Assembly: GCA_020847545.1 (NCBI GenBank)
Contig: JADLBV010000067.1
Span: 1 to 38,848, forward strand
Origin: Phycisphaerales bacterium
GTDB lineage: Bacteria > Planctomycetota > Phycisphaerae > Tepidisphaerales > Tepidisphaeraceae
Length of the DNA stretch: 38,848 nt
Reading direction: 5' to 3'
This document shows positions 1-38,848 of this stretch, in pieces. Every line of letters begins with the position of its first letter. Positions within the stretch are counted from its first letter, which is position 1. The notes under the pieces were generated by a model. It was not told the DNA's origin, ran no database searches, and saw only the letters and a program-made list of their open reading frames with translations. The position numbers were made by a program, and so were the translations under genes.

Positions 1-722
1 TCGCCGAGGCTTTCGGTGCCGGCCTGGTAATACTTGGCGATCAGCTTGTCGATCTGTTCGGGGTCGCCGATGAGGGCCTTGACGTTGTACCCCATCAGCG
101 AACGCAGATCGTCCAGCGCGCGGAAATTTTCGTGGTTGGCCATCGCCACCAGCAGGCTTTTGGTGGCGGGATTGAATTCGAGCGGCAAAACCTTGTTGGT
201 GGTGGCGATCTGCGGCGGGACGGCGGCGATGGTGGCGGGGGAAATCTGTCGGCCTTCGAGATTGATCATCTCGTAGCCGCGCTGGGCCGCCAGGGCGGCG
301 TTCAGGTCGGTCTGGTTGACGTAACCCAGGTCGATCAGGATTCGACCCAATGCTCCACCCTTGGATTTTTGGAAGTCCAGCGCCTGCACCACCTGTTCGC
401 GCGTGACTTTTCCCATCTTGGTCAGGACCCGCCCGATGGGACGGTCTTTTAACTGCTCGATGGGGGGCATGCCGGGCGTGGATGACGGGGCGGCCGGCGC
501 GGGGGTGGCACCCTGCCGCGATGCGCCATCGCCATTGCCTGCGGGTTTGGGTGTCGCGGCGGCGGGCTTGGTTGTTGGGTGGGCAGTCGATGGAGGAGGA
601 TTGCGTAACCCATGCGTGGGCGGTTTGGATGCGGATGGATTGGGGGGGGCGGTCGATCCGGCCGGGCGTTTGTCCGGGTGCGGACTGCTGGGCGTCGGTT
701 GTGGGGGCATGGTGCGCGACAT
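1..722 (-). CDS. PilB/GspE-type ATPase, N-terminal part (runs off left edge)
   Basis: Reading leftward from an ATG at 722 the frame stays open to the window edge (240 codons), so the C-terminus is missing. Residues 1 to about 85 are a Pro/Ala/Ser/Thr-rich low-complexity stretch. Residues about 90-235 resemble the MshEN/GspE N-terminal domain: 'IGRVLTKMGKVTREQV', 'GRILIDLGYV' and 'KVLPLEFNPATKSLLVAMA' are the usual signatures. The same domain opens the neighbouring gene at 3846. In GspE/PilB ATPases this domain precedes the motor domain and, in MshE, binds cyclic di-GMP. An AAAGGA Shine-Dalgarno lies about 6 nt before ATG 722; the in-frame ATG at 710 has no better site. It is third in a leftward row with PilB and PilT genes, suggesting a type IV pilus or type II secretion cluster. 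Whether an ATPase domain follows cannot be seen, so a stand-alone MshEN protein remains possible. Confidence 0.8.
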   Translation of the reverse strand, partial: MSRTMPPQPTPSSPHPDKRPAGSTAPPNPSASKPPTHGLRNPPPSTAHPTTKPAAATPKPAGNGDGASRQGATPAPAAPSSTPGMPPIEQLKDRPIGRVLTKMGKVTREQVVQALDFQKSKGGALGRILIDLGYVNQTDLNAALAAQRGYEMINLEGRQISPATIAAVPPQIATTNKVLPLEFNPATKSLLVAMANHENFRALDDLRSLMGYNVKALIGDPEQIDKLIAKYYQAGTESLG

Positions 723-766
723 CTCGAGTCCTTTTTTCTAATCCCTCTCCCGAAACAGGAGGTCGT

Positions 767-1984
767 TCATTTCTTTCCCGCCATGCGGGCGCGGTTGGCG
801 GCGATCTGCGCCTGACGTTCGGCATCCGAATTGCCGCCGGCGGGCGCGGCCGGTGAGCCGCCGGCGTGATCCGCCGCCTCGGCCATCAGGGCATCGTCCT
901 GTTTATCGACGCCGATCCCGGCCCGCTGCATCCGATCCACCATCATGCCGGGGTTTTTGCTCTTGTCGATCGCCTCTTCGGGGCTGATCTTGCCGGCATT
1001 GAACAGCGTCCAGAGGTTGTCGTCCAGCAACTGCATCCCATAGCGCTTGCCGGTCTGAATTTCCGAGTCGATGCGGAAACTCTTGTTTTCGCGGATCAGA
1101 TTCTGAATGCCGGGCGTGACGTACATGAATTCGTACGAGGCGATCATCCCCTCGGTGTCGATGCGCGGACAGAGCGTCTGACTGAGCACCGCGATCAGGT
1201 TGTTGGCCAACTGCACGCGAATCTGTTCCTGCTGATCGGTGGGGAAGGCATCGATGATGCGGTTGATGGTTGATGCGGCGCCGCTGGTGTGCAGCGTGCC
1301 GAAGACCAGGTGGCCGGTTTCGGCGGCGGTGATGGCCGCCGAGATCGTCGCCAGGTCGCGCATTTCGCCGACCAGCATGACGTCCGGGTCCTGTCGCAAC
1401 GCACGGCGCAGCGCCTCGGAGAAGTTGGGCACGTCCACGCCCACTTCGCGCTGCACCACGATCGATTTTTTGTGCTTGTGATAATATTCGATCGGGTCTT
1501 CCATCGTGATGATGTGCCGGTCGAAGCTCTCGTTGATGAAGTTGATCATCGTCGCCAGCGTGGTGGTCTTTCCCGAACCGGTCGGGCCGGTCACCAGGAA
1601 GATGCCGCGCGGACGACGGCAGATTTGTTCGGCCATTTTGGGCAGGCCGATCTGCTCAAAGGTCAAAATCTTGTTGGGGATTTTTCGCAACACCAGGCTG
1701 CAATACCCCTTTTGTTTGAAGATCGCGACGCGAAAACGCGCCTCTTCGCCATAGGCGAACCCGAAGTCGCCGGAGCCTTCCTCCTCAAATTCCTGCTGAA
1801 TGCGTTCGGGCGTGATCGATTTCATCAGCGCCATCGTGTCTTCACCTTCCAACACCTTGGTCTGAAGCTCGCGCAGGTGGCCGTGCAAGCGCAATGTCGG
1901 CGGACGCCCCACCGCCAGGTGCAAGTCGCTCGCCCCGCGACGCACGCAGGTTTCCAACAATCGATCAATCTGAATCGTCGCCAT
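767..1984 (-). CDS. pilT: PilT-type retraction ATPase
   Basis: A 405-residue hexameric secretion ATPase of the PilT class, which powers type IV pilus retraction at the inner membrane. Walker A GPTGSGKTTT is at about residues 133-142, the Walker B segment DVMLVGEMRD at 201-210 (GEMRD is typical of PilT, GEIRD of PilB), and the His box HLVFGTLHT at 226-234. The opening 'LLETCVRRGASDLHLAVG' is also PilT-like. The cysteines of the PilB zinc-binding motif are absent. The family is usually 340-380 residues; the excess is a polar Ala/Gly tail after residue 375. An upstream in-frame ATG at 2008 exists, but 1984 follows a GAGG site and starts exactly at the conserved domain. The gene lies between two PilB/GspE-like genes, with a gap of 83 nt to the upstream one, so co-transcription is likely. 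Assignment is by motif reading; PilU-like paralogues are hard to exclude. Confidence 0.9.
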   Translation of the reverse strand: MATIQIDRLLETCVRRGASDLHLAVGRPPTLRLHGHLRELQTKVLEGEDTMALMKSITPERIQQEFEEEGSGDFGFAYGEEARFRVAIFKQKGYCSLVLRKIPNKILTFEQIGLPKMAEQICRRPRGIFLVTGPTGSGKTTTLATMINFINESFDRHIITMEDPIEYYHKHKKSIVVQREVGVDVPNFSEALRRALRQDPDVMLVGEMRDLATISAAITAAETGHLVFGTLHTSGAASTINRIIDAFPTDQQEQIRVQLANNLIAVLSQTLCPRIDTEGMIASYEFMYVTPGIQNLIRENKSFRIDSEIQTGKRYGMQLLDDNLWTLFNAGKISPEEAIDKSKNPGMMVDRMQRAGIGVDKQDDALMAEAADHAGGSPAAPAGGNSDAERQAQIAANRARMAGKK

Positions 1985-2067
1985 AAGCCTCTTTCGTGGG
2001 GTCCGCAATTTCGCGGGCCATCTTTAATGGTCCGCACGGGTGCGGACCCTACAAATAATCCAAACCA

Positions 2068-3846
2068 CTAGCCTGTCACGACACCTTCGACCTGCGCCAC
2101 CTTCACGATTTCCTCGGCGGTCGTCGTGCCGGCCAATATCTTGATGCGCCCATCGGCCAGCAGACTTTTCATGCCACTGGCCAGAGCCGCCTTGCGAATT
2201 TTGTTGGTCGCCGCGCGCTCGAACGCGAGGTTGCGAATTTCATTGTTCATGTGCATCAATTCAAAAATGCCGATGCGGCCGCGGAAACCCGTGCCGGTGC
2301 AATGGTCGCACCCGCGCGGCTTGTACAGGGTTTTGTCCTGCAGGTCTTTTTCGGTGATGCCGGCCAGTTTCAGCCACATCGGATCCGGCTCGCGGTCCGG
2401 TTGTTTGCATTTGGGGCACAATACCCGAATCAGCCGTTGCGCCATGACGGCCTGAATCGAACTGGCGACCAGGAACGGCTTGACACCCATGTCGATCAGA
2501 CGGGTGATGGCGCCCGGCGCGTCGTTGGTGTGCCGCGTGCTGAAAACCAGGTGGCCGGTCAATGCGGCCTGAATCGCCACTTCGGCCACTTCCATGTCGC
2601 GAATTTCGCCGACGAGGATGATGTTGGGGGCCTGTCGAAGCATCGACCGCAGAATCTTGGAAAAACTCAGGCCGATGTTCTCTCGCACCTGACATTGGTT
2701 GATGCCGACGAAGTTGTATTCCACCGGGTCTTCGGCGGTGATGATTTTTCGGTCGGGCCGATTCAGTTCATTCAACGCGGCGTAGAGCGTCGTCGTTTTG
2801 CCCGAACCGGTCGGACCGGTCACCAGAAAGATGCCGTTGGGACGTTTGATGATGCGTTGGAAAACCTTGTAATCATCATCCTCAAACCCCAGGTTCTGAA
2901 TGCCGATGCGCACCGAATCAGGCCGCAAAATACGAAGCACGACCGATTCGCCGTGATATGCCGGCAATGTGCTGACGCGGAAGTCGATGTTCTGCTTGTC
3001 CACCGCCATTTTGATTCGGCCGTCCTGCGGAAGCCGTTTTTCGGCGATGTCGATGCCGGCCATGATCTTCAATCGCGAGATCAACGGCCCCTTCATTCGC
3101 AGTGGAATGCGGTCGCGGTCCACGCATTCGCCGTCGATGCGATAGCGCACGCGGACGCGGTCCTTCATGGGTTCAATATGAATGTCCGATGCGCGATTTC
3201 GCACCGCCTCGGCGATCATCGCACCCACCAGTTTGATGATCGGGGCCTGGGTTGGGTCGTTCATCGCCGCTTCGTCCATGCCGGCCATGTCGATCGATTT
3301 GTCGATCGAGCGGTCCACGGATTTGTCCAGCGAGCGGTCGAGCGATTTGTCGAGGGAGTCGCGCAGGCGGTCGATGGTCCGGTCCATCGTCTTGTCGATG
3401 GTGGAGGACGCCGTGACGTTGAACATCTCATCCAGGATCGCCTTGATCCGGCTCTTGGGCGCCAACACCGGCCGCAATTCCTTGTTCAACCGGAAACGCA
3501 ACGCCTCGAGCATTTCCAGATCGAGTGGATCATGAATCGCCACCCGCAGCCGGCCCGATTCCATGCTCAGGGGCAGGATCATGTGCTTTTTCATCAACTC
3601 ATCGGGGATCATGTTGATCACGTTGGGGGCCAGTGATCCGCGTTCGATATCGACGTATTCCATGTTGTGCTGCGTCGCCAGCGCCTTGTAGACGCTGGTT
3701 TCACTGCACTTTTTCAGATCCACCAATGCTTCGCCGATGCGCAGGTTTTTGGTCTTGGCGTGTTCGAGGGCCTGTGTGACTTCTTTGGAATTGATGATCC
3801 CCAGATCCACTAGGATTTCGCCCAGCTTTTTTTGCTGTCTGGCCAT
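2068..3846 (-). CDS. pilB: PilB/GspE-type assembly ATPase
   Basis: A 592-residue extension/assembly ATPase for type IV pili or a type II secretion system. Residues 1-145 are the MshEN/GspE N-terminal domain. Residues about 150-186 are an unusual hydrophilic tetrad repeat (see separate entry). The ATPase core follows: 'ASDIHIEP' at 219-226, Walker A GPTGSGKTTT at 344-353, Walker B NIILVGEIRD at 408-417, and a C4 zinc-binding set CPKC (477-480) and CDHC (513-516). Two family positions deviate: the Asp-rich RQDPD motif before Walker B reads RQAPN, and the usual FSTLHTND His box reads FSTRHTND. The length is normal for PilB plus the repeat insert. ATG 3846 follows a GAGGA site. It is first of three leftward genes with PilT and a second PilB-like protein. 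PilB versus GspE cannot be decided without the rest of the cluster. Confidence 0.88.
   Translation of the reverse strand: MARQQKKLGEILVDLGIINSKEVTQALEHAKTKNLRIGEALVDLKKCSETSVYKALATQHNMEYVDIERGSLAPNVINMIPDELMKKHMILPLSMESGRLRVAIHDPLDLEMLEALRFRLNKELRPVLAPKSRIKAILDEMFNVTASSTIDKTMDRTIDRLRDSLDKSLDRSLDKSVDRSIDKSIDMAGMDEAAMNDPTQAPIIKLVGAMIAEAVRNRASDIHIEPMKDRVRVRYRIDGECVDRDRIPLRMKGPLISRLKIMAGIDIAEKRLPQDGRIKMAVDKQNIDFRVSTLPAYHGESVVLRILRPDSVRIGIQNLGFEDDDYKVFQRIIKRPNGIFLVTGPTGSGKTTTLYAALNELNRPDRKIITAEDPVEYNFVGINQCQVRENIGLSFSKILRSMLRQAPNIILVGEIRDMEVAEVAIQAALTGHLVFSTRHTNDAPGAITRLIDMGVKPFLVASSIQAVMAQRLIRVLCPKCKQPDREPDPMWLKLAGITEKDLQDKTLYKPRGCDHCTGTGFRGRIGIFELMHMNNEIRNLAFERAATNKIRKAALASGMKSLLADGRIKILAGTTTAEEIVKVAQVEGVVTG
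3289..3396 (-). repeat. In-frame D-[KR]-S-hydrophobic tetrad repeat in PilB
   Basis: Codons about 151-186 of the PilB-like gene encode a near-perfect four-residue repeat of the form D-K/R-S/T-L/I/V/M, with units such as DKSL, DRSL, DKSV, DRSI and DKSI, lying between the N-terminal domain and the ATPase core. The DNA repeat unit is about 12 bp, so copy number could change by slippage without breaking the frame. As protein it would be a highly charged linker, possibly helical. Confidence 0.85.
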
Positions 3847-4003
3847 GGTGTCGGTCCTCGTTGGGTCAAACGGGTCGTCGCTCTCTCGGGCGATGATCCA
3901 AACTACTGGCAGGCAACCACTTATGGCAACTGTCGTGGCGTTTCACGTCAAGTACAAGCCAATAAGTATACCCCCCGCCGGGGGCCGCGGTTCGTGCTTT
4001 TTC

Positions 4004-4030
4004 GCGGTTCAGCCGGCCGGCCTGAACCGC
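4004..4030. repeat. 27-bp inverted repeat in divergent intergenic region
   Basis: GCGGTTCAG (4004-4012) and CTGAACCGC (4022-4030) are exact reverse complements around a GC-rich centre that is itself nearly palindromic. It sits in the 292-nt gap between the leftward PilB-like gene and the rightward pseudopilin gene, upstream of both. It could be an operator or a REP-like element. The remainder of the gap shows only the promoter at 4088-4116 and a short G/C-run palindrome near 3971-3985. Confidence 0.6.
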
Positions 4031-4087
4031 ACGCCGCTGAACTAGTGTACCCCTCAATTGCCCGTGCATCAAAGGTAATTTCACCCC

Positions 4088-4116
4088 TTGACTAAACTTT
4101 TCGCCCATTGGATACA
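4088..4116 (+). promoter_or_regulatory. Sigma70-like promoter of the pseudopilin gene
   Basis: TTGACT (4088-4093), a 17-nt spacer and GATACA (4111-4116) form a good -35/-10 pair, placing transcription start about 15-20 nt before the ATG at 4139. Confidence 0.55.
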
Positions 4117-4138
4117 CTAACAACCGGACGGGATCGTT

Positions 4139-4666
4139 ATGCGCCGAAAAAACGGATTTACCTTAATCGAACTTCTGGTGGTGCTGGGCATTTTGTCGGT
4201 GCTGATCGGTATCCTATTGCCCACATTGGCCGGCGCTCGAAAAAAGGCCCGCAGCGTCGCCTGCAAGGCCCAATTGCAGAATATCGGCGCGGCCTTCCAG
4301 ATGTACCTCAACGCCAACAAAAACCGCTACCCCTATTCCGGCCCGCTCCCATCGGCCATCCCATCCGGTTCGGACCAGAAACCCCTGCCGGAACTGCTGG
4401 CCTCTTATGTCAGCAACCAGATGAAGGTGTTTCATTGTCCGGCCGATGAAACGCTGTTTCAGGATGAGGGGATCAGCTATTTCTATTATTCTGAAATCGG
4501 CGAATATCCGATGAAAGACACGTTTTTTTACAAGATGTTCCACTCCGCCAGCCTGGTTCCCATCTTGTGGGATGCGGCCAATTTTCACGGTGGACAACTC
4601 CCCTACAATTGGCTCTTCGCCGATGGGCATGTGGACAACTTCCTGTCGGATGCCCAAGCACCATGA
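4139..4666 (+). CDS. Type II secretion/pilin-like protein with prepilin leader
   Basis: A 175-residue pseudopilin. The leader MRRKNG is followed by FTLIELLVVLGILSVLIG, the classic prepilin peptidase site (cleavage after Gly6, methylated Phe, Glu at +5) with the hydrophobic N-terminal helix. The C-terminus carries the planctomycete H-Xn-DG signature as H, eleven residues, then DG ('LFADGHV'), close to the H-X9-DG class. Such proteins are processed at the inner membrane and assembled by pilus/T2SS-like machines. The gene overlaps the next gene by 4 nt (ATGA), so the two are translationally coupled. Its position opposite the PilB/PilT genes fits, although this protein class is highly multiplied in planctomycetes and many copies are unlinked to pili. 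Confidence 0.88.
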   Translation: MRRKNGFTLIELLVVLGILSVLIGILLPTLAGARKKARSVACKAQLQNIGAAFQMYLNANKNRYPYSGPLPSAIPSGSDQKPLPELLASYVSNQMKVFHCPADETLFQDEGISYFYYSEIGEYPMKDTFFYKMFHSASLVPILWDAANFHGGQLPYNWLFADGHVDNFLSDAQAP

Positions 4667-5295
4667 AATGGCCAACACGCAAATTCCTGCTCAAATGGAT
4701 CGCCCCGCCGATGGCGCTATTTTTAGCGGTTGGTTTGGGTTGGGGTGTTTGGCGTTGGGCAACCTATCCCAAAGCGCCCGATCCCAAGTCCAGCAATTTT
4801 GAGACGATGTTTAACTTCGTATCCGGCAAGGACTTCGATCGCATGTTCGAGTCTGACCGCCGACAATATGTGCTGGCGATGGTGGAGAAACTGCGGCAAA
4901 AGCCTTTTGAAGAACTGGTGGCGTTGGGGATGAAACGCGATCCCAACTACCGGGTCGTGGGAAAGAAAATCCGCGGGATGGACGACCACGAACAAATCGA
5001 ATCGGCGTTCTTAAGTCTATTTCTGGACAAGTTTTATGAGATGCCGGAGGCCAAACGCACTGTCTATTTAATGACTTTTGTGACGCTGCAAAACAGCAAA
5101 TTGGATGAACATCCCGAAAGGATGGGACTGCCCAGCACGGATCGGTTCAAACGCGATATGACCCGTTTCATCTCGCGGATGTCTCCCAAAATCCAAGCCA
5201 AGACCGGCCAGTTTCTGATCGACCTTCGGCGTCAGCGCGAAGTGCTTGGGTTTCCGGAATACATCCAACGCACCCCGGATCAGGCCGGCAGTTAG
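4663..5295 (+). CDS. Small membrane-anchored protein coupled to pseudopilin
   Basis: A 210-residue protein I do not recognise. It starts at the ATG overlapping the upstream stop (ATGA at 4663-4666); a longer in-frame extension to 4567 would lie inside the pseudopilin gene and is rejected. Residues 1-10 are basic, and about 11-30 ('WIAPPMALFLAVGLGWGVW') form one membrane segment. The rest is soluble and charged, predicted helical, with no cysteines and no catalytic motif that I can see. Translational coupling to a pseudopilin suggests a role in the same envelope complex, for instance as an assembly partner, but that is inference only. It ends 3 nt before the convergent nadA stop codon, so the two transcripts must overlap or share a terminator. 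Confidence 0.7.
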   Translation: MKWPTRKFLLKWIAPPMALFLAVGLGWGVWRWATYPKAPDPKSSNFETMFNFVSGKDFDRMFESDRRQYVLAMVEKLRQKPFEELVALGMKRDPNYRVVGKKIRGMDDHEQIESAFLSLFLDKFYEMPEAKRTVYLMTFVTLQNSKLDEHPERMGLPSTDRFKRDMTRFISRMSPKIQAKTGQFLIDLRRQREVLGFPEYIQRTPDQAGS

Positions 5296-5298
5296 ATT

Positions 5299-6510
5299 CT
5301 AATCCACAATACCAGCCTTGGCGGCCTCTTCCTGTGAAACCATGCGACCCTGGCCGCTCTTGGCGGGGATCGGGCTGCCGGTTCCTTTGATCGCGAGCAT
5401 CCGCTGCAACGCCACGATGGCCCATTTTCGCGTTTGATCGTCCACGCGGATTTCGTTGACGACCTTTCCTTCCAGCAGATTGTCCAACGCCCAACTCAGA
5501 TGCGGCAGGTCGATGCGATACATCGTGGTGCAAAGGCACTGACAATCGCTCAGGACAATGACTTTCTGTTCAGGATGCTGATTTTTCAGGCGGTTGATCA
5601 GGTGAACTTCGGTGCCGATGGCCCACTGGCTGCCGGGAGGGGCGGATTGCACGGTTTTGACGATGTAGGCCGTGCTGCCGGCGAGGTCGGCTTTCTGGAC
5701 CACTTCCCAGGTGCATTCAGGATGGACGATCACCTTCATGCCGGGATATTTTTCACGCACCTGATCAACATGTTCGGGGCGAAATAGGGCATGGACCGAG
5801 CAATGTCCTTTCCAGAGGACAAAATCGGCCTTTTCCAGACGAGTTGGATCGTTGCCGCCAAGTTCCTGACGGGCATCCCACACAACCATCTGATCCAGCG
5901 GATATCCCATTGCGGAGGCGGTGTTGCGGCCAAGGTGTTGGTCGGGGAAGAATAATATTTTGACTTTTTTCCCCGGCGGGACATTTTCATTGGCTCCCCC
6001 TTTGACGGCCCATTCGAGCACGTTGCGGCAGTTGGAACTGGTGCAGACCGCCCCACCATGTTCGCCGACGAAGGCTTTGATGGCGGCCGAGCTGTTCATG
6101 TAGGTGATGGGGACGATCAACTGATCGGGGCAGGTTTCGGCCAGTTGTTCCCAGCATTCGAGGGTCTGATCGAGGCTGGCCATGTCGGCCATGGAGCAAC
6201 CGGCCCCCAGCTCGGGCAGGATGACGCGAACGGAAGGGTCGGTGAGGATGTCGGCCGACTCGGCCATGAAATGCACGCCGCAGAAGATGACAAATTCAAC
6301 ACCCTTCTGATCGGCGGCCTTGCGGGAGAGTTCAAATGAATCGCCGGCAAAGTCGGCGAAATCCATCACGGCATCCTGCTGGTAATGGTGGCCGAGAATC
6401 GCCAGCCGTTTACCCAGTTTTTGTTTGGCGGCACTTATTCGCTCGCGCAGTTCGGGTTCTTTCAACTGACGATAGATCGGTGGAAGCGGTTGTTGCCATA
6501 CATGGGCCAT
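5299..6510 (-). CDS. nadA: Quinolinate synthase
   Basis: A 403-residue quinolinate synthase. The enzyme condenses iminoaspartate with dihydroxyacetone phosphate in de novo NAD synthesis, in the cytoplasm, using an oxygen-sensitive 4Fe-4S cluster. Family signatures seen: 'ILGHHYQQDAV' (38-48), 'FCGVHFMAESA' (76-86), 'YMNSSAAIKA' (137-146), 'WKGHCSVH' (233-240) and 'VHPECTW' (262-268). Likely cluster cysteines are C77, C237 and one of C323/C325/C327 in 'SDCQCLC'. The length matches the longer Bacillus-type NadA. The start at 6510 has an AAAGGAG site 9 nt upstream; a longer reading to 6690 has no such site and no homology-like sequence. No nadB or nadC is nearby, so it appears to be a stand-alone gene. 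Confidence 0.95.
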   Translation of the reverse strand: MAHVWQQPLPPIYRQLKEPELRERISAAKQKLGKRLAILGHHYQQDAVMDFADFAGDSFELSRKAADQKGVEFVIFCGVHFMAESADILTDPSVRVILPELGAGCSMADMASLDQTLECWEQLAETCPDQLIVPITYMNSSAAIKAFVGEHGGAVCTSSNCRNVLEWAVKGGANENVPPGKKVKILFFPDQHLGRNTASAMGYPLDQMVVWDARQELGGNDPTRLEKADFVLWKGHCSVHALFRPEHVDQVREKYPGMKVIVHPECTWEVVQKADLAGSTAYIVKTVQSAPPGSQWAIGTEVHLINRLKNQHPEQKVIVLSDCQCLCTTMYRIDLPHLSWALDNLLEGKVVNEIRVDDQTRKWAIVALQRMLAIKGTGSPIPAKSGQGRMVSQEEAAKAGIVD

Positions 6511-6738
6511 TGCGATTGCGGCTCCTTTAATAAGGACTTTCCTGTCCGATACTATGATAGGCGGGTATCGATGGAAAGTGTGGATGAAATTCTTTGCGCG
6601 CCAAATTATCAGAAATATGTGCGTTTGCGCAAAAAATAGGCAGCCATAACCCGTATCGACAGGACAAATGCCATCATTTCGATCTGGCACTCCATTTGTT
6701 ATCGCGTTGGTCGGGCAATTCTTTAAGGAGTGTGATTG

Positions 6739-7851
6739 ATGTCGAATGGGAAGGGTCGTTGTCTATTGACAACATTGGTGTTGTTGGGTGGTACGGGGCA
6801 GGTTTGGGCGGAAAACGATGCACTGCCATTTCAATTGTCGGGGCATGTCGAAGGTTCATTGACATACGATGCCAGTTCAGGATCGGACAAGATGATCTTG
6901 GGCCGGGTTTTTGATTTTGAAAATCAAGACCCGACGCTGAACCAGATGACACTGGCCATTGAGCGGATGGTCGATCCAAGCAAACATCAATTTGACGTCG
7001 GCGGGCGGGTGGAATGGATGTACGGGGCCGATGCGCGCAAGCTTCACTCCACCGGATTGTTCGACTATTACGGCGGAGAGGTTCAAAACCAGTTCGATTT
7101 AACACAGGCATATGTGGATGTGGCGATTCCATTCGGCAACGGAATCCGGCTACGGATGGGTAAATTCGTCACGCCATTGGGTTTTGAAGTGATCGACCCC
7201 ACCGGAAACTGGCTCTATTCACACAGTTATCTCTTTGGAGCGATCGCCTTCACCCATATTGGAGCGATGGCGACTTATGTGATCAATGACCGATTGACGT
7301 TTGATGTCGGCATCAGCCGGGGTTGGGATGATGCGCTGGAAGACAAGAACGATGCGATGGACCTGTTGGGGAAGGTGAGTTATCAGCTCACCCCTCAAAC
7401 CTCGTTGATCTGGGTCATGTCCGCCGGCCCGGAACGGGCGGGAGACAATGGGGTTTGGCGCACGACCCTGAATGGGATCATCAACCATCAGGTCAACGAC
7501 GACCTGAAACTGGGTGGCGAAGGGTTGTGGGTGCTGGATGGAGGGATGGAGAGCAGTTGGTATGGGATCGCGGGGTATGCCCAGTATCGCCCCTGCGGCA
7601 GCCGTCATGTCGCATTGAATCTGCGCGGTGAGTGGTTTGTCGATCAAACCGGCGGGCTTTATGGCACATCCTCCAATCTGTATGAAGTCACCCTTGGGCT
7701 GGGGATCACGCCGCTGCCGGATGATAAATATGGGAAAAATCTGATGATTCGTCCTGAAATCCGGGCCGATTACGCGGAACATGATTTTTTTGGCGGTGGA
7801 ACGGAAAACTTCCAATTCACCGCGGCGATTGATGCGATTTATTCATTTTAA
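6739..7851 (+). CDS. BBP2-family outer-membrane beta-barrel porin
   Basis: A 370-residue secreted outer-membrane protein. Residues 1-24 form a Sec signal peptide ending VWA. The mature part alternates polar and hydrophobic residues as beta-barrels do. It carries the hallmark of the BBP2 (OmpL-like, PF07642) family: 'GKFVTPLGFEVIDPTGN' followed by 'SHSYLFGAIAFTHIG'. These barrels are common in planctomycetes and related phyla and presumably allow diffusion of small solutes; the substrate is unknown. The start is ATG 6739, preceded by AAGGAG at 6725-6730; an in-frame TTG one codon earlier is unlikely. It is transcribed away from nadA and is followed 65 nt later by metF, with no obvious functional link. 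Confidence 0.85.
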   Translation: MSNGKGRCLLTTLVLLGGTGQVWAENDALPFQLSGHVEGSLTYDASSGSDKMILGRVFDFENQDPTLNQMTLAIERMVDPSKHQFDVGGRVEWMYGADARKLHSTGLFDYYGGEVQNQFDLTQAYVDVAIPFGNGIRLRMGKFVTPLGFEVIDPTGNWLYSHSYLFGAIAFTHIGAMATYVINDRLTFDVGISRGWDDALEDKNDAMDLLGKVSYQLTPQTSLIWVMSAGPERAGDNGVWRTTLNGIINHQVNDDLKLGGEGLWVLDGGMESSWYGIAGYAQYRPCGSRHVALNLRGEWFVDQTGGLYGTSSNLYEVTLGLGITPLPDDKYGKNLMIRPEIRADYAEHDFFGGGTENFQFTAAIDAIYSF

Positions 7852-7916
7852 CACGGGCGGGTATTGGCCTGAATGACCAGGTTCCTTAAAATCGCCATCC
7901 TTAGCAAAGGAACCGG

Positions 7917-8783
7917 ATGCGGATTGATGAGTTGCTGGGCCGGGGTGGGCCGTCCATTTCGTTTGAATTTTTCCCGCCCAAGACGGATGCGGGATTTGGG
8001 CAACTCTTTTCGGCGATTGAGGAATTGCGCCCGTTGCAACCCAGTTACGTCTCGGTGACGTACGGGGCCGGCGGCAGCACCCGGCAAAAGACGGTTCAAC
8101 TGGTCGAGCGGATCCAAAACGAGTTGGGGATCCGGTCGATGGCCCATTTGACCTGCGTGGGCCACACGGCCGAGGAGATCGGCGGGATTCTCGATGAACT
8201 GTGGAAATCGGGCATTCGCAATGTGCTGGCATTGCGGGGAGACCCGCCGGCCGGCCAAAGCCAGTTTGTGGCGACGCCGGGCGGGTTTGGGTATGCCAAT
8301 GAACTGGTGAAATTCGTCAAATCACGCCACGATTTCTGCATCGGCGTCGCGGGATACCCCGAAGGCCACCCCCAATGCCTCAACCGCACACGAGACTTGG
8401 AACACCTGAAGGCGAAGGTGGATGCGGGGGGATGTTTTGTCATCACGCAGTTGTTTTTCGACAACGCCGAATTTTACCGCTTTCGCGACGAAGCCAGGGC
8501 CATGGGGATCAAGGCCCCGATCATCGCGGGGATCATGCCGATCACCAACGTGTCGCAGATCAAGCGGTTTGTGTCGATGTGCGGGGCGAAAATCCCACAT
8601 CGACTGTTGCGCAAGCTCGAATCGGTGGAATCCGACCCGGAAAAGGTTCATCAAACCGGCGTCGAATACGCGGCCATGCAATGCGCGGATTTGCTCTTTA
8701 ATGATGTGGATGGGGTGCATTTTTATACACTTAACAAGAGCAAGGCGACGGTGGGCGTGGTGGAACGGTTGAAACGACAATAA
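7917..8783 (+). CDS. metF: Methylenetetrahydrofolate reductase
   Basis: A 288-residue cytoplasmic FAD enzyme reducing 5,10-methylene-THF to 5-methyl-THF, the methyl donor for methionine. Signatures: 'SFEFFPPKTDAG' near the N-terminus, 'YVSVTYGAGGSTR' (44-56), 'MAHLTCVGHT' and 'NVLALRGDPP' in the TIM barrel, 'GVAGYPEGH', and 'FVITQLFFDN' near residue 180. The length is the usual bacterial catalytic-domain size. ATG 7917 follows AAAGGA. It lies about 3 kb from the metY-metX-metW operon on the opposite strand, which suggests a loosely grouped methionine region. No S-adenosylmethionine riboswitch was recognised upstream. Confidence 0.95.
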   Translation: MRIDELLGRGGPSISFEFFPPKTDAGFGQLFSAIEELRPLQPSYVSVTYGAGGSTRQKTVQLVERIQNELGIRSMAHLTCVGHTAEEIGGILDELWKSGIRNVLALRGDPPAGQSQFVATPGGFGYANELVKFVKSRHDFCIGVAGYPEGHPQCLNRTRDLEHLKAKVDAGGCFVITQLFFDNAEFYRFRDEARAMGIKAPIIAGIMPITNVSQIKRFVSMCGAKIPHRLLRKLESVESDPEKVHQTGVEYAAMQCADLLFNDVDGVHFYTLNKSKATVGVVERLKRQ

Positions 8784-8810
8784 TCATATTATCGCGTAAA
8801 AAGACAGGTC

Positions 8811-8839
8811 TTGATATTATCCCTCTTTTGTCCTACCTT
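8811..8839 (+). promoter_or_regulatory. Possible promoter of the kinase gene
   Basis: TTGATA (8811-8816), 17 nt, TACCTT (8834-8839). The -10 is weak. The 291-nt gap between metF and the kinase holds nothing else recognisable. Confidence 0.3.
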
Positions 8840-9074
8840 TAATTGTATGGGGTCAATCGGCCGGCTCGAGGCACCGGTTTCTCCTGAAAAAGCAGGGTGA
8901 ACACCTCAGCGCCCTGTCTTGTTGATGCTTCATTGAGGTACAGTGCGTCAAAGTTGTCTTCCGTTCGCGGCGGATGTTTATCATCCTTTATCTTCCGCCG
9001 AAAATGTGCCGGCCAGGGGAATCCACCCAACCCAAGCCGGAAATTCGAGGACGACCGGGGTGGACATTATATCC

Positions 9075-9941
9075 ATGGTTCAGAAACTGCTGCACTACGA
9101 TGTGTTGGAGCGTCTCGGAGAGGGTGCGCGGAGCATCATCTACGCCGTCCGCGATCCGGAGACCCGTCAGGTTTACGCCCTGAAGCATGTGGTGCGCGCC
9201 GAACAAAAGGACATCCGCTTCATCGAACAAATGGAGGCGGAATTTGAGATCAGCCGGCAGTTTACCCACCCCAATCTTCGCCGGTCGTTCGATCTGAAAA
9301 TTGTCAAGTCCTTGCTGTTGAAGGTCAACGAAGCCTTTTTGTTGATGGAACTGGTCGATGGCAAGCCGCTGGATGTGCGGCTGCCCCCCAGCATCATCGA
9401 CATCGTGGATACATTCATCCAGGCCGCCCAGGGATTGAAGGCGATGCACGCGATGGGATACGCCCATTGCGACATCAAGCCCAACAACATCCTGCGTAAC
9501 GAAAAGGGCCGGGTCAAAATCATCGACTTTGGCCAAAGCTGCAAGATCGGCACGGTCAAGGAACGCATTCAGGGGACTCCGGACTATATCGCCCCGGAAC
9601 AGGTGCTTCGTCGGCCGATCAGTGTGCAGACGGATGTCTTTAATCTGGGGGCGACATTGTACTGGTCCACCACCGGCCGACACATTCCCACCGCCTATAC
9701 GGTCAAGGGGAAGGGTGAGAACAGCTTTTTGCTGGATACGCGATTTGAGACCGCTACTGAATTAAACCCCAAGGTTCCGGCCGCCATGAGCAATCTCATC
9801 ATGGCCTGCATCGCCACCAAGCCACAAAGCCGACCGGCCGACATGGATGAGGTGCTGTCGAGACTTGAATTGGCCAAACACATTTTAAGCCGGCCAACCA
9901 GCTCCATCGAAACGTCGATGCTGGACGACACCCATCATTAA
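9075..9941 (+). CDS. Compact Hanks-type serine/threonine protein kinase
   Basis: A 288-residue protein that is essentially only a kinase domain. Motifs: Gly-rich loop 'RLGEGARSIIY' (13-23), VAIK-equivalent lysine K37 in 'YALKHVV', catalytic loop 'HCDIKPNN' (131-138; HCD instead of HRD, with Asp133 and Asn138 retained), 'DFGQ' (151-154), activation-loop 'GTPDYIAPEQ' (167-176) and 'TDVFNLG'. The key residues for activity are therefore present. There is no transmembrane segment or sensor domain, unlike most bacterial Hanks kinases, so it should be cytosolic. ATG 9075 sits at the start of the domain. An open reading extending to 8943 adds 44 residues without kinase features or a ribosome site. 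It converges on metW with a 12-nt gap. The substrate is unknown. Confidence 0.9.
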   Translation: MVQKLLHYDVLERLGEGARSIIYAVRDPETRQVYALKHVVRAEQKDIRFIEQMEAEFEISRQFTHPNLRRSFDLKIVKSLLLKVNEAFLLMELVDGKPLDVRLPPSIIDIVDTFIQAAQGLKAMHAMGYAHCDIKPNNILRNEKGRVKIIDFGQSCKIGTVKERIQGTPDYIAPEQVLRRPISVQTDVFNLGATLYWSTTGRHIPTAYTVKGKGENSFLLDTRFETATELNPKVPAAMSNLIMACIATKPQSRPADMDEVLSRLELAKHILSRPTSSIETSMLDDTHH

Positions 9942-9953
9942 AAAAATCACAAC

Positions 9954-10676
9954 TCAATCACCCGCGGTGAGGATGCAGAGGATTTCCTGCGCGAAAATGT
10001 TGTCGTTGGGTTGCAGCGGACGCACACCTTCGGAGGAGAGGACATGGGATTCGAGCAATTTGGCATTCAGTTGGGGCAGACAACCCAGAAAATCATCGAG
10101 GCTGAACAGATGGATGTTGGGGGTGTCGTACCAACGGTAAGGCAGACAGTGGGTGATGGGCATGGTGCCGCGCAGGGCGAGGTCGAGACGAACCCGCCAG
10201 TAGCCGAAATTGGGGAAAGAGACGATGCCGCGCCGGCCGACGCGGAGCATTTCACCCAAAACATCCAGCGGACGGCGAAGGGTCTGCATCGTCTCCTCCA
10301 AAACGACGTAATCAAAGCTCCGGTCGGCGAATCCCTTCAATCCCGCGTCCAGATCGCTCTGGAAAACCGGGACACCCCGCGCGACACATTGCATGACGGC
10401 TTCGGCGTCCAGTTCAACACCCTGCCCGCGCACTTTTTTGGCAAGGATCAGGCCGGACAGAAGCTGGCCATCGCCACACCCCAGGTCCAGAACGGCGCTT
10501 TTGGGTTCGATGAGTTGTTCGATGATCCGATCCTGCCAGCGAGATGTGGGTGAATCGGGAGAAGCCGCGATGGCCGGTCGATCCACCAGTTGCAAAAGCT
10601 CGGCATCGGCCCATTTGGAGAAGGATTCATCGATGGCCGACAGCAGACAGCGAATTTGTTCCAGGTTGCGGGTCAT
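9954..10676 (-). CDS. metW: MetW, methionine biosynthesis methyltransferase-fold protein
   Basis: A 240-residue Rossmann-fold protein. 'VLDLGCGDGQLLSGL' (about 63-77) is the SAM-binding motif I. 'FDYVVLEETMQTLRRP' and 'GIVSFPNFGYW' followed by 'LPYRWYDTPNIHLFS' are diagnostic of MetW. MetW pairs with MetX homoserine acyltransferase in many bacteria and is reported to be needed for its activity. Its start overlaps the metX stop by 4 nt (ATGA), the usual metX-metW arrangement. The N-terminal 45 residues before the fold are longer than in many MetW proteins, which are typically near 200 residues. Confidence 0.93.
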   Translation of the reverse strand: MTRNLEQIRCLLSAIDESFSKWADAELLQLVDRPAIAASPDSPTSRWQDRIIEQLIEPKSAVLDLGCGDGQLLSGLILAKKVRGQGVELDAEAVMQCVARGVPVFQSDLDAGLKGFADRSFDYVVLEETMQTLRRPLDVLGEMLRVGRRGIVSFPNFGYWRVRLDLALRGTMPITHCLPYRWYDTPNIHLFSLDDFLGCLPQLNAKLLESHVLSSEGVRPLQPNDNIFAQEILCILTAGD

Positions 10677-11887
10677 GCGGGGTTCGTTGGGGTGGTTTTG
10701 AGGAAGTTTTGCAGCAGATGGCCGACCGTTTGGTTCTCCACCAGGAAGGCATCATGCCCAAATCTCGACGGGACATTCACATAAGTGACCGGCTTGTGCG
10801 CCCGGCACAGCGCAAGGGCAAATTCGCGGCACTGGGCCGGTGTATACAGCCAGTCCGATGAGAAGGAGACGACCATCACCTGCGATCGGATGCGCTGACA
10901 GGCCGCCACCAGGTCCCCCCGCCCCCATTTGGCGGCCGCGTCGTAATAATCCATGGCACGGGTGATATAAAGATAGCTGTTGGCATCAAAGCGCTCGACG
11001 AAGGATCGCCCCTGGTGATCCAGATAACTCTCCACCTCAAACTCCACACCAAATCCGGAGCGTTTTTGCCGGCGTCTTCTGCCGAATTTTTCGTGCATCC
11101 CCTCCTCCGAAAGATAGGTGATGTGCGCCATCATGCGGGCAACGGCCAGACCATGATTGGGATGGTCCGTTTGATAATAATCCCCCCCATTAAAATTCGG
11201 ATCGTTCATGATCGCCTGTCGACCCACGGCGTTAAACGCCAATCCCTGTGCCGACAATCGCGGCGACGCCGCCAGCACAATCGCCCTCTGCACCCGATTT
11301 GGAAATGCCAAGGCCCATTCCAGCGCCTGCTGCCCCCCCAACGATCCCCCCACCACCGTATGGATGCGATCAATCCCCATCGCATCCAACATTCTCGCCT
11401 GAAGCTGCACCCAATCCCCCACCGTCACCACCGGAAAGGACAACCCATACGGCCTTGCGGTGGCGGGATTGATCGACGCCGGGCCGGTGGTTCCGTAACA
11501 GCTCCCCAGAAAATTGGCGCAGATGACAAAATACCTCCCCGTGTCGATCGCCTTGCCCGGGCCGACGATCCGGTCCCACCATCCGGGGTGTTTCAATCTC
11601 CAACTCCGCCCGGTCGATCCCGCCTCGGAATCCCAACCGGCCGCGTGGGCGTCGCCGGAGAGGGCGTGGGTGATGAGAATCACATTGTCCCTTCCAGCCG
11701 ACAATTCCCCGTACGTTTCATACTCCACTTCGATGGGGCCGATGGTTCCCCCCATCTCCAGCGCGAAGGGATTCTTCCCGGTTGCCAGTTGCATCCGCTT
11801 GGCGCGTGTTGATCCGACCGAATGGGGGCTGTCGGGTGGGTCGCCGATCGGTTTGCGGGGGGTTTGACTGGATGCCGGGTCTGGCAT
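10673..11887 (-). CDS. metX: Homoserine O-acyltransferase MetX
   Basis: A 404-residue alpha/beta-hydrolase enzyme that acylates homoserine with acetyl- or succinyl-CoA, the first committed step of methionine synthesis. Seen: 'LITHALSGDAHAAG' (71-84), 'NFLGSCYGTTGP' (125-136), nucleophile elbow 'GGSLGGQQALEW' with Ser182, Asp345 in 'SSDWLYTP' and His378 in 'RFGHDAFL', completing the catalytic triad. Acetyl versus succinyl specificity cannot be read reliably. A basic insertion RRRRQKR near 270-276 is an oddity. The start lies 3 nt after the metY stop, and the stop overlaps metW, so the three genes form one operon. Confidence 0.93.
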   Translation of the reverse strand: MPDPASSQTPRKPIGDPPDSPHSVGSTRAKRMQLATGKNPFALEMGGTIGPIEVEYETYGELSAGRDNVILITHALSGDAHAAGWDSEAGSTGRSWRLKHPGWWDRIVGPGKAIDTGRYFVICANFLGSCYGTTGPASINPATARPYGLSFPVVTVGDWVQLQARMLDAMGIDRIHTVVGGSLGGQQALEWALAFPNRVQRAIVLAASPRLSAQGLAFNAVGRQAIMNDPNFNGGDYYQTDHPNHGLAVARMMAHITYLSEEGMHEKFGRRRRQKRSGFGVEFEVESYLDHQGRSFVERFDANSYLYITRAMDYYDAAAKWGRGDLVAACQRIRSQVMVVSFSSDWLYTPAQCREFALALCRAHKPVTYVNVPSRFGHDAFLVENQTVGHLLQNFLKTTPTNPA

Positions 11888-11890
11888 GAA

Positions 11891-13213
11891 TCATCCCGTG
11901 GTGGCAATCCGCAAAGCCTGGTCCAGATCGGCGATGATGTCGGCCACATCCTCCAATCCCACCGAGATGCGGACATAATCGGGTGTGACCCCCGCCTTTT
12001 TCTGGTCCTGTTCCGACAACTGCTGGTGGGTTGTACTGGCCGGGTGAATCACCAGCGTGCGAACGTCGAGGATATTCGCCAGGTGGGAGGCGAGCTTGAC
12101 GGAATTAATGAACTTTTTCCCCGCCTCCAGCCCCCCTTTGATCCCGAATCCCATGATCGCACCCGCCCCCTGGGGAAAATATTTATTCGCCCGTTCAAAA
12201 TCGGGATGGGAAGGGAGCCCCGGATAATTCACCCAACCCACGGCCGGGTGTTTGGCCAGAAATTCCGCCACCTTCCGTGCGTTTGCCACATGGGCGCGCG
12301 CCCGCAGCGGCAGGGTCTCCGCCCCCTGCAAAATCAAAAAGCTGTTGAACGGGGACAAACAAGCCCCGGTGTCGCGCAACAGTCCGCAGCGAGCCTTCAG
12401 GACAAAGGCCATTCCCGGGGCCACCGCTTTTTCATGCCCGCCGAAGGCATCCCAGAAGTTCACTCCATGATAAGAATGATCCGGCTCCGTAATTTCCGGG
12501 AATTTACCCCCTTTTTTCCAATCAAAATCCCCTTTTTCCACAATCGCCCCCCCCATGGAGTTGCCATGCCCACCAATCATCTTCGTCAGGGCATAAACCG
12601 CGATGTCGGCTCCATGATCAAAGGGATTAAACAACGGCGGCGGCGTCACCGTGTTGTCCACGATGAACGGAATTCCGTTTTTGTGCGCAATCGCCGCGAT
12701 GGCGGCAAAATCATCGACGTTGTTGCGCGGATTGCCGATCGACTCACAAAAAACCAGCCGGGTATTTTTGTCGATGGCATTCTTCACATTCTCCGCCTTG
12801 CTCGAATCGACCAACCTCGCCTCGATGCCGAATCGTTTGAGGGTGGATGTAAAGAGGGTGACGGTCCCGCCATACAGATAACTGCTGGAGACAATATTCT
12901 GCCCGGCGTTGGTAATATTCAAAATGGCATAAAAAATGGCGGACATCCCCGAAGCAACCGCCAGCGCCCCCGCCCCACCATGCAAAGCGGCCAGCCTTTT
13001 CTCCAAAACATCGGTGGTCGGGTTCATGATGCGCGTATAAATATTTCCAAACTGCTTTAACGCAAAAAGATTGGCCGCGTGATCGGCGTCATTAAAGACA
13101 AAACTGGTCGTCTGGTAGATCGGAACCGCCCGCGCCAACGTCGCCGGATCGGGCGACTGCCCCCCATGAATGGCGGCGGTGTCAACGGAAGGTCTGTTGG
13201 TCTTTTTCGACAT
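11891..13213 (-). CDS. metY: O-acetylhomoserine sulfhydrylase (MetY)
   Basis: A 440-residue PLP enzyme of the Cys/Met metabolism family that makes homocysteine from O-acylhomoserine and sulfide. Features: '[12 protein letters not shown]' (29-40), '[15 protein letters not shown]' (59-73), '[11 protein letters not shown]' (83-93), PLP-contacting Asp186 in 'FIVDNT', and the Schiff-base lysine K211 in '[11 protein letters not shown]'. The mid-region insertion and the total length above 420 favour MetY over MetB/MetZ. ATG 13213 has an AAGGAG site 7 nt upstream; a longer reading to 13327 runs into a purine-rich non-coding stretch. It is first gene of metY-metX-metW, i.e. a direct sulfhydrylation route. 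No SAM riboswitch or MetJ-box series was recognised in the leader. Confidence 0.93.
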
Positions 13214-13307
13214 TGGCTTCTCCTTGTTGGGAACATGATACCCGATCCGCCGATGATATTCTCCCTGATGACAAGGTGACAAGGTGAGGAGGAAGGGAGG
13301 AATGTGC

Positions 13308-13352
13308 CACAGAAACACAGAGCACACAGAGAAGAGAAGAATAAAAAAGAGG
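13308..13352. repeat. CACAGA-type purine-rich intergenic sequence
   Basis: Repeated CACAGA/ACACAG/AGAAGAG units occur upstream of metY, next to tandem GACAAGGT at 13268-13283. They look like a low-complexity intergenic repeat rather than a gene or riboswitch. This sits in the 568-nt gap 13214-13781, whose other recognisable content is the ISL3 remnant; 13658-13781 shows only a short GC-rich palindrome. Confidence 0.45.
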
Positions 13353-13363
13353 TCCTTCCGGAA

Positions 13364-13657
13364 TCACAGTGGGTATAAATCCAATCCGCCACAATGGAAA
13401 TAGATCGCGGTTTTGAAGTTCTCGACGTTGCGGAAGCCACAGCACTATCGCTTGATTGTCATGATTTTACTGTTCAGTCCTTCCGCCACGCCGTTGGTGA
13501 TGGCGTGGCGGCAATAGGGAGCGGGCGGAAGAACCCCTTGACTTTCGACGGGCAGGTTCCGATCCTGAGCATGCGGCTTCTCCTTTGGTGGCAAAACGCT
13601 TCGTAAGAGCAGTTGAGCCATCAGGATAAGCCGTTTTTGTTTGGTCGTGCAAGTCAT
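13364..13657 (-). pseudogene. ISL3-family transposase C-terminal remnant
   Basis: On the minus strand, codons ending at 13364 read 'YCRHAITNGVAEGLNSKI', 'MTIKR', a TAG stop at 13445-13447, then in the same frame 'GFRNVENFKTAIYFHCGGLD' and a TGA. This matches the conserved C-terminus of ISL3-family DDE transposases, in which the segment is continuous, so one nonsense codon has split it. The upstream codons (13520-13657) no longer resemble the family, so the rest has been lost. No terminal repeats were found. It lies between the metY leader and the IclR gene, marking an old insertion at the boundary between the housekeeping and the carbohydrate region. Confidence 0.75.
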
Positions 13658-13781
13658 CGGTATCAGCGAAAACGGTCAGTTTGAGTTACAAACCCGCTAA
13701 CCAGTGCAGACATTTTCCGCGCCCCTCATTCCGCCCCCGTGCGGGCATTTTGCTTGCCCCTTACCACTGTATTGGGAATAT

Positions 13782-14594
13782 TTATTCGGTATTGATTGGT
13801 GCACCCAGATGATTGGAAATTGTCGCGGCGGCGGCCACCAGCATCTCGCGTACGTTTTCGACAGGTGTGCGCTGCGTTTTCAGGACAATGACCGGTGTTG
13901 CCAGAACAGCAGTAGCCGAGCCGGATGGATCAAGAACGGGTGCGGTGATGCCGATGATTCCCTCTACTTCTGAACTGGGTCCCTGCCAGTAATGCTGATG
14001 GCGTATTGTATTGATGATTTCATCCAGATCGTCGGGGACTGGTGCGTTCGGATGCGCTGTTTGCCATTCTCGAATCCATCTTTCCCGATCTTCAACCGGC
14101 TGATATGCCAGTAGAAGCAGCCCTGACACGGAGTCGAACAGCGGCAGCATCCTTCCCAGACGAACGGAAAATCCAATGAAATCCGGGCTGTCGACGTTTG
14201 CGACCACCAGGATGCCGTGGTGATGCTTGATGCCAAGGTGGCATGACTCGTTCGTGTCATGGGCAAATCGGCGCATGATGGGCAGCGCCAGGTCCAGCAA
14301 ACGCCTTGTTGGCGGATGTTGGTGAGACAGTTCGAACATCTTGGCCGTCAAGCGATAAAGGTCTCCGGGGCGGTCACGCTGCACATACCCTCGCTGCTCT
14401 AGGCAATCGAGCATCCGGTAGATTTCACCCGGCGAGCGGTTCAATTCCCGTGCGATCATCGCCTGGTTGACCGCGCTGTCATATCGGGCCAGGAGTTCCA
14501 GGATGTCCAGACCCTTCTCCAATGCCGGAGCGCGGTAACGGCTGACCGCAGGCTGAACTGCCTCCGATGTCGCTTTGTCCACATGCTTATCCAT
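13782..14594 (-). CDS. IclR-family transcriptional regulator
   Basis: A 270-residue regulator. Residues about 20-85 form the winged helix: 'RAPALEKGLDILELLA' then 'RSPGEIYRMLDCLEQRGYV'. Residues about 95-265 form the IclR effector domain, with 'SCHLGIKHHHGILVVANVDS' and the conserved 'GIIGITAPV' and 'ATAVLATPV' strands. IclR proteins usually sense a small metabolite of the pathway they control. The neighbouring dehydrogenases, uronyl hydrolase and enolase-superfamily genes make a sugar acid the likely ligand, by inference. ATG 14594 begins the protein; an in-frame GTG 21 codons upstream is less likely. It is the last gene of a leftward group after an SDR and a GH105 gene. Candidate operators are the palindromes at 17256-17265 and 17303-17318. 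Confidence 0.9.
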   Translation of the reverse strand: MDKHVDKATSEAVQPAVSRYRAPALEKGLDILELLARYDSAVNQAMIARELNRSPGEIYRMLDCLEQRGYVQRDRPGDLYRLTAKMFELSHQHPPTRRLLDLALPIMRRFAHDTNESCHLGIKHHHGILVVANVDSPDFIGFSVRLGRMLPLFDSVSGLLLLAYQPVEDRERWIREWQTAHPNAPVPDDLDEIINTIRHQHYWQGPSSEVEGIIGITAPVLDPSGSATAVLATPVIVLKTQRTPVENVREMLVAAAATISNHLGAPINTE

Positions 14595-14763
14595 GATATT
14601 GCAATTCCGATTATTGTGCCGAAGCCAACCCGACCGTTCCTCCCCGCGAGATGCCACCCGGTATCTCTGTTCGTGGCATGATACCGCATCATGGCATTAA
14701 AATGCACGCTTTGACAGCGTCCGAAATCTGCTTCCTCTACCGCGCGGTCATAGGCTAATACAT

Positions 14764-15573
14764 TCAATCGCGGCAGAATTGCTGGACGTCGGATGCCTTA
14801 TACATCTGGTAGCCGCCATCGACAGGAATGATTGCCCCGGTGATGAATTCCGACAGGTCGCTGGCGAGGAATAACGCCATGTTGGCCACATCATTCGGCA
14901 AGCCAAGTCGTTGTGTCAGATGGTAGCTTTCAACTGTCCGCACGGCTGCGGGATTTTCGTCAAACCACTTCTTCTGCACCTCCGTGATGATGTAGCCGGG
15001 GCTGATACAGTTCACGCGAATGCCCTTTTTGCCATAATTGACAGCCATGGATTTCGTTAATGAAACAACGCCCCCCTTGGCCGCGGTATAACTGTCAAAA
15101 CCGCCTTCAGGGAGAACTGCATCGCAACTGCTGACATTGATGATGACGCCCCGTCCTTGTTCCAACATTGCGGGAATGCAAGCCTTGGAGCAAAGGTAGA
15201 CGCCCTTGAGTGTGATGTCGAGCTGACGATTCCACACCTTTTCATCCAGCTCATGGACGGCCCTGTCCTTGTCGTTGCACAATTGTGTCGCGGCGGCGTT
15301 GTTGTACAGGATGTCTATCCTGCCCCATCTGTGCAGGGCAGCTTCAGCCATCGAACGGACTTCAGTCCAATTGGAAACATCGCAGTGTGCAAAGGCGACC
15401 TGCTCGTCGGCAAGACCGATCAGTTCCATCGTGCGGTTGCCCTGGTCATCGTTGACATCCGCCACGAGAACTTTGGCGCCGTGCCGGGCGAACAGCATTG
15501 CCGCCGCACGACCCATGCCCATGGCGGCGCCGGTAATGACAGCAACCCGATCCTTCAACAGCTCGTTCCACAT
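14764..15573 (-). CDS. SDR-family NAD(P)-dependent dehydrogenase
   Basis: A 269-residue classical short-chain dehydrogenase/reductase. Cofactor motif TGAAMGMG (14-21), Asp39 after strand 2 (favouring NAD), 'NNAA' (91-94), and catalytic Ser149, Tyr162 and Lys166 in 'SYTAAKGG'. 'SPGYI' and the C-terminal 'FITGAIIPVDGGY' are also typical. The start at 15573 is chosen because AAGGG lies 6 nt before it; the ATG two codons earlier at 15579 is too close to that site. The substrate is probably a sugar, sugar acid or hydroxy-acid, given the neighbours, but SDR sequences do not reveal it. It lies between the GH105 and IclR genes on the same strand. Confidence 0.88.
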   Translation of the reverse strand: MWNELLKDRVAVITGAAMGMGRAAAMLFARHGAKVLVADVNDDQGNRTMELIGLADEQVAFAHCDVSNWTEVRSMAEAALHRWGRIDILYNNAAATQLCNDKDRAVHELDEKVWNRQLDITLKGVYLCSKACIPAMLEQGRGVIINVSSCDAVLPEGGFDSYTAAKGGVVSLTKSMAVNYGKKGIRVNCISPGYIITEVQKKWFDENPAAVRTVESYHLTQRLGLPNDVANMALFLASDLSEFITGAIIPVDGGYQMYKASDVQQFCRD

Positions 15574-15634
15574 CGCCATCCCTTAAATGGGCATCGCCTC
15601 CTGCGCACGGCTGTGGCCTGGGGGCCTGTTCGAT

Positions 15635-16831
15635 TTAACCCAAAGTAACCGCCTGAGAATGCGGCGCAGCGGCGGGGATTATAACCGCGGTGGGATTTAC
15701 GATCACCTGTGCGCGGCGCGCCGGTTTGAGCTGGAGAAAACGGGAACAGGCAACCAGAAACGGACCCTGGCCCCATGGCACGACGCCGCCTCGCGGCATG
15801 GTGCAGTAATGTTCTGCCCGGCGGCTGGGAAACGTTTCAAATGACACCCCGTCCACAAGACCATTCTCGCGCAGATGCCTCCACATTGCCCGCCAGGCCT
15901 TCTCGGCCACGGCAAAATAAGATTTGTCGATCCATCCCCGGTTGATCGCCAGGGTGAATCCCGCGATTACGAACGCCGCCACGGAAGATTCCAGGTACGA
16001 GTCCGGCCGATCCAGGATCGTGAACCAGTCTCCGGATGGATCCTGCAACTCGGTAAGTCGATTTACCTGCTGGACCAGCACCTCTTTCAAATGGATAAAT
16101 TCGGGTCTGTGCGACGGAAGATGCTGCATCGTTTCCACGAGGCCAAGCAGGCCCCATCCATTGCCACGTCCCCACAGGATGCCGTTGCGTTGTTCAGATT
16201 CCTCAATCCAGAAATGATGAAACAACTGATGGGCCGGATCCCATAGCAACTGGACTTGCGGCACGATCGTCTGAAGACATTGTTCAAGATACCGCTCTTC
16301 TTTCGTCACGGCATACAACGATGCGAGAAAAGGACCCTGGAAATGCACACTGTCCACGAAAACGCAGGCGCCGGCATTCTCCGTCGCCATGGACTTGCGG
16401 CGCTGTTCGGCACGTTCCGAATACTGGGGATGATCGATCGGCAGCTCCGGAGGAAGCTCCAGGTGCGCATCATCATAATGGATCGGGCAGCCATTCTTGG
16501 ATCGGCGAAATGTTGATAGATAATCTGCGAAATCCCTCGCCGCTTCCAGCAGGGAGGGATCACCCGTCCGCTGATAGCATCGAACCAAGGCGACGCCCGC
16601 CGCCGTGTGGTCAAACTTACTGCGATATTCGATCCTCGATATCCAACCCTTGAACAATCCATGGACGTAGCCAAGATATTTCTGATTGCCAGTCAATTCA
16701 GTCGCATCGAGCAAACCTTCCAAGCCGATTCCATCACCCCAGAACCACATTTTCCATCGGTAGTCCGTGAGCAAATTCGCCGCGCAGGCGATGGTGGCAA
16801 GCATGATCTGACGTGGTGGTATCGAATGCAT
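15635..16831 (-). CDS. GH88/GH105-like unsaturated glycuronyl hydrolase
   Basis: A 398-residue (alpha/alpha)6-barrel protein of the glycosyl hydrolase family 88/105 type (PF07470), which hydrates the 4,5-unsaturated uronic acid left at oligosaccharide ends by polysaccharide lyases. Seen: 'FWGDGIGLEGLLDA' (30-43), 'VDSVHFQGPFLASLYAVT' with the likely catalytic Asp160, 'WGRGNGWGLLGLVE' (220-233), 'ESSVAAFVIAGFTLAI' and 'VPWGQGPFLV'. No signal peptide: the hydrophobic N-terminal part is the first barrel helix, so action is cytoplasmic, as for YteR/YesR. It is first in a leftward group with SDR and IclR genes; the candidate promoter at 17112-17140 leaves a leader of about 270 nt. No polysaccharide lyase is recognised in the window, which leaves the source of unsaturated ends open. 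Confidence 0.85.
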   Translation of the reverse strand: MHSIPPRQIMLATIACAANLLTDYRWKMWFWGDGIGLEGLLDATELTGNQKYLGYVHGLFKGWISRIEYRSKFDHTAAGVALVRCYQRTGDPSLLEAARDFADYLSTFRRSKNGCPIHYDDAHLELPPELPIDHPQYSERAEQRRKSMATENAGACVFVDSVHFQGPFLASLYAVTKEERYLEQCLQTIVPQVQLLWDPAHQLFHHFWIEESEQRNGILWGRGNGWGLLGLVETMQHLPSHRPEFIHLKEVLVQQVNRLTELQDPSGDWFTILDRPDSYLESSVAAFVIAGFTLAINRGWIDKSYFAVAEKAWRAMWRHLRENGLVDGVSFETFPSRRAEHYCTMPRGGVVPWGQGPFLVACSRFLQLKPARRAQVIVNPTAVIIPAAAPHSQAVTLG

Positions 16832-17111
16832 ATGTTACTTTCATCTATTCGCCACGAATTCCGGCCTCCAGGCGATATCCGGCGACCGGAACCTCTCGGC
16901 TCAGGATGGGTTTCAATACAACGGACAGTTTCAACGACTGTGCCGTGGTGTTTTCAACATCCGTCCATGCCAACGACAGATTTCGCCAATCCAGCGTTGG
17001 ACTTTCTCCACGCGTATGCTGTTGGCAATAAACAACTTGTGGCAAGTTAACGCCCATCGCATTTATCCACTGCTCCAAACAAAATGATTCATAAGCAAAT
17101 TTACTATTTAC

Positions 17112-17140
17112 TTTTACACCATTTTTTGATTTTTGTCAAA
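17112..17140 (-). promoter_or_regulatory. Leftward promoter for the GH105-SDR-IclR genes
   Basis: On the minus strand TTGACA (17140-17135), 17-nt spacer, TAAAAG (17117-17112), embedded in A/T-rich DNA. It lies in the 531-nt divergent gap 16832-17362. Confidence 0.45.
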
Positions 17141-17232
17141 AGACTTTTTTAGTAACCAGGCTGAAGCTTTGGAAATCAGCCAAAAAACAACTTCCATGGA
17201 AAAGGTTGAATTGCTGGCAACACAAATATCAG

Positions 17233-17261
17233 TTGACAATTTTAAGCGATTATTTTACATA
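17233..17261 (+). promoter_or_regulatory. Rightward promoter for the TIM-barrel/DUF4838 genes
   Basis: TTGACA (17233-17238), 17-nt spacer, TACATA (17256-17261). The -10 lies inside a perfect 10-bp palindrome TACATATGTA (17256-17265), so a repressor bound there would block the promoter. Confidence 0.55.
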
Positions 17262-17302
17262 TGTATTAAATAATTATCAGTAAACTATCATGTCCTTGTC
17301 AG

Positions 17303-17318
17303 CATATTACTTAATATG
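17303..17318. promoter_or_regulatory. Operator-like palindrome CATATTA-CT-TAATATG
   Basis: Seven-base perfect inverted repeat with a 2-nt centre, about 45 nt downstream of the rightward -10 and 45 nt before the ATG at 17363. Its size and symmetry are typical of dimeric regulator sites. The IclR protein of this locus is one candidate binder. Confidence 0.5.
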
Positions 17319-17362
17319 TGTATACAGTTGGGCGACAGGATTTAACGAAAGGATCCATTCTC

Positions 17363-18754
17363 ATGAGCGGCAGCAGCGCAGGTGGCAATAGTCATATGGA
17401 TCAATGGAAAAAGATCGATTCTCGTACATGGAAATGGAGTGTCGAGTTGCCGTTGTCGGCTAGGTTGCATCTGCCGGTGGAGGATGGACGGATTTTCGAT
17501 TCCGGAGCGCCGATTGGCTTTACGTGGGGAGGATTCCCACGCGCCTCGTGTGTGGGTGTTGAAAGTTCCGAAGGCGTTCGGCTGCTGAGCATTCGCGATA
17601 AGCGCAGGGGCAATTTGAACGTGGCCGCCGTGCGCGGTGAGCAGAGACTGCGCCTTGACTGGACTTGGTCGCTGAAGCTGAGCCAGGGCACGGTGTCCGC
17701 GGATAATCCACCCGAACGAAACGAACAATTTTTTCCCACGTTATCCGATGCGTGGATGGAGCACCGCCGTTGGATCGACGAGGTGTTTCCGGTCAATCGA
17801 TCAAGATATCCTGAATGGGTAAATGATATTCCGGCCTGTGTGATGATCGAAATGTGGACCGGCAGCCGTCACATCAAACATCGTTACGAAGATTTGAAAC
17901 GATTGATCGCCGATATGCGGTCAGCGCAGATTCCACGGCATACGCTGCTGGTGTTCTGGGGTTGGCATGCGCCGTACGACACCAGATATCCGGAGTATTG
18001 GCCGGCCGAAGAGCTTGGGGGTGAATCGGCATTTGCCGAGCTTGCCGATGCCGCGAGGGATGCAGGTTATCATCTGGTTCCACACACCAATCACTGGGGT
18101 TGCGATGGAACCCTGCCACTTTTCCAGAAATTCAAGGATGATCAACTGCGCGATGAACATGGTGATCGTCTCGGCTGGCGGGTTGAAGGGGAGCCACCCA
18201 TTGAATACATCCGGCCCACCAGCGACGCATGGCGGGAGGTGCTGACTGAACGATTGCGCAAACTGACCGGTCGATTCGGAATCGACACCGTCTTTATCGA
18301 TCAGATCGGATTTTATTATGATGATCCGGTGGCCGATGTTGAGGCGGGGGCGCGGCAACTGGCGGATCAATTGCACAAGGCATGTCCCGGAGTTGCTTTC
18401 ATGGGGGAGATGTTTCACGACCGCAGTAGGTTCCTGCCCATATACCAGATGTGGGGCGTTCCTTGGTGCGGGCTTCCCGTTCAGGAACAATTGGCGCATT
18501 CAGATATGCTCGGCCGGCTTTTCGGCGGATCGGTCGTCATGATCGGCCACGAGGGTATGCCCGCCGCAGTACCTGTGCGGGATTGCTGGCCGTCGTATTA
18601 TGACTATGTCAACCATCACGGAATGAAGGAGGCGGCCAGGAGGGCGCATGCGTGGCATCTGGATACAGGCGTGGTCCCGACGGCGCGGGTGAACTACAAC
18701 GAATATGGGCTGGATTCCAAGAGCATCGCAATCCTCCTGGGCAATAGAATATAG
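17363..18754 (+). CDS. TIM-barrel glycoside hydrolase-like protein (DUF6259-like)
   Basis: A 463-residue protein. About 1-150 is a beta-rich N-terminal part. About 160-450 looks like a TIM barrel: 'HTLLVFWGWHAPYDTRYPEY', 'AGYHLVPHTNHWGCDG', 'IDTVFIDQIGFYYDD' (acidic strand end typical of retaining hydrolases), 'VAFMGEMFHD' and 'VVMIGHEGMPAA'. The arrangement recalls DUF6259-type hydrolase-like proteins, but I recognise it only loosely. Candidate catalytic acids are the Asp of 'FIDQIG' and the Glu of 'MGEMF'. There is no signal peptide. ATG 17363 follows AAAGGAT with 8-nt spacing; the frame also extends to a GTG at 17318 inside the operator region, which is unlikely to be used. It is followed 24 nt later by a DUF4838 gene, so both are probably co-transcribed. 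Confidence 0.6.
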   Translation: MSGSSAGGNSHMDQWKKIDSRTWKWSVELPLSARLHLPVEDGRIFDSGAPIGFTWGGFPRASCVGVESSEGVRLLSIRDKRRGNLNVAAVRGEQRLRLDWTWSLKLSQGTVSADNPPERNEQFFPTLSDAWMEHRRWIDEVFPVNRSRYPEWVNDIPACVMIEMWTGSRHIKHRYEDLKRLIADMRSAQIPRHTLLVFWGWHAPYDTRYPEYWPAEELGGESAFAELADAARDAGYHLVPHTNHWGCDGTLPLFQKFKDDQLRDEHGDRLGWRVEGEPPIEYIRPTSDAWREVLTERLRKLTGRFGIDTVFIDQIGFYYDDPVADVEAGARQLADQLHKACPGVAFMGEMFHDRSRFLPIYQMWGVPWCGLPVQEQLAHSDMLGRLFGGSVVMIGHEGMPAAVPVRDCWPSYYDYVNHHGMKEAARRAHAWHLDTGVVPTARVNYNEYGLDSKSIAILLGNRI

Positions 18755-18778
18755 CCTCGAATTCAATAGGGGTTCGAC

Positions 18779-20878
18779 ATGAATCAGATTGTTATTGCCA
18801 TTCCTTTTGCTGATGCTGAGCGATTGATCCCGCTCTGGGGAATGGAAGAAAAATTCATTGATTTTGCGAAGGAAAGGGAGCGAGCTGTTCGCTGCACATT
18901 GTCGTTTGCGGCCATGGAGTTGCAGAAGTACCTCGGAAGATCGCTTCCTGGATATGCGGTTCGATTTGCCGGCCGTCCTGATCCGAATACAGCAATCGAC
19001 GGCGGCGGGGGAACCGAAGCGATACACATTGACCTGGCGATTCGACAAGATCAGCACGAGGATGGATTTTCGCTTGAACCGATCTCCGATGGCGTGCGTG
19101 TGGTTGGTTTATCACGTCGTGGATTGATGTATGGCGTTTATGAGTTGCTGCGGATGCAGGGGTGGCGCTGGTATGCCCCCGGCACCGCGGGAGAAGCGCC
19201 GCCATTGCCTGCGTCGCATCTGGTTCTGCCGCGGGAGGCGGTTCACATCTCACCGTCAATGCCTTTTCTTCGCGGATTGGAATTCGAGGCGACTTCGGAA
19301 GATTCGGTTGATTTCATTTTTTGGATGTCGCGCAACCGACTGAGTTGCTGCGGTCATCGACCCCTGACGGCTCCACTCGCCAAGAAGCTGGGCATGCTGA
19401 CCTGCGTGGGGGGACATCTTTTTGATGAGTTATTGCTGCCGGATCGACCGATGCCGGATGGCAAGACCCTCTGGGAGGCTCATCCGGAATGGTTTGGATT
19501 GCCGCCGGGAGGTGTCCGGTCAAAAGAGAAGGCGGTCAAAACCCAGTTCTGCATGGCACAGCCGCTGCTGCTGGACTATCTGTGGCAGCATCTGCTGGGT
19601 CGGCTTCAGACCGATTGGAAAGGGACGGACCTGATCGCGTTTTCGGGATTCGATACATGGGGAACCGCGTGTCATTGCGACCGTTGTCAATCGGCGGGGA
19701 ATGGAAGTGACCAATTGCTGGCGTTCGCCTCCGCCATGCAGAAAAGATTGGGAAAAAGCATTGATTCGGGAGAGCTTGCCGTTGCAAGTCGATTGTTGAT
19801 CTGGTGTTACGAAGGTACCGACACACTGCTGCCACCCAGCAGGCCTGTGCCGCAGGAATTGGTGGCAAGTGGTGCTGCAGGTGTCTACTGGCCGATCAAC
19901 CGCTGCTACGCCCACGATTGGGAGGATCCGAACTGCCCTGAGAACACCCGATATCGACAGGCATTGGATGGATGGGTTGCACAGGATCGACTTCCGATGA
20001 TTGCGGGCGAATATTACAATGTCTCGAAGTACGAAGACTTGCCGTTGCCATTTCTCCGACGTGTTAGTGCTGATTTGCCTGCTTATCACCGTTGCGGCGT
20101 TCGAGGGATGACTTACATGCACGTTCCGTTTGTCAACTGGGGACAGCGGGCGCTTCTTCAAAACCTCTACGCGCAGCTCTCATGGGATGCCAACACCGAT
20201 ATTGAGGCATATTGTGAGGAGTATTTCCGGCGTTGGTATGAATCAGATGATGGCCGGTTACCGCGGATGTATGAATTGATCGACCAAGCATGGCTGTATA
20301 TCAGCCAGTGGCGTGCATGGTCGGAGAAGAGCATCCTGTCGCAGTTGATCAAATGGGATGGCAGACGGCCTCAAATATCGCTGTCGGTTGATTCACATTT
20401 CAAAAGCGCGGAAGAAGCGGTTCGCGTTGGCCGTGAAGCGGTGGCAGCCATGCACAAGGCGATGATGCTCCTGGAGCAGGTTCGCCGTGAAGCTCGATAT
20501 CGCTTGAAAAGCACCACTGAATCATCCGCCGTCAACCCTCGCCAACTTGCGGAAATTGAGTCGCGCCGTCGAACTGTTGACAGGCGGCTTGGGGATGATC
20601 GACGGCTTCTCCGGTACGGCATAGATATCATGACCGCCATGACCGAACTGGTTGCATATCATCAATCGCTTTACAAACGTGATATGGATGAAGCAGGCGT
20701 CTGTTGGAAAGCGGTCGAACAGGCGGCGGATGCCTTGGATTCGTATTTCGTGCCGATTGATTACGAGTGGCCAGGGCCGGGGCTGATCAGCAAAGACGCA
20801 TTAACGCGTTCCCAACTGGACCACACCATCGACCGCTGCCGGATTGCCCAGTCAGCAGATGGCGAGATCGGCAGGTGA
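18779..20878 (+). CDS. DUF4838 protein, cytoplasmic-type (paralogue 1)
   Basis: A 699-residue protein of the DUF4838 (PF16126) type. Residues about 40-150 resemble the alpha-glucuronidase/GH20 N-terminal domain: 'AAMELQKYLG', 'RRGLMYGVYELLRMQGWRWY'. The central barrel carries 'AFSGFDTWGTACHCDRC', whose CxCxxC (C298, C300, C303) is shared with the two other paralogues in this window. The C-terminal 150 residues are helical and charged. No Sec signal peptide is present, unlike paralogues 2 and 3, so it probably acts inside the cell. DUF4838 proteins are widespread in polysaccharide loci of planctomycetes and Bacteroidetes and have no firmly assigned activity that I know of. The ATG at 18779 follows AGGGG. 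It is co-oriented with the TIM-barrel gene 24 nt upstream. Confidence 0.82.
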   Translation: MNQIVIAIPFADAERLIPLWGMEEKFIDFAKERERAVRCTLSFAAMELQKYLGRSLPGYAVRFAGRPDPNTAIDGGGGTEAIHIDLAIRQDQHEDGFSLEPISDGVRVVGLSRRGLMYGVYELLRMQGWRWYAPGTAGEAPPLPASHLVLPREAVHISPSMPFLRGLEFEATSEDSVDFIFWMSRNRLSCCGHRPLTAPLAKKLGMLTCVGGHLFDELLLPDRPMPDGKTLWEAHPEWFGLPPGGVRSKEKAVKTQFCMAQPLLLDYLWQHLLGRLQTDWKGTDLIAFSGFDTWGTACHCDRCQSAGNGSDQLLAFASAMQKRLGKSIDSGELAVASRLLIWCYEGTDTLLPPSRPVPQELVASGAAGVYWPINRCYAHDWEDPNCPENTRYRQALDGWVAQDRLPMIAGEYYNVSKYEDLPLPFLRRVSADLPAYHRCGVRGMTYMHVPFVNWGQRALLQNLYAQLSWDANTDIEAYCEEYFRRWYESDDGRLPRMYELIDQAWLYISQWRAWSEKSILSQLIKWDGRRPQISLSVDSHFKSAEEAVRVGREAVAAMHKAMMLLEQVRREARYRLKSTTESSAVNPRQLAEIESRRRTVDRRLGDDRRLLRYGIDIMTAMTELVAYHQSLYKRDMDEAGVCWKAVEQAADALDSYFVPIDYEWPGPGLISKDALTRSQLDHTIDRCRIAQSADGEIGR

Positions 20879-20954
20879 AGGCATGGTCGAAATGCCCGTA
20901 CAGCCATATACACCCAGCCACTTGGTCTTGACATGAAATATCCAAAAAAATTTC

Positions 20955-20982
20955 TTGACAATCATGAACAATGATGTATATA
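20955..20982 (+). promoter_or_regulatory. Strong promoter before the locus pseudopilin
   Basis: TTGACA (20955-20960), 16 nt, TATATA (20977-20982), preceded by an A-run. An ATCAT/ATGAT inverted repeat (20961-20975) fills the spacer. Start of transcription would leave a leader of about 70 nt holding two hairpins. Confidence 0.65.
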
Positions 20983-21002
20983 TGAAATAAATGTGTATAG
21001 GT

Positions 21003-21022
21003 AGACGGTCGTGTGTCCGTCT
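21003..21022 (+). promoter_or_regulatory. 5' leader stem-loop
   Basis: AGACGG (21003-21008) pairs with CCGTCT (21017-21022) around an 8-nt loop, at the expected 5' end of the pseudopilin mRNA. Such stems often stabilise transcripts; function not shown. Confidence 0.5.
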
Positions 21023-21042
21023 CAACAACATTTTGTGATACA

Positions 21043-21060
21043 TTGAACTTGGAGGTTCAA
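21043..21060 (+). promoter_or_regulatory. Ribosome site displayed in a hairpin loop
   Basis: TTGAAC (21043-21048) and GTTCAA (21055-21060) are perfect inverted repeats enclosing TTGGAG, the Shine-Dalgarno core of the pseudopilin gene that starts at 21063. The ribosome site GGAGG thus overlaps the loop and its 3' stem. Confidence 0.6.
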
Positions 21061-21062
21061 TC

Positions 21063-21833
21063 ATGTCTCGACACATCCGAGCGTTTACATTGGTCGAATT
21101 GCTGGTCGTCATCGGCATTATCGCGCTTTTGATCTCCATCCTGATGCCGTCGCTGACACAGGCGCGCGAACAGGCGAAGAGCGTTCAGTGCCTGAGCAAC
21201 CTTCGGCAGATCAGTCTGGCACTGCAGATGTACGTCAACGATAATTCCGGGTGGTTCCCTTGTTACACCTTTGAATTTCAAGGGGTTCCCAAGCCGGCGG
21301 CCGGCGGACAATTCGGTTGGAACGACACGCTGGTCCGAAAGGGATATCTTCCAACGCCAAAAGTCTTCGATTGCCCCTCGTTTGATGCGGAAACCCCGGA
21401 TTGGAACAATCTGCCACTAAACCATCTGGACTCCGAATGGACTTGGGCGGTATGGACCGAATACGGATATAGCATGGGGATGATCGGGGCGACGTGGACC
21501 GGAACAACGCTCAAACAACTGACAACCCCGGCCAAGCAATCTCAGGTCAAAAATCCCGCCGAGACCATCGTGCTGACCGACACACGATATTACGCTGATG
21601 GTATCTGGCAGGGGATGCGCGGCTATTTTGTGACTTGGACGGATTACGATCCCGCGCCGGGCGATCGCGTTGGGATGGGCATACCCGATGCACGCCACGG
21701 CCGTAAAACCACGGTCAATGTTGCCTGGGTCGATGGACATTGCTCCGGAGTTACGGTCAAGGATTATGAACGTCCGCTCGGCAGCGGATTAACCAACCTG
21801 CTGGATGCATCGAACTTCTGGGACCTTAAATGA
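21063..21833 (+). CDS. Pseudopilin with H-Xn-DG C-terminus, in carbohydrate locus
   Basis: A 256-residue protein. The basic leader MSRHIRA is followed by [20 protein letters not shown], the prepilin cleavage motif and hydrophobic helix; the residue before Phe is Ala rather than Gly, a tolerated but less common variant. The C-terminal 'ARHG...[10 protein letters not shown]' is the H-Xn-DG signature, with 11 residues between H and DG. It has Cys in the mature domain ('FDCPSF'). It has its own strong promoter and a structured leader, pointing to high expression. Being in the middle of a polysaccharide locus, it may display or organise glycan-binding or degrading proteins on the envelope, which is inference. 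It is followed by a small membrane protein gene, an arrangement that echoes the pair at 4139/4663. Confidence 0.88.
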
Positions 21834-21855
21834 TGGAGTTGAATCGGGCGAAGCG

Positions 21856-21875
21856 CGGCGGTGATGAGGCCGCCG
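21856..21875 (+). terminator. Hairpin downstream of the pseudopilin gene
   Basis: CGGCGG (21856-21861), 8-nt loop, CCGCCG (21870-21875), followed by TGATTT. With no proper U-run it is more likely a 3' stabiliser or attenuator than a full terminator. Confidence 0.4.
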
Positions 21876-21927
21876 TGATTTGATGACGGATGCCGCAGTT
21901 GGATGGTATTGTCCCGGAGTTGTTTGA

Positions 21928-22440
21928 ATGTCAGTACGCCAGACCATTCGTGAAAAGCCAGTCGTCGGAGTTGCTGTTGCAATCGCCTTTGTGGCTGTTG
22001 CGGTGGGATTTACGGTCTATCAGTGGAAGAGCCAGCACGAGGATTGGACCCCTCCGCAAAAAGTGTTCTTCACCGTGGACGATGGCAAGACCTGGTTTGT
22101 GGATGATTACAAGAAGGTTCCCCCGATCGAACATGATGGCAAGCAGGCGTTTCGCGTATATGTCTTCCGCTGCCACGACAAGGAATTCGCCGGATATCTT
22201 GAACGTTATACTCCCGAAGCGCAGAAAGTGATTCAGGAAATCCGAAGCAAACCACTGAGCACAACCGGCGCTCCCGATTCCGCCGCCATGGACGCCGCCA
22301 CGCGCGGCCGGGAGGTGAAGCGGCCGGGAGATGAAAAATGGAGCAGCTGCGCCAATCCGCGGGAGGTGATTCCGATCACCAGTCCCAAGTGCCCGCACGG
22401 TGGCGGTAAAGAGAGCAAACCGGAACCGGTGCAACCATAG
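21928..22440 (+). CDS. Small single-pass membrane protein, unknown
   Basis: A 170-residue protein of no known function to me. Residues 1-11 are polar/basic and 12-32 ('VVGVAVAIAFVAVAVGFTVY') form one membrane helix, so the remainder should face the periplasm. The soluble part begins with 'VFFTVDDGKTWFVDD', a compact motif, continues with 'FRVYVFRCHDKEFAGYLERY', and ends with a Cys pair region 'WSSCANP' and 'SPKCPHGGG' before a Lys/Pro tail. Three Cys (in RCHDKE, SSCANP and PKCPHG) with two His nearby could bind a metal. It sits between the pseudopilin and a secreted DUF4838 protein on the same strand, with about 95 and 50 nt gaps, so probably one transcription unit. Confidence 0.7.
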   Translation: MSVRQTIREKPVVGVAVAIAFVAVAVGFTVYQWKSQHEDWTPPQKVFFTVDDGKTWFVDDYKKVPPIEHDGKQAFRVYVFRCHDKEFAGYLERYTPEAQKVIQEIRSKPLSTTGAPDSAAMDAATRGREVKRPGDEKWSSCANPREVIPITSPKCPHGGGKESKPEPVQP

Positions 22441-22490
22441 GCCCGTGTTGGGCCAGTCAGACTTTTCGACGTTATTCACACAAAGGATAC

Positions 22491-24404
22491 ATGAGGATGA
22501 AGCTCAACGCGGTTGTCTTCTGTTGCATGACCGTCCTGTTTATTGTGCCATCGGGCGGCGTGTGTGCGGACGAGTCGATTGAACTGGCTCACGAGGGCGC
22601 CAGTGCATATGGCATCGTTCTGTCGGAGGATGCATCCCCATCGGAGCGGTATGCGGCATCGGAGCTTCGTCAATTCATCAAACAGATCAGCGGAGCCGAT
22701 CTTTCCATCGTGACGGAATCGGCGGAGCTTCCCGGCAGGATGATTGTCCTCGGCGCCGGGCGGGCGCTGGATTCGCTGGGGACAAATATCGACCTGACAA
22801 CCCTTGGTGAAGAAGGGTTTGCGATCAGAACCGTCGGTCATCACCTGGTCATCGCCGGCAGTCGGCAGCGCGGGACGATGTACGGGGTTTTTGCGTTTTT
22901 AGAGGATGTCCTTGGATGCCGTTGGTATACTCCGCAGGTCAGTTATATACCGCGCCGGCCCACGATTGTGCTTGATTCGCTGGACATTCGGAGCAAGCCG
23001 GCATTCGAATACCGCGATGTCTATTTCAAATCAGATGGCGCCGATGCCCGCGATCCTGACTGGGCAGCGCGGAACCGCTGCAATGGCGTGACCCCGGAAC
23101 TTGATGAATCGCACGGCGGACACATCACTTATGGCCAGTTCGTGCATACTTTCGATCTGCTGATCCCGCCCGATCAATACGCATCGACCCATCCGGAATA
23201 CTTTGCCTTGTGGAACGGCGAGCGAATTGGAGGCAAACGTGGCGCCCAATTGTGCCTGACGAACCCGGATGTGCTGCGCATCGCGACCCGGGAAGTTCTG
23301 CGGTGGATCGAAGACAATCCCAAGGCCAGGATATTCTCTGTGTCCCAGAACGATCAGGGGCCAGGCGGAGATGGATATTGTCAGTGCGAGGATTGTTCTG
23401 CGGTTGCTGAACGCGAAGGCAGCCAAGCCGGTTCGATTCTTCAGTTTGTCAATGCGATTGCAGACGAGGTGGCGAAAAAACATCCAGGGGTGTTGATCGA
23501 CACGCTGGCATACAATTATTCGCAAAGCCCTCCCATGCATGTGCGGCCGCAGCCCAATGTGCGGGTTCGGCTTTGCCCCTCGCCCTGCCAGTATCACCCA
23601 TATAACCAGTGTACCATGCCGGAGACGCAGAAGGTGATGGGCGATCTACGCGGATGGGCCAAAATCACTAACAATCTATACATCTGGCACTATACCGGCG
23701 CGTATTCGCACCTGCCGATGCCTTTCCCGGACATCGCACAGCTGGCATCGAGCCTGTCCATGTATCAAAGCCATGGAGTGGTCGGTGTCTTTATCGAAGG
23801 CAACGATTGGCCGGGCAACGGCGGCTTCATGGATGAGTTGAAGATTTACATGCTCGCCAAGTTGCTGTGGAACCCGTCGCGAAACGCCGATGCGGTGATC
23901 GATGATTTTCTCAATGGCTACTTTGGCCCCTCAGGAAAGGCGGTCCGTCAGTGGCTCGACTTGATGAATGCGGAAATCGCCGGACAGCCGGATATCCACG
24001 GCACCTGCTGGCCCGAGCTGGATTATATCCGCGACACCGGCCGGCAACCGGGCGGTCCGTTTGCGCACATGGCGCTGCTCACCCCGGAGCTGGTATCGCA
24101 AAGCAAGCGCATTCTCGACGAGGCGGCCAGGCTGGCCGACACGGATGAGCATCAGCGACGAGTTGCCCATGTGCGCATGTCGCTGGATTATCTGACGATG
24201 ATGCGGGAAGTTCAGTCGGCGTACAAATCGAACTCTGCGGAAACACGTTTGCAGGCATTGAAGGTTTGGGAACAGCTTCTTGATCGCCTGTCAGCTGATG
24301 GTGTCACTTACCTGGGGTTGGATGTGAGCGTGGTGGATCGTGATCAGGCCGTGAGAAAAGCCCTGGGGATGCAGGCGGTGGCACCGACGGGCGATCATCC
24401 ATGA
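22491..24404 (+). CDS. Secreted DUF4838 protein (paralogue 2)
   Basis: A 637-residue protein. Residues 1-26 are a Sec signal peptide (hydrophobic core 'AVVFCCMTVLFIV', cut near VCA/DES). Residues about 45-165 form the alpha-glucuronidase-type N-terminal domain: 'SERYAASELRQFIKQISG', 'GTMYGVFAFLEDVLGCRWY'. The DUF4838 barrel has 'CLTNPDVL', 'IFSVSQNDQG', the CxCxxC cluster C297/C299/C302, 'IDTLAYNYS', 'RLCPSPCQYHPY' and 'IWHYTGAY', then a helical tail. It is close in layout to the gene at 31493 and more distant from the one at 18779. AAAGGA precedes two possible ATGs, 22491 and 22497. By analogy with GH20/GH67 folds it may act on, or bind, uronic-acid or amino-sugar glycans outside the inner membrane; activity unproven. 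Confidence 0.85.
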   Translation: MRMKLNAVVFCCMTVLFIVPSGGVCADESIELAHEGASAYGIVLSEDASPSERYAASELRQFIKQISGADLSIVTESAELPGRMIVLGAGRALDSLGTNIDLTTLGEEGFAIRTVGHHLVIAGSRQRGTMYGVFAFLEDVLGCRWYTPQVSYIPRRPTIVLDSLDIRSKPAFEYRDVYFKSDGADARDPDWAARNRCNGVTPELDESHGGHITYGQFVHTFDLLIPPDQYASTHPEYFALWNGERIGGKRGAQLCLTNPDVLRIATREVLRWIEDNPKARIFSVSQNDQGPGGDGYCQCEDCSAVAEREGSQAGSILQFVNAIADEVAKKHPGVLIDTLAYNYSQSPPMHVRPQPNVRVRLCPSPCQYHPYNQCTMPETQKVMGDLRGWAKITNNLYIWHYTGAYSHLPMPFPDIAQLASSLSMYQSHGVVGVFIEGNDWPGNGGFMDELKIYMLAKLLWNPSRNADAVIDDFLNGYFGPSGKAVRQWLDLMNAEIAGQPDIHGTCWPELDYIRDTGRQPGGPFAHMALLTPELVSQSKRILDEAARLADTDEHQRRVAHVRMSLDYLTMMREVQSAYKSNSAETRLQALKVWEQLLDRLSADGVTYLGLDVSVVDRDQAVRKALGMQAVAPTGDHP

Positions 24405-24520
24405 ATGGATGGAGTTTGGAAATTGCGTCCAGTATCGTATCAGGGCATGGATCGGCTGACCCACCGCGGGACACGATGGACCGTACCGATGTTCGACAAC
24501 AACCCGTGTAAACACGCATC

Positions 24521-25660
24521 ATGAAAATCACGGATATACAGGCCCTTCACCTTCGCGTTGAGGATCCGGCCATCGGGTTGTTCGACGGCTCCTATGATGA
24601 CTGCCTCATCGTCGTCCGCACGGATGAGGGATTGACCGGCATCGGTGAGGTGGAATCGCTTCCAGCGGCGATCCAGGCGTTGGTTTATTCACCGCCTGCG
24701 CACAACCACGCACGCGGTCTGCGGGAGTTGCTGCTGGGGGAGGACCCCACCGATCCCGTCCGCCTTTGGCAGAAGATGTACGGGGCCACCGATTACATTG
24801 GCCGGCGTGGTTTGGTCATGCATGCGATCGGCGGGATCGACATCGCTTTGTGGGACATCGCCGCCCAGTCGGCGGGCAGGCCAATTCACCAGATGTTTCC
24901 CGGCGGCATGCGCAGAGACCGTATCCCGGCATACGGCACGATTTATCCGCTCGAACGATCACCCGATGGCGTATCCAGGCAGGTTGAATGGGCCATGGCG
25001 ATGAACCTTCGCAACATCAAATTCGCGGCCGATCCATGGTGGCTGGAGGACCTCGACCTGATGGCACGGCTTTTTCAAATGGCCAGGAAAACATTGGGCG
25101 ATGCAGGGAAGATCATCGTTGACGCGGCCCTGTCATACAAGACCGCCGATGAGGGATTGCGGCTCTTTCCAATCTACAAGGAAGCCCGGATCGATTTTCT
25201 GGAAGCGCCGTTGCCGCTGGATGATGTTGATGGACATGCGCATCTGGCCCGCCACGGAATCCCGCTGGGCGTCGGCGACCTCGGTCTTACCCATGTGAGC
25301 GAATTCATCGAGGCAATGGACCGCGGCGGGGCCGCCATCTGTCAGCCGGACATTACGATGGTTGGAGGTTTCACCGGCCTTCGCGGCATCGCGGCAGCAG
25401 CAAGACAACGGGGCAAGCGCATCATCACCCACGGGTATAAAACCAACATCGAGATTGCCGCTAATTTGCACTTCCTGGCAAATCATGAGGATGAGGAGAT
25501 GCTCGAGTATTCCACCAGTCATTCACCGCTGCGATGGAAGACGACAATTCAGCCGCTGCCGGTCGAGAGCGATGGCACTGTGCTTGTGCCTCGCGGCCCG
25601 GGACTTGGTGTCACGCCCGACTGGGAATTTGTGATGGCCCATCTGTGCCACACGCGCTGA
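24521..25660 (+). CDS. Enolase-superfamily enzyme, acid-sugar dehydratase-like (1)
   Basis: A 379-residue mandelate racemase/muconate lactonising-type protein, likely a cytoplasmic Mg2+ acid-sugar dehydratase or epimerase. Metal ligands: D201 ('IIVDAAL'), E228 ('FLEAPLP') and D253 ('GVGDLG', where Glu is commoner). The His-Asp dyad of the mandelate racemase group is kept as D277 ('CQPDITMVGG') and H304 ('ITHGYK'). The KxK base pair is only half present: 'NIKFAA' has K167 but Ala at the second Lys. This predicts chemistry through the His side, as in some acid-sugar dehydratases. No clear Shine-Dalgarno precedes the ATG; instead a 12-bp palindrome (CGTGT-AA-ACACG, 24505-24516) sits there. It pairs with a second superfamily member downstream. 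Confidence 0.85.
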   Translation: MKITDIQALHLRVEDPAIGLFDGSYDDCLIVVRTDEGLTGIGEVESLPAAIQALVYSPPAHNHARGLRELLLGEDPTDPVRLWQKMYGATDYIGRRGLVMHAIGGIDIALWDIAAQSAGRPIHQMFPGGMRRDRIPAYGTIYPLERSPDGVSRQVEWAMAMNLRNIKFAADPWWLEDLDLMARLFQMARKTLGDAGKIIVDAALSYKTADEGLRLFPIYKEARIDFLEAPLPLDDVDGHAHLARHGIPLGVGDLGLTHVSEFIEAMDRGGAAICQPDITMVGGFTGLRGIAAAARQRGKRIITHGYKTNIEIAANLHFLANHEDEEMLEYSTSHSPLRWKTTIQPLPVESDGTVLVPRGPGLGVTPDWEFVMAHLCHTR

Positions 25661-25749
25661 CGACGGCTTGAAACGATGCGCAAATCCGTTCATGTTGCAT
25701 CTGTTGCCCAAAGTTCGATGATGATGGCCAACATTCATGGAGAGTGCCC

Positions 25750-26892
25750 GTGACGGAAGCGGTAATCGAGGAGATTCGGGCGTATGAGGTGATCGTTCCT
25801 CCACATGCCGGCGCGGTCGACAGTCCATGCTACCAGTCCGCCAATCCATGGTATCTGGAACCGATCGTGCTGATCGAGGCGCTGACCAATGACGGCTTGC
25901 TGTCTGTGGGTGAATGCGGACGGGGCCATACGCTTGCCATGTGTGAGCCTTCGCTTAAATGCCTGCCCGGCATCAAACTCCAGGGCTTGAGCATGGATGT
26001 GCTGCCGCCGATGTGGCGTGTGCCGCCGCTGGGCGGGCTTTTGTCGGCCTACCCGTCCGCCCTGTGGCAATCCAACAACCCTGTGCTATGGGCCATGGAG
26101 ATCGCCATTCTCGACTGGGCGGGAAAACGGATGGGGTGCCGTGCTGTGGACCTGCTGGGCGGTGCGCATCGAAACGAAGTTCCTGTTGAGTACTGGTGCG
26201 GCAGGCAGACGCCGCAGGACATTCGAACCATCGCCGCGCGTGCCGGGCAAAAGGGCTTCACGGGGTTGAAGATGAAATCCCGCCTTGGCGATCCCGTGGC
26301 CGAACAGGTTGACGCCGTTGTCCAGGAGGCTGGGCCTCGATTTTATATCACGATCGATCCGATGTTCCAGTGGATCAGCCCCCGCGAGGCATTATCCACG
26401 TTCAGTTCGCTTGAGCGATGGAACACACAGCTTCTGATCGAGGATCCATTTCCCCAGGATCATCCTGAAATGTGGGAGCGGGCCAGGATGCGTTCCTCAA
26501 TCCCGCTGGCATGGCACGCGCGGACCATCCAGTCGCTGAAAGATGGGCTGCGTTACGGCTGTGCGGACACATTCAATTGTTCGGGGAGTATCTGGGAATT
26601 CATGATTTCAGCCCACGCCATAGAGGTCCACGGACTGACCTGCTGGCATGGAACTGGAATTGAATTGGGGGTAAGTCAGGCCGCTCATCTCCACACCGCC
26701 GCTGCGGCGAGATCCTGCACGAACCACGGCGATTTCGTCTCGGCGATCGTGCGTGAACACACGCTGGTGGATTGGGATTGGCCATACCGTAATGGTCGGC
26801 TTCCGTTGCCGCCGGGGCCGGGAATTGGAGTCAGCCTGGACCTTGCGGCCGTCAAGCACTACACCCGCGCTAAAGCGACCTTTCGCCGGTAA
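25750..26892 (+). CDS. Enolase-superfamily enzyme, acid-sugar dehydratase-like (2)
   Basis: A 380-residue second member, only distantly related to the first. The start is GTG 25750, chosen because GGAG at 25739-25742 is 7 nt away; another GTG two codons earlier is too close. It has the full KxK (K174, K176 in 'GLKMKSRLG'), metal ligands D203 ('TIDPMF') and E231 ('IEDPFP'). The third ligand position in 'IPLAWHAR' has no acidic residue (His256 or Ala257 instead of Glu/Asp), and H300 occurs in 'CWHGTG'. The missing third ligand suggests either His coordination or altered activity. The two superfamily genes are 89 nt apart on the same strand and may catalyse successive or alternative dehydrations of sugar acids released by the locus. 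Confidence 0.82.
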   Translation: MTEAVIEEIRAYEVIVPPHAGAVDSPCYQSANPWYLEPIVLIEALTNDGLLSVGECGRGHTLAMCEPSLKCLPGIKLQGLSMDVLPPMWRVPPLGGLLSAYPSALWQSNNPVLWAMEIAILDWAGKRMGCRAVDLLGGAHRNEVPVEYWCGRQTPQDIRTIAARAGQKGFTGLKMKSRLGDPVAEQVDAVVQEAGPRFYITIDPMFQWISPREALSTFSSLERWNTQLLIEDPFPQDHPEMWERARMRSSIPLAWHARTIQSLKDGLRYGCADTFNCSGSIWEFMISAHAIEVHGLTCWHGTGIELGVSQAAHLHTAAAARSCTNHGDFVSAIVREHTLVDWDWPYRNGRLPLPPGPGIGVSLDLAAVKHYTRAKATFRR

Positions 26893-27057
26893 ATAACAAG
26901 CGGCTGCGCTGAACGGCGGTGTATGTATGACGCCCAATAGGAAGAGGAGGGATGATTATTTGCACACGCCACCACCAACGCATGCGTGTTGGGAAGATTA
27001 CCGGCAAAGCGCATCACGACACGCCGGCCACAGGTTGCACACATTTGACGGCCGTTG

Positions 27058-28326
27058 TCATTTTGCCGGTCGCCGTGCGGCGACCATGGTGAACGCGGTC
27101 ATCAGGACCGCGCATGCGCCCGGTTCAGGGACCGCCACAAGTTCGTAGACGGATACGTTGTATCGACTGAACTGGTCGGAAAACTGGCCGGCGGTGATGG
27201 GAATGTCGGGCCGGCCATCCAGTGGCCTTGCTGCCATCCAGTCGCCTTGCAGGGCAATGTTGAAGGTGACATTGTAAGCGTTGTCAACTTCGTTAAGTGC
27301 CAGAAGATATCGCCTGGCGTTGTTCGGATCGGTATAGATGCGTGAATGGACCGCCGCAATGCTATCGCTCACATCCGCCGCGTTCCATCCATTGCCCAGT
27401 GCCGGACCGATAATGGCGATTTCTTCAGCAAGGGGCTTGTAGACATCATTTAACCACTGCGATCCGGCGTGGGGATACGGATCTCCGGCATTGGCGGCCG
27501 AGTTCAGCGCTGTGGTGTATTCCCAGGCCAAAAACCCCTCGGAGCCTTTGATCAGAGGATAATACGTCTGAAACCGGTGCTCACCGGTGGTGGGCAGACG
27601 TGAGCCCATGTTGGGGGCCCGTCCGAATCCCTGGCCTGCGAAAATCCAGGGCTTATTCGTCTGGGTCGCCATGTTGCTGACGCGGTTGATCTGCGATTTC
27701 AACCCTTTTTGCGATCCCATGAACCCCCGGTCTTCAAGCCGATAAAATTCGCTGGAATCGTTGCTGTATGGATAGGTGTCATAAATCAGGACGTCGTAGG
27801 CCGGCGCGTAGTCGACAACCGTGTTGTCGCTGGATCGATGAATTGCGAGATAGACCGGCCGGTCCGGATCGGCCCCCTTGACCGCATTATATGCCTGGAT
27901 GCAAAGGGACAACTGTGTGTTGCCCACCGGTTCATCGGCGGTATACCACCCGATCACGGCCGGATGGCTTTTGAAAGTGTTCACAAACTGCTGGATTCGT
28001 ATGGTGTTGACTGCCGTGACATCTGAACCCACCTGGGTCACGCCATCCACATTCATGATGACCTTCAGGCCTTTTGCATATGCCGCGTCAAGGCGTTTTT
28101 TTACGGTGCTGTCAGCGAGGTAACCCTGATGATAATAGAGGGCGACCGAGCCGCCCATGTCGGCGATCGCCTGAGATGGGTCCTGCCCAAAGACGTTTGA
28201 ATACCATCCCATCTCAAAAGGATCGCCCGCCATGGCCGCTTTGTTAGACGTCAGGATAATGAACAATGCCATGCAGGCAGCCGCGGCTCTGAATGGAATG
28301 CGCGCGAACGTTCGGAAGGGGGTCAT
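27058..28326 (-). CDS. PEP-CTERM protein with hydrolase-like TIM barrel
   Basis: A 422-residue exported protein. Residues about 12-33 are the signal peptide core, ending AMA. The body looks like a TIM barrel: 'GGSVALYYHQGYL', 'KGLKVIMNVDG', 'HPAVIGWYTADEPVGN' with Glu132 as candidate acid/base, 'AYDVLIYDTYPY', 'KPWIFAGQGFG' and 'GFLAWEYT'. It ends in VPEPGACAVL, a hydrophobic helix and ARRPAK, the PEP-CTERM sorting signal cut by an exosortase. ATG 28326 is preferred over 28332, because the GGGAG site is 7 nt from the former. No exosortase gene is in the window. It follows two small PEP-CTERM genes on the same strand and converges on the enolase-superfamily gene; the 165-nt gap between them holds only short palindromes. 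Confidence 0.82.
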   Translation of the reverse strand: MTPFRTFARIPFRAAAACMALFIILTSNKAAMAGDPFEMGWYSNVFGQDPSQAIADMGGSVALYYHQGYLADSTVKKRLDAAYAKGLKVIMNVDGVTQVGSDVTAVNTIRIQQFVNTFKSHPAVIGWYTADEPVGNTQLSLCIQAYNAVKGADPDRPVYLAIHRSSDNTVVDYAPAYDVLIYDTYPYSNDSSEFYRLEDRGFMGSQKGLKSQINRVSNMATQTNKPWIFAGQGFGRAPNMGSRLPTTGEHRFQTYYPLIKGSEGFLAWEYTTALNSAANAGDPYPHAGSQWLNDVYKPLAEEIAIIGPALGNGWNAADVSDSIAAVHSRIYTDPNNARRYLLALNEVDNAYNVTFNIALQGDWMAARPLDGRPDIPITAGQFSDQFSRYNVSVYELVAVPEPGACAVLMTAFTMVAARRPAK

Positions 28327-28378
28327 TTCCATTTCTCCCGGTTTTACAAAAGAAAAAGTCAATAAATGAAAGAGGGCA

Positions 28379-28414
28379 CCGGCCACCGCGCGGCTTCACA
28401 TACGCAGTGGCCGG
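28379..28414 (-). terminator. Hairpin after PEP-CTERM gene 2
   Basis: On the minus strand CCGGCCAC and GTGGCCGG pair perfectly (8 bp) across a 20-nt loop, followed by TGCCCTCTTTCATTTATT. It lies between the stop at 28437 and the next start at 28326, so it would reduce read-through into the TIM-barrel gene. Confidence 0.5.
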
Positions 28415-28436
28415 ATGGCCGTTGTCAGAAGAATGA

Positions 28437-29240
28437 TCATGACTCACGGCGGCGGCCGCACAGGGCGAAACCGCATAATGCCAGCAGTGCTGTCGATGCC
28501 GGTTCAGGGACCGCGCCAACGTAAAATGCATCGAAGTTGTGGATCGAATCGAGGTATCCGTTGGTCTGGATCGCCTGAGTTCCAAACAGGGTGCGGTTTG
28601 TCTTGGTAAATCCAGACAATCCATCATAATGCGCCACGGTGCTGTTGTCGCTGGTATCCTTAATGTCCAAGCTCCATGTCACATGCCCGGTGATATCCTG
28701 GGTGTGATCCATTGTGAACAGATACCATCGATCCGTTGCCATGATCGTTGGCGCATTTGGTGGATCGATCAAAGAAGAGAAGCTGCCGTTGGTGTATAAT
28801 TGCAGCGTCCCGTTGTAAGGCAGATAGATGGCATGGGAAAATGACTGGTAATTAGCGCTATTTCTCCCATACACGAGGTATGACAGCCCGTTTAATTGCG
28901 TTTCACCGCGGCGATAGGCGAACTGAATGCGGCCGCCGTCGATGGACACTTCCGGTGCCAGATACGCATCCAGATAGGTCCGGCCATTGGTTGGTTCATC
29001 CTCAGGATCGTTGATTCGCAGGAACTGATTGCCTTCATAGGCGAACGAGCTGTCATTCACGACTACGGCTGTGCCGTTGCTGGCCGGGTCGAGATAATAG
29101 TTGACATCACCATTGTCAGCCAGGTGGATGTTGCCGGGGGAATACGATTCATAATTATCAACTGCCGCGCCCATTGCCTGTCCTGCATATGCGACGCCAC
29201 ACAAAGTAGCAGCCGCCAGAATACTTGATAACCTCGACAT
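28437..29240 (-). CDS. PEP-CTERM protein, lectin-like (tandem paralogue 2)
   Basis: A 267-residue exported beta-rich protein. The signal peptide (residues 1-25) ends near MGA. The mature part begins 'DNYESYSPGNI' and contains 'VSIDGGRIQFAYRRG', 'GLSYLVYGR', 'ATDRWYLFTMDHTQD' and 'TWSLDIKDTSDNS', a pattern suggesting a concanavalin-like jelly roll. The tail VPEPASTALLAL, hydrophobic, CGRRRES is a PEP-CTERM anchor. It is clearly a duplicate of the gene at 29375-30172, sharing these motifs in order. GGAGG precedes ATG 29240. A glycan-binding role on the surface is plausible from the fold and the locus, not demonstrated. Confidence 0.8.
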   Translation of the reverse strand: MSRLSSILAAATLCGVAYAGQAMGAAVDNYESYSPGNIHLADNGDVNYYLDPASNGTAVVVNDSSFAYEGNQFLRINDPEDEPTNGRTYLDAYLAPEVSIDGGRIQFAYRRGETQLNGLSYLVYGRNSANYQSFSHAIYLPYNGTLQLYTNGSFSSLIDPPNAPTIMATDRWYLFTMDHTQDITGHVTWSLDIKDTSDNSTVAHYDGLSGFTKTNRTLFGTQAIQTNGYLDSIHNFDAFYVGAVPEPASTALLALCGFALCGRRRES

Positions 29241-29325
29241 GGTTTCCTCCAGATAATCGGTTGATATCGATGGCATATCCGGACAACACATCCGTTTTTG
29301 CCGTCAATTGTGAGTGAAAAGAGCA

Positions 29326-29358
29326 ATGCCGCGCGGTGATGGTCTCGCCGCGCGGCAT
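29326..29358 (-). terminator. Perfect 11-bp hairpin between the PEP-CTERM paralogues
   Basis: ATGCCGCGCGG (29326-29336) and CCGCGCGGCAT (29348-29358) are exact complements with an 11-nt loop. Read on the minus strand it starts 16 nt after the stop of the first paralogue and is followed by TGCTCTTTTC, so it is probably an intrinsic terminator or processing signal. Confidence 0.65.
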
Positions 29359-29374
29359 ACTGTCGTCACGCCGT

Positions 29375-30172
29375 TTAATTTTTGCGGCGGCGCAACACCA
29401 AGGCATTGCCGACCAGCGCCAACAGCGCCAGCGAGGCTGGCTCGGGAACAGGAGTGGCCCCGATGAAATAGGAATCGATGTTATGGATTGAATCGTTGAA
29501 CGCGTTGGTTTGGAAGGATTGCCATCCAAACATCGTCTTCGTTGAGCTGGTAAATCCAGTCAGATTGTTCAAGTGCACGACGTTGCTGTTGTCGCTGGTA
29601 TCCTTGATATCCAGGCTCCACGTTACCAGCCCGGTATTGTCCTGAGTGTGGTCCATGGTGAACAGATACCAGCGATCCGTCGCCATGATGAACGGACCGC
29701 TGCCGCCTCCGGGATATGAAACCGAAAATGCGCCGTTTTGATAAATGCCCAGTTCGCCGTTCCATGGCATATAAATGGCGTGAGAAAACGCCTGATTGTT
29801 CGAGCCATCGCGACCATAGATAAGATAGCTGAGCCCGTTGTACGACGTTACGCCTCGCCGATAAGCGAACTGCACCCGACTGCCATCGATCGAAACATCA
29901 CCAATTGTCGCGGCATCCATGAATGTGCGATCGCCGTCCGGGTCGTTGATCCGCAAAAACTGGCTGCCCTCGTATGCGTAGGCCGCATCGTTCACAACGG
30001 TAGCTGTGCCGGAACTGGCATCTGTATCGAGATCGTAAGAGATGTCTCCATTGTTCAGCCCGTCGATATTGCCGGGCGAATACGATTCATAGTTGTCGTA
30101 AGCCGCCTGAGCCTGGCCGGCCAAGGCGATTCCCGTAACCAATGCCGCCACTGTTGAAAATACCCTCTTCAT
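29375..30172 (-). CDS. PEP-CTERM protein, lectin-like (tandem paralogue 1)
   Basis: A 265-residue exported protein with signal peptide MKRVFSTVAALVTGIALAG ending AQA. The mature sequence 'DNYESYSPGNIDGLNNGD', 'VSIDGSRVQFAYRRG', 'GLSYLIYGR', 'ATDRWYLFTMDHTQD' and 'TWSLDIKDTSDNS' is nearly co-linear with the gene at 28437. The end VPEPASLALLALV...LRRRKN is a canonical PEP-CTERM signal (PEP, helix, basic tail). It is the first gene after a strong leftward promoter at 30397-30425, and has a GGAGGA site. The hairpin after its stop suggests it is made in greater amounts than the genes behind it. Confidence 0.82.
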   Translation of the reverse strand: MKRVFSTVAALVTGIALAGQAQAAYDNYESYSPGNIDGLNNGDISYDLDTDASSGTATVVNDAAYAYEGSQFLRINDPDGDRTFMDAATIGDVSIDGSRVQFAYRRGVTSYNGLSYLIYGRDGSNNQAFSHAIYMPWNGELGIYQNGAFSVSYPGGGSGPFIMATDRWYLFTMDHTQDNTGLVTWSLDIKDTSDNSNVVHLNNLTGFTSSTKTMFGWQSFQTNAFNDSIHNIDSYFIGATPVPEPASLALLALVGNALVLRRRKN

Positions 30173-30396
30173 CGCAATCCTCCATTCGAATAGGGATTAA
30201 CCTATCTACTTGACAACGCTAAAGTTACATCAGGCAACACACCTGCGTACTTTTGCGTTCATATTTTTTCAAGCTCATTCCATCGGCCACATGGCCCTGA
30301 AAATGATTCCATTCGATGATTTGCGATCGGTCGGCGTTCCTTCCTGTCAAGGCCATTCGACCATCTCGCCAGGAACATCCTCCAGTGAACAAATTA

Positions 30397-30425
30397 TTTA
30401 TACATGATGCGTTAAGGATTGTCAA
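30397..30425 (-). promoter_or_regulatory. Strong leftward promoter of the PEP-CTERM genes
   Basis: Minus strand TTGACA (30425-30420), 17-nt spacer, TATAAA (30402-30397), with an A/T-rich upstream stretch (30426-30447). It leaves a leader of about 215 nt before ATG 30172. It is the main content of the 339-nt gap 30173-30511. Confidence 0.7.
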
Positions 30426-30511
30426 ATAAATAATAAATTTTTTAATGAATAGCGATCTCCCCCGAAAAACCGAAGTAATTGCCTGATTTTATATGGGATA
30501 AAACGAGTTAT

Positions 30512-31378
30512 TTATCTGTTACCAGGCTTGAGATGTTCGAGCTTCAGTAGTTGTTCTGCGGCATTGGCTCGTACAGGATCGGTAAGAAGAGGCAGCTCCA
30601 CGGACAAGCCGCCATCGACAACAAGTGTCGAACCAGTGATGAAAGAAGAGAGATCGCTCAGTAAAAATAATGCCGCACCCGCCACATCAGCTGGTGTACC
30701 TTCAAACGGCCACGGCTGAGAAGCGCGATATAGAATATCGTTGTATGCACGTTCGATCGGCTTCTCACTATCCTTGCCGGTTCGGATAAACCCTGGAGCC
30801 AGTGAATTGACCCGGATGCCCAAGGGAGCCAGCTCGACAGCCAGTGTGCGTGTTAATCCATCGAGAGCGGCCTTGCTGGCAATATATGCCGCATTTCGAC
30901 TGACGGCCTGTCCTGTCATGATGGAACTGACGTTTACAATCGATCCTCCCGAGGACTTCATCAGCGGCAGGCAGTCTCGAATGGCATTCCAGCCGGCGAA
31001 TACGTTGACCTCAAACGCCTGTACGAAATGCTCATATTTTTCCTCTTCCACCGAACCGCCGGGGTTGTACATGGCGTTGTTCACCCAGCCGTCCAATCGC
31101 CCCCAGCGGTCAACGGTGCGTTGGATGGCACTCCGTAAATCCTGATGGTTTCGGACATCCACATGAGCGAACTCCGCGATTTCGGTGGCTTTGTCACCCA
31201 ATTGGCGTTTCACGCGGTCCAGTTCCCGGTCGTCTTTGTCAAGCAGCAGAACAAACGCATTGGCTTCAAGTAATGCGAGGACGATGGATTCTCCAATTCC
31301 ATGAGCTGCCCCGGTCACGCCAAAAACCCGGCCGCGAAATGCGACATCACTAAAATAATGTGAGGGTGGAGTCTTCAT
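30512..31378 (-). CDS. SDR-family dehydrogenase (second in locus)
   Basis: A 288-residue short-chain dehydrogenase/reductase. TGAAHGIG (22-29), Asp48 (NAD preference), 'NNAM' (100-103), catalytic Ser152, Tyr165 and Lys169 in 'AAYIASKAAL', and C-terminal 'FITGSTLVVDGG'. The N-terminal 15 residues precede the fold. ATG 31378 has an AGGAAG site; the reading extends upstream to 31426 without support. A weak promoter (TTGCGT, 16 nt, TATATT; 31461-31434) lies in front. It is divergent from the third DUF4838 gene and only moderately similar to the first SDR, so the two probably oxidise different substrates. Confidence 0.88.
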   Translation of the reverse strand: MKTPPSHYFSDVAFRGRVFGVTGAAHGIGESIVLALLEANAFVLLLDKDDRELDRVKRQLGDKATEIAEFAHVDVRNHQDLRSAIQRTVDRWGRLDGWVNNAMYNPGGSVEEEKYEHFVQAFEVNVFAGWNAIRDCLPLMKSSGGSIVNVSSIMTGQAVSRNAAYIASKAALDGLTRTLAVELAPLGIRVNSLAPGFIRTGKDSEKPIERAYNDILYRASQPWPFEGTPADVAGAALFLLSDLSSFITGSTLVVDGGLSVELPLLTDPVRANAAEQLLKLEHLKPGNR

Positions 31379-31492
31379 GTTGGTCTTCCTATTGCGAATC
31401 GTAACGAGGTGGTTTTTGCATACCAATTAGAATAATATAGGCAGCATTAGTTCATACGCAAATATTTATTTTATTGATAGACGATTCGGGAT

Positions 31493-33409
31493 ATGTTATT
31501 TTTGTCATTAATGCTGCGAAACTTCACACCATCTCGCCTGGTTTTGATAATCATCGTTGTATTTCTGTTTGGAACTTCATGCACGCATGCAGTGGAGATC
31601 AAACTGGTTGAGGAGGGGATTTCGACATATACGATCGTTCTTCCCAAGGCTCCGACGGAGATCGAGAAACAAGCCGCAAGAGAATTGCAGGAATGTCTCA
31701 AAGATGTGTCCGGCGCGACATTGCCCATCATCACGGCGGATGAGGGACTTTCAGACCACATGATCCTACTGGGCTATCAGCCGGCCTTGTGGAAGATTGA
31801 TGCGCGGATTGATCCAAAGCAACTGGGTGATGAGGGGTACGCCATCAAGACAGTCGGCCATCACCTGGTGATCAGTTCCGGCGATGGTCAGGGCATGGCA
31901 CAGGGGCTGATTCAGTGGAACAATGGCGTGCGCTCCCTGATCTACGAAAAGCAATCCCTGGGTGTTTTGTATGGTGTATACGCATTTATGGAAGATGAAC
32001 TGGGTTGTAGGTGGTATGCACCGAAAGACCGGCATATTCCCAGACATAATAATATCACAATCGATGACCTGGACATCGTCAGCACGCCCGACTTTGAGTA
32101 CCGACACACCTATTACACACCGGCATTCGACAGTGCCTGGGGAAACTGGCTTCGTCGGACGATCCCGCCTTATGACAACCGGGTGCATACATTTTGTCTG
32201 ATGGTTCCAGAAGACAGGTACCTGAAGGATCACCCCGAATATTTCTCGCTGATCAACGGCGAGCGAAAAGGCGGCCAGTATGTCGGCCAACTGTGTCTGA
32301 CCAACCCTGAGGTGTTGAGGATCTGCAGGGAAGAGGTATTGAAATGGGTCGAGCAGAATCCCGGAGCGAAGATTTTTTCTGTGTCACAGAATGACAATTC
32401 ACGATCCTGCGAATGTGATCGATGCAAGGCCATTGACCGTGAGGAAGGAAGCCCATCGGGCACGCTGCTGCGTTTCGTCAACGCGATCGCGGATGAAGTC
32501 GCTGGAAAACATCCGGATGTCTGGATCGACACCCTCGCTTATATGCACACAGAAAAGCCGCCGCAGATCACCCGGCCGAAGCCCAACGTCCGGATCAGGC
32601 TTTGTCCTATCTACGTTTGCCAATATCACCCGTATGAGGTGTGCGATGATCCGGCCACCAAGGCCTTCATGGAAAATCTGTCTGGCTGGAGCAAGCTGAC
32701 GAGCAATATTGACATCTGGCATTATTCAAGCGTTTACGGGCACTTGCTGGCTCCGCTGCCGGACTTGGAGCAGTTGGCCGCGAATTTCGCCATGTACAAA
32801 CGAATGGGGGTGCGCAGTTTGTTTGTCGAGGGGAACGACATGCCCGGCGCCGGAGGATGGATGGATGAGTTGAAGTCAACCCTCATCGCCAAACTGCAAT
32901 GGGACCTCAATACGGACGTGAAAGCTGTGACCGACAATTTCATGAGCGTGTATTTTGGAAAGTCAGGGGCACCGATTGGACGGTGGGTCTGGATGCTTCA
33001 TGAGCAAATCCACGCACGCGACCTGCACGGGAGCTGCTGGCCGGAACGGGATTATAAGCAGAAAAATGATTCCCGCCCGCCGGCGAACCCCTACCTGTAC
33101 CTTCCGCTGATGTCCACTGAGGTCATCAACGAGAGCGATCGCCTGTTTGATGAAGCCGAGAAGCTGGCGGAAGACCCGGTGATTTTGTCGCGGGTGCAGC
33201 ATGCCAGGCTGTCACTGGAGTATGTGAAAGTAATGTTTCAGCTCCAGGAGGCCTTGTCGGGCACGCTGGCAGATCGAGATTCCGCGTTGGCGCGATACCA
33301 GGAGTTCATCCGCCGATGCAAGGTTCACGGCATCCAGCACCTTGAACTGGTGGATCCAATTGATGCGACCGTCGACCAAGTCTGGAAAATGATGAGTGCG
33401 GCAAGGTGA
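31493..33409 (+). CDS. Secreted DUF4838 protein (paralogue 3)
   Basis: A 638-residue protein. The N-terminus is hydrophobic (about 15-28, 'RLVLIIIVVFLFGT') and ends near CTHA, a signal peptide. Then the alpha-glucuronidase-type N-terminal domain ('EKQAARELQECLKDVSGA', 'LGVLYGVYAFMEDELGCRWY') and the DUF4838 barrel with 'QLCLTNPEVL', 'IFSVSQNDN', CxCxxC at C306/C308/C311, 'IDTLAYMH', 'IYVCQYHPYEVC' and 'IWHYSSVYGH'. Compared with paralogue 2 it has an insertion near 130-152 ('GQGMAQGLIQWNNG'). The start at 31493 follows a weak GGGA; an internal ATG at 31511 is possible. It is followed after about 100 nt by the GH123/DUF4091-like gene on the same strand. Confidence 0.85.
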   Translation: MLFLSLMLRNFTPSRLVLIIIVVFLFGTSCTHAVEIKLVEEGISTYTIVLPKAPTEIEKQAARELQECLKDVSGATLPIITADEGLSDHMILLGYQPALWKIDARIDPKQLGDEGYAIKTVGHHLVISSGDGQGMAQGLIQWNNGVRSLIYEKQSLGVLYGVYAFMEDELGCRWYAPKDRHIPRHNNITIDDLDIVSTPDFEYRHTYYTPAFDSAWGNWLRRTIPPYDNRVHTFCLMVPEDRYLKDHPEYFSLINGERKGGQYVGQLCLTNPEVLRICREEVLKWVEQNPGAKIFSVSQNDNSRSCECDRCKAIDREEGSPSGTLLRFVNAIADEVAGKHPDVWIDTLAYMHTEKPPQITRPKPNVRIRLCPIYVCQYHPYEVCDDPATKAFMENLSGWSKLTSNIDIWHYSSVYGHLLAPLPDLEQLAANFAMYKRMGVRSLFVEGNDMPGAGGWMDELKSTLIAKLQWDLNTDVKAVTDNFMSVYFGKSGAPIGRWVWMLHEQIHARDLHGSCWPERDYKQKNDSRPPANPYLYLPLMSTEVINESDRLFDEAEKLAEDPVILSRVQHARLSLEYVKVMFQLQEALSGTLADRDSALARYQEFIRRCKVHGIQHLELVDPIDATVDQVWKMMSAAR

Positions 33410-33508
33410 GAAAATATGGACACCGGTCATGCAGAACGAGATAGCGCCCATGCAGATCAACCGGAGCAGTCGAATCAAATGACCAAGGCGCCGGACGATG
33501 GATCGAAT

Positions 33509-36500
33509 ATGAAAATCTATTCCGTTTTATTGCCGTTTATCGGCATTCTTTCCGCGGTTGGACATTGTGCCGAGGTGTCGATGATCGCCTCATTTGAAGG
33601 CCCGGATGACAATCCGTTCGTGGCACGGGATTGTGCCATGTCCCAGGCGCAGGAACATGTTACGGCGGGTTCCTCATCGCTGCGTATCGAGATCAAAGCC
33701 AATGTCAAGGGATTTCCCGGCATTTACCTTCCAGCGATCGACCGGGACTGGACGCGTAAATCCGTCATCGTCGTGGATGTTTTCAATCCGAGCGGAGAGC
33801 CGGTTGCACTGTCGATGCGGCTGGATTCGGTGAAAGACGGCCCTGTCGGCTACGGCCCGGTCATGCTGCGGCCGGGATGGAATCGTGGTATGGCGGTGAA
33901 TATCGGCCATTACCGGCCGTACCATGATTTTTCCGATGTTCGCGGGTTGCATATCGGGGTGGAGGAGCCGAAAAAAGACATCACCCTCTTCATCGACAAT
34001 ATTCGATGGACGACATTCAGCAAGACATTCCACCGCATCGAATATCTCGAAACCGCCCCGGCGATGCGGCCTACGGCCGAGGAAGAAGCACTTGGTTTCA
34101 TTGCATTTGGCCGCCATTACATGAGCTTGGTGTTTCCAAACAGCATGCCCGACAACCGGATCGAGACGATTCGGACATTTGCCGCGCGGGGGGAAAAGGA
34201 GCCGGTTACGATCAACCTGCATCCTCTGCGGGATTTGTCCTCCATCATCGTCACCTCATCCGACCTGCAAGGCCCAAATGGGTCGGTAATCCCTTCGACG
34301 AGATGGAGTACCCGGCTGCTGCGGCACATGGACAAGCGAGAGGGATATCCATTTGATACCTATGTGGCGGATATGCCGGTGTATCTGGAATGGATCGACG
34401 AGCCGGTTTCGTTTGCGAAGGGAAAAACCGAAACTTTCTGGCTGACATTGGATGTGCCGGCGGATTGCACGCCGGGAATATATAAAGGAAATGTGGTCAT
34501 TCAGTCAGGAATCCAGAGGCAGGTTCTGCCGCTGGTGGTTCGTGTGCTGCCGTTTGGACTTCCGGACGATCATGGATTGCTGTTCGGGGAATATTACCTT
34601 GGTGCCGGAAAAACCATCCTTAATCGCGACCAAATCCGAAAAGACATGCGAGACATGCGCGAACACGGCGCCACATCTCTTGGCTTGTGGTTCACCACAG
34701 ACCCCTCCACATACACGGTGGATGGTCAGGAGGTGAGTTTTCACCTGCGTGGAGATTCCCAGTTTGAATGGTTGATGGAGGCGTATCAGGAATGCGGGTT
34801 TCCCGGTCCCATTGTCATGGGATTTGACGCGGGGATCGACGCGGCTGATTCGGTATTCAAGTATGGGGATCCGAACTGGGATCGGGTATATGTCAATTAT
34901 CACAAGGCATTGGCCGAAGAAATCAGGAAACGTGGGTGGCCACGGATATACATCCAGCCGCTGGACGAGGTCAGTTGGCACAGCAATGAGGAGAAGGAGA
35001 AGAACCTTCACCTGTTGAAGCTGTTGAAGTCCGCGGACATCCCGACGGAGATGGATGGCGCTGCGGATGCTTACATGGCCGGCGAGGCGGGAACGTATGC
35101 GGATATGTGGACGGTATCGTCCACGTTCGTCCCTTTTGAGATGCTGGCAACCGCCAGGGCACAAGGCAGATTAACGACCATCTACAATGTTGATTCGGAA
35201 GGGTGGCTACCGGAAGCGGATCGCTGGTCAAGAGGCTTGTATCTGTGGAACATGGGGCTTCATGGGGTGTACAACTGGGCCTACCGCCACGCGTATGGCA
35301 GTTACTACGACGATTTTGATGCGGAGAACGGCGAGAATGTTCATGTATATCCGCCTGAACATCATCACCAGGGAGGGCCTGGCACTGGATGGGAGGTTTC
35401 CCGTGAAGGAATCGATGACCTGAAATATCTGGTTCTGTTGGAGCGGTTGATTATCAAAGGGCAGTCGGCTGGAGGTCTGGCCGCAAAGCGGGCAAAAGAG
35501 GCGGCTGCGCAGTTGCAAAGGCTCAGGGATGACTTGGATTCTAACACCGACGCCAGCAGGGGTCGTGCCCGCTGGGATCAGACGATCAGCCCAAAACAGG
35601 CTTTGGACCTCGGGCTGGTTCAAGACAGTTCCAGCGTTATCCATTATGTCGCCGGACAGCACAAAATTCCAAATGGGATGACCTTTGAGGAGTATGATGC
35701 CGTACGTTGGATGGTGGCTACGCATATCTGCGGACTGATGGAGGCGCTTGGCGAGCCGGACAGTGTCTTAAATCATACTGCATCAACTGCGAAGCCAATT
35801 GAGAAGCGGGTTCGCCACATCCGGCTGCAAAAAGCCAAAACCTCAGCCGACAGGCCGGAACTCATCGTCCGCACGTTAACCTCTGCGCCGAAAATCGATG
35901 GCGATGTGGATATCGAGGGTGAGTGGGCATCCGCAAGCCGAGTCAACCTCACTATGGACAACGGCTCAGGTGATCCACAGATGCTGACGGATATATTTTG
36001 TGGATTTCATGATTCGACGTTATACGTGGCGGCGATTTGCACCGAGGCTCGCATTCACCAGATGACCGCAAATGTGAAGGAAGACGGGGGACCGGTATTC
36101 ATGGATGACTGTATTGAAATATTTCTTGATCCGGGCAGAACCCAGCAGCGATATTACCAGGTTGCTATCAATTCCCTTGGAAAAATAATGAAGATCGATT
36201 CCAGCGGTCATGCATGGCAGGCTGAAATCGTGGCCGCCGCACGGGTGAACAGCGGGAAAAAACAGTGGACTGTCGAAGCGGCGATCCCAATGGCGGAGTT
36301 GAATCTCGGCGATCAATTCGGGTTGAATTTCTGTCGTGAAAGGCGGCCGATGGATACCTTTGAACTGTCTTCGTGGTCTCCAACCGGCGGCAGTTTCGCC
36401 CGCATGGATCGGTTCGGCGCCGGACAGGTGGAAGGCGGCCGCAGAACCATCCAGCCCGTGGAACCGGGTTTGAAGCTTAAAGTCAAGCCACGATACCTTG

Positions 36501-36772
36501 TTCAGGGATCAAAAGAGGTTGCGTTGTATTTCGATGTTCGCTTGCCGCGGGAAATGTACGACAATGCGAACATCGAACTTTTCATCCGTGGGGCCGGCCG
36601 CGATATTGTGACGCAAATCCCAATGCCCTTGGACGAACAGGTCCATGTCGATATTGCTGTTGCTGACTTGCCCGCCGGTTCATACAAACTTACCGCGGTC
36701 TTATGTGTGCCCGATAAACAGCCATGCACTACTGTGGAGGGTTCATTCCTGATTGTAAGAGGAATCGAATAG
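33509..36772 (+). CDS. GH123/DUF4091-like glycosidase with CBM9-like C-terminus
   Basis: A 1087-residue secreted enzyme candidate. Residues 1-21 are a signal peptide (chosen start MKIYSVLLPF at 33509; the frame extends to 33416 without signal or ribosome site). About 22-175 is a beta-sandwich that may bind carbohydrate. About 200-350 is the N-terminal domain typical of DUF4091/GH123 ('YLEWIDEPVSFAKGKT', 'LTLDVPADCTPGIYKG'). About 355-690 is the barrel, with 'YIQPLDEVSW': D486-E487 match the adjacent Asp-Glu catalytic pair of GH123 beta-N-acetylgalactosaminidases. About 850-1010 resembles a CBM9-like domain ('KIDGDVDIEGEWASA', 'FMDDCIEIFLDP'). By family it would release amino-sugar residues by substrate-assisted catalysis. 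It is the last gene of the locus before mobile-element debris. Confidence 0.8.
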   Translation: MKIYSVLLPFIGILSAVGHCAEVSMIASFEGPDDNPFVARDCAMSQAQEHVTAGSSSLRIEIKANVKGFPGIYLPAIDRDWTRKSVIVVDVFNPSGEPVALSMRLDSVKDGPVGYGPVMLRPGWNRGMAVNIGHYRPYHDFSDVRGLHIGVEEPKKDITLFIDNIRWTTFSKTFHRIEYLETAPAMRPTAEEEALGFIAFGRHYMSLVFPNSMPDNRIETIRTFAARGEKEPVTINLHPLRDLSSIIVTSSDLQGPNGSVIPSTRWSTRLLRHMDKREGYPFDTYVADMPVYLEWIDEPVSFAKGKTETFWLTLDVPADCTPGIYKGNVVIQSGIQRQVLPLVVRVLPFGLPDDHGLLFGEYYLGAGKTILNRDQIRKDMRDMREHGATSLGLWFTTDPSTYTVDGQEVSFHLRGDSQFEWLMEAYQECGFPGPIVMGFDAGIDAADSVFKYGDPNWDRVYVNYHKALAEEIRKRGWPRIYIQPLDEVSWHSNEEKEKNLHLLKLLKSADIPTEMDGAADAYMAGEAGTYADMWTVSSTFVPFEMLATARAQGRLTTIYNVDSEGWLPEADRWSRGLYLWNMGLHGVYNWAYRHAYGSYYDDFDAENGENVHVYPPEHHHQGGPGTGWEVSREGIDDLKYLVLLERLIIKGQSAGGLAAKRAKEAAAQLQRLRDDLDSNTDASRGRARWDQTISPKQALDLGLVQDSSSVIHYVAGQHKIPNGMTFEEYDAVRWMVATHICGLMEALGEPDSVLNHTASTAKPIEKRVRHIRLQKAKTSADRPELIVRTLTSAPKIDGDVDIEGEWASASRVNLTMDNGSGDPQMLTDIFCGFHDSTLYVAAICTEARIHQMTANVKEDGGPVFMDDCIEIFLDPGRTQQRYYQVAINSLGKIMKIDSSGHAWQAEIVAAARVNSGKKQWTVEAAIPMAELNLGDQFGLNFCRERRPMDTFELSSWSPTGGSFARMDRFGAGQVEGGRRTIQPVEPGLKLKVKPRYLVQGSKEVALYFDVRLPREMYDNANIELFIRGAGRDIVTQIPMPLDEQVHVDIAVADLPAGSYKLTAVLCVPDKQPCTTVEGSFLIVRGIE

Positions 36773-36872
36773 CCGTTGTCGATTCATGAGCGGATAATGT
36801 AGGCAGCAAAGGGGTGGTCCAGAGGCTTCGTTCACGCGGAGGATAGAGCTCTGCTGAGGAGCAACTCGAGCG

Positions 36873-36929
36873 CCGACGTGGACCGTTCGACGGTCGTCGG
36901 GCCGGACGCTTTCGGCGGCGTTCGGCCCG
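36873..36929. repeat. Two stacked GC-rich hairpins after the glycosidase gene
   Basis: CCGAC...GACCGT-TCG-ACGGTC-GTCGG (36873-36900) has a 3-nt bulge. The second hairpin, 36898-36909 with 36918-36929, is a 12-bp stem with one G-T wobble and an 8-nt loop. They lie about 100-150 nt beyond the stop. No U-run follows. They could be terminator-like, or belong to the end of the lost insertion element. Confidence 0.5.
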
Positions 36930-36969
36930 CTTTCTTCCGCACGACCAGAGAACGTGCATTGCGATAAAC

Positions 36970-37192
36970 CTAAACCCTCACCGTCGGCGAAGCCGCCTTT
37001 CTGATTGTCTTTCTTCCAAGCTTCGTAAAACTCATTCGGCGTGATCGCCCAGTTCTGCTTCGTCGCCAGCGCGCTATGCGGACGCTGCTGGTTGTAACTC
37101 TTGGCGTAGAGTTTGATCGCCGCCCGATGGAGATTCTCGCGACCAGCAAGCGCCCGTCCTGTCTTCGCTTCGACAACGTACGCCTGCAATGC
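36970..37192 (-). pseudogene. Integrase-core transposase C-terminal remnant
   Basis: The minus-strand reading 'LHRAAIKLYAKSYNQQRPHS', 'ALATKQNWAITPNEFYEAW' has the N-x-x-R-P-H-S-A-L signature of rve-type transposases (IS3/IS481 type). The reading starts at the junction with the ISAs1-family element near 37193, so its catalytic part is missing. Downstream codons continue open into the tail of the glycosidase gene but lose family resemblance, so the true end is uncertain. It was probably split by insertion of the ISAs1-type element. Confidence 0.65.
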
Positions 37193-37200
37193 AGGGCCTT

Positions 37201-38189
37201 TCAGTTTTCACTTATTTTACGTCTGATGGCCTCAAGGGCCTTGACCGGGTTGGCGCAGAAGGTTCGCAACTGGGCCGCCCGGTTCTTCACGCCAAGGGTT
37301 TGCAGCACGTTCAGCACGCTGTTGCGCAATGCTGAAAGTATGATCGGGGCCGAACATTTTCTCACCCGGCAGGCATCCTCCCCCAGGGTCTGATCCCGAA
37401 CGTGAAAAACCTTGTTCTCAATGCCCCAGTGCGCCCGGACGATGGCCAGCAGTTGGTCCGCGCTGGCCCGCTGGCGCGGCAGCGATGTGATGCCGTAGGC
37501 CGTTTCCGTGGTGGTTTTCAATATGCCGCTGTGTCGTTCGCGAATGGTGCGTGTGCGGATCAGCCGGAAGCACTGAACCACGCCGGGGAAGCCCAGATAG
37601 TCGGCGTCGAGCTGTGTCGTGCTCGACAGCGTGCGCGTTTCAAGCCGTCCGTGTCCTTTGCTGACCGTGTGCGCGGTCTGGCGCTCGGCCCTGGCCAGTC
37701 GTCGCTGCCGAGGGGGAAGTGTCCGCATCATCAAAAGCATCCTTGATGGCGGCAAGTAAATCGGGCTGGTTGTCCTTCACCGGCCAGAGGTAATCCCCCC
37801 GTTTCGCCCTGATTTTACGCGATAAATCACGCTGGCAGAACATCGCGTCGCCGGTGACCAGCTTCCCCTCGACGGGGATCAGGTCCAGCAACTCCAACGC
37901 GGCCTTGTGCTCGTTGGTCTTGGCATCCACCGGCAGTTGACGCAGCACGATGCCCGCCTCGTGGGCGTACGCCGCCAGCAGGTGAACCCCGGGCAACTGC
38001 ACATCGGTGGAGCCACGCAGCGTCTTGCCATCAAGGCTCACCGTCGTCCAGCCGCGCCCACGGGCCATCACGCCCGTCCAGCGCGCCAACGCCTCCTCAA
38101 ACGCCACCTTGTCCAGCGAGATGAACAGGTTGTGCAGCGTCGTGCAACAGGGCGTGGTCTGGCGGGTGAATCCCATCGCGGCCGCAAAA
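37201..38189 (-). pseudogene. ISAs1-family transposase, truncated and frameshifted
   Basis: Two overlapping frames on the minus strand together encode one ISAs1-type DDE transposase. The first holds 'ALARWTGVMARGRGWTTVSL', then 'DGKTLRGS', 'LLAAYAHEAGIVL', 'VTGDAMFCQRDLS' and 'KDNQPDLLAAIKDAF'. The second resumes as 'LPPRQRRLARAERQTAHTVS', 'HWGIENKVFHVRDQ', 'GEDACRVR' and ends with a stop at 37201-37203. The break is at a run of five G on the plus strand (37712-37716), requiring a +1 shift, so one base gained by slippage is likely. The N-terminus is cut at 38189 by the IS3-type miniature element; about 60-80 residues are missing compared with the family. CAGGGCC at 37193-37199 probably marks its surviving terminus. 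Confidence 0.8.
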
Positions 38190-38400
38190 TGACCTTCCCC
38201 ACAAATAGCGGGCGCGTGCACTTGGGTTCTCGTCACATCAATTGGCCCTCGCCTCGAACGCTTCGGGGCTTTGGTAACCGATCGCCGAGTGACGTCGGCG
38301 GCGGTTATACCATCCTTCGATCCATGCGATCAAATCGCTGCGGGCTTCCTGTCGGGTTTGGTAATTCCGATGATGCGCCCGCTATTTGTGGGGAAGGTCA
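38190..38400 (-). mobile_element. 211-bp miniature IS3-family derivative with perfect termini
   Basis: 38190-38215 and 38375-38400 are perfect 26-bp inverted repeats. The tips read TGACCTTCCCC, of the TG...CA type usual in IS3-family elements. Inside, on the minus strand, only the last 44 codons of an IS3 OrfB remain. The element therefore looks like an internally deleted, MITE-like IS3 that keeps both ends. Its left flank is the ISAs1 transposase, its right flank a gene fragment. The flanks show no matching target duplication (AAA versus ATG), which suggests a deletion or recombination after insertion. Confidence 0.8.
38238..38372 (-). pseudogene. IS3-family OrfB C-terminal fragment
   Basis: Minus-strand codons encode 'YQTRQEARSDLIAWIEGWYN', then 'RRRRHSAIGYQSPEAFEARA' and a stop at 38238-38240. 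This is the invariant C-terminal signature of IS3-family transposases (YNxxRRHSxxGYxSPxxFE). The DDE core and OrfA are absent, so it cannot transpose by itself. Confidence 0.85.
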
Positions 38401-38582
38401 ATGCGATCTTGGCGTTCAAGGTTGAGGGGAAAGCCGCCCTGCAGGAGATGATTGACAGGACGACGGACAAGCAGTTGGCCGACCGGGCATGGCGGGTGGT
38501 TTGGATACCATTGAAGGTGATGTCGTACACCTCGGCGACGGCGGAGGAAGACGCAGTGGCCGAGTCGCATCGACCCAAATAG
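38401..38582 (+). pseudogene. 3' fragment of an unidentified gene
   Basis: From the tip of the IS3-type element the frame 'AILAFKVEGKAALQEMIDRT', 'TDKQLADRAWRVVWIPLKVM' runs to a TAG at 38580-38582, with strongly G/C-biased third positions, as in real genes here. The frame also runs back into the inverted repeat, which cannot be ancestral. I do not recognise the family. It lies 38 nt before a PIG-L-like start on the same strand, so both may once have been one operon. Confidence 0.5.
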
Positions 38583-38620
38583 CCAACGGGGGTTCAATCT
38601 AATTTATTTTTGGAGACTTT

Positions 38621-38663
38621 ATGAGCAACAAACATTTGCGGTTACTGGTGATCGGTGCCCATC
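38621..38663 (+). pseudogene. PIG-L deacetylase-like gene, 5' fragment
   Basis: GGAG, 6 nt, then ATG and the codons MSNKHLRLLVIGAHP. 'LLVIGAHP', normally followed by DD, is the start of PIG-L/LmbE-type N-acetyl-sugar deacetylases, in which the H and D bind zinc. Here the sequence passes directly into the IS3-type terminus at 38664, so the zinc-binding motif and the whole catalytic domain are lost. The frame stays open to the window edge but is no longer PIG-L-like. Confidence 0.65.
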
Positions 38664-38688
38664 CGCCCGCTATTTGTGGGGAAGATCA
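38664..38688. mobile_element. Third, solitary copy of the IS3-type terminus
   Basis: 25 bp matching the 38375-38400 repeat with one mismatch (GATCA instead of GGTCA at the tip). The tip points right, like the copy at 38400, but the sequence on its inner side is the PIG-L fragment, so the body of this element is gone. Confidence 0.75.
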
Positions 38689-38811
38689 TTCCTTGCCACC
38701 GCGTACCCTGTGGGTATGTGGCGGGCGTGTGACAGTTTTTGCGGGCATAAATGGTGACTGGAGGATACCATATGTTGTGGGGATCACCTTAAACCTCATG
38801 GAGGAGGTTGC

Positions 38812-38848
38812 CATGGCTTCACGGACGAATCGCGAGCAGTCCCGTCAA
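38812..38848 (+). CDS. Start of a possible transposon gene (cut by right edge)
   Basis: GGAGGAGG, 5 nt, then ATG and 12 codons (MASRTNREQSRQ) to the edge. The polar, Arg-rich opening resembles IS66-type accessory proteins, but 12 residues do not suffice to decide. Confidence 0.3.

Follow-up and report, generated by a model that had tools for sequence, protein, structure and literature searches.

A 211-bp unit with two complete IS3-group ends in a Phycisphaerales bacterium, probably an internally deleted relic

The 211-bp unit and its surroundings

The window, the whole stretch of 38,848 nucleotides analysed here from a Phycisphaerales bacterium, carries near its end a unit of 211 bp (38190-38400) surrounded by remnants of other insertion sequences (IS) (Table 1). 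Its two ends (38190-38215 and 38375-38400) form an inverted repeat of 26 nt, 100% complementary, with the tips TGACC...GGTCA, having the length (about 25-40 bp) and the TG..CA tips of the terminal inverted repeats of the IS3 group. Shuffled sequences would be expected to contain the 22-bp core of the end 0.00 times, whereas the window contains it three times, in the two ends and in a third copy, indicating that this core is not due to chance. The strong hairpin fold of the unit (z -8) only restates the inverted repeat. Searches of Rfam and PADLOC returned nothing, and viral contigs searched with the end sequence gave no match.

Table 1. Coordinates of the unit, its flanks and the neighbouring debris in the window
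Feature	Position	Strand	Basis or remark
Left flank, remnant of an ISAs1-family transposase in two overlapping frames, lacking its 5' part at the unit tip	37201..38189	-	NF033564, E 3.2e-39, model 37-212 of 314
Left end, OrfB-side terminal inverted repeat (IRR)	38190..38215	+	Tip TGACC at 38190; OrfB tail and stop just inside
Last ~45 codons of OrfB (IS3 family) and stop codon, catalytic residues gone	38238..38375	-	Frame translation, profile matches, comparison with the OrfB of relative G007
Right end, terminal inverted repeat with OrfB codons immediately adjoining	38375..38400	-	Internal-deletion junction at ~38375
Right flank, open frame	38401..38582	+	No significant Pfam match
Solo third copy of the end, 25 bp long, its 22-bp core differing at 1 position	38664..38688	-	Core at 38664-38685; 260 bp from the 211-bp unit
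Beginning of another multi-copy repeat (probably also an IS) that closes the contig	38719..38848	+	125-129 bp common to four other contigs (C48, C81, C148, C74)

Between the ends, the minus-strand frame reads HHRNYQTRQEARSDLIAWIEGWYNRRRRHSAIGYQSPEAFEARAN up to its stop codon, about 45 codons. This OrfB tail (44 aa) matches positions 330-369 of the 369 in the NCBIfam model transpos_IS3 (NF033516) with an E-value of 4.4e-11, falling short of the cutoff for whole proteins as a fragment would, and Pfam rve_3 with 2.3e-6. Measured against the 323-aa OrfB of a full-length relative from the same family (G007), which itself matches NF033516 with 4.4e-111, as an IS3-family DDE transposase does, residues 278-323 were kept, and the DDE catalytic residues, being located upstream of them, are gone. 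Alignment sets the junction at about 38375, where the inner edge of one end is followed by the OrfB codons CATCATCGG. Neither OrfA nor an OrfB with intact DDE residues is present in the unit, only these last codons. Judged by its sequence, the unit is a derivative of the IS3 family (IS3 group) and not a functional IS3.

In a comparison with IS3 from Escherichia coli (IS3A, NC_000913), 16 of the left end's first 23 positions agree with IRL at an offset of 3 (p 1.5e-5 by shuffling), and 17 of 30 agree with the E. coli right end. Besides this and the match of the OrfB C-terminus, the unit differs from the group in its length, 211 bp against about 1.27 kb, and in having no OrfA, OrfB catalytic core or target-site duplication. 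The first-pass annotation, which had described a miniature unit with two perfect 26-bp ends and only the OrfB tail, is thus confirmed, and its derivation from IS3 by internal deletion is supported by the profile match, the alignment to the full-length relative and the IS3A comparison.

That annotation did not include the third end, the missing target-site duplication or the unrelated flanks. The third end directly follows a 15-codon start, MSNKHLRLLVIGAHP, resembling by eye a PIG-L deacetylase gene. Together with the ISAs1 remnant, the contig-end repeat and a weak IS481-like tail, it forms the IS debris around the unit; the last of these, at 36743-37189 on the minus strand, is an IS481/rve_3-like tail (HRAAIKLYAKSYNQQRPHSAL) and another probable transposase remnant. 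The open frame on the right evidently does not supply the missing part of the ISAs1 gene. A search for a target-site duplication of 2-9 bp found none at the unit; as it is also absent at the full-length G007 copy and at E. coli IS3A as annotated, its absence is weak evidence taken alone. A simple insertion would split one sequence, so the unrelated flanks count as stronger evidence.

Related ends in the genome and its relatives

The genome of this bacterium (G000) is a draft of 3.75 Mb in 162 contigs in which the unit occurs once; the further 211-bp copies predicted by the first-pass annotation were not found in it. When 60 relatives were searched with the unit, the matches covered only the end or the OrfB-tail portion. 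Apart from the unit, an OrfB search of the genome yielded nothing but decayed fragments (C73, C32) and a member of another IS3 group (C26), and the complete rve_3 transposase at C26 was rejected as a parent because it belongs to that other group and does not have these ends. No full-length parent with the same ends was found in the draft or in a same-genus genome (G001), the latter having no OrfB match.

Full-length copies with the same ends had also been predicted; relatives of this kind, with similar ends, were found in other genomes of the family but not in G000 or G001. In G007, contig C118 carries a complete element of 1267 bp with the same kind of ends, while in G018, G020 and G002 related ends are attached to OrfA or OrfB as parts of elements. 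A second G007 OrfB, in C231, has 59% identity to that of C118, and over 141 bp of DNA, from the OrfB-side end inward, this C231 element and the unit show 77% identity. The related ends of G020 and G002 lie some 100 bp short of a contig end, the position predicted if a repeated IS breaks the assembly. All named GTDB records carrying these ends are metagenome bins of Phycisphaerae/Phycisphaerales.

In G020, about 28 bases are identical between the end on the OrfA side and that on the OrfB side, although the two ends of G007 C118 differ at a few positions. Near-perfect identity of the ends is common in this IS group and says little about age, and the recent activity previously deduced from the perfect ends does not follow from them.

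Two other short derivatives were observed. One, in the same genome (C73:12841-13386), is 546 bp long, belongs to another IS3 subtype, is internally deleted and has imperfect ends. The other, a 130-bp unit in G001 (C46; L106 positions 1496-1625), combines two IS3-type ends with sequence resembling the OrfB tail on both sides, an arrangement like that of two fused right ends.

As the first-pass annotation presupposed, the ends also occur elsewhere in the genome, mostly as solo ends or in other derivatives, with exact or near-exact copies at C59 (with the OrfA start), C108:175, C108:17211, C65 and C133. Considering 22 ends tabulated from G000, G001, G018 and G005, some continue into recognisable IS3 coding sequence. 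Nothing IS3-like follows past about 25-30 bp at C80:38688 (the third end of the window, for which the listed match is the neighbouring 211-bp unit), at both C108 ends, at C65, at two ends of G001, at C24 and C26 of G018 and at one end of G005; this count of solo ends is approximate, as C133 and C73:7897 score as having no similarity yet resemble OrfA-side leaders by eye. On the inner side of several solo ends, a gene appears by eye to be cut mid-way (dapA-like, PIG-L-like and IS1634-like).

G001 also contains two 39-bp palindromes, TGACCTTCCCCACAAATAGCGGGCGCGTGGGGAAGGTC(A/G), both built from this same IS3 end, with one common inner junction at two unrelated sites (C41:2865 and C55:207487). The idea of a dispersed palindromic element was rejected, as there is only one palindrome in G000 (C5, with a different loop), two in G001 and none in the other relatives. 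A reciprocal inversion between IS copies was likewise rejected, as the remainder of the PIG-L-like gene could not be located; each of the six PIG-L matches in G000 spans the profile nearly end to end. Regarding C108, a 17-kb stretch (175-17211) lies between two inward-facing solo IS3 ends; its reading as a 17-kb element was set aside for three reasons: it lacks a target-site duplication, genes seem to be truncated at its inner edges, and its right flank holds a permease gene end that recurs, near-identical, at the end of C137.

Origin of the unit

The unit is probably a dead, internally deleted and rearranged relic of an IS3-group element, lying in an IS graveyard at the contig end. A full-length element, about 1.27 kb in the relative, with OrfA, OrfB and ends of ~26 bp, would once have been present in this region of the chromosome. 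A deletion reaching from the inner edge of one end to about codon 278 of OrfB would have left that end, the OrfB tail and the other end. A later rearrangement at IS copies, either a deletion or a recombination with another IS3 end or a flanking IS, may then have placed the fragment of the ISAs1 transposase beside one tip and a sequence unrelated to it beside the other. We infer this order of events, as well as the mechanism of the deletion, from the present arrangement. Two points speak against a relic: both ends are perfect and complete, which need not be kept under decay alone, and an intact multicopy parent could be lost in the assembly or binning of a draft in 162 contigs.

The first of these points suits the proposal of the first-pass annotation, a MITE-like derivative of IS3 that is non-autonomous and was moved in trans by a full-length relative, if its flanks were rearranged afterwards. 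The unit is short, has complete and identical terminal repeats and no working transposase; units with two ends exist at 130 bp and 546 bp, and the two G001 palindromes, identical at the inner junction and placed at different sites, could be copies of one mini-element. However, the same internal structure is not found more than once in the genome, no parent was found in the draft of G000 or in G001, the flanks are unrelated, and none of the units has a target-site duplication. Mobilisation in trans is then unlikely, and what stands of that proposal is the internally deleted IS3 derivative. Known bacterial MITEs and IS-derived miniature elements, such as MITEAba12 (PMC6382973) and the Tn3-derived TIMEs (PMC4133298), resemble the unit in being short, without a working transposase and with the complete terminal repeats of a larger transposon, but differ from it, as the unit is a single copy, has no target-site duplication, keeps part of the transposase frame and had no parent found in the genome. 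There is no sign that the unit has moved as a unit, although a functional IS3-group transposase could in principle still act on both intact ends. The figure-of-eight and minicircle chemistry by which the IS3 family transposes has been described (PMC3219604), with no sign here of its acting on this unit.

An assembly artefact, in which two contigs were joined chimerically through the common 26-bp repeat, is very improbable. The unit does lie 450 bp from the end of a contig in a draft assembly, and some solo ends of the genome are also near contig ends (C108:175 and 17211 of 17514). However, four other contigs share 125-129 bp with the final ~126 bases of the window, which points to an assembler working with words much longer than 26, so that a false join through the 26-bp end is unlikely; moreover, 45 codons of authentic IS3 sequence lie between the ends and there are no Ns in the region. 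The near-identity of the right flank of C108 and the end of C137 shows duplication or strain variation in some of these regions.

End-only scars and their possible meaning

With the relic as the preferred reading, the 211-bp unit looks like an ordinary fossil of a known kind of element. The solo ends raise a further idea, a rather improbable one: that the 25-30-bp ends of this IS3 group are preserved units at whose inner edge deletions and rearrangements repeatedly stop; the whole end served as bait, so that shorter scars were invisible and the pile-up at 25-30 bp is no fair statistic. Such stops might be caused by a bound transposase protecting the end or by a GC-rich inner edge acting as a microhomology hotspot. 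If true, preserved ends would give rise to end-only scars across several genomes of this family, with unrelated genes joined there.

Nearly precise excision of transposons leaves remnants, as is the case for Tn10. The 39-bp palindromes of G001, in which two ends seem to have collapsed onto a short repeat (GTG), look similar and may have arisen by excision, whereas the 211-bp unit retains 135 bp of OrfB.

The unit serves mainly as a caution: a pair of short, perfect inverted ends plus a transposase tail does not suffice for calling a recently active MITE, near-identical ends being common and solo ends frequent in this IS group. If the end-only scars are the real product of a defined process, they would let IS3-driven rearrangement be read from the genomes of these Phycisphaerae-type bacteria.
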